Source: Megalonaias nervosa
Taxonomy: Eukaryota; Mollusca; Bivalvia; Unionida; Unionidae
Direction: 5' to 3'
Length of the DNA stretch: 64,000 nucleotides
NCBI GenBank assembly: GCA_016617855.1
Contig: JAECUM010001706.1
Location: forward strand, 37,108-101,107
Shown here: one piece after another, positions 1 to 64,000 of the stretch
Layout: each line of letters begins with the position of its first letter
Position numbering within the stretch: position 1 is the stretch's first letter
The notes under the pieces: model-generated
What the model was told of the DNA's origin: nothing
Database searches by the model: none
Seen by the model: the letters and a program-made list of their open reading frames with translations, nothing else
Translations under genes and position numbers: made by a program

Positions 1-850
1 AAGAAGTCTTACCTGAATGTTTACGTTTTTGCTGCAAGTAAATAGATATTAGAAGGCTGTACATTTTTATTGGGGTGGGTGGGAGTAAGGTCACGAGATT
101 CAGTAGGTGTAGCCAATGCCTTGACTCTGAGCTCAAAACTTTGATGTTATAGATTTTACGATCTTGCATTCGTACTTGGTAATGGTTTGATCGATGAAGT
201 GTTCTTTTAAAACGCAGCATTAAATCATCCAGTGTACACGTTTAAGTGACAGGGTGGAGTGGAGTAGAAATTTGCGTTGTCTGACGACGAACCTCAGATC
301 TTCTCATAATGTTTACCTTATCGATCCACGGCAATCAGAGAATGATACGATAGCGTGGCCATCCTCAATAAATTATTAGCAGGGTTTTTTTTAAAAAAAA
401 AAAATCCGACATTGAACTCCATGCATTTGCGGAAAATATCATATCTTTGCAAAACCGATGGTTTGCCAAGACTTTAAAGTAATTAATTAATTGATCATTC
501 ATTGATTTGCTTTGAATATTATGGCTTCCAACCCAACAGTAATTTAAAATTAACGAGAGAAACGATTACAGAGCCAAATTACTGCTGAACCTGCACACCA
601 CAGTTTCTTATACGTCTTTATTCAATGTTTTAGAAACAGATGAAGTAAACTGATTACAATATGTTCAGTGTTTGATGCATGAAAGTGATTTCTCTTCTTC
701 TTGAAGATCACGACTCTTAAATTGTGTGTTATAAAACTCTTTTTTTTTTTTTTTACTATAGATATAAATGGTGGGTTAGGACGCTGGTGCGCGAGACTTA
801 GGCGAAATAGCTACCATTACCAGTTGAGTCTTGGAATACTCTGCAATACG
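1..850 (-). repeat. Dispersed repeat A, copy 1
   Basis: Read on the minus strand, this segment matches about 17530-18530 on the plus strand. Shared landmarks in the same order are a block reading GGTAGCTATTTCGCCTAAG, a region with paired ATATGATATTTTCC / ATATGAGATTTTCC, then TTGAGGATGGCCA, a CGTCAGACAA block and finally a TCAAGGCAT block. No open reading frame is shared. I do not recognise the family; it may be a non-autonomous DNA transposon or an old SINE-bearing segment. Positions 850-1030 hold nothing I can name. Confidence 0.6.
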
Positions 851-1029
851 CATGCATGATTATTTGCTATAGGAATTTACTGCAACCAAATGAGTGTCAA
901 AGTCCGTATGGGATATGTAGTAGACTGCTTCGCCTGAACACATCTGAGCAATGAGAATAATCGTACTAATAACAGAGAGTGTTTAATCAGCATTCAATCA
1001 TAGACGTAGACATTCACAAATTTAATTTC

Positions 1030-2990
<1,961 letters not shown>

Positions 2991-3199
2991 ATCTATAGAG
3001 ACTGGTTCAAATGCTGTTAAAGGTTGCCGTGTCTATTCTGCACCAACACTGTACAAAAATTTCAAGTGGGCTGGTATTGTACAGTAAGTGACGTTAGCAT
3101 TTTGAAACTATTCATATATAGACCATTGCAATAATAATCAAAAACCATGACTCATACAATCTTATATATGACATTGAAGTAAACTTATATTTTACTTAC

Positions 3200-3665
3200 A
3201 TTGTCAGTAATAAAAGCACGCCTGACTAAGAGAAACAGAAAAGAAAGTAATTTATAATCTACAATTACAGGCAATACAATAATGCACATGTACAAGAAAA
3301 ATAGGTAGTAAACAAGAGGACTGGTTACGAATTAGGACGATGTGACGCAACAACTAAGTAGTCTACGCTGTCTTGACTCTTCTAGACAAAGAATGAAAGA
3401 AGATCTATTTGAACGCGATACACTTCTCATAGTATAAAACAACAGACATTAAGTACAGGTTTTTGTCTAGCTAGTTGATTTGTAAATAAACTGTGAACTT
3501 TGTTATGTCATCAAATTAATAATAATTTTTGCTAAAGACGGAAGAGCATAGCAACGTTTATCTACATATTATTTATCTAAGATCTTGGCATTTTCTGCAA
3601 AGAATAGACCGCATCCTACTTTTGTCCTTAAACATTAAATAACAGCAAATTATTTATGGAACTAA
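3200..3665 (+). repeat. Dispersed repeat B, copy 1
   Basis: Matches the reverse complement of about 22285-22625. Shared landmarks are GGTTACGAATTAGGACGAT-type text near 3325 and the GTTTATCTACATATT block near 3557. No ORF of note. Family unknown. Confidence 0.6.
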
Positions 3666-3703
3666 GCTTAGATAAACTCTCTTCTACATCGACAATTTCA
3701 TAT

Positions 3704-4636
3704 TGTTACGTGTAGGCTCGTACGATAATAACAAGAGAAAAGAGTGAAGACAACAAGCTTTGCATATTTTAACAAAATAATTTATTTCCCTAGAAAACAA
3801 TGTAAAAATTTGAAAATAGGACTTACAGTTTGTGAATATAATCCAAAATTTAATCCTAAGAATGAAAAATACAAGTCCTATCACTAAATAGTTCTATTAG
3901 AATCCAGGTTCGAATCTTGACGACGTTCCAATATGGAAGGCGATAACATCAGATGTGGTCCTTGTACAAATAGCAACAATTCCTCAATTGAATCACAGTT
4001 TATGTTTCCGAATAATTCCAGAATAAATTTACACTGAATTTCTTTCTCCCAGAATTTATAAAACAGTACACTCGTTTGGTTTTCTAGAGAATAAATTATT
4101 AAATTCCAAAAACAACTGAACTTCAAAAACAATCTTGTTTCAACAATAAATACCTATCCGGCCTTCAAGGTTTCAGAAATACAACTGACTGACGAGCGCT
4201 CAGAAAGAGTTATATATTCACCCTAATTATCATCTCGTTCTCGCGAGATAGATTACGTGGTCTCTTAACATTGAAACAACGCAATAGCAAAAATGCAATT
4301 TGTCACGTAACAAGAACCCCTATCTACTATCACTCTGAAATAAATTTAAAAATAAAACATTGTTTATTCAGAGTAGACGAAATTACCTTGGCAATAGCCA
4401 ATCGTTTTCGCGTAGCGCTTACACTACCGCGGACCAAGGTGAACTAAAAATATTGGTCATGTAACAGCATTTACGTTTTAGATAAACATCATTATTAAAA
4501 TAAAATATCGAATTACTGAAAAGGAATTTCGAATCCCGTGAAAATAACCATTACAATAAAATGTAATGAAACAAAAATAAAATTAAAAAGAATTTTAAAA
4601 CTAACACACAAGCAATTTAATTACATATACGTAACA
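3704..4636. mobile_element. TGTTACG element copy 1 (solo-LTR-like or Ginger-like)
   Basis: A 933-bp unit begins TGTTACGTGTAGG and ends ATACGTAACA. It is flanked by ATAT on both sides (3700-3703 and 4637-4640). The copy at 51327 has the same orientation; the copy at 24819 is inverted. The TG...CA ends, a 4-bp duplication, a TGACGTCA site in sister copies and an AATAAA near one end fit a solo LTR of a Gypsy-type retrotransposon. The TGTNR...YNACA ends and 4-bp duplication also fit a non-autonomous Ginger DNA transposon. No coding capacity is visible. Confidence 0.85.
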
Positions 4637-5371
4637 ATATATACCTATGTTTATGTTAAATATATGGACATACCATATAAATGTAGAAAATTTCCTACGA
4701 ATTATAGAAGGTAGTTGTAAGCATTAGATGCTTCTCAACATTCAGTAAATAGAGAATATCAACGTTTTGTAAGTAGAGATAAAGAAAATTTCACGATGGA
4801 TGTGAGAATGTCTTATTGATAATGTGGCGAAGTTATGATTGACATTACAAAATGTTTCCTCTTCACGAGTGAGACGGTAACAAAGGTTCCACACAAGTTT
4901 CGCCTGCCAGTTTAGGTTTCCAATCAACACTCATCTGTCCCCGATTTCTCGATCCTTTTCAAACATGATTAGGATTGTGATGAGAATTATAGGAGCTACT
5001 TAAATAAATTTTTGTTGCTATATTTAATCAAGAATTTTTCCCGAAAAGTTTTTACCGTTTGTCGAAAAGTATGTAAGAGGAATACGGTACCTTATGAGTG
5101 TCAGTAAATATTGTATTCAAAACTCATCATGCAAGTTAAGTCACTGACAATTCGCACGAGTCCAGTAGAAAACTATTTTTTAAAGAGTTATTACTTGAAA
5201 TTTATATTTTGGGGTAATTTAACATACATAATGGCATCCATATTTGGTAAATTTGAGAAGTATGTAGTTCTGAAAGTGATATCACCACTGTAGCGATAAA
5301 ATTGGTATTTGACTCCGGCGTTATGAATTTATTCGTACTGATACATTTCAATATCTCATTACGAAATAATC
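4637..5371. other. No recognisable feature
   Basis: AT-rich sequence with only short, unconvincing ORFs. Nothing could be supported here. Confidence 0.6.
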
Positions 5372-5893
5372 ATAAGTACTCATATTCGTGAAAAACACTA
5401 AGTACTCATATTCCTCATAAACTAATTACTCATATTTCTTATAAAACTAAGTACTCATATTCCTTATAAAACTAATTACTCATATTCCTTATCAAACTAA
5501 GTACTCATATTCCTTATCAAACTAAGTACTCATATTCCTTATCAAACTAAGTACTCATATTTCTTATAAAACTAAGTTCTCATATTTCTTATGAAACTAA
5601 GTACTCATATTCCTTATCAAACTAAGTACTCATATTCCTTATCAAACTAAGTACTCATATTCCTTATCAAACTAAGTACTCATATTCCTTATCAAACTAA
5701 TTACTCATATTCCTTATCAAACTAAGTACTCATATTCCTTATAAAACTAAGTACTCATATTCCTTATCAAACTAATTACTCATATTCCTTATAAAACTAA
5801 GTACTCATGTTGCTTATAAAACTAAGTACTCATGTTGCTTATAAAACTAAGTACTCATATTCCTTATAAATCTAAGTACTCATATTCCTTCTA
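5372..5893 (+). repeat. 25-bp tandem array, about 21 copies
   Basis: The unit is close to TACTCATATTCC followed by TTATCAAACTAAG. Variants alternate between TTATCAAACT and TTATAAAACT and between AAGTACTC and AATTACTC. It is a non-coding minisatellite. Confidence 0.95.
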
Positions 5894-6130
5894 AAACATA
5901 CTTTTTGGACTGATGCACTTTTTCATGCCTTTTTTGATATATGAGATCGTATTGTCCGAGAAATTCATGTTCGAAAATTCTGACAAGATCCAATCCTCAG
6001 TCAAACAATTTGTTTTTTACATGTGATGCCCATTTAAGTAGGTCACTATTATCTAACAATCTCAGTATTTTGTAATAACAGGCAAGCACCTGTGATTGTT
6101 CATTTTTGACAATTGCACCAATGTTATTCA
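5894..6130 (-). repeat. Dispersed repeat C, copy 1
   Basis: Its reverse complement matches about 15940-16150: the blocks CTTAAATGGGCATCAC, GGAT(C/T)TTGTC and AATACTGAGAT are shared in order. A third copy lies at about 21000-21340. Unclassified. From 6130 to 7130 I see no feature. Confidence 0.6.
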
Positions 6131-7134
6131 TCAGAAATCGTAATACTCAGATGTTTCATCGATGTTTACCTTTCCATTTTATTGTTGTTGTTTTGTTGTT
6201 GTATATAGTATTCAAATCACACACATTTGTCATTCCCTCCCAATTCGCTCACACCCATATAAGAATTGCACCTCTTAGTGTAAAATCTCAAATGTAGTAT
6301 ATTCCATTTTTGTTCCTTTGAAATGCATGTCCGTAATACATAGACTATCTAGTAATATTTTTAGCATAAGATAAAAACAATGAGAAAATAAGATATGAAT
6401 AAATATATTTATGTATCTATATCTCTTCTATATATCTGTATTGACATCAGTGCAAACTCTTTACCTGCATGTATAGAAGTGATATTTTTGTGTATCCATG
6501 CAACAAGATCCAGAACAGCAACGCTTCACAAAAATATTCCAACGTGATAGCATAGAGTGGAAATAGAAATAATGCAATACTAGTTTTAGCGTTACCTTTA
6601 TTATTCTTAAACTACAACATTGTTCCATTTGTCCGAAAACAATATGGCAGTGAGCTCAAGGTGTGTAATGGGCAAATGACAGCAGAAAATGTACGCAAGT
6701 AGTAAACTGAGTAGATACGCGTAGAAGAGACGGATAGATACTATAAAACACGAAGCCAGTAACTGTTTAGATAAAATAATCTAACAGGCAGCGAAGAGTA
6801 AAAGCAGATCAAGCTAAACATGAACTGTGCAAAATACAAACAGACTGGAAGCAGACTCAAAACAAAAACTTAGGATAACACAGAACGTCGTATATTTCAA
6901 AGTTTAATTTACCTGTTCAAGCTCTAATTCAAAAGATTTAGTCCGTTGAAAACACCTTTGTTTACTGGTCATAAAGTCTCCGTGATAAAGCTTGCACGAG
7001 GTTTGACCAACAAGGGCATACTAGTCTCCGCTTAAAAGGTTCGGACATGAGTGTTTTTATTATCAAGACGAGATCCTATCCTCAAAGATTTCTTAGGATT
7101 AGTTAGCGTCATGTTTATTGTAATCAATGTCAAA

Positions 7135-7490
7135 AATTCGTTTAGCTAAGCTTTGGGGTGTATTGTTCCTGTTTGCCAAGACAAGTGCATCAGTGCAACA
7201 ACAGGTTATTCAAACTTTCCTAAATTAATCATCTATACTTCGTGTGAATCTTGCTTAACCGTGCTGAGATGAACTGTTCCCTTGACCAAGAGAAATAAAC
7301 ATGATGATTAGAACGACAATGTCGCATTCCTCAAAACATGGTGAAAAAGAAAATTCTAAAAATAAGTTCTCGTTCAAAGTGGAGGATTTATCCCGATGCT
7401 GATGGCTGCGTTCTTGGCCAAGGTCGCATCTGATATATTAGGAGCCATCGTGAATCATTATTTAGGACGAGCGTTGAAGTGAAACAAAAT
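7135..7490 (+). pseudogene. Polinton relic 1: basic helical protein remnant
   Basis: Plus-strand frames contain AKLWGVLFLFAKTSASVQQQ (about 7150-7205) and VLVQSGGFIPMLMAAFLAKV (about 7365-7425). These correspond to the start (LAKHWDMLSVLSKAP) and end (MLVQRGGIFPFSPMLL) of the minus-strand gene at 39237-39691. The part between is scrambled by frame changes. It is the first gene of a decayed Polinton whose gene order repeats that of the central element. Confidence 0.7.
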
Positions 7491-7499
7491 GTTAGTGCC

Positions 7500-8350
7500 T
7501 TCTGGAATGATGTTAATAATGTATCATCACTTGTCTTTATAGAAGGATGAAACTAACTGAGGAAATGACACATTCATTTTTCGCAACTGAAAATCTTGAA
7601 ACCAAAGCGACTGCCATAAAACGTTTTCAAAAATATTGTATGAGCGTATGTGTAAATATTTTCCACGTCAATATATTGTCAAATAAATTGACGTATTACA
7701 ACGTCTTACAAAAGCCTGGAATCAATCGTAGTTCATAGACGCCCGCACATAGGGGCAAGGGGTGGGGTATTTGGTCCTCGCTCCCCCCTCCCCGAATTTA
7801 ACCTCGAAATATATTTTGGCCTACATCCATTAAGCTTAATAGCTGACCACTACACGTTTCCCTGTCCTCCCTCAATGATTCTGTGGGCGTCTCTGAATCG
7901 TTCTATCGCTATGTCAGATATGCACCAGAACAAGTGACCAGCTTTGACGAAGTGGAAATGTTTGATCGATTGTTTGAAATATCTGAGAAGAAACAAGTGG
8001 ATAAAAGCCACATTCCTCCTCGGCGTCGTTATCCTCCTACCTTGGTGGAAATTGGGTTCGCATCAAAGAAACAAAACACACTTTTGACAAAGGGTATTTA
8101 TTCAAATAGACAAAAAAAATTGTTTCGTGTAACGGGGCACATTCGTGGACGTCGCCCTCGTGTTTATGAGTTAGAATATATCAGCCGAAAAACTTTACAA
8201 GTAATTTATTTTCCTTGCCCTTGTGTCAACGAGTGACGATTAATAAGGGCGATATCTACGATATCAAAAGTACCCTTAACCAAGGAACACGCATGGTGGG
8301 AAAATGTAGCATCAAAGAAGTGTGAGTATGCTGGAAAGTTTATTACCTAG
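7500..8350 (+). pseudogene. Polinton relic 1: integrase C-terminal half and chromodomain remnant
   Basis: The frame at 7547-7738 carries FFATENLETKATAIKRFQK, matching the catalytic-Glu region FFTTENPETKASIVERFQR of the central element, but the Glu itself is altered. After an insertion the frame at 7883-8236 carries YAPEQVTSFDEVEMFDRLFE and a basic region ending RVTGHIRGRRPRVYELE. A chromodomain-like remnant (DIYDI, then SSDSWV) follows at about 8245-8370. Stops and a frameshift make it non-functional. A 156-bp MITE-like insert lies at 7737-7892. Identification rests on direct comparison with the minus-strand integrase at 37370-38693. Confidence 0.85.
7737..7892. mobile_element. Short MITE-like insert in the integrase relic
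   Basis: About 156 bp with terminal inverted repeats AGACGCCC(G)CACA and TGTGGGCGTCT. It interrupts the integrase relic between the segments aligning to QSYNQS and SFHRS in the central element. No clear target-site duplication was found. A similar C-rich GCTCCCCCCCTCC motif occurs near 20050. Confidence 0.65.
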
Positions 8351-8499
8351 TTCATAGTTCCGATTCTTGGGTTGCGTCCTCACAATTCCCCCATTAAAAA
8401 AAAAAACGTCTTGAACATACTGTTAAACCTAACGGGACCATCATCAGTATGAGTGCTATAGAAGCCACCGAAACAAAACAACAGTACGCGTCATGTGGA

Positions 8500-8720
8500 G
8501 AAAGTCATATTTTTCTGTCTGGTCATCATATATTATGTAATCGGAGCTGATATCAGGAACGTGAATTTAAATCAAGGCGATCAACAACTGTAAGCCGTTT
8601 TACTTACACTATTTGTTGGTCTCATCCCAACCTATCCTTTAAAAATACTGAGAGTAGCAGCAACGGTTGCCACTGAAAATCTAGTAAAAACAACCAATAT
8701 AAAATCCGTCCTTTGAAATC
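8500..8720 (+). pseudogene. Polinton relic 1: two-helix membrane protein remnant
   Basis: Frames include YVIGADIRNVNLNQGDQQL, which corresponds to YCVIGAAIANLSLQQGDKQL in the membrane protein at 36960-37364, followed by a second hydrophobic stretch near 8590-8640. Several frame changes. It sits directly after the integrase relic, as in the central element. Confidence 0.7.
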
Positions 8721-8739
8721 GAGCGAAATCTCGGAGACT

Positions 8740-9440
8740 GTAACTATCGAGCTTTGAATAAAGTAATTAAAATTAATCAATTAAAATTTACTTTATCTAT
8801 CGACGGTTTTCCATGTGTATTTCCTATCAGCACATTATCTTGTACAACAATGAATTTACCATAGCCATACAAGTGAACCACTGTCAATTGAGACTTAAGT
8901 AGAAATCCTTCACCCTGCTAAAGTCATGACTATCACTAGAAAATGAACCACTTTCATAGTGGAATACTAGACGAACAGTTGCAAGATCTGACGGACAAAA
9001 GAGATCGTTATTTTTTAAAAAGAAACAATCATAATTGACAACCAATGTCTGACTGAAGTTTGTATGAAATTAAAATTATTGAAGGATACTAACTTGATTG
9101 TAACATGGATAACAACTCATCCTAAACGCCATGGTCGGCAACATAATTAAAGAAAACATTACTCTCTATGGAATAAGATGTGTTGATCCAGACAGAAAAA
9201 TCAATGTTGGAGTGTTTATAAAACTGCATAACGCTTCATCATGCTCTCAGCAGCAAAGACCAACTAGTATGAATACACAGACAAAGCAAGAAATGTATGC
9301 AGAACCGTCAAAAACACGTGGACATTGTTTTATTACTAAATTAAACGTCAATATTCTTGACAATGTTCCAAAACAAAACTGGACAATTGGACCTGTTCGT
9401 CGTGCCACCAGAGATGACGAACAGTGCTAGAATTTCAATG
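8740..9440 (+). pseudogene. Polinton relic 1: unaligned coding remnant (penton/pX position)
   Basis: A 99-residue open frame at 9131-9430 includes NWTIGPVRRATRDDEQC. It sits between the membrane protein and major capsid remnants, where the central element has its penton-like and pX-like genes. I could not align it convincingly to either. It may be a divergent minor capsid remnant. Confidence 0.35.
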
Positions 9441-10475
9441 ACTGGAACATCACACCTTGTCGTTAACGTTAACGACAGGTTCTAATAAGTCTGAAATCGT
9501 AAAGAGCAAACTGAAGACCTCATTTATCAAAATAACAGTTACTTGTACCTAAAGGTGAAAATAAGCACAATGCAGGTGCCAGAATAAGTAAAGTAACTAT
9601 ATTCATACTATGGTTATTCGTTGTATCTACCTGAACAAGAAATTCATCAGCAGCAGCATGGACGTTTACCTTTATCGAGCCTACCGTCAGAATCTACTGA
9701 CTTTAAGAAAAAAAAGCCAAAAACACACACTTAGATCCTACTCTAGTGTGGGAATTTGACACGTTTGGCATGTTCAACCACAAACCCTTGATTGTTAATG
9801 AAGACGTAAACCACAATGTAGGAATGAATGACCGACATAGAAAATAAAAGAAGTATGTTTCTTTAGAAATTATGGATCATTTGCACTTAGATATGTGATT
9901 GCAAGACAACTATTTATTTAATGAATGGATGTGCGTCTCAGACTGTATAGAAGTGGTGATACCATCGATTTGATAGCAAATGATAAGGATTTCAAAACTA
10001 GCTTGAATGGGCCAGACTATACTTGCGGCGTGTAGAAGTATTAGCTAGGGCATGAACGAGATCAATCATACACTGATCAGATCATCAAGTATCCTATAAA
10101 TCAAGTGAGATTGAAAACTTTTGCCAGTACGACTAGTCCCCGATCCAGGATTGAAGATCATGTGTTCCATGATCAGTTACCTAGACATTCAATATTTACC
10201 TTACCCACGACGAAGCTATTGATCAGAAACACTTTCCACTTAAATCACTACCATGTGTAAACCTAAGAGATCAGTTACTAATTGTGGGGATTTGATTTCA
10301 CAACAGACTAAAGGGGTGACGAGGGACATTTCCACTCTATAAAATCAGGACAACTGCTTGTGAAAATTTAGTATGGTCAGTCATACGACAATACAGTGAA
10401 AGGGGTCTTCTTTGCAAAATTTAACAACACTCTTGAAATAAATAATCTAAGAGAAGTAATTCTACCCTCTTAAAA
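9440..10475 (+). pseudogene. Polinton relic 1: major capsid protein
   Basis: Split frames align along the capsid gene at 34267-35587. Matches include NNSYLYLKVK (about 9530), FISSSMDVYLYRAY (about 9640-9680), RIEDHVFHDQLPRHSI (about 10150), WGFDFTT and RGDEGHFHSIKSGQLLV (about 10290-10365), and FAKFNNTLEINNLREVIL at the C-terminus (about 10415-10465). At least six frame changes or stops occur, so this copy is much older than the central element. Confidence 0.85.
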
Positions 10476-10479
10476 ATTA

Positions 10480-10870
10480 ATTCATGGAAAGTGTAGGCGA
10501 TCAATAATAGGAACCGCACAGCCGCCACAGCCACCAAATCGAAGTGTAGTAGGAGTCGATAAAGACGACGAAGGATGACAAGAAGAAAGACATCGATTCC
10601 AATAAAAAAATTGTGAAATCTTTTGCTGAACATTTGGTGAAATGAAACACAATCCGGACAATGCAACATTGTTATGGATAACAAGTCGATCATCACAGTC
10701 AAATGCGTACGATTAATGTATGATGATGACCCCAAAGAACAAACATCGAAAGTCTTATCAAATGAAGCTTCGACTTTCATTCAGTAACATAGAATCTTGA
10801 ACGAAGGGTATCATGACCTGCTTGTCCATTTGAAACCTACAATGACCAGATGAGACTTGATGCATCGACG
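10480..10870 (+). pseudogene. Polinton relic 1: small Cys-motif protein remnant
   Basis: It follows the capsid remnant directly. One frame reads LLWITSRSSQSNAY, matching the shadow frame LLWMSKRSSQSNSI over the Cys-motif gene at 33778-34261, so the DNA is clearly homologous. The Cys-X2-Cys codons are lost. Confidence 0.65.
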
Positions 10871-10944
10871 CTCTCTTTCATTATAGTACATACTTAGCAC
10901 TCTTCGATTTAACTGTTTAAAGAAACAGTGATGGATCAGATTTG

Positions 10945-11115
10945 ATGTTATGTGGAAAATATTATGTGCAGTTTCTTCATTAACAAAGTCTTGGATTCCC
11001 GTTAGAACGTTTACTGTCTTGGCTTTGGACCTGTTTTCTTAAAAACGATCGAAAGACAGAATGGTGGCTTTGTGACCATTGCGGTTATCTCTATTCTTTA
11101 GCACATCTTAAATCC
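10945..11115 (+). pseudogene. Polinton relic 1: cysteine protease C-terminal remnant
   Basis: Frames include CGKYYVQFLH followed by QSLGFPLERLL and CDHCGYLYSLAH. They match CGQYCVYFLHQRSLGYPLEHL and CDHYGYLLSLAR in the protease at 33203-33752. The N-terminal His/Asp part is not visible. The relic ends here; 11116-13100 holds only weak ORFs and no recognisable feature. Confidence 0.8.
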
Positions 11116-13109
11116 ACAGCTAGATGAAACTTTAATGGATAATAGGAAAACGGGTCATACTCTCCAACTTTGCCAATACTGTTGATACTTACATACTTAA
11201 TCATGTTTTGTATCGTAATTCGTATTTGTAATTTTTTTTCTTGTCTACAATGAGAGATCTAGAAATTGTACTCAAAGATGAGTGACTACCCTAATACTCC
11301 AACATTATTTGTTTCAGTGAAAAAATAAATCAATGGAACTGTACTTTGTAAAAAAATGATTTTGAAGAAAAGATTGTTTCATCCTTATTGTCTATTTATT
11401 CTCTCTGTCTCTCTCGCGACGGATCTTTCTTCCTCGTAAAAGATGGGGAACTAGTGGATGCATCAGCATAATTAGTCCCGAAATGTTTGCTGCCATATCA
11501 ACACATGTACGGTGTCCAAATAGATGGGAATTCGGGGTCAGGGATGGAAGGGGCGGTCACTAAGAGATATGTTGCAATTAAAAACAACGCTTTTAGGGTT
11601 ACCCCATACCGCCCTTTTTAAACTAACCTGTATTTTAGAAACACTAGTCAATATTGTCGTCGTGTATGTTTTGTGTTTTGTTTATATTTTGCGACTTTAG
11701 TATGTTTATTATCTTCTTCTTTCACTTTGTATGCCAAAATTAACCTTAAATGTTCCCTCATTTTCCACATTATTATGTATTATTGTATAGGTATATGTAC
11801 ATATTGTTATATCATTCTACCCTTTTTCCGTGCCTTCTTTGGTGTCTGTGTGTATGGATGTTTTAGGAAAGCAAAATAAGTAAAGCTTATCACTTCTGCC
11901 TTGGTGCATTTATGATGGCATGACTGTAACTGTATGCATGTATGAAATAAATTACGAGAATCTTACCCATTCTCCCTACTTTATGTGGGATGGTGTGGCT
12001 GTGGGATAATCAGAAAAGAATATTCATCCTTCCATCTAAGTCAATGAAAGTCAATAGATGGGTCTTTCTTTTTGTCAAAATAACTATGGGTTTATTAAAA
12101 TGCAGGTGTGTATGAGCGCGTGTGTTCCATTCTAATCTTAGAAGGCACCAAAAGGTTCCCATTAGAATGTTGCAAGGTCCATAGGGCGCGTGAGTAGTCA
12201 ACATGTTAAATTCTCAGTGTGCCTTCCGACTGTTAATCCTATGGACCTTTTTAACATTAAAATCCCACTGGGCCTCAGAGTGCCCCGATCCTTAATGGCG
12301 GGAGACTGTACATTCCCGTCAGGCCCAAGAGTACAAAAGTAGGGTTCCAAACTGTTCCCCATAACTGCGAACAAACTATTGATCGCCCCCTTGTCACTGA
12401 AATGTGTATTCTTAAAGTTTATGTATTATACCTGAACTAAAATGTTTCGTTTTTGCGTACAACGGTATCCGAGAATGGTTTATTTACATCTTATATTATT
12501 TAGAAACATTGAACTCGGTTCTCCCCAAGCTGCACGAGCAAAGTACTTGCAATGAGAACACCGATCAACCTAAGTTCTCTGGCCGTGGATTGCACTATAG
12601 CTAGTGTACTTATATACTCGAGGTAGACAGTTACGTCACTACATATAATGTTTTGTCAGAAAACTGTCCAGTTTGCAAGAGCAAAATCTTCAGCTGTAGA
12701 GTTACAATAAATATAAAATTGTATTCGTTGCTTTGATAACCGTATTTTCTGATAGAGTTGTTTGATATACTGGCTGTTCTAATATTTATTCTCAGTTCTT
12801 ACCGATAGTCAGACCTATGTCAAATAACGCCATGTTATTAGATGTACTATAGTCTGTTTTCATGAAAGCCACGTTACAACTGAACATGTGAATTAAATTC
12901 GTTTAAATGTTGCACGTATTAAAGAATGAGAAAATGTTCGATTACCTAAAGTTTTGTAAGCTTCTTCTTGTCAGATGCAGATTCACTTACGAACCTGGTT
13001 ATTAGTTACTATAATAATAATCTTGTACAGTAGTTCCGACGAACTTATTTACTATGTAAAAATCAACTCCCAGTGTGCGCATGACTGTAGCATTTACTAC
13101 AAGACTTTA

Positions 13110-13370
13110 GTCATTATATGCTCAGCTGTTTGTTTGGGGAGTCTGGTTGTCTAAATGTGTCCACGTGTCTGAATTTGGATGTCTGACTGACTGTTTGGAT
13201 GTTTGACTGTCCATGCTTGACTGTTTGGATGCTTGGCTGTGTCGATTTTTGAATTGGATGTCTGATGTTTGGCTGTCTTTTGGGCTGTCTGGATGTGTCC
13301 AGATGTGACCATCTATCGGTGTTTGGCTGTGTTTGCTGTTTGAAGGTGTGATCATGTGTCTGAATCTGGA
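13110..13370 (+). repeat. Degenerate TGTCTGGATG-type minisatellite
   Basis: Irregular repeats of CTGTTTGGATG, GGCTGTCTTTTG and TGTCTGAATTTGGATG. Long antisense frames here (Gln/Ser/His-rich) are by-products of the repeat and are not called as genes. Confidence 0.6.
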
Positions 13371-13506
13371 GGTATGATTTTAGCCGTAGAGCTAATAGCT
13401 TGGATGCAGAGTCGTAGTAATCGGTGGGTTGTTGAATAACCTGTGTGCTGCTGTCGGTGATCAAGGAAGATTTTGTTACCACTCTTGCACATCAAGTTGT
13501 GTCTGA

Positions 13507-13947
13507 TGAAGAACTTTGTCAAGCCCACGGAAAAAACACAAGAAGCTTTCAAGTCTTCGAGATGATGCATTTGACCATGCACTACGTGGTAAGGAAAAGG
13601 AATGGAAAGCCTTCCAGTTAGAGGCAACAAATTTTCTCGGAAACAACAAGGCAGACAACTACTGGGAGTTGGTGGAAAACCTCCTCAAGGCATACAAATC
13701 CTTCGTTGCAACATGTCACTAAAGATACATTTTTCCACTCTCATCTAGATTTTTTCCACTGAACTGCGGAACAGTGAGCGACGAGCACAGCGAGCGATTT
13801 CACCAGGACATTGCAACAATGGAGAAACGCTATCAGGGCAAATAGAGCCCATCAATGCTTGCAGACTATTGCTGGACAGTGAAAACAGATGTTCCATTTA
13901 ATGAATACAAGAGACAAGCCAAGAAGCGCCGAGTAAACACTGAATAA
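13507..13947 (+). pseudogene. Fragment of a repeat-encoded protein (unknown transposon)
   Basis: Plus-strand frames carry WKAFQLEATNFLGNNKADNY (about 13600-13660), then after a frame change DEHSERFHQDIATMEKRYQG (about 13780-13840) and MLADYCW (about 13855). I recognise this as the C-terminal part of a protein found in many copies in arthropod and mollusc genomes, carried by a transposon whose class I cannot name with confidence. Stops and frameshifts show it is dead. Confidence 0.7.
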
Positions 13948-15079
13948 GGACTAAACTATGTACTTATATATACATAATAGTTTTTTTTCTTTTGTTTCAT
14001 AATAAATTTTATTTATGTAACCCTTTTTCTGTTTTTTAAAGTGTTACATAAACAGGACAGGTGAAATATTTTCATGTAAAGCAACCATAAACACGGGAAA
14101 TACCTTGGTTTACAATTTATGACTAAAACTCTACTATCTGCACAATATACATAGACGTAAAATGTAAAAACTTAAATATCTTGGAAACAGTAGCCAAACA
14201 GTTATTTTAATTGTCATATTTGAATTCAGCACATCAAAATCCATAATAAATAACACATTTTATCTCTGAAACAGACGTCTTTTTAAAAAAACTGTAGACA
14301 AGTGTTATGAGTCGTTCCAATTAGTAGCAATATTAATTTCATTTTATCCGTTTAACTCGATGGACATCATCCAGGGTTGGTTTTTATGCTCGTCAATTTG
14401 GTGTCAGATTTAATCATTTTTCAGTCACATCATAAATAAACATCTCATTCACGAGATTGCTTTTAGTGTCTTCGTGATAATCTAGTGACAACGCGGATCA
14501 TCCTGTTCCACCCGTATAAATTATTTATCCTCTATACAAAAAAAAATATCATACATTGATCTGTTTGATCAAGGTTTTCGATTCTGGGTGTTTCTAAACT
14601 ACACACTTCAGTATGACTAGAGTAGCTTTGTATAATTGAAGTGTCACAACGGTACAGTATGTCGCCAAAACAGCAAGCCAGCAATCATGTTGTTAGCAAT
14701 ATACACAATGGTGTTCCTCGTGATGGGATGACTATTTGAAATTTTCTTTGTCGTGCGTGACGTAACAATAATAACATTAAGAGTTGAGATGACTATTCTT
14801 CATCTTAATTGTTTGTTTTGAGTGTGCCTTTAGTCCAGTCAATATTTTAAATTAGCTTCTAGTCCAGTCTATGTATATTTTGAACAGTTCGTGCTTAGTT
14901 TGATTTACATTTAATCTTCTCTGCCCATTAGTATACTTACATCCTACATAGTTGATTTCTCTATTATGGTATAAATGAATATCTTCTAATTTTAATTCAC
15001 TCAATTTACAAATTGTCTTTACGAAATTTTATACTTATTACTTGCTCGTTGCTACAGCTCGGATTGTACTAACATACCG

Positions 15080-15080
<1 letters not shown>
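13948..15080. other. No recognisable feature
   Basis: AT-rich sequence, no supported ORF or repeat. Confidence 0.55.
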
Positions 15081-15083
<3 letters not shown>

Positions 15084-15110
<27 letters not shown>

Positions 15111-15175
15111 CATACATACAAACATGCATGCATGCATACATACATACATACATACATACATACATACATACATGC
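15084..15175. repeat. (CATA)n microsatellite
   Basis: About 20 CATA units with a few CATG variants. A second short array lies at 15543-15574. Tyr/His-rich ORFs over it are artefacts. Confidence 0.95.
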
Positions 15176-15544
15176 ATACTGCTTCGTGTGTGTTAGTTTT
15201 CTGCTGTCATTTGCCCATTGTTCAGCTTACTCTTGTTGTCTTTCCGACACACGGAACAACATCGTGGTTTAACAATAGTGAAGCTTGGACTAAATCAAGT
15301 CTTATATTCTTTCTATGTCCACACTCTGTAATAATGGAAATGTTTTTGTGAAGCGTTGCTCTGGAACCACTTTGGGTGTACACAAAACTATTCCTCCTAC
15401 ACGTGTCGATATAGTTTTCACTTTTTTAACAATATATGGACACATTACATGAACATATTTATCCATATATTGTTCTCTGTTTCGTTTTGTTTCATACAAG
15501 TCAAACAGTAATAGGTAGCCTCCACCTTACGGTTATGCTTTTCA

Positions 15545-15575
<31 letters not shown>

Positions 15576-15839
15576 CACAGAGCTTTACGGGAGCAGTTGC
15601 TGCTTAAATCAAAGTGACAACTCAGATATGGGAACAATTTAAAGATGTGAGAAAAAAATGTAATATATCATTGAATAATTTCCACATTTAGCGCTAAGAA
15701 CTTAAATTCTTATACTGATATGAGTACGGTGGAGTAGAATGAAAAATGCGTGTTACAGAACAACATAATGGTACAAAATAACAATATCATATTGATTTTG
15801 ACATCAGTTACAATAAGAAAGATTATCATTGACTATTCG

Positions 15840-16510
15840 GGGTTTTAATTAGCTTCCTCTGGAAATGAAAAGGTCCCAAACATTTCAGCTGGTGCCATGA
15901 TCTGACGAACAATATTTTTGTAAATTGTTTGGAATGAATACTCACAAAATCCCAGTTTTTTTGTTTCAAAATACTGAGATTACTAGATAAATAGTGACCG
16001 ACTTAAATGGGCATCACGTGTACTTAAATGGGCATCACGTGTAAAAATTAATTGATAGAATTGGGTTTGGATTTTGTCGGTTTTCTCACATTAGAACTCA
16101 TGAATTTTCTCAAAATTGGCATGAGAATGACAAATCAGTAAATTAAACATGCATTGTAGTGAATAAAGGTAATCATTATTTATTTCCTAATGAGCTATTG
16201 AAATGTATCGGTGGGAGAAAATTAATTTTCCAACAGTGACAATAACAATTACATTGGAATTGCCCTCTAATTACTTTCAAGAAATGCATCTGCCCTTACG
16301 TGTGTCATTCAAACTTGTATTTCCATACTTAGCAATAAAGGTAATCGTTATTTATTTCCTAATGAGCTATTGAAATGTATCGGTGGGAGAAAATTAATTT
16401 TCCAACAGTGACAATAACAATTACATTGGAATTGCTCTCTACTTCCTTTCAAGAAATGCATCTGCCCTTACGTGTGTCATTCAAACTTGTATTTCCATAC
16501 TTAGCAATAT
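15840..16510 (+). repeat. Dispersed repeat C, copy 2, with a 172-bp tandem duplication
   Basis: Matches the reverse complement of 5894-6130 and the plus strand of 21000-21340. Inside it, a 172-bp unit starting AATAAAGGTAATC occurs twice (16162-16333 and 16334-16505) with few differences. A 22-bp unit (ACTTAAATGGGCATCACGTG) is also doubled at 15999-16041. Confidence 0.8.
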
Positions 16511-16849
16511 TTCATATTCTTCATCTTTGGCTCCTCCATCTTCTTTCTCTCTCTCTCTCTCTGTTTCTCTCTCAGACAAATATCTAGTATACATGTACGT
16601 AACAGATGAGAAGGTGGTATCCAATAATGTTTCTCATCGAACTTCAAGCAACAATAGATTTCAAAATCTGTACATGGATAATCGCTTGCCTTTATTATAG
16701 AGGTGCCAAATTATCATTATAATTTCTGGAATCTACCCTTCATTTCTAAATAGGATTACAATTGGGTTTGGGAAAATAGTTGGATGTAAAATTCGTTTGC
16801 CTTGCGAGGGACTATCCGAGCACCAAACCTTTGACCTTGACCCATCCTT

Positions 16850-17040
16850 TTAGAGGATGAGCGCATGGCCATATTGGTTAGGGCGCAGGTGCATGAGAGC
16901 TAGGAAACAGTTTCTGTTTGGGCACATCCCCCAACAAGGATGGAACAAGCATATTAAGTAGTCATGCGTATCAAACACACCCACTTGACGATGGACGACC
17001 CAGCAATTAACTCCTTCGAATAAAACGTTCATTTCGGACT
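16850..17040 (+). mobile_element. tRNA-like SINE fragment (A-box TTGGTTAGGGCGC)
   Basis: Contains GGCCATATTGGTTAGGGCGC, a tRNA A-box-like head, followed by GGTGCATGAGAGCTAGG. Similar text (GGTGGGTTAGGACGCTGG) occurs at 768-785 at the end of repeat A. No tail or target duplication was found, so the call is tentative. Confidence 0.4.
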
Positions 17041-17513
17041 CCTATGGAAGGAACAAGGCCTTCATAAATATATATGGATAGGTTTATTATGTATAAAAAA
17101 AACGGAGCTGGAAGTGCTATCGCTGGATCGTACATTACAATGCGTGATAATATTAAATGAAAATATATATTAGGAAAGAATAGTATTATAATTGTTAGAT
17201 AATTTTAATTCGTTCCCAACTGAGGTACACACACACATACACACACACACACACAATACCATCGATATAAACAAAGCGCCTTCAGTTATAATTCGTTCCA
17301 TGAAGGACTAGAGCCAGTGCGGCAAGTAACGGCACATATCGCCTATCTCCAGTATAATGGATTTCGGTTTAGAAACATTTAAATTATAAATTGACAATAA
17401 TATAGAAAATTAAAGGAAATCGTTTATCCCAGGATCGTATATAGTTTTAGATACACGAGCATATGAAAGAAATTGATATAACGATATCACAATAATAAAG
17501 GAAGTTAAAGAGG

Positions 17514-17813
17514 ATTCGTTTCCAGCAGGACTCGGTGGGTAATGGTAGCTATTTCGCCTAAAGTCTCGTTTCTAGCAGGACTCGGTGGGTAATGGTAGCT
17601 ATTTCGCCTAAGTCCCGTTTCTAGCAGGACTCGGTGGGTAATGGTAGCTATTTCGCCTAAGTCTCGTTTCTAGCAGGACTCGGTGGGTAATGGTAGCTAT
17701 TTCGCCTAAAGTCTCGTTTCTAGCAGGACTCGGTGGGTAATGGTAGCTATTTCGCCTAAGTCTCGTTTCTAGCAGGACTCGGTGGGTAATGGTAGCGATT
17801 TCGCCTAAGTCTA
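17514..17813 (+). repeat. 49/50-bp tandem array, six units
   Basis: The unit contains TCTAGCAGGACTCGGTGGG followed by TAATGGTAGCTATTTCGCC. The same text appears once, on the other strand, at 790-830 in repeat A copy 1. The array is therefore a local amplification of one end of repeat A. Confidence 0.95.
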
Positions 17814-18105
17814 GTGCATCCTAATCCTCTATATCTATATAGTTAATAAGAGTGGTAAACATTTGCTGTAGTTTGAATCTAATTCTCTTTTCTCTCATTA
17901 ATTTTGAATAACTTTTGGTCTGAATACTGTTTCAAGCTCGATTTTACATTGGATTTCGCCTAAGTCTAGTGCATCCTAATCCTCTATATCTATATAGTTA
18001 ATAAGAGTGGTAAACATTTGCTGTAGTTTGAATCTAATTCTCTTTTCTCTCATTAATTTTGAATAACTTTTGGTCTGAAAGCCATACTGTTTCAAGCGAA
18101 TCGAT
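17797..18105 (+). repeat. 155-bp tandem duplication
   Basis: The unit from GATTTCGCCTAAGTCTAGTG to the TTTTACATTG region (17797-17951) is repeated immediately (17952-18105). The two differ by a small indel near TGGTCTGAA. Confidence 0.95.
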
Positions 18106-19239
18106 GCATGATTACATTGTCTTTACAAACTATCGATTTTACTAAGATATGAGATTTTCCACAGCTGCCAGGATTTCAGTTTCACTAAACAGAAGTATAT
18201 AACATGCATGCTGATAATGTATTGAGGATGGCCATGCTACTGATTATTCTCAGGGTTCTGATAGCCGTGAATCGACACATTTTATAATGGAAGGTTTTTC
18301 GTCAGACAATAAAAATTTCTACCCCACACCAACTTATTACTTCAAAGAGGACACCGAATAATTTACTGCCACTTAAAAAACCCCACTTCATCTATCAAAA
18401 TCATTACGAATGACGAATGCAAGATTTCATTAAATCTATTTTGTCAAATTCTTGAGTCCCAGAATCAAGGCATGGACTAGTCTGGTTGACATGGACTAGT
18501 CTGGTTGAATCTCTAAGGGATTCTGTCCCTACTGCCATAAAAAGTCATAACTTTCTATCGTTATTTACCGGCAGCAAAACGTGAAGTTACATGTAAGATT
18601 CTTTCAGCAGCACTTGAAATTTATTCAATACTTCTCGTGTCAGTATGTTTTGGTCTGAAAGAAATACTGAAATCACTGATATGAAAATACAAAATGTCTG
18701 GGGATGGGGCATGGGTGAAAGAGAGACGGAGGGAGGTGGATACGTTTAGTGTTTATTTCATTGCGGGACATGTATAGAAAAGGTTTAACTTATAATACCC
18801 CAATATTAACAACACCCTAATCAAGCTTGCTACAGCTTAGCAACAGCGCTGTTTGTATTGGTACCTTGAACAAATTCTCTTCATGTCCTTAATAAGACCT
18901 AGACAGAATGATCCTGTGCTGGGCAAACATTAAGAATTAATGTTTAAAAGCATTCGATATGGTCACTGAACAGAAATCTACCCTTAATAGGCACACAATA
19001 TAAACTTGTCATTCACGAACAAGTGCCAACAGAGAACGTCGCTTAAAAAGAATAAATTAGTTCTGTTGACACTTATAAACTGTTTTCAAATTGTCATTCG
19101 TGAAATAAAATCGCCGTCGTTAAGGGAAGTCTAATACCAGGGCGTGCCATATTCGTATAGAAGCAAAGATTAAGAAAGACTAACACTAATACAATCAAAT
19201 GTACTGACAGACAGTCAGAAATATCTAGTATGTGCAGGT

Positions 19240-19480
19240 TCAGTTAGTGTTAGAACAATCTTATGGTCTGGACGCGCTGCTGCTGTTGCACCGCTGTGAT
19301 CCCTGGTTCGACACCGGGTTCCCAGCATGTGCAAGAGTAGGAGGTGATCGCCCATCCGTGGTAGGTGTTTTCCTAAGAGATCTACGGTTTTGTCCATCAT
19401 GAAAGACCACATTATGCCAACATTTTTGAGCCGTGGAGAGTTTGTGTCAGCTGGAAGAACTTGTTGTGCAATCAGCATCA
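19240..19480 (+). mobile_element. Possible SINE with B-box GGTTCGACACC
   Basis: A tRNA B-box-like GGTTCGACACC sits at about 19297 in a region that is GC-richer than its surroundings. It is followed by a non-tRNA body ending in an AAATAAATAATT run. No second copy was found here, so this is a weak call. Confidence 0.3.
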
Positions 19481-20572
19481 AATAAATAATTCTAAATAGT
19501 CTTATTCGTATGCAATTATCGATCCAGTCTACTGAGGAAGACGGTTACAATGGTCTTTCATAGGGAACTTTCGCTGTACTTCTTACAAAGACAAAATTTG
19601 ACTTCAGTGAGCACAGTCCGTGTAACGAAAATGCTACAATAGACAACATTGTCAGGAGGTGGTGGAGATGTGTGATCTCCCCAACTCCTTATGACTTTTA
19701 GTTACAGTTATCTAGGAGATGATCGACCAAGGTGTTATTGCCCGGATCGAGTAAACAACAATACACTTACATGTCAGAATTGTGTAAAGTCTATATTTAC
19801 TAAACTTAATTAAAATGTAAAGTCATCGTTTTGTGACTGTTATCGACTTTTATATTTGGCTGTTTAGTTGCTTGTTTGTTTGCTTGTTTTTTCTGTTTGT
19901 TTTTTTTTCCTCGCACTGCAGTCCATGATTCACGGCTATGTCAGTCTTGCAAATGTGCATTTTTGTTTAGGTTAATGTTGCATATGCCTTATGAACGATA
20001 ACCAAGTGTACACAGAGGTGTAGTATTGTGGGGACGCGTAATTTCTTGTTTGCGCTCCCCCCCTCCCCCCGGCATCTGAGTAACATGCGTTCCCTCACTT
20101 TTGTATTGCGCTGTCTCACTTCCTTATTTAGCATGTTCTCGTATCGAACTAATGTAATCAGACCACATATATTATAGTGTTAATGACACTGGTTGCTTAC
20201 CATATAAACAGCACGCCGTCCTCCATTGCAAGTGCGACGAGACACGGAATTTAACAAACGCCGTCGCTTACTTTTATTCTCAGTTACGAAATGAAAACTG
20301 TATATAAGGAAATAGGTCGAAGTCAAACACTGGCGGCGTCTGTTATCTTCATGTTATGTTTTAGTATTCGGCCCTTCTTGCTTGTAATACTTTCAGATAC
20401 GTGGATATTTTGCCCTAAACATCATCCAGCATTTAAGGGAATCCAAAACAAATTTAGTATAAACATAAAAATATAAATTTAAAAAACCCCGAGAAATCAG
20501 CACGTTTCCTTATCCGTCCGTATATTAATAACCCTGACGAAAAAACCCAGATAATACGAAAACAATACTGGT

Positions 20573-20597
20573 CGATCGATCGATCGATCGATCGAGA
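20573..20597. repeat. (GATC)n palindromic run
   Basis: Six CGAT units in a row (GTCGATCGATCGATCGATCG). Self-complementary. Confidence 0.9.
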
Positions 20598-20959
20598 GAA
20601 AATCGAATTTCACCAATATCTAGTTCATTCAATGTATCATAAGAGTCTAACAAAAATGCTCCAAAAATTTGACCCTTTACGTTGCTTGTTGCCATGACTC
20701 ACTGAGGTCAGTCGAATAAATATATTGTTTGTTATTTGATCTGCGTAAAATTCTTCATAAAAATGTGTTAGCTTGTGTTTTTTTTTTCGAAACGTAACAT
20801 TTTCCATGCTCATTTGAGCACTTTCATTGTCAAGTCTTCGGTTTCAAAAGTATGTAAATTTTGCACGTTGCTAAGGTCGTCATTTTCATTTTTTGGGCAG
20901 ATGGAATAACGAAGTTTAACCAAAATTATCTTGGGCTAATTTTCCTCTTATTTTCTTTG

Positions 20960-21340
20960 TATTTCAGCAATCTGTCATTATATTGTAAACTGTTTTGTGA
21001 ATCGTTGTAGTTCTGAAACTTATTAACCCTGTTAACTTGGAACTCTGTTGTTTCAACAGCTGAGTATCACATGTAAAGAATTAATTGCTAGATACGCGTT
21101 AGGATTTTGTCTGGACTTCTCAAGATGTCGGCGATATTAGGCTTTCCACGCATAAATGTTCTCAAAGAAGACTATTGTATATATCAAACTTGGCATGAGA
21201 ATGGTAAATCAGTCAAAAGGCTTTGTTTTATAAAGAATACAAGCCATTATTTCATAATGAGATATTGAAATGTATCACTTTTGGAGCTACTTTCTTTTCC
21301 CGTTTAGGAAATATATGTGCTTTTATGTAGGCGGTGCAAT
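20960..21340 (+). repeat. Dispersed repeat C, copy 3
   Basis: Shares with copy 2 the blocks GGATTTTGTC, TTGGCATGAGAATG, AAATCAGT and GAAATGTATC in the same order. No ORF. Confidence 0.6.
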
Positions 21341-22284
21341 CCAGCTAACCCATATGAATTTCAAATAACAAACGTAGGTTTCAAGCATCGATTGTTCAAA
21401 AATAGTTTTCAATACGAATCGTGCCCATTGTCAGTGAATGAACTTATACAAGTTATTATGCTCCATATTCACTGTCACACTTAAGTATCGTAAACCTGTT
21501 ACACGTTTTTATCAAATGGTACACATTCTAAGGGCAAACATGTTTGATTCAATACATCAACAAAATGTTTAAATAGGTCTTTTAACTCATTACAGTCCTA
21601 ATCATTTTTGAAAACTTTGAAGAAATCGTGGACTGATGAGAGTTAATTGCAAACCTAAACTGTCAAAGGAAGCTTGTGTACAGCCTCTGTTACCGATCGC
21701 AAACTTGCCAAAGGCACACAATTCACGGTTGAATGCAAAATTAAATAAAGTAACAACCAAAATTGCACAATTAAAATCTTTTGTTTAAAAATGTCATGCT
21801 CAGAAGTCTGTCTGACCGCTCTGTAAAATGTTACACCATTTTCAATGCATCATTCAAGCCCAAGATCTGTGTAAACGAAAAATAAAATATAATTTCTTAT
21901 GAAAACAGTTATTAATTTTGAGGCATTACATATAGGAGTTAAATGTTTTAAAATTCTGTCCTAAACTTATTGCAAAATTTAGGAACTTCATATTATCGAT
22001 GTAGTAATGCATCCATAAGTCGCACTGGAGCAGAATGGAGAAACAATCCACACCACTGTAACAATACAATGTTTGCACGTCACTCGCGAGAGATTGTTTA
22101 TATCTACTTAATAAGCGTACATTCACTGAATGTTGAGATATATTTCATGCATAGAGCCATCTTCTTGCATTCGTACGTAATTTTCTACATTTACATGTAT
22201 GAAAGTGTCATTGTATCAGAGCGTTTTGCAACTTTTGTTCCAGAAATCTATGGCTAGTTAAGGACGAATGTCATGCATTCTTTT

Positions 22285-22625
22285 GTTTTCATAAGTTGCC
22301 AAGATGTTAGATAAAAATATGTAGATAAACGTCGCTATGCTTGTCCATCTTTAGAAAAATTACTTAGTTTGATAAAATAACAGTCACCGTTTATTTACAA
22401 ATCGATTAGCAAGACAAAACAAACTACTTAATGTCTGATGTTTATGCTATGAAAGTGTTTCGCGATCCAATTTATTTTCTTTCACTGTTTGTCCATAAGG
22501 GTGAAGGCGCTGTCCACGTGGACTTTTTTGAGGGAAAAGGTACGTAGTGTTTTGTCATATCGTCCTAATTCGTAACAAGTCCTTTAGGTCACTACCGATT
22601 TTCTTATACATGTACATATATTTTA
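22285..22625 (-). repeat. Dispersed repeat B, copy 2
   Basis: The reverse complement matches 3200-3665. On the plus strand here one reads ATATGTAGATAAACGTCGC and GTCCTAATTCGTAACAAGTC. Unclassified. Confidence 0.6.
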
Positions 22626-22759
22626 CTGCATATAATTATAGATCAAAATTTACCTTCTATTACGTTATTGTTAGGAGTGTTTCTATTATTGTTGATATAA
22701 GTAAAATATAATTTAACTGATGGACAACTGATCAATATACTGGAAATCTATTTTCAGAA

Positions 22760-23830
22760 ACAATGACAAGTCGGCTTCAGTGGATTCCCCTAAGCCAACG
22801 CAGTTGATGTAGTCACTAAAAAATCTATGATACCGATAGTATGATCTTTCTTAGTGAAGGCGGTAATCTGTTACGAAAAGTTTTGTCGTAATCGGAATAG
22901 AAGCCAAGTTATTCCATATAGCATTTGAGAAAAGTTGGCGAGATCCACGAGGACATCGGAGAAATTGGTGAGATCCAAGCGGGAACCACGACTTGCCGCA
23001 GATATTAACGCGTCAATTATGAATCGTCCATGGCCACCACCACCCGTGTACGAATCGATGCTGAAGAGCACCAAAACAACATTTTACTGGAAGATGGACG
23101 CCAGTGGATCTTTGAAAATCCCATCTTTGCAGATCTTATTGTACCCAGCACCTTCAAAGAACTTGTGTCCCAGCAACAAACCAAGAGCCTATATTGGGTA
23201 TGGACCAAGTAGGTACACTGGGAATTTACCGGATTTTAAAACCAACTGTCCCGCTGTTTGATTTTTATAATATAATACTTAGCAGAGCTGAAACTGGAAA
23301 ACATGACCAAGCCCAGGAAGTGTTTACAGAATGTATGCAGCGACTATCCAAGGGAAGACCATGTCCCGAACCTCCACTGATACAATTTTCCAATTTGCGT
23401 GTTACTGCAAACACATCACCGAGCGTTACTTCGATGATCACGATCCCATCATAGTTACCATAATTTTATGAGACTTTTTCTACACCAGTCACCGCTGGGA
23501 AGATCGCACACTCGAGACTGCGCTAGCATCGTTGCCTAATATTCGATCGCGGCTATTTGGGGGCTTCCCTGCGAATAACTCATTGGTGTTTTCGTCGGAC
23601 GTTTGCGCCCCGTGGAACTAGTTGAACTTTCCACGGTGCACACGAACTTGATTCAATAATAATAGGGATGACATTAATGACTGGAAAGGAAAATCCAATA
23701 CCGTCATCTGTGCCAACGTCACTATCGACAGCAGCACATAAGTTGCACGAAATCCCACAGAGTTCTATGACTCCCCTTCCAAAATCAGCTAATGATATAA
23801 TGGATTGAGCTGGGAGTGCATGAGACATTG
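22760..23830 (+). pseudogene. Decayed coding stretch, unidentified
   Basis: Consecutive plus-strand frames look protein-coding over about 0.9 kb. One at 23030-23210 reads ILLEDGRQWIFENPIFADLI. A shift near 23200 leads to GTLGIYRILKPTVPLFDFYN and HDQAQEVFTECMQRLSKGRP (23210-23360). Another shift near 23400 leads to ITERYFDDHDPIIVT. Each block ends where another frame takes over, the pattern of a broken gene. I do not recognise the family. A mobile-element or endogenous viral protein is possible. Confidence covers its being an old coding sequence only. Confidence 0.4.
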
Positions 23831-24231
23831 TTAAGTTGGAATGCAGTGATGTGTGTTATGTATGGGCTCACATGAATTTGCTTCGTTACAGATTAAATTA
23901 TTTCATCAGAACCACTTACGAGATTATTATTATAATAACCAGGTCCGAACTTGAATCTGCATTAGACAAGAATAATCTCACAGAATTATAAAAAACTCGA
24001 ACAATACTCGTCCCTTAATACATGCAACATATCAATCAATTTAATTCTTCTCTTCAGTTCTAAAATGGTTAACTTGAAACAGAATATAGTCTATCTGTGA
24101 GCATGGCGTTATATGACAACGGTCTCACTATCTGTAAAATTTTTCGAATAAATACTGGAACATCCAATGTATCACAATTCTATAATATAACACGGTTGGA
24201 GAGAATAATATAATTTTATATGGCTCCTGTC

Positions 24232-24474
24232 AAGGTTATAGGCATGTGTCAGAAACATACAGTCAGTACCTGGTTTAGTTGGGCAGAGCCCGCTGTAAGA
24301 TATTTTGCCTTCAAGATTGTTTTTTTTTTTTTTTTAAAGAAGCCGTCCGCAAAGGTTAATGGTGTATGCTTTTATCAACATCCAACTAATACCTGGTTTG
24401 GATGGGCAGAGCCCGCTGTAAGGTATGTTGCCTTACAGGCTTTTTGTTCTTTCAGGAAACCGTCAGTAAAGTTG
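24232..24474 (+). repeat. 123-bp tandem duplication, open in one frame
   Basis: Two diverged units each encode TWF(S/G)WAEPAVRY in the same frame of a 91-residue ORF (24220-24495). The shared frame need not mean coding. No known family. Confidence 0.6.
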
Positions 24475-24637
24475 ACAGAGTCTTTACAAAATTAGTTGTA
24501 TTGTGATTGTTCAGTCAGACGTTACTGTATAAGTACCTAGATATGGTGAAATCCACGGCCAGAGAGCTTATGATTATCGGGTTTGTCAGTGCATGCGCTT
24601 TGCTCGTGCAGCATTTGGTGAACCGAATTAAGTACTT

Positions 24638-25775
24638 TGAAATAGCAAGACATAAACCAACCCACGTGTAGCGTTGTACGGGGTTCCGAAACTCGAGCAC
24701 ATTTTGGTTCATGTATAATGCATAAAACATTAAGTATACTTTGAAATAGCAAGGCATAAACCAACCCTCGTGTAGCGTTGTACGGGGTTCCGAAACTCGA
24801 GCACATTTTCGTTCATGTTGTTACGATCCTGTAGTTAAATTACATGTGTGTTAAAATTTGAATTCTTTCTAATTCTTTTTATTTCATTTTTTATTTCATT
24901 TTTATATCATTAAATGTAATTATTATTATGATGATGATTATGTTCACAGGGTCTGATATTTTGTTAGAAACATCGTGTTTATTTAAAACGTAAATGTGAC
25001 TCGCGTAAGCACGATTTTTGCATGACGGTTTTTGTCGATTCAAGTAAACAGTCGGAAATAGCTATGTAAATAATTGGTTGTGACCACGGTCATTACTAAT
25101 AATACTTGTTGACATTCTATACTACGTTGGCGATATTTCGAAATCTCCACGATTTCTTCATGCGTGTACATGAAATGACGTATGAGTTTGCTTTAAAATA
25201 CTCAGGTACCTGCGAACTAGTCTAGAGTCATATTGGAGAGTCATATTTTAACATCTTAGAGAGTTTTCAATACCTTAAGAAGGTATTCTTTTGTGCTGGA
25301 AAGAGTTGTTCGTTCGTACATATGAAGAATAACATGTGTTTTGTTATTGACGATAGCTGTACTTCATCTACCTAATTATTTTCCCTGGAGAACTACACAA
25401 CTGGCTTTGGACAAAGACATTTTCTGAAATTAATTCTAAATTGGAACAGGACAATACAAATTGTGATTCACAGTGAAAATTCTGGACAGTTGTGTTTAAC
25501 CTTCGTCTGACGTCATCATCCGCCATCTTGGAACGGAATTGAGATTCAGACTACGTCAATTTAGAACTGTTTATTCACAGGACTTGTGTTTTCACAATTT
25601 TAGAACAAATTTTTGGATCTTCTTGTTTCATATTTTTACCTTTTCGCCGTGTTTTCTAGGGAAATAAATTATTTTTGTTAACATTTACAAAGCTTGTTGT
25701 AGTCACTCTTTTCTTTGTGTTACTTTAAACAAGCCGATGCGTAACAATGTATAATGCATAAAACGTTAATTTCAC
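24638..25775 (+). repeat. 103-bp tandem duplication, second unit split by an insertion
   Basis: Unit 1 (24638-24740) runs through GGGGTTCCGAAACTCGAGCA to GTATAATGCATAAAACATT. Unit 2 starts at 24741, stops at 24818, and resumes at 25747 after the 928-bp TGTTACG element. Unit 1 therefore preserves the empty target sequence TTCATGTATAATG. Confidence 0.9.
24819..25746. mobile_element. TGTTACG element copy 2 (inverted relative to copies 1 and 3)
   Basis: 928 bp with ends TGTTACG and CGTAACA, flanked by ATGT at 24815-24818 and 25747-25750. It has a TGACGTCA-type site with CCGCCATCTTGG nearby (25508-25533) and GGAAATAAATTATT near the right end (about 25660). That order, enhancer-like site then AATAAA then CA terminus, resembles an LTR read left to right. 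The uninterrupted sister repeat at 24708-24720 confirms the boundaries. Confidence 0.9.
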
Positions 25776-25977
25776 AGTTCTGTGCCATTACGGATTATTG
25801 CTGAAAGGGCTGATCATAGGCGACTATAGGTAGAATTCACACGTAAGTTGTCAAGTCATAAACACAAACAGCCTGTAGAGTTTAACAAATCCATCCAATC
25901 TGTTATCCCCATAATTGAAATGATAAATTATTTAATTGTAGTTTTCCATGTTTGAAAAACCGTGTTATAACAAAATT

Positions 25978-26170
25978 CAGAACCCGAAGTGGAATAGTAG
26001 TTAGTGTGACTGACTCGCAATTGAAAAGACACAGGTTCGAATCTTGCAATCTGATCAGCCCCGGTCGGGTTTCACGAATTGTCTTTGAGTAACGCATCTC
26101 ACTCCGAGTGACTCTACGCTATTTCTATTGCTCTGCCGTAAAACCCCAACCCTCCCAAAACCCCACAAGT
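25978..26170 (+). mobile_element. tRNA-headed SINE (family 3)
   Basis: Has an A-box-like GTGGAATAGTAGTTAGTGTG at about 25989 and a B-box GGTTCGAATCT at 26034-26044, spaced as in tRNA. A non-tRNA body follows with CGGTCGGGTTTCACGAATTG and a C-rich end. Single copy in this window, no target duplication assigned. Confidence 0.6.
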
Positions 26171-26583
26171 CTTGATGTCGGCTAAGAAACAAGGAAGAAA
26201 TCACACTGGTTAAATATTCTACATTTAATTTTCAGGTCAGAAATACGGACTGCACTAGGCTACATGTAAAAAGGAGGAAAATTGTTTTATTTGCGATATC
26301 ATTTTATCTGCAAACGAGTCAGTAAGTTGAATTGACTGATATTAACTTTTACACCTTTTAATTTAACTAGCTTTGTTACCACACACACACACACAGCCCA
26401 ACCCAGCAGCCCTTTGAAGGGTCACTCCGGTATTCTAGAAAAGGGAATACTCATTATTGCCATCTTCTTTTCATTGTGTTCATCCGTGCGTAATTCTGTT
26501 TTTAAAGTGAGAAAAAATATTCCATCCTCCATCCTATAACCGATTATTTGTAGGTGTGAGTGTTGAAACTGGAAGAAAGTTTT

Positions 26584-26830
26584 CTTGTTGTTTTGCGTTT
26601 AACGCCATTTTTTCAGCGCACGGTAAACTAGACATGGGAGCCATAATACAACTGGCAGAGGAAAAACCCGAGAAAATGCCGGTATGAACCACCGACCCAC
26701 GGGAAGTTACTTACAAGCTTTCTCAAACACACACACAGGCCGAGACCGAGACTCGAAATCACGCGGACAGAGTTGAAATTGCATTGATAGGTACGAGCAC
26801 TTTAGACCCACTCCTCCACGCGGGGCCCCC
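26584..26830 (-). mobile_element. tRNA-headed SINE (family 2), copy 1
   Basis: On the minus strand it begins GGGGCCCCGCG and has a degenerate GAGTCTCGGTCTCGG B-box region. It then shows the conserved body (AAGCTTGTAAGTAACTTCCC, GGTCGGTGGTTC) and ends AAATGGCGTTAAACGCAAAA. It is the most diverged of three copies here. Confidence 0.8.
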
Positions 26831-27033
26831 GTCAGATAGTGCGTTTGGTATCGCATCAGATCTCCCGTGCCAAATTATTCGTTCGCTGGCAAGTGATGAT
26901 GGTTGTCTGTAAGAAATTTTGTATATCTTGAACGTATAACGTATCAGTGAATTTTAATTTGCTATTCCAAATTCTGATGCTACATTTCTTTTAAAAGAAT
27001 ACAAAAATACACTATACAAGATAAAATGCATAT

Positions 27034-27034
27034 A

Positions 27035-27088
<54 letters not shown>
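27034..27088. repeat. (CT)n microsatellite
   Basis: About 27 CT units. Other (CT)n runs lie at 27623-27653 (followed by a CA/CATA run to 27711), 28553-28571, 48053-48083 and 63018-63060. Confidence 0.95.
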
Positions 27089-27089
<1 letters not shown>

Positions 27090-27621
27090 ACTTTACATAG
27101 TCCGCGCCCATATTTTCTTATCAAATGATGAAAGATAAATAATTTTTAAAAAAAATGAGAATACAGTAAAGATGCATTATTTCCCAAAGCTACAAATAAA
27201 ATCACTCGTTTCTTCATATGCACTTTCAGTCTAAACTACTCTAATCAAGCAAACAATTTACTCTGGTTTGCAGAAAATAAATTAAACTCTCCAAAACAAT
27301 GACACAAGACATGACGCCGAGTGCATAACATAAGAGATTTTTTGACAAGTTAATGCACTATTCCTGTAGCGTGCCTGGAGAGCCCCTTGAGGGGATGACA
27401 ACAATTATCAGTGAATTTTACAAACACTTCATCTCTTCATTTCTTATCAAACGATATAAACTGTAAAGATGAGATTAAGAATAAGGTACAATGCATGTAA
27501 GTTTACGTATCTATATCTAAATATGTTTCCTTCTGTAATAACCAAAAGTCTGCGCGATATTTCTTCTCGAATAATACATAACAGAATTAATAAATGCAGA
27601 GTTAGGATAAACACATTCCAT

Positions 27622-27658
<37 letters not shown>

Positions 27659-28242
27659 CACACACATACATACATACATACATACATACACACGCGCACA
27701 CACACACACAATAATACTTGCTTTTTTTCTTCTCACAAATAAACTGATCTCATTTGAAATTCTATTGATTTGCTTTATTTTTTAGGTGAATTATTTATCA
27801 TGCAATGAGCTACATTCTTTAAGTTTTTCTTTTTAAATATATCATCCAGGCTGGTCAAGAAGGATTTTTTTTTTATATTTAAAAAAATGAGGTTTTAAAT
27901 CAAAACAAAAACAATATGAACTACGCTTTGACAGAGGTATGGGATTGCAAAAGGTAAATGCTGATACAGTAAAAGAGATCTTGAATTGGTTGGTTCCCGA
28001 CATCGGAGTTCAATATTAGTGGTGGATCAGGTATTTGGTTCAGTATTTTAGTTCAGATGGGTTAGATATATGATCTTGAGAGGAGTAGTTTAGAAACTTG
28101 TACTCCCTCCCCTACGTAGGCACAAAACGGGGTCCCAACAATCCTTGGGGTGAGGGGAGGGGCGCATTTCTGAAATTTTGCAGGAGGACCCAAAATACGT
28201 TGATGTTTCCCCATATGGTAAAGCCTTAAGTCACTCAGTCGT

Positions 28243-28553
28243 GACCGCCCCAGGTGGCTTAAGTGGTTAGGGCGTCCACCGGGGTTGCGGGAGGTCGAGG
28301 TTTCGAACCCCGGATGAGTCATACCAAAGACTTAAAAAATGTTACTAGCAACTGCCTCGCTTGGCGTTCAGCATTAAGAGATTAGTGTTTGGACTAGTAG
28401 GCCTGGTATCAAGATAATGTGACTGGGTTGGACATGATTCTGCATTTCTCTGGTATGATGCCCCAGTGCTAGGCATCATTATAAACTGCCACACTGCAGA
28501 CATCGTAGCGATATGACTGAACTTTTTTTAAAGCTACGTTAAACATCCAAACA

Positions 28554-28556
<3 letters not shown>
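28243..28556 (+). mobile_element. tRNA-headed SINE (family 1), copy 2
   Basis: A-box-like GGTGGCTTAAGTGGTTAGGG at 28253 and B-box GGTTTCGAACCCC at 28298. The body is shared with the minus-strand copy at 2144-2432 (GAGTCATACCAAAGACTT, AAGATAATGTGACTGG). It ends AAAGCTACGTTAAACATCC and continues into a (CT)n(CA)n tail. The 86-residue antisense ORF across it is not a gene. Confidence 0.9.
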
Positions 28557-28594
<38 letters not shown>

Positions 28595-28918
28595 ATCAGT
28601 CGTATCCAGAGAAATAGTTACAGTGACAGAATGTGGACATTGTTACTTCAGGAGAGTAATTCTTTTGATGGCCATTGCATGTTGCACCATTCGTTACAGC
28701 CGATGTGTCCATGAATTAGGTAACGTAATATACGCCATTATCAATTACATTATCTACTCATCAGAAGACTTTTTAAATAGATAATGTTTGTATGATTTCA
28801 CTATATTTTCTTTTCTTCAAAAGGCATGTACGCCGATGGTTGTAGCGCTACGTTTGACCTCATCTTTGATTTTCACAGGTACTAAGCCATTGACGTCAGA
28901 ACAAAGATGAAGCTGGAC

Positions 28919-29035
28919 TATATATATATATATATATATATATACGCATTCAAACGTACGTACATATACATTCACACATACATGCATATACAAACACACA
29001 TACATATATGCATTTACATTCACACATACATGCAT
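28919..29035. repeat. (TA)n then TACATTCACACA-like satellite, left flank of the Polinton
   Basis: A (TA)n run is followed by degenerate ACATACATTCACACA units. The same satellite, in the same orientation, resumes at about 44265-44460 beyond the element. This suggests one array was split by the insertion. Confidence 0.8.
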
Positions 29036-29404
29036 GAAATTAACCCTGGGACGATTTGGCCCCACGATTTATAGGCCCAAAAGCGCACCTTGGGACGATA
29101 TGGGCCCAAGATGTATAGGTTCAAATGGCACAGCCTGGGACGATAGGGCCTTCAAGATTAATGATGGTACTGGAGATTGGTAACAATGTAGCAAGGAACT
29201 GACCTGAATACGCATGGCTACCACTCTAGGCAAAGACAAACACAATAGAAACTGAGACAGACATATACTAATACAAGCCCGAAATTTATATATAAAGCAT
29301 TACCTAGACCTGAAATTATGTTGATGGTGTTCATAAATTTGCATAATTATAATGATGCTATAAATAGTTAAAATCAAGGAAAAGACTAACGCCAAAATGG
29401 ATGT

Positions 29405-30016
29405 GACTAAAAGTAACGCTAAAATTACGATATTGTCCCAGATTTTAACGGAGACTAAACATGTCCCTGAACATTAGGTTACATTGGTTTAGACTAAAAG
29501 TAGTCCTAAAATTATGACATTGTCCCGGACTACAGTGGAGACTGAGAAAATCTAGAACATTAATATTCAAATGACTGTGACTAAAAGTAACGCTAAAATT
29601 ACGAAATTGTCCCAGAATTTAACGGAGACTGAACATATCCCAGAAGATTAAATTATATTTGTTTAGTCTAAAAGTAGTACTAAGATTACCAAAATGTCCC
29701 AAACTCTAGTGGAGACTGAGAAAAACTCCGGAAGATTGTATTCAGATTGCTGTGACTTAAAATATTGCACTAAATTTCCGAAAAATTTTGCAGACTTGAA
29801 TGGAAACTGATAACTAGCCAGATGTTTTGGTTGTCAGAAATGGCAAAGACAAAGTGTAGCACTAAATTCTGAAAATGCACCGGACTTTAGCGGAGACTGA
29901 AAAAATAAATCATAGATAAATTTTTAAAATGTTACCAAGACTTAAGGTAGTTCTGAAATTATTTAAACTCATATCGACCTTCGCGGAAACTGAAAAATTG
30001 TAAATAAAAAATTAAA
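29405..30016 (+). repeat. 87-bp tandem array inside the left ITR, seven units
   Basis: The unit consensus starts GACTAAAAGTA, continues CTAAAATTACGAAATTGTCC, and has a GGAGACTGA block in its middle. Units 1 and 3 resemble each other most, as do 2 and 4, so the older unit was probably a dimer of about 174 bp. The reverse complement is at 43250-43860. Arrays like this near termini could bind element proteins, but that is inference. Confidence 0.9.
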
Positions 30017-30200
30017 ATAAGCGATACTATAGCATCAATGGGAATTAGCATTGCGGGACCCTACTTTTTCTACTATAGCGTCAAGATTTATAGCGTCAAT
30101 GGGAATTAGCATTATGGGACCCAACTTTGTACTATAGCGTCAAGATTTAAAGCGTCAAATGGCACACCCTGGGACACTATAGCGTCAATGGGAATTTTGT
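30017..30200 (+). repeat. Inner ITR modules ACTATAGCGTC(AA)
   Basis: Four to five copies of CTATAGCGTCAA or TAAAGCGTCAA are separated by GGGAATTAGCATT and GGGACCC blocks. The stretch TCAAATGGCACACCCTGGGA reappears almost unchanged in the outer modules (TCAAATGGCACAGCCTGGGA at 29122-29141), with GGCCC there in place of GCGTC. The mirror copy is at 43055-43240. Confidence 0.85.
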
Positions 30201-30539
30201 ATGGGAACAATAGGAATGGAACAGGTAGGCCGACGTCACGGTACTGGACACTTGCAACAGAGAATAATGTTTTTGTGAGTTAAACATAAATAATATAACA
30301 GCTAAAAAAAATTTTAGGCAAGAAAGAGTAAATCTTTTTGAGGCAATGGATTGACCCATTACACATAAATTATACAACAACTAAAAAATTGTTAGGCAAG
30401 AGGGAGTAGACATCTTTTCGAGACATATGAGTGGCCCTGAATGGGGTCGTTTAGTTTTCTTCTACTTTCCTCCCTTCTTCTTCTTTACCAGCACCTCATC
30501 TTCTACAGTAAATTTTTCTTCTTTTTCTCATCCTTTCAT

Positions 30540-30765
30540 CTATTTATAGCTACAACCTGTGGAAAACCCAAGTCTATATTTAGTCTCAAACTTTTCAGCT
30601 TCAATGACGTCACTTTACTCAAAACTAGGTGAATAATGGCAACAGGCGAACACGAACGCGAATCACATTTTTCATTTAGACCTAGTATCTATTTATAGCT
30701 ACAACCTGTGGAAAATCCAAGTCTATATTTATATCCTCAAAATTTCTAGCTTCAGTGACGTCACT
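30540..30765 (-). promoter_or_regulatory. Doubled CRE + TATA promoter-like block in the left ITR
   Basis: On the minus strand each copy has TGACGTCA (30756-30763 and 30605-30612) followed about 22 bp later by TATAAATA, then CTTGGRTTTTCCACAGG and a second TATAAATAG. This matches the layout of a metazoan Pol II promoter with an ATF/CREB site. Both blocks point outwards, towards the left end. A third GACGTCAC lies at 30232-30239. The mirror is in the right ITR (42331-42560). Activity is inferred only. Confidence 0.6.
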
Positions 30766-30892
30766 GAACTGGCTGACCTGAATACGCGATACTGTAGGTA
30801 GGTAGGTAGGTAGGTAGGTAGGTGAATTGAATTTTATATGGATAAAGGGAGTTTTATAGTCACAAAAGAAAGGGAGAAAGAAAAAAAAACAA

Positions 30893-31310
30893 TATCTACT
30901 GTCCACACCAACGGACGAGAATGCATAAAACACACACCTATTTACTATCCACATCAACGTACGCGAATGCATGAAACACACGCCTATATACTATCCACAC
31001 CAACGGATGCGAATGCATAAAACACACCATACCTACTATCCACACCAATGAACGCGAAAGCATAAAACATACACACTATACTATCCACACCAACGGACGC
31101 GAATGCATAAAACACACCATACCTACTATCCACACCAACGGACGCAACAGCACAAAACATACACCTACAACGAACGAGAATGCATAAAACACACATCTAT
31201 TTACTATCCTCACCAACGAACGAGAAGGCATAAAACACATCATATTTACTATCCTCACCAACGAACACGAAAGCATAAAACATACACACTATATTATCCT
31301 CACAAACGAA
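30893..31310 (+). repeat. 46-bp minisatellite inside the left ITR
   Basis: About nine units of ACTATCCACACCAACGGACG plus CGAATGCATAAAACACAC. Cys/Val/Phe-rich ORFs on the minus strand are artefacts of the repeat. It is followed by (CA)n. Confidence 0.9.
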
Positions 31311-31317
31311 TGCGCAT

Positions 31318-31440
<123 letters not shown>

Positions 31441-31470
31441 ACAGTAAAGGAGTGAGTGTTTATAGTCACA

Positions 31471-32104
31471 CTACTCTACATTCATACCAATTGGCAACTT
31501 GAATAGTCTCTCTTTGCTAGAGGTTTGGTTAGCCGTGAGAAGGGCTGTTTTTTCTTGGAACTCCATTTGCACCTGGCTAATGGTTGCACCTACCAGGTCT
31601 GGCCCCACATACGCATCGCCGGCTCCAGTCATTCTCCCAATTGATGGGTATGGTTGGGAGTGCAGAGGAAGCTTGAGTGGCTTCACTATCCCAGTTTTCA
31701 GTGTGAGGGATAGTGAAGACTTGTTCCCTCTGTCTTCTCCTATGCCAGACCCGGGGATGATTTTGCTGAAGCTGAGGCTCCCACTCTTGCCGCTGTCTCT
31801 CCAACTCCTCCAAGGCCTCTTGCTCCCAGTTTTCTGTCTGGAGGACAGCGGCTCTTGGTACAGGTTGTGGCTGTGGCTGTAGTTGTGGATGTAGTTGAGG
31901 AGGCCGTACTGGTTGTGCAGGTGTCCTCACCTCAGGTTTGACCTCACACTGAGGTCTCATCAAGAGGTGAGGCAGGATCCCTCTTTTCTTTTCTTTCTCT
32001 TCTTCCTTCTTCTTTTCTCTCTCTTCTTCTTTTAACCTGGCTTCCTCCTGTGCAGCCTCCATAGCCAGCTCATCCAGGAGACGCCTGGCATGCTCCAGGT
32101 GCAT
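31471..32104 (-). pseudogene. Coiled-coil protein, last gene of the element, one frameshift
   Basis: Function unknown. From the ATG at 32104-32102 the frame encodes a highly charged N-terminus (RRLLDELAMEAAQEEARLKE, then an E/K run) that looks like a coiled coil. It continues as a Pro/Gln-rich linker and a segment with ENWEQEALEELERQRQEWEP. Near 31640 the reading shifts; the next frame continues GDAYVGPDLVGATISQVQME and FKLPIGMNVE and stops at 31471. An upstream ATG at 32140 is followed by a stop at codon 5, so it is not the start. A promoter block with the palindrome GTTGACTAGTCAAC lies at 32148-32161. Could be a scaffold or virion accessory protein. Confidence 0.6.
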
Positions 32105-32147
32105 CTGGAGTTCCAACAGTTTTTATAGTCTGCTCATCTTCTTTTTA

Positions 32148-32235
32148 AGTTGACTAGTCAACAATGGTAGCCAGACTGACGAGTGCTCTGCTTTATATTC
32201 CTGGAGCACGAACGTGAAGGAAAACATCCCCTGGC
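32148..32235 (-). promoter_or_regulatory. Class-2 promoter-like block, copy 1
   Basis: On the minus strand one reads GGGATGTTTTCC, then AATATAAAGCAGAG, then CAGTCTGGCTACCATT, then the perfect palindrome GTTGACTAGTCAAC. The same four blocks, in the same order and spacing, lie upstream of the neighbouring gene at 32934-33013. It differs from the plain TATAAAA motif before most other genes of the element. Confidence 0.7.
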
Positions 32236-32549
32236 ACCAAAACTTACCATAACCAAAAACAAAACATCAAACGCGCGGACCTAAAAGAAACACTCACGTT
32301 GACTTTTTTACTTTTTACTTTTTACTTACAAACACAGACATGCACGATTTGACAAGACAGAGAAAACAAAGGGTGGATTTTTTACTGACAAAAGAAACGA
32401 AGTGCTTATAGACACACTTCTATTTATTTTTTAAAGACACAAACACAAATTTGTTTTGGCAAATTGAATTAGTAACTCTTTTCTAGAGTATTTGGGTAGC
32501 CCTGAAAAGGGCTGTTTATTTTGTTAACGGGAGTGATGGCAAGCTTTTT

Positions 32550-33011
32550 TTACTGTCTAGGATTGCGTCCCCGTCTGGCAGCAGGCTTTTCTATACGATA
32601 CGGTCTGCTTCTGCGGAAAGAGAAGGAGAACTCTTTGGTGTCCACACGGCAGTCGACAAAAGCTCTGTCTGGTTCTTGCTGCTGCTGCTGCTGCTGCTGT
32701 TACTGCTGTTGTTGTTGCAGTTCTCTCTGCTTCTGAAGTCTGCACTTCTCTGTCCATTCTTCTTGTTCTTTCTTGATTTCCTCTCTGAAGACCTCTTCTA
32801 TCAGGTCTTGGACTATGGCTAACATCCTGACATTCTCTATTTCTTCAGGCTTAGGTATCAGGTTTAACCTGACACGATGTAAATTGACGTAAGCTTTGTT
32901 CAGCTTCGCTAGTCTGGAAGGCATGTTCATAGGTTGACGAGTCAACAGTGGATGACCAGACTGGAGACCAACCCGCTTATATGGTTCAAACGCGGACGCG
33001 ATAGAAAACAT
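32550..33011 (-). pseudogene. Poly-Gln protein with an in-frame stop
   Basis: Function unknown. The most likely start is the ATG of MNMPSRLAKLNKAYVNLHR (about 32930), downstream of the TATA-like CATATAAGCG and the GTTGAC palindrome. A start at 33011 would overlap that promoter. The frame holds helical charged sequence (LIEEVFREEIKKEQEEWTEK) and a run of Gln codons. A TAA at 32700-32702 interrupts the Gln run. In the same frame the Gln codons then resume and lead to a basic tail (FRRSRPYRIEKPAARRGR) ending at 32550. The stop may be a single CAA-to-TAA change in a repeat-prone tract. Confidence 0.6.
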
Positions 33012-33013
33012 CC
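32934..33013 (-). promoter_or_regulatory. Class-2 promoter-like block, copy 2
   Basis: On the minus strand one reads GGGATGTTTTC, CATATAAGCGGG, CCAGTCTGGTCATCCAC and GTTGACTCGTCAAC. It is a near twin of the block at 32148-32235, one palindrome base changed. The Met codon MNMPS follows immediately. Confidence 0.7.
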
Positions 33014-33202
33014 CTACTCGGTTTTAGTGTCGGAACGTTATGAGAGCGAATGTCATGGTGAGGGATAGGGAGAAAGTCAAAGAGCATATATTCAGTGTGT
33101 TTTGAAAACAGACCCATTTTGTTTTTCAAAACACAACATTTTTTTTTATTCAACCAACAATCAACTACTAACCATTAACAAGTAACAATAACATCAAACA
33201 CA

Positions 33203-33752
33203 TTATTTTGGACAAGGTTGACAACGTTGTGAAATCATGTGAGATTTCCATTGATGGAAGTCATGAGGCCATTGATGTACACTACGTTTCCTAGCTAAAG
33301 ACAAAAGATAGCCATAATGGTCACAAAACCATCGATCTACTTTCTCATCGTTTCTAGAAGAGTTACTATCAAAATAAGTCATTAAATGTTCTAAAGGATA
33401 TCCAAGACTGCGTTGATGAAGAAAATACACACAATATTGTCCACACACCATGGAATCTGTGCCTTGTAATTTCACATTATTATATCTGGGCATTTCTTCT
33501 CATAAAGTCAATGATGTCGTCTTCCAAAGGGGGTAATCCATACGAATCCAAATACTCCACACAAGTCTCTTGAGGGAAGTAGACGGCAACCCAGTGAGTT
33601 TCTGGGAGATGACTTTCGTCCGTGTTGATGACATAAGCTTGATGGTCTTGAGGTTTACGATGAGGTAGTTCATCTTTAGCGCACACGACAGGATTCCAAG
33701 ACGCAGTGTACGAACTATTGTTCAAAAGGTAATAAAGTTCCTAGGTATCCAT
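33203..33752 (-). pseudogene. Adenain/Ulp1-type cysteine protease, broken
   Basis: In Polintons this enzyme is thought to mature virion proteins, as adenain does in adenoviruses. The ATG at 33752-33750 is followed by TAG at codon 4 (33743-33741). The same frame then carries the catalytic His in THWVAVYF and Asp in YLDSYG. Near 33490 a frameshift moves the remainder into another frame. That frame has the Gln of LQG and, seven residues later, the nucleophile Cys in MVCGQYC, the adenain spacing. About 183 codons in all, close to the family size. All catalytic positions survive but no single frame has them all, so the locus cannot make the enzyme as read here. Confidence 0.9.
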
Positions 33753-33777
33753 TTTTTTTGTGGTGTTGTTTCTTTTT

Positions 33778-34261
33778 TCACAGGTAATGATAAGTCATCA
33801 ATTCAATTCTGACTTTTTGTTTGAAACGCTCTGTCAAGTAGCCGTTTCTTCGCTTCGTCTCCGCACTCTGGGCTAAGAGAGATTCGATGCGATAGATCTC
33901 TAGAGTAGACAATGGTGGGCAGGAATGATCACGCAAGCCTTTATACCACTCATGCAACACTGCTTCTTCCGAGATGAGACTCCAAGCGTCGTCCAGATAC
34001 TCGTCCAATTTTTCTTCTTGACTCATTATCAGACATTTATCGTATTGAATTTGACTGGGATGATCGTTTTGACATCCATAACAATATTTCTTGGTCAATT
34101 CCGTAATTGTATCCGCCAGGTGTTTGTTCTTGTTCTGGCCATCTGGACTTGACTACTACCTCGTCCTCTTTGTCTTGGTCTTGGGGCTCTGTTTTCACGC
34201 TATCCTCCCATTCCATGTCCAAAGATTCTCTATCGTTCAATGAGGGATAGGAGTCTTCCAT
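33778..34261 (-). pseudogene. Small acidic protein with CYGC motif, one frameshift
   Basis: The upstream frame starts MEDSYPSLNDRESLDMEWED and is very acidic. Between about 34140 and 34170 the reading shifts to the frame with LTKKYCYGCQNDHPSQIQY and a conserved-looking tail that ends at 33778 (FKQKVRIELMTYHYL). A protein with Cys-X2-Cys plus HPSQ is a regular neighbour of Polinton capsid genes. Its role is unknown; the Cys/His set suggests metal binding. It sits directly between the capsid and protease genes, 6 bp from the capsid stop, as in relic 1. Confidence 0.75.
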
Positions 34262-34266
34262 TGTTT

Positions 34267-35587
34267 CTAATAGTCTAGAATGACTTCTCTCAAACTGTTG
34301 ATTTCAATGGTATTATTGAATTCGGCATACAAGATGACGTTGACCGTCTCGGTGAGAGCTTCTGCAAAATGAAATTCCACACGCAGTTGACCAGATTTTA
34401 TAGGGTGGAAATGTCCCTCGTCGCTGCCTTGGTCTGGAGTGAAATCAAAGGCCCACAAAGTGTAACCTCCTACATAATCTTCGTCCGAAATACCATGACT
34501 GGTGTTGGTTCCTAATTGTCCGGTAGCTTCGTACAGGGACAAGTACAATCTCAAGTAATTCTTCTGGGCAAATTTAGGTTCGAAGGGTCTGGTACACAAA
34601 GTCTTGCCATCGCGACTGACTTCGATCTTGGACACTCTGTAGTGCTTGAACTGGAAAGGATTTTGATCGTAGGCTCCGTTGAGGGCTGCATTACTGACGA
34701 TGCCAACGATTAAACGTTTGGGTAACTGTCCTTGGAACAGATGATCTTCGATCTTGGATCGGAGTCCAGCAGAAATGGTGAATGTTCTCACTTCTACGCG
34801 TCGTATCGGATACTTGGCGGTCGATCTGCTCAATGTTTGACTTGATGTCGTTTCCCGCTTTAGGTAACACTTCTGAGCGACGCACGTGAAGTCTGGCTTC
34901 TTGGATGATGGTTTTGTACTCGTTGGCATGAGCCATCAAATGGAAAGCGACACTGCTGCGATTGAGTCTCAGACGAATATCCACTCCGTTCAGCAAATAC
35001 TTGTCTTGCAACCACATGTCCAAATGCAAACGATCCATCATTTCTAAATTACAACCTTGCAGAATTTTCCTTCGACGGTCGTTAAAACCCACATTGTGAG
35101 GATTGTCATCGGCTGTCATGGCTGTGTCGTTAAACGTGTCTTCACCTGCGGTGTCAGGTTTCCATACCACACAAGCATCCAGATGAGTGTTCTTGGCCTC
35201 TTTTCCGTACGTCAAGAGATTTTCTAGGTACGCTCGGTAAGGGTAAGTATCCATACTGCTGCTGACCAGTTTTGTATTCAAGTACAAATCCCCTTCGCTG
35301 AACAAGGAATGCATGATATTGTTGACGGGAGCTACTCTGGCATCGGCTCCCGGATTGGTGTTGTCTGTTTTGATCACTTTCAGTTTCAGATACAAGTAAC
35401 TGCTATTCAGATCGATGTAATCTTCGGGTTGTCCTTTGATTTCAAACTCGATGGGAGCTGAGTACGTCAAAGAGGAGACGGGATGAAATTCGACCCATTG
35501 GGATTCTTGCATTGTCATCATGGTGGGTGGCATGGCAAACAGATCCAGTTCCGACTTGGAACAGGCACGAGACTCTCGGTGCATCAT
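34267..35587 (-). pseudogene. Major capsid protein (hexon-like, double jelly-roll type), one frameshift
   Basis: Would form the shell of the icosahedral particle. The start is placed at MMHRESRACSKSELDLFAMP (35587); an ATG at 35614 would overlap the upstream gene. The first frame has SQWVEFHPVSSLTYSAPIEF, DYIDLNSSYLYLKLKV, a loop with TYPYRAYLENLLTYG and RLHLDMWLQDKYLLNGVDIR. These are hallmarks of the metazoan F54H12.2-like family, regarded as Polinton capsid proteins. Near 34800-34830 a one-base shift moves the rest into a second frame. It carries VEVRTFTISAGLRSKIEDHL and WAFDFTPDQGSDEGHFHPIK and ends SLREVILDY at 34267. Total length about 440 residues, as expected. Confidence 0.92.
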
Positions 35588-35597
35588 TTTCTCTGAT

Positions 35598-36038
35598 TTA
35601 ATAATCAAAAACATCTAACTCTCGGACAGTTTTTCTTTTCTTAGTCTTTCTAGCTCTAGGGGTGTGAAGTCCTCTGAAGGGGTGTTTTCGTCGTCTTTTT
35701 CTGCCTTGTCCTTGCTGTGGCATCAGGGAAGCAGGAATGTCTGACTCGGCATTGCCCAGGGCATTTATAGGAGTTTCTCGCCGGCCCAAAATGTCTTTTC
35801 CCGTTTGAAGCAAGACATTTTTGCCTGCTCTCAAGAAAGCTTCTTTGGGGTTTTATTTGTCAATGATGACATTTTGGAGAAATTCTTTCCCGTGCGTCAA
35901 CGCGGCATCTTTCAAGGCGTGCAATCCCCGTGTCACCATCGGTTTCAAAACGGGGGCCACTGTACGAAAGGCTGATTTGAGCATATCTCCTAAACCATGT
36001 CCTCGCTGTCGAGCGACTCCTTGGTACACAGGATACAT
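35598..36038 (-). pseudogene. pX/pVI-like basic virion protein with an in-frame stop
   Basis: Starts MYPVYQGVARQRGHGLGDML at the ATG 36038-36036. A Gly-rich amphipathic stretch (LKSAFRTVAPVLKPMV) resembles membrane-active or core proteins of adenovirus type. A TAA at 35855-35853 interrupts the frame after about 61 codons. The same frame continues with FLRAGKNVLLQTGKDILGRR and a very basic GRKRRRKHPF...RKTKKRKT tail, ending at 35598. The gene lies between penton-like and major capsid genes, the usual Polinton position, and its end overlaps the unlikely upstream ATG of the capsid gene. Confidence 0.75.
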
Positions 36039-36126
36039 GACTAACAAAAGGTTAGAGTAATCGTTTTCGAAAATGCAGTTTCACTGTGACTTTCCCTTTG
36101 GTGAATGGAATATTTTGTCCCAGATC

Positions 36127-36963
36127 TCATTTTTTAGTAATGTTGACAGTGTCGAAATACGACTTACTGACGGACAAATAGTGAGGATGTACAAATTCGC
36201 GGTGAACGTGATAGGTGTTTCCACCTTCCTCGTCAGCAGCCGCGGCAGAATCCACTTTGAATGGAATGACACGCAGTAACGGTACGGAGGTGTGTCCCAC
36301 CACGTTGTACTCCGCCACATCGGAGTACACAAAAATCAAATTCAGTCCTTGGTTCATTTCTACAGGGAATCTAAAATATTTCGCAAAATCCAAGTTGCCA
36401 GTAATGGCTGGTATTTCGTTTTTCATCTTGATCAGCTTGGTGTCTCCACCTAAAATATCATACAGTTCAGGACAAAATGTAATGGCCAATACTTTGTCCT
36501 CTGAAAATTTCATCATTAGACGACGAGCTATTTTGTGATACTCGAGGGTGATACTTTTTCTGGTTCTCTCCAATGCTTTGGCAAACACAGCATTGAATTT
36601 GATAGAAATCGTGTTCACCAAATGTTGACCACTAAAATAATAACCTGCAGGAATGGTCAACAGATAGGTGAATCGTTTAGTTTTGGGGTCTTGTGATTTC
36701 ATAGAGTCAGCTACACTGCTACGTTCATCCAAGTGTTGTTGCACTTGTTCGTCATTAACTTCTACCCTAAAAGTGTTTTGATTTTCAACGATGTTTTTGA
36801 TTTGTGTAGCGCGAATCATTTCCACTAAAGCCACTTCCCAAGGGGCTTCGTGATCCAATTGGATGGCCTGAGGTAATTTGGCCCTGTAACAGCATCAGGT
36901 GTTATTGGAAAAGACCTCCATATAACTGTCACTGGGTAACGTTAAGTAAAATTGGTTGTTCAT
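36127..36963 (-). pseudogene. Penton-like minor capsid protein with early TGA
   Basis: Would occupy the vertices of the particle. The ATG at 36963-36961 opens a frame with FYLTLPSDSYMEVFSNN, a typical start for the Polinton minor capsid protein. A TGA at 36897-36895 (codon 23) follows. The same frame then continues with KLPQAIQLDHEAPWEVALVE, KRFTYLLTIPAGYYFSGQHL and the C-terminal half with VEMNQGLNLIFVYSDVAEYN and PLLRVIPF, ending at 36127. About 278 codons. Only that one lesion is seen. The stop could be a recent mutation; readthrough is less likely. It lies directly after the two-helix membrane protein and before the pX-like gene. Confidence 0.85.
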
Positions 36964-37364
36964 AATTCCACAGTTCTAGTGTCCGAGGAGTCACTGGAAG
37001 TCAGAGGAGTGTCTAAAAGAGGATGGTTAGGGTGATTGTTGGAAGGGGGACTAACGTTGGACACAAGACTCCCGTTGTTGTTTCCGTTGGAGGAATATTT
37101 CAGAGACGGATTGGAAAGAAGGAAACCAATGCAACTGCTAAGTAAAATGGTCCACAATTGTTTGTCTCCTTGTTGCAAACTCAGATTGGCAATGGCAGCA
37201 CCGATGACACAATACACCACAAAGATTTGGCAGAAAAAGACGATTTGCGTTTTAGGCACACGTTCTCCATACCAGACCCACAAGGATTGCTTTTGTAGAT
37301 CTTGCAGAGAAGAACTGGGGGAAGGAGTGGTCACTGTAGTAGCTGAGGGTGTGTTGAAGGGCAT
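36960..37364 (-). CDS. Small two-helix membrane protein
   Basis: About 134 residues from MPFNTPSATTVT (ATG at 37364-37362). The N-terminus is Ser/Thr/Pro-rich. Two hydrophobic segments follow, at about residues 36-55 (FFCQIFVVYCVIGAAIANL) and 68-81 (LWTILLSSCIGFLL), with a polar Asn/Ser-rich tail. Role unknown; a protein of this shape sits between integrase and penton in both this element and relic 1. A TATAAAA motif at 37377-37383, over the end of the integrase gene, may be its promoter. Its stop overlaps the penton ATG by four bases. No lesion is seen. Confidence 0.75.
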   Translation of the reverse strand: MPFNTPSATTVTTPSPSSSLQDLQKQSLWVWYGERVPKTQIVFFCQIFVVYCVIGAAIANLSLQQGDKQLWTILLSSCIGFLLSNPSLKYSSNGNNNGSLVSNVSPPSNNHPNHPLLDTPLTSSDSSDTRTVEL

Positions 37365-37369
37365 GATGA

Positions 37370-38693
37370 TCACTTCTTTTTATAGTCAATGAGTTGCGAA
37401 GCGTCGATCCAAGAGTCAAAACTGGGAGGATATCCTTTCCAACGCACTTTGACTTCTTTGACACGTCGTTTTCCCACTTTTCGGGTTCTTCGACCGAGAA
37501 TGCTTTCGATCTCGTACACGTCGTCTTCTTTTTTGGTCACACGTTGTAACTCGGGCAAGTAAAATGTTCCTTTTAACACTTCCCCGTTCATGTCTTCCAA
37601 TTTATAGACAGGAGGATAACGGCCACGCACTCGTTCAGTGACACGAAACAATTCGGTGGTCCAGCTGGGTAAGTAACCTTTGTCGAAAGTGCGTTTTGGT
37701 TTTGCCAATGCGTACGCAATCTCCTGATGCCAACACTCCACCTTTCTTGGGGACAGTCACTGTTGGGGACGTACCAAACAGACGCTCGAAGACGGCCACT
37801 TCGTTGTCAGCAGTCACTTCTTGGGGGGCACGTCCGATGCTCCGATGGAAAGATTGGTTGTACGATTGGACGAGGTGTGGCAAGACGTCGATGTACTTGA
37901 AAGTGTGTTGATGCGTAAAATATTTCCACATGCATTCTTTCAAGGTACGTTGAAAACGTTCCACGATGCTGGCTTTGGTTTCTGGATTCTCGGTGGTAAA
38001 AAAATGTAAGTCACATTTCTTCAATTCTTTTTGGAAAGCTTGGTTCAGAAATTCGGTACCTTTGTCAGTTTGCCATCGAAGAGGGTGGCGCCCACTTTGT
38101 TTCAACACCAGTTGGAGGGCTCGCACTAACTCACTGCTCGATTTGGAAGTCAATGGCTCGACCCAAACAAATTTTGGAAAAGACGTCGATGACACAACAC
38201 AAATATTTGTAACCACGATTGTAGGTGGCCAAATGAGAGACATCGGCTAAATCGGCTTGCCATTGATGATCGATGCCTTCCACTCGGGTGAGACTTCTGG
38301 AAAATTTTCGTCGAATGGGTTTTTGTAAGGTGTACGTGGCTTGTTCTTGTAACCAGCGTAGCACTTGAGGTGAACGAACACTTTTCAGTCGAGTTTTGGC
38401 AGCACGATACAATTTCTGAACTCCTCCGTAACCTGCGGAATGGGATGGATCGTAGTAAATGCTGGCTAACAACTTCTCCACTTTTTTTTTTAAATAAGTG
38501 ATCCACTCTTCGCTGATGGTACTCTGAAGTGGTTTAGAAACGGCCTCACGTGTCCGATGTGCCACAGGAGTAGAAGTCGAAGGTAGTTTTGGTGATAGTG
38601 GTGGTGGTGGTAATGGAATGGCTTTGGTCTTCTTTTTTTCACTTCTGCTTTCCCTTCTTTCTTTTTCACTTCTGTCGAAGGTGGAGTGGACAT
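37370..38693 (-). pseudogene. Retrovirus-like DDE integrase with C-terminal chromodomain, frameshifted
   Basis: Catalyses insertion of the element. The ATG at 38693 opens MSTPPSTEVKKKEGKAEVKK; a shift near 38650 leads into the main frame. That frame has IYYDPSHSAGYGGVQKLYRA (N-terminal domain) and WQADLADVSHLA with the first Asp. A second shift at about 38165-38190 leads to WQTDKGTEFLN (second Asp) and ETKASIVERFQRTLKE (the Glu). A third near 37680-37705 leads to FRVTERVRGRYPPVYKLED and a chromodomain, YEIESILGRR...VRWKGYPPSFDSWI, ending at 37370. All DDE residues are intact but in different frames. This integrase type is shared by Polintons, Ginger transposons and Gypsy elements. Confidence 0.92.
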
Positions 38694-38699
38694 AATCTT

Positions 38700-39164
38700 T
38701 TAAACCCAAGCTTTAAGTTCTCGTTGCGGTGTAGGGGAAGGGGTCAACAAGGACGCTGCAATCTTACTGGGGATGGGAGCTGCTGACGGTGTTTGAAAGA
38801 CTTCTCTTGCCTCTTCTTACTCAAGCAGCCGTGGGGCTGAATCTGTCTTGACCACTGGGAGTGGTAGTGGTTGTGGTGGTGAACTTTTCATCAGGGCCTT
38901 AAAATCTTTCAGAGTGGGTAGAGCTGTTTCGTCTAAAGCTTTCTGGTGAAAGAGTTGCAGTCGTTGCAACAATTGACCGTACCGTTACGATTTTTCCGTT
39001 TCTGACAAATCGCTGCGATCCATCAAGGATTGCAATTCGTGTTGTAACTGGGACATCTCGGTCAAATGAGGATTGGGAGGTAAATGTGGGGTCCATTGTT
39101 CTTGCCAACGATGGTATTCCATCCATCGTTTGTAAGGCACTAAAGCTAGTTTTCGTCCTTCCAT
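38700..39164 (-). pseudogene. Polinton accessory protein, two in-frame stops
   Basis: The ATG at 39164-39162 opens MEGRKLALVPYKRWMEYHRW, followed by a helical charged region (LTEMSQLQHELQSLMDRSDL). Two stops in frame (38987-38985 and 38819-38817) interrupt it; the frame ends at 38700, seven bases before the integrase ATG. Proteins starting with a LVPYxKY-like motif and this helical pattern recur beside Polinton capsid genes in invertebrates; their function is unknown to me. Two ATAAAAG-type motifs lie upstream at 39211-39217 and 39229-39235. Confidence 0.65.
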
Positions 39165-39236
39165 TGGATTTCAAGGATCACGTCTGAGATCTTTTGACTC
39201 CAGAGGTCCCTTTTATCTTCTTGGATCTTTTTATCT

Positions 39237-39691
39237 TCATCCTCCCAGGATGTTTCCCAATAGTCCTTTCAGCAAGGGTGCTCCTATTGTTCCCATTACT
39301 CCTTTCAGTAAGGGTCCTCCTATTGTGCCCATTACTCCTTTCAGTAACATGGGGGAAAAAGGAAAAATTCCTCCGCGTTGCACCAACATCTTTTTCTTTT
39401 GACCAATGGGTATTTTCTTTTGGACCGTTTGGCGAAGAACGTGTCGATGTTTGGCTAAGAATTCTTTCTGGTGTTTAGACAAAGGTATCGTGCCTTTCAA
39501 GACATTCAGACAACATTCGCACACGGTATCGATGACGTCTTTGGAGGCAGTTTGAATGAGTTTTTTTCGCATGGGTGGAGGAGCTTTGGACAGGACGGAC
39601 AACATGTCCCAATGTTTGGCTAACGAGGTGGCAGTCCTTTCCTTTTCCTTCCTTTGGGGGTAGAAGAGGAACGTCTTTTTGGGGGTGACAT
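39237..39691 (-). pseudogene. Basic helical protein, paralogue 2 (CLNVLKG family), one frameshift
   Basis: The ATG at 39691-39689 starts MSPPKRRSSSTPKGRKRKG, a Lys/Arg-rich leader. That frame stops at 39620. A shift between 39622 and 39660 leads into the frame with LAKHWDMLSVLSKAPPPMRK, ECCLNVLKGTIPLSKHQKEF and KKKMLVQRGGIFPF. It ends with three repeats of LLKG(V/L)(M/L)G(T/N)I, stopping at 39237. This helical protein with a KKK-hVQRGG motif is a common companion of Polinton capsid genes; function unknown, perhaps DNA or core binding. It is related to the gene at 40564-41073. Confidence 0.75.
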
Positions 39692-39787
39692 CTTTCTCGG
39701 TTGGTTCGTTGGTTCCGTGGCACACAGCAAAAAAAAATCCACTAACGTCGATGACTTGTCACACGGTCTTTTATCCATTTTTGGGGA

Positions 39788-39985
39788 CTATCGCTTCGTC
39801 ATAAATGTGACGATGTGTTTTCCAAAATCACCAAAGAATCCTCCTCTTTGGTGGCTCCTCTTTTTCTTTGGACAAGTGTGTCTTTTCTGGGGGTGACGTC
39901 TATTTTTGGCTAAGCGATTTTTTGGTTGATGAAACTGTCCTTTTCTTTTTCCTTTTTGGACATTAGAACGACGATGAGGAGACAT
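39788..39985 (-). CDS. Short Arg/Lys-rich protein, copy A
   Basis: 65 residues from MSPHRRSNVQKGKRKGQFHQ (ATG 39985-39983), ending with QRGGFFGDFGKHI. It matches the leader and the QRGG region of paralogue 2 with the helical middle missing, so it looks like an internally deleted duplicate. An ATAAAAG motif lies upstream (40033-40039). It could encode a protamine-like DNA-binding peptide, or be just a duplication relic. Confidence 0.5.
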   Translation of the reverse strand: MSPHRRSNVQKGKRKGQFHQPKNRLAKNRRHPQKRHTCPKKKRSHQRGGFFGDFGKHIVTFMTKR

Positions 39986-40086
39986 CTTTTGATGCACAAC
40001 ATACACTAAAGTCCATGGCTTGACATGTGTCCTTTTATCTTATTTTGGCTAGTGGTCATAGATTTAAATAGATTTAAGAGTTTTGA

Positions 40087-40290
40087 TCATGTGTGGTAAT
40101 AAAAGACTAGGAAACCATCCTCCTCTTTGGTGACTTCTTCTTTTCTTTCAACGAGTGTGTCTTTTCTGGGGTGACGTCGATGTTTGACTAAGTGTTTCTT
40201 TGGATGACGAGACTGTCCTTTTCTTTTTCCTTTTCCTTTTTGGACAGAAGAACGACGATGGTGACGGTGTGCACTTCCTGGTGGGGACAT
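40087..40290 (-). CDS. Short Arg/Lys-rich protein, copy B
   Basis: 67 residues, MSPPGSAHRHHRRSSVQKGK then KGKRKGQSRHPKKHLVKHRR. Closely related to copy A in both leader and spacing. The Gly-Gly of the QRGG motif is lost and the C-terminus is changed. A TATAAAA box at 40344-40350 precedes it by about 55 bases. It is either the element's condensing protein or decaying duplicate DNA. Confidence 0.5.
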   Translation of the reverse strand: MSPPGSAHRHHRRSSVQKGKGKRKGQSRHPKKHLVKHRRHPRKDTLVERKEEVTKEEDGFLVFYYHT

Positions 40291-40433
40291 CTTTGGGCGT
40301 TCAGGAGCACAACAACACTAAACCTATCGTTTGCCTCAGGTCTTTTTATACTAGAATGCGTCGCCTCTGATTGTCTTTACGTCGTATCAACTTGATGTCA
40401 GGCATCACACGTCTTGAAGGAGTTCGCAACGGA

Positions 40434-41073
40434 CTAAATCGGGACAGTTCTTGCTTGGACAAATCTAGTAAACTCTATAACACACCCGTTCTCTCTTGGA
40501 CTTTGATTTTGGGGGCAGGTACTTTGTGAGCAGCGGCCACTGCCGCTAAAGAGGAAGAGGGTGTCACCGCTGAGGAGAATTTTTTGGAGACGCTCTCTTG
40601 CGGGTAGAAGCTGTTTTCTGTGGACTTTTCTTTTTCTTTTTCTGAGGCTGTGACCTGGTCTTGACACCGTTGCTTTTTTTCCTTTTCTTCTGGGTACGTT
40701 TGGGCGTGGCTTTTTTCTTGGGCAGAACTTTGGGAGCATTGGGATCCCATTTTAAGAGGGAAGGAATGATGACACCTCCTAGAGAACCGCTTCTTCCAGG
40801 TTTCAAAATGATTTGCTTTTTGGTTTGAGTGTCAGTGCGAGAATCGGATAACTGCGTCAAGGCTACTTTGTTTCTCTCAAACAAACGTTTGGTTTGATGT
40901 GGAATCTGAATGATGCCTTGTAGTAATCGACGTGCTGTCACCGTAAACCATCGTAAGACTTTTTTGAGACTAGCTTCTAAGACACGAGCACGTATTTGTG
41001 CATTGTTTTCGCGACTGATACCGTACAAGGCACGAATCATTTTCATGGGAAGATGAGACTGAAGGGACGTCAT
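40434..41073 (-). pseudogene. Basic helical protein, paralogue 1 (CLNVLKG family), C-terminal frameshift
   Basis: The start is the ATG at 41073-41071 (MTSLQSHLPMKMIRALYGIS), 40 bases after a TATAAAA box at 41112-41118. Residues 50-110, with RRLLQGIIQIPHQTKRLFER and KKQIILKPGRSGSLGG, align with ECCLNVLKGTIPLSKHQKEF and KKKMLVQRGG of the gene at 39237-39691, so the two are paralogues. A Lys-rich tail follows. This frame ends at 40564. Another frame carries on with SSAVTPSSSLAAVAAAHKVP and ends near 40475, so the true C-terminus was probably longer. Function unknown; probably a virion core or DNA-binding protein. Confidence 0.65.
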
Positions 41074-41138
41074 GTTGACGATGTGTGAGACAGAGCCAAA
41101 GTGACCGAGGTTTTTATAGACTTTTTTGGTGATTGTGA

Positions 41139-41870
41139 TTAAGTCGACGAAGGGGACGTGTACACGACAGGCCCTCCGTCTTGGCACCAGTGGTGAAACA
41201 GATGGGTACGAAATCGCAAATAATCGGGAGTGGTGGGTTTTAAATCCACGAGTAAATAAGCGTGTGGGGTTTGAGTGGCATCGTCGTACGCATGAGTCAG
41301 CCAAGGTGTTCCTAACTGTTTGGCTACGACTTGCACTTGCGATTTATCTCTAGGGCTGTTAAACAACACCACGTAATGAGCATTGAGACTGATGGTACGA
41401 TGGGCTTTACTTTGTTGAAACAAATTTTGAGTAATGTAAATGATGACACTGGCATTACGATGATGCCCTTTGCGCGTAAACCAGAGTTTAGTTTCTTCTT
41501 CGTCTTCTCCTAACATGTCGTCAAAAATAACCAGATGGGTTTGACTAGGGTCAGACACGATCCCGTCATATTCGCCAGGAATGCCTTCCACAAAGATGAT
41601 GGAATCGCCTTGACTTTCTCGCAGAAGGCTGTACGTCGATTGCCACTCTTTGTAACACCAAACGATTCGTTGAGGTGGACGATCGATCAAATGATGTTTA
41701 TGTTCGATCAAACGTTTGACAAATTCGGTTTTGCCTGAACCGCTAGGTCCGGCAATGAGCATGTTAAAGGATTGGCGAAGATACAAGGCCTCCCAACTAG
41801 TCCCATCCACGTGTTCGTCAATGACTTTGACAGTGGAGGAAGAGGGAGCAGAAACAGTAGAGGTAGCCAT
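41139..41870 (-). CDS. FtsK/HerA-type genome-packaging ATPase (A32-like), intact
   Basis: Would pump the element's DNA into the capsid. The 243-residue frame is complete from MATSTVSAPSSSTVKVIDEH. Walker A is GPSGSGKT (about residues 41-48) and Walker B is HLVIFDDML (about 111-119). A sensor-like stretch VIIYITQN follows at about 141-148. This matches the A32-like packaging ATPases of Polintons and poxviruses in motif and size. It is the first large gene of the element and the only hallmark gene here with no lesion. A TATAAAA box lies about 50 bases upstream (41921-41927). Its 3' end runs on into the spacer before the next gene. Confidence 0.93.
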   Translation of the reverse strand: MATSTVSAPSSSTVKVIDEHVDGTSWEALYLRQSFNMLIAGPSGSGKTEFVKRLIEHKHHLIDRPPQRIVWCYKEWQSTYSLLRESQGDSIIFVEGIPGEYDGIVSDPSQTHLVIFDDMLGEDEEETKLWFTRKGHHRNASVIIYITQNLFQQSKAHRTISLNAHYVVLFNSPRDKSQVQVVAKQLGTPWLTHAYDDATQTPHAYLLVDLKPTTPDYLRFRTHLFHHWCQDGGPVVYTSPSST

Positions 41871-41920
41871 AGTAGTGCAAGAAATGTCACTTTTGACACG
41901 AGGACAGAAAAGACAAGAGT

Positions 41921-41927
41921 TTTTATA
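41921..41927 (-). promoter_or_regulatory. Class-1 TATAAAA promoter motif before the ATPase (one of about eight)
   Basis: On the minus strand, AAAAAAGTATAAAAACTC. Similar ATAAAA(A/G) motifs precede other genes at 42241-42247, 41112-41118 (AAAAAAGTCTATAAAAACC), 40344-40350, 40033-40039, 39769-39775, 39211-39217 and 37377-37383, mostly 40-80 bases before the ATG. The repeated placement supports separate promoters for each gene. They are absent before penton, pX-like and capsid genes, which may share an upstream one. Confidence 0.6.
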
Positions 41928-41956
41928 CTTTTTTCAGCACACGTTTATTGTCATCT

Positions 41957-42200
41957 TTAATTGTGAACAACACGAAAGACAAAAATACATATAATCCAAA
42001 TGGTTAAGTACATGAATATAAGACACATCAAAACGATCATAGTGGAATATAAACAAGTCTCTGTACAACATTTGTGGGGATCAAGAGGTGGAATTGTAGG
42101 GACAGTGTGTAATGTTCTTAGAGTCTCTACACTCCTTGGCACAGTCACACAAGTGCCTTCCCGGAATGGTCTTTCGGGGATGTCGATAACTGTCCTGTCC
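41957..42200 (-). CDS. Possible small single-span membrane protein at the right end
   Basis: An open frame on the minus strand ends at 41957 with a hydrophobic segment (STMIVLMCLIFMYLTIWIIC) and a short basic tail. Upstream it is Pro-rich and has a CCTETC cluster. No ATG is found until inside the hydrophobic part; an alternative GTG lies at 42148. A TATAAAA motif at 42241-42247 lies just inside the ITR edge. Either the start codon is mutated or this is chance. Single-span proteins at this place occur in some relatives, so it is listed as tentative. Confidence 0.35.
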
Positions 42201-42259
42201 TGTCCTGAAGGGAGTGGTTCTTCTGGGAGTGGTAGTCCGTTTTTATACTTCTTTTTATT

Positions 42260-44219
42260 AAATTCAATTCACCTACCTACCTACCTACCTACCTACCTAC
42301 AGTATCGCTTATTCAGGTCAGCCAGTTCAGTGACGTCACTGAAGCTAGAAATTTTGAGGATATAAATATAGACTTGGGTTTTCCACAGGTTGTAGCTATA
42401 AATAGATACTAGGTCTAAATGAAAAATGTGATTCGCGTTCGTGTTCGTCTGTTGCCATTATTCACCTAGTTTTGAGTAAAGTGACGTCATTGAAGCTGAA
42501 AAGTTTGAGACTATAAATATAGACTTGGGTTTTCCACAGGTTGTAGCTATAAATAGATGAAAGGATGAGAAAAAGAAGAAAAATGTACTGTAGAAGATGA
42601 GGTGCTGGTGAAGAAGAAGAAGGGAGGAAAGTAGAAGAAAACTAAACGACCCCATTCAGGGCCACTCATATGTCTCGAAAAGATGTCTACTCCCTCTTGC
42701 CTAACAATTTTTAGTTGTTGTATAATTTATATGTAATGGCTCAATCCATTGCCTCAAAAAGATTTACTCTTTCTTGCCTAAAAAATTTTTAGTTGTTATA
42801 TAATTTATGTTTAACTCACAAAAACATTATTTATGTCTCGAAAAGATGTCTACTCTCTCTTGCCTAAAATTTTTAGTTGTTGTATAATTTATGTGTAATG
42901 GGTCAATCCATTGCCTCAAAAAGATTTACTCTTTCTTGCCTAAAATTTTTTTTAGCTGTTATATTATTTATGTTTAACTCACAAAAACATTATTCTCTGT
43001 TGCAAGTGTCCAGTACCGTGACGTCACCCTACCTGTTCCATTCCTATTGTTCCCATACAAAATTCCCATTGACGCTATAGTGTCCCAGGGTGTGCCATTT
43101 GACGCTTTAAATCTTGACGCTATAGTACAAAGTTGGGTCCCATAATGCTAATTCCCATTGACACTATAAATCTTGACGCTATAGTAGAAAAAGTAGGGTC
43201 CCGCAATGCTAATTCCCATTGATGCTATAGTATCGCTTATTTTAATTTTTTATTTACAATTTTTCAGTTTCCGCGAAGGTCGATATGAGTTTAAATAATT
43301 TCAGTACTACCTTAAGTCTTGGTAACATTTTAAAAATTTATCTATGGATTATTTTTAGTCTCCGCTAAAGTTCGGTGCAATTTCAGAATTTAGTGCTACA
43401 CTTTGTCTTTGCCATTTCTGACAACCAAAACATCTGGCTAGTTATCAGTTTCCATTCAAGTCCGCAAAATTTTTCGGAAATTTAGTGCAATATTTTAAGT
43501 CACAGCAATCTGAATACAATCTTCCGGAGTTTTTCTCAGTCTCCACTAGAGTTTGGGACATTTTGGTAATCTTAGTACTACTTTTAGACTAAACAAATAT
43601 AATTTAATCTTCTGGGATATGTTCAGTCTCCGTTAAATTCTGGGACAATTTCGTAATTTTAGCGTTACTTTTAGTCACAGTCATTTGAATATTAATGTTC
43701 TAGATTTTCTCAGTCTCCACTGTAGTCCGGGACAATGTCATAATTTTAGGACTACTTTTAGTCTAAACCAATGTAACCTAATGTTCAGGGACATGTTTAG
43801 TCTCCGTTAAAATCTGGGACAATATCGTAATTTTAGCGTTACTTTTAGTCACATCCATTTTGGCGTTAGTCTTTTCCTTGATTTTAACTATTTATAGCAT
43901 CATTATAATTATGCAAATTTATGAACACCGTCAACATAATTTCAGGTCTAGGTAATGCTTTATATATAAATCTCGAACTTGTATTAGTATATGTCTGTCT
44001 CAGTTTCTATTGTGTTTGTCTCTGCCTAGGGTGGTCGTCACGCTTATTCAGGTCAGTTCCTTGCTACATTGTTACCAATCTCCAGTACCATCATTAATCT
44101 TGAAGGCCCTATCGTCCCAGGCTGTGCCATTTGGACCTATACATCTTGGGCCCATATCGTCCCAGGGTGTGCTTTTGGGCCTCTAAATCGTGGGGCCAAA
44201 TCGTCCCAGGGTTAATTTC
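42260..44219 (-). repeat. Right inverted terminal repeat of the Polinton (1.96 kb)
   Basis: Reverse complement of 29036-30834. It holds in mirrored order (CCTA)n at 42271-42300, the doubled CRE/TATA block (42331-42560), a unit of about 170 bp present twice (42660-42830 and 42832-43000) but once on the left, ACTATAGCGTC modules (43055-43240), the 87-bp array (43250-43860) and CCTGGGACGAT modules (44090-44219). Small ORFs in both arms are identical by descent from the repeat and not evidence of genes. Confidence 0.95.
42331..42560 (+). promoter_or_regulatory. Doubled CRE + TATA promoter-like block in the right ITR
   Basis: TGACGTCA at 42331-42338 is followed by TATAAATA at 42361-42368. TGACGTCA at 42482-42489 is followed by TATAAATA at 42512-42519. 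The spacing is the same in both (22 bp between). Each is followed by GACTTGGGTTTTCCACAGG and a second TATAAATAG. A third CRE lies at 43019-43026. They point outwards to the right end. One CRE is part of the 12-bp palindrome AGTGACGTCACT. Confidence 0.6.
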
Positions 44220-44460
44220 CTTCTTTGGGCTCATGAGGGCCAAATCATCCCCTATTACTACTGATACATTCACATATACATAAATATACATTCACAACGT
44301 ACATATACAGTCACACATATATACATACATATATACAAACACACATACATGCATGTACATTCACACATACATACATATACATTCACGCATAGATGCATAT
44401 ACATTTACACATACAGAGATACAAACAAACATACATAAACAGATACATATAATAACGAAT
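44220..44460. repeat. Possible end remnant, then TACATTCACACA-like satellite
   Basis: 44220-44263 continues the GGGCC...ATC module style of the right ITR (GAGGGCCAAATCATCCCC) but has no left counterpart. From 44265 the same satellite as at 28944-29035 follows. From 44460 to 46820 I see nothing beyond chance ORFs. Confidence 0.65.
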
Positions 44461-46823
44461 TATACTGTATGTTACAGTTCTACCAAAAGCGAAATTGCAC
44501 GTTATATTACCGGCCACAGCACTATACTGAGATAAAAAAAAAAAAGTAAGACGACGGGAAGCTCTTGAGATTTAGTTGCCAAGATTTATTTATTCTTCCG
44601 ATAGTTGAACAGTCAAGATCTGATGAAAAAACGAAAGAAAGAATGCACACTTGTAGTTGTAGTTCGGCTTATTATTTATGTGCCTGCAGACTTCAAAATG
44701 GAAAGGTACACGCATGTGGTGTACCTTTAAAAACGCTCAAATGCCAATGAATTCGCGTATATATGTCGCAGGAGCTGATAGTATTATTTATGTTTAATAA
44801 ATGGCTGTACTGACTTATTGTAACTGAGAGTGACTTCAAAGAAAATGTTTCAATATAACAGAAGGGCACATCAAAATCAGAGGTCTTCTCTCAGTTTCTA
44901 TCTACCGCCATCGTTGTGAACAATGGTTGGTGGGAATAAAATCCACACAAAATGTCTTGTGTCGCGTTCCATTGATAAATGATCTCATCATAATTTATAT
45001 TTACTTATAAGTGTGATATCTTGCCTGTTTTGATGACGGTATTTTCTGAATAGACACTCATTTCTAGCACTTCATGAAGGGCAGGTCTTGCAGCTTTTTA
45101 TTTATAGATTTGTCTTGGTTACTTAGAGAGGCTTTTGCTACATAAATTACCAACCATATAACGTTTGGGTCGTGGAAGATAGCGCTGGGAATATTTTGTG
45201 TAAAATTACCCGACCCTGAAATAGCTTGAAAGAAATATATTTTAGCTCTAATTTATTAGTAAAACAGAACATATTACATCATTATATCAGTTTTAAAAAA
45301 AGAACAGAAAAAAGACAAGACACAAAATCAAATAAAGTTGACCCTAAGGCAAAATAAACACCAAAATAGTCTGGTTCAAAAGAAACTCCCGGCCCTCAGA
45401 AGAAAATTAAACGGTCGATCTCTAATACCTTATCCCTTCATCATTCACCAGTATAGATCACATAATTATGCTTCAAGTGTGCCGAAGCTAACTATGTCAG
45501 TCTGATTTTGGACCTTTCTCTTTCTCTCTTTACTCACTCGTGCATATTTGTATATTTTTTTATCTACCGCTATCGCCGTTTCATTATTTGTTTTGACAGT
45601 GTGCATGTTGCCATACATCAAATACAAATCGGTGTTTTGACAATGGACATGGTTTTTTACTGTTGCAATATGTATTGCCCTTAAAAATGCAAAAAAATAA
45701 TGTCCTTTGCGTTAAGCGTTTGTTTGTAAACATAATAACAGATTATCAAATGCAAGAAGATAAGAACCGCTGCATTGCACAAGGGACGTAAATCATCCAT
45801 GATCTATCTGTTTCCTACAGTTATTTCTCCTTTAATACAAACTTTTAGGTCATCGAGTTTGAACAGATTTTGAGAGACCTACGAATAATAATTATGCAGT
45901 CTTGTATCTGATTGGTTGCAGAAATTTGATGAAAAAATCAATGCCATTAAGTATATCAGACGAGGTTCATAATGGGAGACATCTGTCCATGAAAAATCAG
46001 AAATCTAGCTTCTGATTTGGTTGAACTTATTTTTTGGGGGCGTTTAATTTCAAGCAGAATGTAATTAAACTGTTGTTTTCTTTAAACACTATAAAGAAAG
46101 AGGTTCGACCAAATTAGATGCTAAATTACCGAATTAGCAAGGACAGATGCCACTCATTCTACATAAAAAATGCAAAATTATCAACGAAATTATACAAAAC
46201 AAATTAAAAAGAAAAATTCAGTGAAAATGGACAATAAAAGAATGAAAGTCAGTATCTTATTTACAAATGCACTAACATCTGCATTCTGTAAACATAATTT
46301 AAATGAATAGGTGCATAATTTTCAATGTCATGTATATATTTGTGGATATAAATAAGATGCTATAGAAAATAAAAAAGCTGCGAAAGATAAAGATTTGAGA
46401 ACAAGAGGACGTTATGTACAAAATAAATTAGGTACGTTTTTGAGAAGAAATTACAGTTTTCTGTAGATTGGAATCATACATCACACAAGTTTAACCATTT
46501 TGTTCTTGTACTTTGTAAATAGATGTTTTTTTTTTCAAATTAAAGCCAATTTTTTAAAATGTTTATTTACTTGTTTAATACAATTTTAAGTAATGCAAGT
46601 TATGTTTGGTCTTAGATACGTGTATCTACCGGTACAATGTTTAGCACTCTAAATTATAAAGTTAATAAGGCTTTATTTTAACACCGAAAATTCACAGAAA
46701 GATATAAACGTTATATAATCTGACTTTTGTATTTCTTTTGCTTCAGACTATTATGCCGTTTTCCCTAGGAATCTTGTACAAAGATGCATACCCTGAACCA
46801 CCGCTTTAAGGTACTCTTCATTC

Positions 46824-47077
46824 GTTGTTGTTGTTGTTGTAGGGCTTAACGCCACCCTTCAGCACACGATAGGCTATACACGGCGGCCAGTATTAATGGT
46901 GGAGGGAGAAACCGGGAAATCCCCGGAAAGAACCACCGACCCACGAGAAGCTACTGGCAAGCTTTCTCACATATCCACATTCGCCGAATCCGAGACTCGA
47001 ACCCACGCAGCCAGAGGTGAGATGGCAGTGACCCGTAACGGAGAGCGCTTTAGACCACTCGGCCACTCGGGGCCCCC
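46824..47077 (-). mobile_element. tRNA-headed SINE (family 2), copy 2
   Basis: On the minus strand it reads GGCCGAGTGGTCTAAAGCGC (A-box region, Leu/Ser-tRNA-like), GGTTCGAGTCTCGG (B-box), then the conserved body AAGCTTGCCAGTAGCTTCTC and GGTCGGTGGTTC. It ends GGCGTTAAGCCCTACAAC with a (CAA)n tail. The same family is at 49824-50076. 47078-48050 holds nothing I can name. Confidence 0.9.
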
Positions 47078-48048
47078 CTTCTCCATTCGTATTATAAACA
47101 TCACATAGAGATAATATTATTAATTTGTGATTTAAAATAAATTTAGTTTTATCTTTAACTTTGTTAAATATCTCCAATGTAAATAGTAAAGGAATTCTAT
47201 TAAATATTTACCAGTTAACGAAATGATTTTAAATGAATCTCATATTACTGTTAATGTCTCTTCCAACTTTCCATAAAAAGAAAACTGGATGACGTATTAT
47301 TCTTAAGGAACACTTCGATACATTAACATTATCTCTGTGTTCAGTTTGTTCCTCTCTGAGTTTAGGAACTGATGCTAAACTAAAGTGGTATTTTAAAACT
47401 CCCATAGTAACTTCACTACCAAAATAATCTTAGTAACTTCACTACCAAAATAATCTTCTTGATAAGTATTAACCACTCAAACTGGGCAAAACTTTATACA
47501 CCAAGGAAAAGGGTCAAATTTGATTCTTCACATGAATTCTTAAAAAAAATATTTCTCTCTCATTTTAAATGTTTCTGTTTCATTATTTAATGTGAGATAT
47601 ATACTCAAATAATTTCTGATTAACGACTTTTGAACAAGTTTTTCTTTCTGTCAATGCCAGCAAGCAGAATAATCTTGACGACAGTCTCAAACTCGCATAA
47701 TATTTTTCAGGTTGCAACAAAAGGTTTCATTTAAGTAATAAAAGGGAATCATACACTAATTAATGGTAATGGTTCCTATGATATTATACACAGAAGATCC
47801 CGAGAGGGTTGTTGGTTCCTTCGAGTTGATATGTATCAAGTGTAATATCACGATTTAACACAAACAGATGAATCCCAACTGTTCAAGATATTATTCTTAA
47901 TTGCCTTACTAATTCAAATAAATCATTTGTCATTGTGTAGCAACGATGATCTAGCTGAAACCCCACCCAATATTTATTTAGTATTCAGAAGTTTATTAAA
48001 AAATATAAAGATACAAAAAGTCATGAGCAATAAATGGACACAATATTT

Positions 48049-48085
<37 letters not shown>

Positions 48086-48402
48086 ATATTATCGTTATAT
48101 TTAGGAAGACGACATTTTATGGTTTTAAGAATATTTGGTCAATAATCTTCCAGTTAAAAACAAGCTTAAATAAAATAAATGTGTATTCTCTTTCGTATCG
48201 ATAAAGTAGAATTGACAATTAAATCAGCTTACATTAAATGTATATTCTCTGGTCATTATTTTGTTTCCATAAGGTAAAAAGCTATATAAGCTATCTGCTT
48301 CAATTCGCATCCTTAATTTTCACTTTGTCTTGATTGTGTAAATTCTGCCAACTTAGTAATATGTTTAAACCAAATTTATTAACTCATCAAAAGTTAATAA
48401 CC

Positions 48403-48705
48403 TTTTTCCATCAACACATACCTGATTCTTATTTCCATCAACACATACCTGATTCTTATTTCCATCAACACATACTTGATTCCTATTTCCATCAACACAT
48501 ACTTAATTCCTATTTCCAATAACACATACCTGATTCTTATTTCCATCAACACATATTTGATTCCTATTTCCATCAACACATACGTGATTCCTATTTTTCA
48601 TCAACACATACGTGATTTCTATTTCCATCAACACATACATGATTCCTTTTTCCAATAACACATACTTCATTCCTATTTTCATTAACACATTTTGGATTCC
48701 CATTA
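48403..48705 (+). repeat. 27-bp tandem array, about 11 copies
   Basis: The unit is TTTCCATCAACACATACCTG plus ATTCTTA, with variants. Ile/Tyr/Val-rich ORFs on both strands come from the repeat itself and are not called as genes. Confidence 0.95.
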
Positions 48706-49289
48706 AGTAGTTTGAAACTATTGCTGATGGTTTCATTTCAATTAAAGTTGGATCTTCTGTATTAATAAAATTACACCATCAGGGCTCAGGAAAAAAAAAT
48801 CCCAAACACTCGTTCCGGGGCGAGTAAGTTCCAAGAGTTTGTCGTCCCTGTCCCCATTATACACTACACAGCAAACTTCTTCATTTCACTGCGTACGCAT
48901 TTACTGAAGTACCGCAGGTATAATTGAAAGTGTGATACTAAAATGGGTAAAAGCCTGAAAATAGCAATATCTAACACATCGCTCCTTAGATAAACATACA
49001 GAAGAAAGTCAATATACAGAGAGCAAAATTTTCTCATTACTGTGACCGAAAGAGCCAAGATAGTCCAAGGCAGAAAATCCCCTAAGGATTATTTCATATT
49101 TAATAAACCAAAGAGGTGACTTACTTAAATTTTAAGTTACCACTTGCACGGACATGGTCATGTTTAAATAGTTAAGGTTCCAAATACCCGGAGAGAAGGC
49201 GGCTTTGTTTTTTTTACAGACTTAGGGGAATCTATGCTGGATGCTTTGCCGAGGTGAAGATCATGATCGTATGCGACGTTTCTATCACA

Positions 49290-50230
49290 CATGTCAGTTT
49301 GAAATCTTTTGTCTGGATGGAATTTAGTAACCCTACTGAATTAACACCTTACAAAATAATTGAAAAATTCCGATAGAAAAGCCACCCTCCATATAAGACG
49401 CGTTTCGTCTTCTTCGGGGAATGAAAAACGCAAAAAGCCTTATCTGTCGATCAGCTCCTCGCTAGCAAAGGAAGTATTGTCGAGATAGATAACATGTGTT
49501 CATCATCCTGTGCTACCGCACATATGGATAGAACCAATACACCGGAATGGAAGCGATTGTGGGCGTGTATTAGAAGATCACGCAAGCATTAATAACGAGA
49601 AGAAGCAAAGACCCATTTTGAACAACCTGGCATTCGAAATAAACTGTGTAGACCTCATGAAGTGTAAAATGATTTAAAACGTGATACCTTTCGCTATATG
49701 TTGAATGTTTACACTCAATTCATTAGTGAAGATCTCACGTTTAAAGGACCACATGTCCCAGATGGAAAATACATCCACGTTACTCATCAACAAAATCATT
49801 TCGACATAATTACTAGCATCAAAGGGGCCCCGAGTGGCCGAGTGGTCTAAAGCGCTCACCGTTACGGATCACTGCCATCTCACCTCTGTCTGCGTGGGTT
49901 CGAGTCTCGGGCTCGGCCAATGTGGTTATGTGAGAAAGCTTGCCAGTAGCTTCTCGTGGGTCGGTGGTTCTTTCCGGGTTCTCCCGGGTTCTTCCTCCAC
50001 CATTTATACTGGCCGCCATGTATAGCCTATCTTGTGCTGAAAAATGGCGTTAAACCCTATAACAACAACAACAACAACTAGCATCAAATGATTTCTCGAA
50101 TACAGTTACCATGGCGACAAATTTGACAAAAGAATCAACAACCATGAGCAACATGTTTATTTCGGAGAGAGATGACGTGGCTGTTTAGCATTGAGTCATT
50201 GTGTTCCTGAGGGACAAGGAATGATACAGT
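49290..50230 (+). pseudogene. Polinton relic 2: protein-primed DNA polymerase B N-terminal remnant
   Basis: Plus-strand frames have GSIVEIDNMCSSSCATAHMD and a following WKRLWACIRRSRKH (about 49480-49590). After a frame change comes VPDGKYIHVTHQQNHFDIIT (about 49755-49810), then past the SINE SYHGDKFDKRINNHEQHVY (about 50105-50160). The order (SIVEI...CCARAL-like, HxDxI(I/V)TS, then a degenerate Cys-X2-Cys zinc ribbon followed by YNN...H) is what I know from the N-terminal region of Polinton PolB. Cys codons are lost and frames change, so it is dead. No polymerase catalytic motif lies within it. It shows that a PolB-bearing relative once lived here. Confidence 0.65.
49824..50076 (+). mobile_element. 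tRNA-headed SINE (family 2), copy 3, with 12-bp target duplication
   Basis: Begins GGGGCCCCGAGTGGCCGAG, has B-box GGTTCGAGTCTCGG at about 49898, and ends GGCGTTAAACCCTATAACAA with (CAA)n. It is flanked by ACTAGCATCAAA at 49812-49823 and 50077-50088. It lies inside the PolB remnant, which continues in phase across it, so the insertion is precise. Confidence 0.95.
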
Positions 50231-50779
50231 GTTCAACCTACAACAGTAGAGTGCTTGTCAGTTATTGGAACTGTGTCCAAATTTTGGTAAGAATGTTTGA
50301 ACCTATTCTGAAGATTCTGAGGTTTATCCAGGAAAGATGTCTTATATATTTGGATCTGTGAAACATAATCTCCATCTACATAAACCATAAAATGCAATAG
50401 AATACCAAGTCCTACTGACTGATACATACATTACTGTAACCCTACTTGTAATTTTTATGCATGCCACTTCTGGCAAATAGTCTTCTAAACTTTGACAATT
50501 TTAAAAAAACAATTTCACTCTTGTGTAATTGTCAAACGTAGGTAAGAATAGGCCAAACATTGAGAACTATTTAAAAGAAAAGTAGATTTATCTTTTAACA
50601 GAACTGACCCTTATTAGCTTTAGAAATACGTTCATCTCCATCTTTATGAAAATATAATAAACAAAAATTGTGACTTTTGTTTGTTTGTCTCCCATTTTTA
50701 TTTATAGATTCTACTGAGTATTTGTTTTTGGTTATAGGGAATTTGTTTTGGTAGATATGTCTCTAAACGAGCAATTAAC

Positions 50780-51326
50780 CAGCTAATACAAGCAGGCGTT
50801 ATACCAAAAAAAATATTACTTGAGATCTTACTGGACTCAGTTTTAAGCCACGGGATAATTGGAGAACAAGAGTACTCACGTCATTTCTTTATGACAACTG
50901 CGCATGTGGGAGTTTGATTTACGTTAGACAAAGGCAGTGACGAGGAACATTTCCATCCTAAATAAATAAGGACAACTCCGTGTGGAACTTCAGTTTGCAC
51001 AAGCCCTCGAAAACACAGTAAATGTCATGTTTTGCGGAATTGGACACTAACCTGAACGCAGCTGTGTAAGACAAGCGGTCTTGTACTATTTAAAAAAAAA
51101 TAGAGCACGAAACCATGGATATAAATAATGATCAAGAAGAGGAACCACGGCAATCTCAGATACAACCTCATCGTGGCGGTCAAGCAAAACCCAGTTGACT
51201 CACTATGGCCAGCACTTTAACAACCCTTAGTATCCTCTCTTTGCAGAAAGAAACATGCTAACAGTGTTGGGGTTATAAAATCGAACATCCTAGTCAGGTA
51301 CAATAAGACAAATGTTTAATGATGAG
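50780..51326 (+). pseudogene. Polinton relic 2: major capsid C-terminus and start of the next gene
   Basis: Frames include FTLDKGSDEEHFHPK (about 50918-50965) and AQALENTVNVMFCGI (about 50995-51040). They match DFTPDQGSDEGHFHPIKSG and AEALTETVNVILYAE of the capsid gene at 34267-35587. Further on, MDINNDQEEEPRQSQIQPHR (from 51115) fits an acidic start for the next small gene, then the 51327 insertion follows. Dead; frames change every 60-120 bases. Confidence 0.75.
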
Positions 51327-52644
51327 TGTTACGTGTAGGCTCGTACAAATGTAACAAAAGAAAAAAGTGAAGTCAACAAGCTTTGCAAATTTTAACAAAA
51401 TAATTTATTTCCCTAGAAAACAAGGTAAAAATATGAAATAGGACTTACGGTTTGTGAAAATAATCCAAAAATTTATCCTAGAATTGAAAACTATAAGTTC
51501 TATCACTAAACAGTTCTAATTGAATCCAGGTTCGAATCTCTGTGAAGTTCCAATATGGAAGGCGATGACGTCAGATGAGGTCGTTGTACAGATGGCAACA
51601 GTTCCTCTTTGAAACACAATTTTTAATGTTCTGTTTAGAATTCCAGAATAAATTTCCACTGAATATCTTTGTCCCAGAAATTTTATAAAGAAATGCACTT
51701 GTTTTGTTTTCTAGAGAATATGAATTATTAAATCCCAAAACAATAGATGAACTTCAGAAAAAAACTGACATCAACAATATAAACCTCTTGAGCCCTCAAG
51801 GTTTAAAATACGACTGCCTAAATCTACTAGAGAGCGTCTGTTTAAAGCCGAGATTTTAGATCACATGGTGGCTCACGTGACGGGCTATGTGATCATTAAT
51901 TTGAACATCGCAGTAAAAAAAAAAAAATGCCAATTATCACGTAAGCAAGAATAGAACTAAGAATCAGATTCATTGTCAAGAATCAGAAACACTTGTGTGT
52001 TCCTTAGTACTTTCAAGGCTGGACTACTGTAACTCAATTCTGTCTGGTTCGTCTCAATATCTACTCCAGAAACTTCAAAAAGTTCAAAACACAGCTTCTC
52101 GGATCATCCTTAGAGTACCACGATCAGAGCACGCCTCCCCCCTGCTCTGTACCCTACACTGGCTATCCATTCGATCCAGAATTAAACACAAAATTTGTTC
52201 TCTGTGCTACGTTTCACTGACGGGCTCCAGTCCAACATACCTATCTGACCTCACCCATGTGTATACACCAGCAAGATACTTACGCCCCTCTTCTGACACT
52301 CGTATTCTCATTATTCCCACTATGAAAATGAAATCGTATGGACAACGTTCTTTTGCATACCAGGGCCCAGCAACGTGGAACGAATTGCCCACTGAACTTA
52401 GACACAAAGACACAGTGATCTCATTAAAGAACGCTCTTAAAACTCCCCTATTTCAACTTCAAGAACAGACTTAATGACGTAATAATGTTTCCTTACCTTA
52501 AATATTTACAGCATGTTTTCTGTTTTCTAATTTCATGGTGTTTGTTTTTATTTTTGTAATCATATCATTATATATGATTTTTAAAGTGTTGTCAAATGTT
52601 GTAAAGCGCTTAGAGCTTCTAAAGATTAGACGCTATACAAAGTC

Positions 52645-52678
<34 letters not shown>

Positions 52679-52984
52679 CCACACTGGAATAAATTAAAAA
52701 AGTAAGGCTGTTTACAATTCAGCTAACACTTGGGGCGAACATGACCTTGGTAATAGCCAATCATTTTCGCTTATTGTTTACAAAACGTCTCAACCAAGGT
52801 GAGCGAAAAATAATAATAATGTAATACCTTTTACGTTCAAATCAGGTCAAAACAGAGAAATGATTTTTCGAAAATAGTCAAATCCCGTGAAAATTATCAT
52901 TATAATAAAATGTAATGAAACAAAAATGAAATAAAAAAGAACTTAAAACTAACACACAAGTAATTAAATTATATGTACGTAACA
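51327..52984. mobile_element. TGTTACG element copy 3, with nested LINE
   Basis: Ends TGTTACGTGTAGG and GTACGTAACA with TGAG on both sides (51323-51326 and 52985-52988). Apart from the LINE insert (51990-52676) it corresponds end to end with copy 1. A TGACGTCA site is at about 51566. It interrupts the Polinton relic between the capsid and protease remnants. Confidence 0.9.
51990..52676 (+). pseudogene. CR1-like LINE 3' fragment nested in the TGTTACG element
   Basis: The best-preserved non-LTR fragment. A 159-residue open frame (51995-52474) has LDYCNSILSGSSQYLLQKLQ, CTLHWLSIRSRIKHKICSLC, YLSDLTHVYTPARYLRPSSD and RSFAYQGPATWNELPTELRH, the standard region after the reverse transcriptase core in CR1/L2-like elements. 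An untranslated end follows, with AAAGCGCTTAGAGCTTCTAA, and an (ATT)n tail at 52648-52676. It is 5'-truncated, as is usual. The minus-strand copy at 1132-2990 belongs to the same family. Confidence 0.92.
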
Positions 52985-53159
52985 TGAGTCAAGAAAGCAG
53001 TTGGAAAAATATCCACAAGAAGGAAGGACCCTCATCCATAAAAAGATCATGAAAGAGTTGTATTAAGACTTGAGAAAGCATTGACTCACTTGCAGACAAA
53101 TCACATCGAAGCACTCTTGTAAAGGAGTAACGATACTTCTGAATCTTCTACTTACATGA

Positions 53160-53590
53160 CAGCCATCTCTGAATAAAAAGTCAAACGCAAAATCATTGCT
53201 GAACATTTCGCTTTCAAAAAAATTATATTTTGGAACTTAGATCCTCCTGACCAAAGTTCGTACACAGCTCTCTGGATCCATTGGTTTGTGCTGAAGATGA
53301 AGTTGATCAAAGAAAACTTAAGGACGTTCAGGCTTGTGTGATCAGCATGGGCGACAGTTTGAGTGGCAGTCTACTTTCCCAGCTACCACATCGTGGTATA
53401 TTTTGACTCCTATCGATTTCCTTTTATCCAAGACGATATTAAGGTTTTATTGGAATAAAGGATGCATCTGCTCAATTTATTATTGTGAGATTGCTGAGAT
53501 CCAGTTCGATGGTGTGTGGAAAATATTGTGTGCAATTTGTTCAACAACGAAGTCCTTCTTTCCGAATTACAACATTTACTGATTTTTTCA
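53160..53590 (+). pseudogene. Polinton relic 2: cysteine protease remnant
   Basis: Frames include WVAVYF-like VAVYFPSYHIVVYFDSYRFP (about 53360-53420) and, after shifts, CGKYCVQFVQQRS (about 53515-53555). They match THWVAVYF...EYLDSYGLPP and CGQYCVYFLHQRS of the protease at 33203-33752, so catalytic Cys and Asp contexts are still readable. Stops and shifts elsewhere. Relic 2 ends here; 53600-57650 holds only a tandem block at 54836-54960. Confidence 0.75.
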
Positions 53591-54835
53591 GGGGCGCAAT
53601 TTTCCAGAAACTATGAAAAATATAAAAGTGTGATTTAGTAATTATTATTGATATATCTTTCCTTTGTCCCAGAAGGGTTCTGTCCATCAAAGGCAAAATG
53701 AAGCTGTTGTAGATCATTGGAACCCATATACCTCTTACCAACGATGTCAACCTTGTAAATACGTTCTTGTTGACAAAACAATTATTTTTTTTTTTTGTAT
53801 TTGAGAATGAGAATAGTGTAAATGATGAGGGCGGGCTGATCAATCAAACATTTATTTACCATTGCACTAACAGAATAGATTTGACTACCTACTCCGATCA
53901 GGACTTATCCTCTAATGTCTGACTGGTCCAGTAAAGTAATATACATTTTTAGACCCATTGTTGCTTATGTAGCGAGTCATTACATTAATATTAACTGAAG
54001 ACAAAAACGGGGCAAGGCCCCTATAATCGCTTAAATTTTTAGTGTCCATTCAATAATATACTAAATGGTCTAGAATATTTAACCCACCCCGCTTATAAAA
54101 TAAAAGAGAAAAATTTAAAAACAATAAAACGTTCGGCGGTGTTATTAAAATGAACAACGTAAATACAGGTAATAGTTTTGTTTGTAATTATTCGTTATAG
54201 TAATTGGTCAAGGACGAAAGTACTTAATGAACAACAAAAGCCATCTACGATATGATTTTTAAAGTTGACTAACCGTACTCTCAAGATATTCCTATGTTAA
54301 TTAGTAAAATATATGTACTTAATATTTTAAATAGAAAAACATGTTGTGTCGTCTGATCATACCACCAATTGCAAATCTGAGTAGTAATTTGCACAAATTT
54401 ATGCTGTGGTGTTGAATAGTGGTTTACCTATTTATTCAACATTCATGATAAGAAGGAAGGCCATGTTTAATGCGGATTTTTCCTCGCTACGGGCAGCTTC
54501 GCATAAGGCATCGCGTTAGATAAGCCAGTAGATGACGTTCATGGCATATTTATAGCCATATTTGCACGCGTTAGGAATCACCTGCATGCATCTGATTATG
54601 CTGTATAAATTCACTGTTAAGTAAGACAAAACGACCATGGGAGCAATTTCTATCGTATGCTGTTAATTTTTTTCACAGAAAACAATACAAGATACCGAAA
54701 GATCAGTGAATATTTAGCTTTTGACGAAAGAAAAAAGAATATGTGTGAATGGTCACAAATGAAAATGAACAAACAAAAAAGATTCTTACAAGATTCGAAC
54801 TCGATATTTATAACATAACGTCGATGCACCCGATC

Positions 54836-54960
54836 CACTGAGGTATTTCGAACACAGTACAGTGTGGAAAATCCACCGAGCTATTCCGAACATACTGTAC
54901 AGTGTGGAAGATTCGCTGAGCTATTCCGAAAACACGGTAAAGCGTGGAAAATCCAAAGAT
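54836..54960 (+). repeat. Degenerate 43-bp repeat, three units
   Basis: Units with ACAGTGTGGAAAATCCACCGAG and TATTCCGAA(C/A)A, each starting near a GATCC or ATCC motif. No function proposed. Other parts of 53600-57650 look featureless. Confidence 0.7.
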
Positions 54961-57652
54961 ATCCTAAATACATTATAAGCTTCCACCTATACTGTGAGCC
55001 CTAAACAAAAGAGTCATAATCTCGCAAACTCTCTCTTTAATTTTCATGTGCTGAAAGGTTACGAAAGACCTTTATATTTTCAATGTCTGAAAAGCTGCTC
55101 TACTTTAGTTAAAAATAAACGGGGCAAACATTCTATTTAATGCAAAGGGAAATAGCAGTATTTAGACAATACCAAGTTATCTCTATTTCCCGGAAGCAGA
55201 TTTAACTTAATTTATCATTGTATATATTGCCCATCTGGCCAATAAATATATCCAGATACTACTTCAAAGTGACAATAAATAACTTACTGCGAAGATTAAA
55301 ATATCAAAACATATTTTATGAAATTAAACGAATGCACGTTGAATCAGTTTTAAGTGCTTGCAATATATAAGGTATAATAAAAAGTCCACGAACATAAAAT
55401 GCTTTGTTAATAGATTTGCTAATTTTACTTGACTTCAGCAGGTAAGACAGTGGTCAAATGTACATCCCATTTATCTCGACGTAACTGATTCTTTTTATGG
55501 CATTTTAGTACGAGTTTTGCTATAAGTCTTCCCTATTTAATTAGAAGTGAGTGACCGCAATTATTAAGGTCAAATGTAAATTCCTAGAACGCCATGCGCA
55601 AGCTGTCACTTTCCTTGTCAGACTGTCATAATCACCTTTCGATTATTAAAATATTTTGTCAAATTAGACCGGTTTTATAGACGTTGGTATTATCCAGAAA
55701 TACATCCACTTGGCATGCAGTAGACAGCCTATCAGATATTGTCAATTTCGAGGCAGCATCTAAATCTCAAAACAAGTTTCTTGAAGGAATGGGATTTATC
55801 ACTTTCCCTTTGAAATGTCCCGAACCTAGTTAAAACTAAAGCTAGAACCAATTAAATACAATATGCGATGGCGGGCATATTCTCTGGGGAAGAGGAAAAG
55901 TGCACATAAATGATCAGTACCGTTATCATTACAAATGGATCCTGAGTGTGTAACTGAACTATTTTATATTGTTTTCACTCTGTTTTTGGTTATCCCATAC
56001 ACCATTTGAGTGTTTGATGCTAAACGGATAGTACTGCTTAACAAGAAAGTTTGTATCTAAGCGTGCCTGCAGACCATCTTTATGTATCTTAGCGCAGACC
56101 AAATTAACGTTTACTTCGCAGCTTGTAATACTATGGTTATGACAGTAAATAAAAATCTTAACGCAGAATTGTTGACTGATTTTTATGAATATGGCCGTAT
56201 CCATGTATCAACATCCGACTGCAAGCTGCATTGCCGTCTGACGTGCAGTTATACGTACCCTTTTCTGAGCCACACCCAAACCGGGCGATGTATACTGGAG
56301 TGCTATGTTATCGCGGTGTTTAAAGTTAACGATCGGCGTATAAGAAAATAAAGATGTCGGCTTTCAAGATATATTCTACTTGGTGTTCTTGCTCTGTGTT
56401 AACATACATTTAATTTCCATCTTAAATCGGTGATAGCGGTAAACGATCGATAAACAGACGCCATGTAGGGTCCATGTTATGCAAGGGGCGTTACTCTGGT
56501 ATCGCGGTAATACCGAAAACCAAAAAAAAAAGAAACATTTTACGATCGCATATATATGTCCTAATGTTAGGAACTTGATGTATATGCTGCACAAATTGTA
56601 ATCCAATTTGAAAATTGGATGTTACTTCAGTGGCTCTCATTCTGTCACCTGTACCCTCAGACAACAGAAACTTGTCTGAAAGAATCAAAACATTCCATAT
56701 GCAACCACTTGTGACTCGGGGTGGCGCCAGGATTGTCGGTGAGAATGCGCACACCAAAATGAACATGAAAGTAAATGTCGATCACAGACTGTTCCAACAA
56801 AACCAGGTGTTACAACGAAAAGTAATAAATCGTGTACAACAAAGATTTTAAGCCAACACCTGTCAATTGCGAAAGCTACCAGAAAACAACATTACCATCC
56901 TCATCTTTTGATTCTTATTTGCTATCATAGATTCGATCTCGTACTTCTTGACAAATGGTAATCACGTGATCTGACCTTTGCATAAAATCACTGGACATTA
57001 TCAAACGACAAAATGGTTAACCGATTTGTTACACTGATATCGATTTTAAGATATAGATTTTACTTGAGAACATGGGGTACGTCCATGTTTTGAAAATGTG
57101 AAATGATTGGGAGCATTTTTAAAGTGTACTATCCAACAGTTCCGACATTTTCCCGAAATAAAACTGGTGATGCAGATCTAGTAACTTATAATCATCCAGT
57201 GTATAAAATAAGCACACGATAGGTGGCACTATGCAGAAAATAACCGAAAACCTCGAACACCGCGATACCAACGAACCCGCGATATCGTAGGAAGGTACAT
57301 AATACACAAACGTTCCGAAGAGGGTCGTCTGGTTGAAAGCATGCCAAGAAACTAAACGTAGACAACTAACAATATGACATCACAGGAATTTACATCCTGT
57401 CTTATGAAGCGGTCTGTGTCAAATGTTCCATTGTTTTGGAAGTGCATTTGCTCTTTGAATTATAATTAGTAAAAAAGAAGATTAGATTCAAATGTTAGTA
57501 GTTATAGCACTTGCCATTATTAATTTAACTAGCGTCTGGGACTATTTTATACGCGCAACAAATAAAATGTGCAGTGTCTGAGCCAGTATTAATTATTTGT
57601 ACTTTCTTTCTAAATTATTTACATTAAAATAAACAACATATGATTAAGCAGA

Positions 57653-57736
57653 ATTTCAAATGTATATTGATTTAATATTGAATTTATGAAACTCGTTGAA
57701 TAATTCAATATTAAATCATTATCCATTTGAGATCCT
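57653..57736. mobile_element. Fold-back MITE, copy 1
   Basis: Inverted arms GATTTAATATTGAATT and AATTCAATATTAAATC with flanking TTCAAATG / CCATTTGAG. The central spacer is 15-20 bp. Same family as 59911-60055, where the arms are longer apart. Confidence 0.75.
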
Positions 57737-58132
57737 CTTTGTCATTGTTGTGACTTGAGTCTCTTTTTGGATAATTGAAAAGAAAATGTCTATAAAGGCA
57801 TACTCCTTGCATTTTGAAGGAATTGAGAAGGTAAGCGACAAGGATAAAACACCTGGGTAAATCATTGGAGAAAGTGCCCCGCCCCCCTTCCAAGTTTCAA
57901 TGTGCCCTAAATAAATGTACCTTACAGCCAAACTTCACCCGATAATGACATATTTCTCCATGTACAATTAAGAGTTATTGACTTCAACTGGTCCAGATTT
58001 CTTGAATTTACACATGGTCATTCATCTGTAAACAAATCGACGTTTGATGAGAGGGTTCCTTTCTGATTTCTTTACTTTTGAAATATCTTTATTTTGGCAT
58101 GTATATTTGCTGCAGTTGATCACAATTAATTG

Positions 58133-58135
<3 letters not shown>

Positions 58136-58184
<49 letters not shown>
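58136..58184. repeat. (ATT)n microsatellite
   Basis: About 16 ATT units followed by a GTG-rich run. A second simple repeat, (TA)n, covers 58352-58422. ORFs over them are Leu- or Ile/Tyr-rich artefacts. Confidence 0.95.
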
Positions 58185-58186
<2 letters not shown>

Positions 58187-58349
58187 TATCATTGTGGTGG
58201 TGGTTGTTGTTTTGGACCTATGTGAACATATTCGTTATCAAAAACTTGATATGCTTTAAATTCTCACAAGCGATTACAGTTAAGATTATTGTTCTGATAT
58301 TTTCAAAACGAAAGAATCATGGCAGTAAAAGTTATTTTTGTTACAATGC

Positions 58350-58425
<76 letters not shown>

Positions 58426-59024
58426 ACTCAAATACGATTTTAGTTGAGTTTGGAGTCTTTTCACTATTGCGACATACTATATTTGCTCAGTAATACTGAA
58501 TGCGTCTATTATTGTTTGCAGCCTCAAAGAACGAAGTGTTCAACATTTATGTGTCGACGCTGCATCAGAATCGAATATATTCACACCAAGCAATGGATCA
58601 TATTTTCATTTCAACATGTAAAAAGAGGTATGAAAACTACCTTTGTGACAGGGAATATCCTTGTCATCCGGGTTACCAGAGACTTTATCATACACGCGTA
58701 AAATACTGGACAAAACTGTCCAACAACCACATAGAATATGTATAATCACAGGCCGAAGCGTCACCTGAAAGATGATCAATCTGGGATGCCTTTTAGAGTA
58801 TGTATCGTCCGACACCCCACGACTGAAACATGGTTAAGACCGGAACATCGTCATCTTTATTTCCTTTCGTAGAAGGTTAAATAACATACTATTTTAAGTT
58901 TAATAAAAAAATGTCTTAACCGCCTTTACTAGCTTATATGTCGAATTCAGTCATAATACGCACATAATGCGTTGGCAGATGTGGGTCTATACAATTTGTT
59001 AGGAGTAATCAATAAAACAAACAC

Positions 59025-59076
59025 CATAGACCCCTGATCTTTCGGAGCATTATGTGACGGCAGATCAGGGTCTATG
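59025..59076. other. Strong hairpin CATAGACCC...GGGTCTATG
   Basis: Arms CATAGACCCCTGATCT and AGATCAGGGTCTATG pair over 15 bp with one bulged C and a 21-base loop. A related TGTGGGTCTATA lies just upstream at 58980. Could be a small fold-back element or a transcribed structure. Confidence 0.6.
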
Positions 59077-59169
59077 TTACTTGCAGTTATAAACGAGTAT
59101 TTTTAGGAAAATGTGCGATAGAGAGAAAGAAAGACTAATTATTTTAAGACGTAATTGCACATGAGTATC

Positions 59170-59292
59170 CTGCTGCTACAGGTATGACCAAGTCTACAGT
59201 TATGCCAAATCAACAAAGATGACCAAGTGTACAGTTATCACCAAATCAACAGTTATGACAAATCTACAGTTATAACCAAATCGACAAATTTA
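59170..59292 (+). repeat. Degenerate ACAGTTAT(G)ACCAAATC repeat
   Basis: Five to six irregular units of (CTACAGTTAT)(G/A/C)CCAAATC(A/G)ACA. Non-coding. Confidence 0.7.
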
Positions 59293-59910
59293 TCGAGATA
59301 CAAAGGAGTATGTTATAATTAATAGTCATTGATGTTCACAATTTAGTACTTCTTTGAACAAAGTGCTTTACATAAGGAATGTGTTGGATAATTGAAATGA
59401 CATCTTTTTGGGAAAGGCACACTAAACACTGAGCTTCGGATATGCATTTATGAATTTTCCACCAACCGGTTCCCGTGAACGGTTCTGTCACGTGGTATTA
59501 ACCACCACCATTGTCACAAAGACAGCATTGTATTACAGAAAATCAAATTCAGGTTAAAATGTTTTTACCTACAACAGGTATGCATAAATTTGCAATTAGT
59601 TAATGTCTTTACCAACAAGTAACTTAAAGTTATCATTTTTAGATAACAAATGATTTCTCACCATCGGCAACGTGCAAAGGAAACCATGATAATTCGAAAA
59701 AGCATAATACGTGGTTTTGTACATACAGCCTAGTTGTAACAAAATGATCAATAAGCATTGATTAGGCCTATCATGAGAAATTTATTCTGTGCTATACATT
59801 GTAATATAATACTTTAAGACATGTACATTATATCCATTATAAAATTTGGCTTAATCGGAATCTACATGGCACACAGTCTCTATTGACAGAACAAAACTGC
59901 ACACATAGAG

Positions 59911-60055
59911 GATCTCAAATGGGTAATGATTTAATGTTGAATTTATGAAATGAGTTGAACAATGTCCAGCTTTTGTGAGCCTTGGCGAGCAAAATGCTGG
60001 ATATTATTCAAGGAGTTCCATGAATTTAATATGAAATCATTACCCATTTCAGATT
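59911..60055. mobile_element. Fold-back MITE, copy 2, with nested hairpin
   Basis: The outer arms (59911-59963, 60003-60055) form an imperfect inverted repeat: CAAATGGGTAATGATTTAAT and its partner ATGAAATCATTACCCATTT. The centre holds CCAGCTTTTG...CAAAATGCTGG, a second stem. The whole unit can form one long hairpin. Confidence 0.8.
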
Positions 60056-61489
60056 CTTTTTATCACAGTTTTTATTTCAGTGGAAATTATTTAAATAGAA
60101 AGAACGAATAATTTCGTTCATTCAGACAAACGCTGCACCTTTCATTTGTTGTGCTTAAAAAATAGTCCCAGACAAAGTTGAACTAGTATTAACGTTTAAA
60201 AGTAAATTATACTTTTCTTACAAACTATAAGTCAAAAAACAAGCGTAATTCCGAATAAACAGAAAATTTTACACAGACAAAATCATTTTTCAACACAGAA
60301 TGTCCAATGCGCGTGATGTTGGATTGTTTGATGCATTACCCCGTTAAAGTGCAGTAGACGATCCATGTTGACGTTACCTAACATTTAACTTTCACAACTA
60401 AACATTACATTGTTGCAATTTTCATGTGAAAAAAGGTTTAATGGATGCAGAAATTCCCATATTTACTGTAATGTATTGTGACCGGATATTTGCGGTACTT
60501 GACTTGGAACAGTAAACTACAGAATATGTAAACAAATTTCATTTTGAGTCGGAATTGCATCACATATTTGCCGCGTAAATAAACAGTGGTTGGATAAACT
60601 TCTGAAAGTCTGGAGACCAGTTTATGTCTACATTCTTCTGTGAACAGAGGTAATTTTATTTACTTTCTAAGTTAACATATAAATCACGCTTGTATATAGG
60701 GTGAATTCCACAGGTTTACCGCCCCCACCTCCACCTCACATACTCACTATCAACTGAGCAATATCCTTAGTTTTACATGTTGTTGTTGTTCTTGTCTTGG
60801 AGTTTTAGCTACTTTTCATGTTATTGTATGTTATATATGACATAAAAACAAGCCCCTGTGGTGGTAAATTGGCCATATTGAGAGACACGAGACCATTTTT
60901 CCCCAATTCCTTTCGTGACTCGAGTCGAAAAATCGCCGCCAAAATGTTCATCGAAAACAAAAAATTCTAGAAGGCGGGGTTAAAAAAGTTTTCCCGGGAT
61001 CGCAGCCAATCTGTAAAGAGAATACTGCACAATAATTTCATGGGCTTATTTGGACCAATCATAATCACATAAAGTGATATGTTCACATGTTATAATATCA
61101 AAAATATTAAACTGTACACACTTTAGGCAAAGTGTAACGACTATGTAATAATGCATAACAAATAACTTGGAGCTTTATTCGTCAGCTACACTAATCTTTT
61201 ACCGAGAACATATTGCACTTGCAGCTCGTCTTTTAAATTAAATAACGTAACATTTATGCATTGTGGAAGTTGCTCGTCAGGAAATTCCCCAAAGAGCATC
61301 TAACACTCGACATACAAGAGCATTAACACAAATATGGCCTAACAAGTCGCTATATTCATTTTCACATCTAATGCACCTGTCAAACCGTGTTTAAGAGACG
61401 AAATCCCGTTGGGTAGTTCAGGGTGGACCAACATCTTCAACACCTCAGGCAACATGTACAACAACAACAACATATACATACACAGCATT

Positions 61490-61596
61490 CAAATCATATG
61501 GCGAATAACAGTCCTTTCAAATACACTGGATCCAGCAAGGGATCACGTTGGTTAGGGATTGATTAAGATAACTGCAATAAACTGACAACGAACAGT
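61490..61596 (+). repeat. 106-bp direct repeat, unit 1
   Basis: Matches 62119-62225 at roughly nine bases in ten (GATCCAGCAAGGGATCACG; GATTGATTAAGATAACTGC). The units are about 630 bp apart in direct orientation. Not clearly LTRs, as no TG/CA ends or primer site were seen. Confidence 0.85.
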
Positions 61597-62118
61597 GCAA
61601 AACTAGTTATCTAACTAGCGTGAGCGCTTTCGACTCTTAATGAGTCTTTTTCAAAGGCAAATACAAAACATAGACAAGACAAACAAATAAAACACAAAAA
61701 CCGTTGCGTTTGCAAAACTTTACATGGCTGTTTCTACAGGAATTGAACCTTTAAATTTATTATGTTTCAATTAGTTTATTTCAACTTGTTGCGGATGCTT
61801 GAAAATAGCTTTACTGACCTAGAAATCGACGAGCGATAACGACATCTGTTATTTTATGTTCATTTTAAGTAGACGCAATTTATATCCCGGATATTTCATT
61901 GTCATATTAGTAATTGTAGGCTATTAAGCAAATTTAGAGCATTATTTAATAGAAAACGTGTCGGCTGCAAAAAATAAATAATTTCATTTGTGGATGGCTG
62001 TACAAGAAGGAAAACATTGGAACGTATACACTAACACGACATGAAATACAGAACTGAAAGGGTGTTAGATCACATCAAAGGTAGGTCGTGCCATACGGGG
62101 TTGATAATCTAAAGAATA

Positions 62119-62225
62119 CAAATTATATGGCGAATAACATTCCTTTCAAATGCACTGGATCCAGCAAGGGATCACGTTGGTCAGGGATTGATTAAGATAA
62201 CTGCAATAAACTGACAACGAACAGT
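62119..62225 (+). repeat. 106-bp direct repeat, unit 2
   Basis: See the unit at 61490-61596. From 62226 to 64000 only a (CT)n run at 63018-63060 and chance ORFs are present. Confidence 0.85.
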
Positions 62226-63016
62226 TCATTTGTAAAATTCTGTAACACGAAAATGAAACTATGGTAATTTTGAATTTCTTGTTATTGTAAAAACTTTACC
62301 GTATATGTTAGGCCTCACATCCATATTCAGATTGAAAGTTTCATTGCATTTCTTTTCACTAGATGGTTTAGCATCCGTTTTCTAAAGAGGTTTGTAAAGG
62401 TCTTTATGCCCTTTATTATTTTGAAATACAGTTTCCAAATGGAGGATAAATGGTCTAACCGATGTCTTTACATATATCTGCAACTTTTACATAACAAATG
62501 TACAGAAATAATTGTACCTTGAAACAGGTAAGGAAATTAGTGTCGAGACCATATTTATCATTAAAACTGTCAAACTCAATAATAGTCCCCAGATCTGTAA
62601 GAATATCACCAATATAGACTACATTATGTTCAATTATTTCTTATAGAAAACTGGTGCTTTGCTCGTACTTATGAGTGAGTTCATCCTTAGATTTGCTTTC
62701 ATACGATCTTCTCCCGAGCGGGTATTTTTTTAAATACCTTTTTAACAGTTTCCAAGGCAATATACTATCAGGCCGTCATGTTTGAAGTTAACATTTCTCA
62801 TGAGAGAGGTTTTGCAGACTACAGCAACATATACTTTTGCCACGTTTCAACTAATGTGCTATCAGAAGAAATATTCTTGTTTTAGTACTGTGCTTACAAT
62901 CAGAACAAATATAATCGCAAAAAAACAATGAAAGAAAAAATAACAATAGTATGCCGATGATTATGCTCAGTTAGTCATGAGGACTCATAAATCACTCATA
63001 ATGCACTGATTGCCAT

Positions 63017-63062
<46 letters not shown>

Positions 63063-64000
63063 CACGCTACTTTCAGGCTATTTCATTCTGTACCCGAACC
63101 CTTCACTAAATTTCATTAGCCTAACAGAATCTCGGCATATTTGCATTACTAATAAACTTCTATGTTCACTATGTTTTGATTACTGACCTTGCATGTGACA
63201 TAAATGACACAAATTTAATGGTAATATGTGATATATAGTAAACAAAAGGACCCAGAGTGAGAAAACACTAAGCAATCTAGCGTGCCCCTGTTAAGACATA
63301 ATGATGACAAGCCTAATTCGCCTCTTCTTGAAATAATAAACAAACATTAGTGTCGATCCCGGAACCTGAATTCGTCGATTCATGAACCAAAAACTCCCGT
63401 CAGACAAGCACATACCAGACCATAGCTTAAATACGACAAAATAAACGGGAAATATGGAGTAATGGTAGACTAATTTATCTGTTAGTTTGACTTTTCTTAC
63501 GTCTTTATAGATACAATTCGGATTGACGAAAATAGCTTGTAAGTGACCAGAATGTTTGAATGGTGATTGAAACTGTTCCCTTTCTTGGCAGTTATTTTGA
63601 AAATAGAGAAACAACTAACATTATTATCAAGCGGTTAATAATGTAGATAACAGGAAGAAAATACTCGAGTCTTTCGAGTCTTTATGGCACATAAGCATCT
63701 CTGTAATTGTTTCAAATCAATAATAAATAACAAGAACATACGTACGACATATTTATGATAATGAAACATTTATTATTCGTATTTAATGACAGCGTTGTAT
63801 AATTTTTCCTGTAAGACTGGCGCCACAAGGCTGGACCTAATATTAGATAAACTGTTATGAAAGAGTTTTATTGACGCGTGCTTTATCCGAATGGGAGCAC
63901 CAAGTCTGTAATCAACTTTGACACAAGATATGCTCTTCTTTAAATCATAACAGTTCAGGAACTTAATATAGAATCGAAGCAAGAAATCGTTTGAATTTCA

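Follow-up and report, generated by a model that had tools for sequence, protein, structure and literature searches.

Gene content and termini of the element

The window, a stretch of 64,000 nucleotides of Megalonaias nervosa DNA, contains a Polinton-like element at positions 29036-44262, up to the terminus of its right terminal inverted repeat (ITR). All recognised genes are located on the minus strand. The features of the element are listed below.

29036..30838, no strand: left ITR, protease side, outermost ~43 nt missing
30882..31440, no strand: 45-bp minisatellite and (AC)n run, native to the protease-side end
31580..32122, minus: Glu-rich ORF with a counterpart in sister copies
32560..33023, minus: ORF with a Gln tract, split across two frames
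33206..34152, minus: adenain-like protease gene with N-terminal extension, several frames (sister frame, sub-threshold Peptidase_C5)
34270..35614, minus: major capsid protein (MCP), double jelly roll predicted from the fold of a database relative, two frames
35601..36080, minus: basic ORF adjoining the MCP, one in-frame stop
36130..36894, minus: minor capsid (penton) protein (mCP), predicted from the fold of a database relative
36963..37379, minus: short ORF, hydrophobic stretch seen by eye
37373..38712, minus: RVE integrase with C-terminal chromodomain, three frames (Pfam)
38902..40317, minus: basic ORFs, among them 39240-39758, which resembles what we take to be Polinton PX
40567..41343, minus: basic Lys-rich ORF
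41142..41933, minus: A32-type packaging ATPase, intact frame (PF04665, 30.4 bits)
41960..42256, minus: small ORF adjoining the lost polymerase region
42256..42257, no strand: scar, place of the lost PolB-IAP end
42257..44262, no strand: right ITR, apparent inverted copy of the protease-side end, up to the terminus AGTAGTAATAGGGG

The ATPase exceeds the Pox_A32 cut-off of 22.8 bits and has 333 homologues, providing the A32-type packaging ATPase of Polintons. The chromodomain of the window integrase scores 37.9 bits (cut-off 25.1), and rve is matched at 24.6 and 18.7 bits on separate pieces, each score staying under the cut-off of 32.6 because the integrase frame is broken. In the relative L035, the integrase occupies a single 370-aa frame with an rve score of 53 bits, above the cut-off. 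The RVE integrase with chromodomain typical of Polintons is thus present, with the chromodomain read in the window and the rve domain in the frame of this relative. For the protease, a 331-aa sister frame gives a sub-threshold Peptidase_C5 match (17 bits, cut-off 21.3).

No Pfam family reached its cut-off with the MCP and mCP frames, and a PDB sequence search with the MCP frame returned no match. A database MCP that aligns to 82% of the window frame with 91% identity has a predicted fold (pLDDT 83.7) resembling the MCPs of PBCV-1, Sputnik, and mavirus (E about 1e-15), and by way of this relative the window gene is predicted to encode a double-jelly-roll MCP, which is found in single 448-aa frames in two sisters. 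An 80%-identical mCP relative resembles the mavirus penton with an E of 2.3e-7 and a TM of only about 0.3 on a weak model (pLDDT 64), through which the window frame is predicted to be the penton gene.

The ITR arms (29036-30838 and 42256-44219) are 98-99% complementary, and the right one extends beyond 44219 to the terminus at 44262. The left ITR lacks its outermost ~43 nt and stops abruptly in a flanking ACAT-type repeat. These results agree with the earlier note, which described ITRs around an A32-type ATPase, an integrase, major and minor capsid proteins, and an adenain-type protease on one strand without PolB. Its description of a full packaging set without any scar fails for the window copy, since the MCP (two frames), the integrase (three), and the protease (at least two) are broken across frames and the left terminus is truncated. 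Viral contigs searched for context gave no match.

PolB-bearing relatives and the junction

When 971 aa from the C-terminal part of a PolB of the same genome served as tblastn query against the whole window, nothing better than E=0.088 was found, at 50241 and outside the element, consistent with the earlier claim that the element contains no PolB. All nine sister copies read are colinear with the window element and without intact PolB. The protein-primed PolB of Polintons is thus absent from the window and, as a whole gene, from the 9/9 sisters, and the adintovirus pairing of PolB with integrase is absent from the window element. Among replicase families, including the PolA-S3H and AEP-S3H types, none exceeded its cut-off when 20 frames were compared with Pfam and 10 of the 20 also with PHROGs, small frames being covered in part. 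The possibility that the longer sisters (17 kb) conceal a PolB was rejected, as the added length is minisatellite. C53246 was rejected as a complete long-ITR copy, its 4.2-kb interval from ITR to PolB stub consisting of minisatellite and protease-side genes. The extra 2.2 kb of C384, considered as a new polymerase, proved to be a PolB 3' stub and IAP.

In the same genome, 75 PolB loci were scored, 43 of which have frames 1,360 aa or longer; in each genome search only the best-scoring candidates were scored. At C53981, PolB matches precede stretches of ATPase, integrase, and MCP that run colinear with the window element, with ~21 kb between the ends and no TSD seen. Identity to the window element is 89-91.5% from ATPase to integrase and 94% in the MCP, and DNA homology stops at 42227. 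Combining several loci, the order in PolB-bearing relatives is terminus, Glu-rich ORF, CCHC ORF, PolB, IAP, ATPase, integrase, MCP, minisatellite, and terminus, with further intervals on both sides of the integrase. The minisatellite/(AC)n run of the PolB-bearing copy L037 occupies the same place as in the window element.

At the junction, 19/19 other loci read show an IAP-gene 3' remnant (89-96%) followed by the minisatellite or ITR of the opposite end. The position of the join is the same by alignment in 15 of these loci and by the sequence itself in two more, agreeing within a few bases among copies otherwise diverged by ~5%. Sisters retain ~170 bp of the IAP-gene 3' remnant plus minisatellite at the scar, both of which the window copy lost, with a private secondary deletion at 42256. 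C384 carries a PolB 3' stub and IAP at the junction place (88.5% over 235 bp), and C53246 shares this join, giving two junction classes (IAP 3' and PolB 3'). The ATPase-region tree separates C24071 and C5169, which have the IAP-class join, from the remaining copies of that class and places C384 in between (supports 0.80-0.94), a pattern that a single founder without recombination does not predict.

Because 9/9 sisters lack intact PolB and the same kind of join recurs in 19/19 loci, the loss is ancestral rather than private. The comparison indicates that the polymerase-side end is gone and that its place is taken by the minisatellite and long ITR of the protease-side end in inverted copy. The deletion that the earlier note considered for this copy is supported by a clear junction and by PolB at that place in relatives, and it is to be placed in an ancestor. 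This comes close to sisters with the same ITRs and PolB at the junction, which that note had named as evidence against its reading: a PolB 3' stub lies within the shared ITRs of C384 and C53246, and a PolB gene occupies that place in C53981, although with differing ITRs.

Amplification, selection, and shared termini

The common join and the nine PolB-less sisters also demonstrate that the PolB-less lineage did amplify. The 6-bp TSD of Polintons is taken from the sisters, as the left end of the window copy is truncated; by eye, in seven sisters with both ends read, it is perfect in four, matches at 5/6 positions in two, and was not seen in one. Shared variants have an N/S of 0.95 versus 2.29 for singletons (P=1.3e-7), a signal missing in 3/14 gene pieces, including the integrase piece 37641-38003. 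This pattern of variants indicates that the genes of the PolB-less lineage were under purifying selection during its spread.

Within one copy, the two ITRs are each other's nearest relatives in 7/7 copies, the window included. Two PolB-bearing left ends carry the 14-nt terminus of the sublineage unchanged. At the opposite end of C53981, and in the sisters C384, C24071, and C5169, the terminal sequence is another one after AGTAGT or close to it. Divergence between the intact PolB family and the sublineage is ~8% in the ATPase region and ~12% in the PolB stub. The ITRs of that family are short, and past the 14 nt they are for the most part unlike those of the sublineage. With this divergence and these ITRs, no direct PolB-bearing parent with the long ITR was found.

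Origin and replication of the PolB-less sublineage

We consider it probable that the window element is a worn, decayed member of a PolB-less Polinton sublineage that was born by deletion, amplified, and replicated by means of PolB that complete relatives provide in trans. An ancestral Polinton would have lost its polymerase-side end, with an inverted copy of the opposite end taking its place, presumably when short CAACGAA-like homology between the minisatellite and the PolB/IAP region allowed one or two template switches or recombination events. The resulting lineage then amplified with 6-bp TSDs, per-copy ITR homogenisation, and purifying selection. Its dependence on PolB from complete relatives using the same terminal sequence, which would make it a satellite of its own family, rich in genes and encoding a capsid, is suggested only indirectly, by the shared terminus, the shared join, and the copy number.

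A single dead copy with a private PolB deletion and nothing at lineage level would fit the broken frames and the private secondary deletion at 42256 of the window copy, but is hardly credible and was rejected, given the join common to many loci and the loss shared by 9/9 sisters and 19/19 junction loci. It is also quite improbable that complete copies with the same ITR and PolB persist as the source, the PolB-less copies being repeated deletion products rather than a self-sustaining sublineage. In its favour are the two junction classes, which suggest a minimum of two deletion events or steps, the tree placement of C24071 and C5169 away from the remaining IAP-class copies, and the scoring of only top candidates in the genome searches; however, none of the 75 PolB contigs is among the 32 long-ITR, 40 junction, and 40 stub contigs scored, and the join coincides within a few bases despite ~5% divergence elsewhere.

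The earlier note leaned toward a lineage depending on another polymerase, and an amplified PolB-less lineage is indeed found, although the absence of a scar was wrong and no replacement replicase was recognised. A PolB-independent form, copied by host enzymes of replication and repair or by one of its ORFs acting as an unrecognised replicase, would agree with the amplification, the selection on its genes, and several ORFs without a convincing match. We regard it as unlikely in view of the replicase scans, the terminus common to PolB-bearing left ends, and the many open PolB frames in the same genome.

Under the preferred reading of PolB supplied in trans, the element is of a known kind and the variant is new, satellite-like but born by deletion. 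More tentatively, the genome may hold a stable helper-satellite pair, in which a capsid-encoding Polinton has dispensed for good with its own polymerase, has restored its replication end by copying the opposite one, and exploits complete Polintons for its replication and perhaps for packaging into particles.

Polintons are defined by carrying their own polymerase, and adintoviruses by PolB plus integrase. The window element resembles Polintons/Mavericks (polintoviruses) in its RVE-chromodomain integrase, A32 ATPase, double-jelly-roll MCP, penton, ITRs, 6-bp TSD, and protease-like gene, but lacks PolB, their defining replication gene, and has ITRs of about 2 kb, apparently both from the protease-side end. 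With adintoviruses it shares capsid and integrase genes and an animal-type genome, again without PolB. Adenovirus- and poxvirus-type genomes undergo terminal duplications in which a lost end is replaced by the inverted other end, giving longer ITRs; the same replacement is seen here, but in an integrated, amplified lineage. Many Polinton-like viruses and virophages are without protein-primed PolB, as described in passages of PMC11071308 and PMC12220804. They share the capsid module but have other replicases, none of which was recognised in the window element, whose near relatives in the same genome include a PolB-bearing Polinton family. Like non-autonomous transposons mobilised in trans, as defined in a passage of PMC6431247, the sublineage is a deletion derivative that kept its cis-acting ends and outlives the loss of its enzyme; unlike them, it kept a capsid and packaging gene set under selection. 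Polintons without PolB or non-autonomous Polintons were not evident among the literature matches listed, subscription papers being mostly outside the coverage.

A polymerase-less sublineage whose capsid genes stayed under selection as it spread uncouples replication from packaging in Polintons and shows how ITRs can be rebuilt from one end. It constitutes a natural test of whether protein-primed PolB acts in trans and which terminal bases are needed, and may represent a route from a self-synthesising element to a satellite virus.

Gene content of the element and the absence of PolB

The element at 29036-44262 of the window ends on both sides in inverted repeats (ITRs) of approximately 1.8 and 2.0 kb, and its recognised genes all lie on the minus strand, in agreement with the one-strand gene set described in an earlier note. 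The right ITR contains a 163-bp unit twice (42669-42994) and exceeds the left one by roughly this length.

Genes of the window element
41142-41933, minus strand: A32-type ATPase; Pox_A32 30.4 bits; frame intact
37373-38712, minus strand: integrase; chromodomain 37.9 bits, two rve pieces under the cut-off; split between frames
36130-36894, minus strand: penton (mCP); an 80% identical mCP matches the mavirus penton, with a weak model
34270-35614, minus strand: MCP; DJR fold of a database MCP 91% identical; split between frames
33206-34152, minus strand: protease-like gene; under the Pfam cut-off; split between frames
minus strand: basic ORFs and two Glu/Gln-rich ORFs

The single integrase frame of a relative reaches 53 bits with the Pfam rve profile. 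The lack of PolB reported in the same note was confirmed by tblastn with a 971-aa C-terminal PolB stretch from this genome (147.8 bits to PF03175), which gave no match in the window at E <0.08, the best match lying outside the element.

A search of the assembly (2.19 Gb, 54,709 contigs) with the outermost 868 bp of the ITR gave at least 43 matches on at least 32 contigs among the best 40 of 2,397 candidates scored. Nine further copies sharing this ITR (sisters) were read in pieces. Every one of them is colinear with the window (piece identity 75-96%), and each bears private deletions. Unaligned stretches of at least 250 bp lie at the outer edges of the pieces and include flanks, 3.9 kb past a shortened ITR in C2451 and 3.5 kb of N in C20055, with the copy on contig C384 as the single internal exception. 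Its extra 2.2 kb, between the 45-bp-repeat minisatellite and the ATPase, contains 235 bp with 88.5% identity to the PolB 3' end, followed by an IAP gene, whose homologue at a PolB locus scores 63.6 bits for BIR. PolB tblastn against 18 sister pieces matched C384 alone, and the surplus length of the 17-kb sister copies is minisatellite.

Two further Polinton relics occupy the plus strand of the window. The second, at 7142-11118, is far older (28-60% amino-acid identity, tblastn) and keeps the gene order of the window element (PX-like, integrase, MCP, protease). The third, at 50802-53756, holds an MCP end and a protease (tblastn), with a LINE reverse-transcriptase-like fragment, recognised by eye, at 51917-52471.

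PolB-bearing relatives and the junction

PF03175 has at least 150 matches at no fewer than 75 loci (best 75 of 12,983 candidates scored). An open frame of at least 1,360 aa is present at 43 of these 75. Four pairs compared among four of the loci show 96.6-97.9% identity. The many open PolB genes, near-identical as far as compared, probably reflect a recent large-scale expansion of complete Polintons in the genome. In the best-scored part of each list, none of the 75 PolB contigs is among the 32 ITR, 40 junction-search or 40 PolB-stub-search contigs.

The gene order of the PolB-bearing relatives was assembled from partly read loci. C34627 carries the terminus, a Glu-rich ORF, a CCHC ORF, PolB and IAP, after which the contig stops. 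From its terminus at 152737, C53981 shows the Glu-rich ORF, CCHC ORF, PolB matches, an unread stretch, ATPase-to-integrase stretches colinear with the window (89.3 and 91.5%), a 1-kb MCP piece (94%) and the protease-side end with minisatellite; it ends near 173760, approximately 21 kb in total. Its ITRs measure only ~0.43-0.49 kb and are 83.6% alike. The IAP region adjoins the ATPase at two further ATPase loci (L040 and L041). In this Polinton family an IAP (BIR) gene lies beside PolB, as at L017:2650-4168, L032:2940-3537 and L031:3-488.

At the DNA level, C53981 and the window are homologous up to 42227, which adjoins the window ITR at 42256. A search with 41600-42250 gave the window and 19 other loci (best 40 of 3,807 candidates scored). 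Two of the 19 belong to the sister copies C31324 (L053) and C11536 (L061), and L044 (C26675), whose flanks agree with those of C31324, probably represents that insertion a second time; L055/L056 and L059/L060 are near-identical pairs. Past ~42256, all 19 loci contain an IAP-region remnant (130-173 bp, 89-96%) and then minisatellite or ITR. For 15 of 19 loci the remnant starts at position 4187-4188 of the PolB locus L017; three start at 4198-4200, two of them with the same join in their sequence, and one at 4232. By eye, the join falls inside a short CAACGAA-like stretch that the IAP region shares with the minisatellite unit. The window copy has lost both remnant and minisatellite at the junction. 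In the other join class, read in C384 and C53246, the minisatellite leads to a PolB 3' stub; ITR and stub occur together on at least seven contigs among the scored matches. L062 (C53246:2000-6100) is heavily rearranged, with ITR, minisatellite, protease-side genes, a second minisatellite and the stub junction.

The native site of the minisatellite is the protease-side end, yet the PolB-less copies have it, in inverted orientation, at each end. It therefore appears that a copy of the protease-side end has taken the place of the polymerase-side end, which may have happened in one event or two steps.

Termini and target duplications

AGTAGTAATAGGGG forms the element end in 10 of 13 window-type termini, with one mismatch in the other three; the window left end is missing. 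Two PolB-bearing left ends share these 14 nt and diverge soon after; at its other end, C53981 has AGTAGT followed by different sequence. C384, C24071 and C5169 have other termini, starting AGTAGT or close to it. Inspected by eye, target duplications are perfect over 6 bp in C22850, C11536, C52777 and C24071 and match at 5/6 positions in C31324 and C384; none was seen at the two ends of C53981. In C5169 the flanks past the terminus on the two sides (L021 start, L022 end) are the same sequence inverted, perhaps an assembly palindrome or a longer ITR. In all seven copies compared, window included, each ITR is closest to its partner in the same copy (97.3-99.9% within, 94.0-97.7% between copies), and the C384 pair is 99.9% identical despite the absence of MCP. 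What the sequences show is a common place of PolB loss, many copies and integrase-type target duplications.

Selection, descent and replication

Across 14 gene pieces, amino-acid change is rarer in variants common to at least two copies (S 88.6, N 84.4) than in singletons (S 314.3, N 718.7; Fisher P 1.3e-7). The signal is absent from u40570 (0 S, 3 N shared), u33781 (3.0 vs 3.2) and the integrase piece 37641-38003 (1.42 vs 1.32). This contrast indicates, at the sequence level, that most genes were selectively kept while the lineage spread and decayed once inserted.

Over 0.9 kb of the ATPase region, PolB-less copies with the IAP-type junction (26 sequences) average 95.4% identity mutually and 92.0% to C53981, and the internal branches of the tree are very short and star-like. 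C24071 and C5169, with the IAP-class join, separate from the others of their class, with C384 between (supports 0.80-0.94). This placement speaks against one clean founder; copies may have recombined, or the event may have happened repeatedly.

The PolB-less copies are probably replicated by PolB supplied in trans by complete elements, with the 14 nt common to the termini as the putative minimal origin. The intact PolB family, however, is not the direct parent, being ~8% apart in the ATPase region and ~12% in the PolB stub, and this distance counts against such a supply. The host alone may instead replicate them. No paper on PolB-less Polintons of comparable kind was found within the literature searched. 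PLVs without PolB are already known (PMC11071308, PMC12220804) but carry other replicases. The window element is best classed as a PolB-less, probably non-autonomous derivative of a Polinton rather than a Polinton proper.
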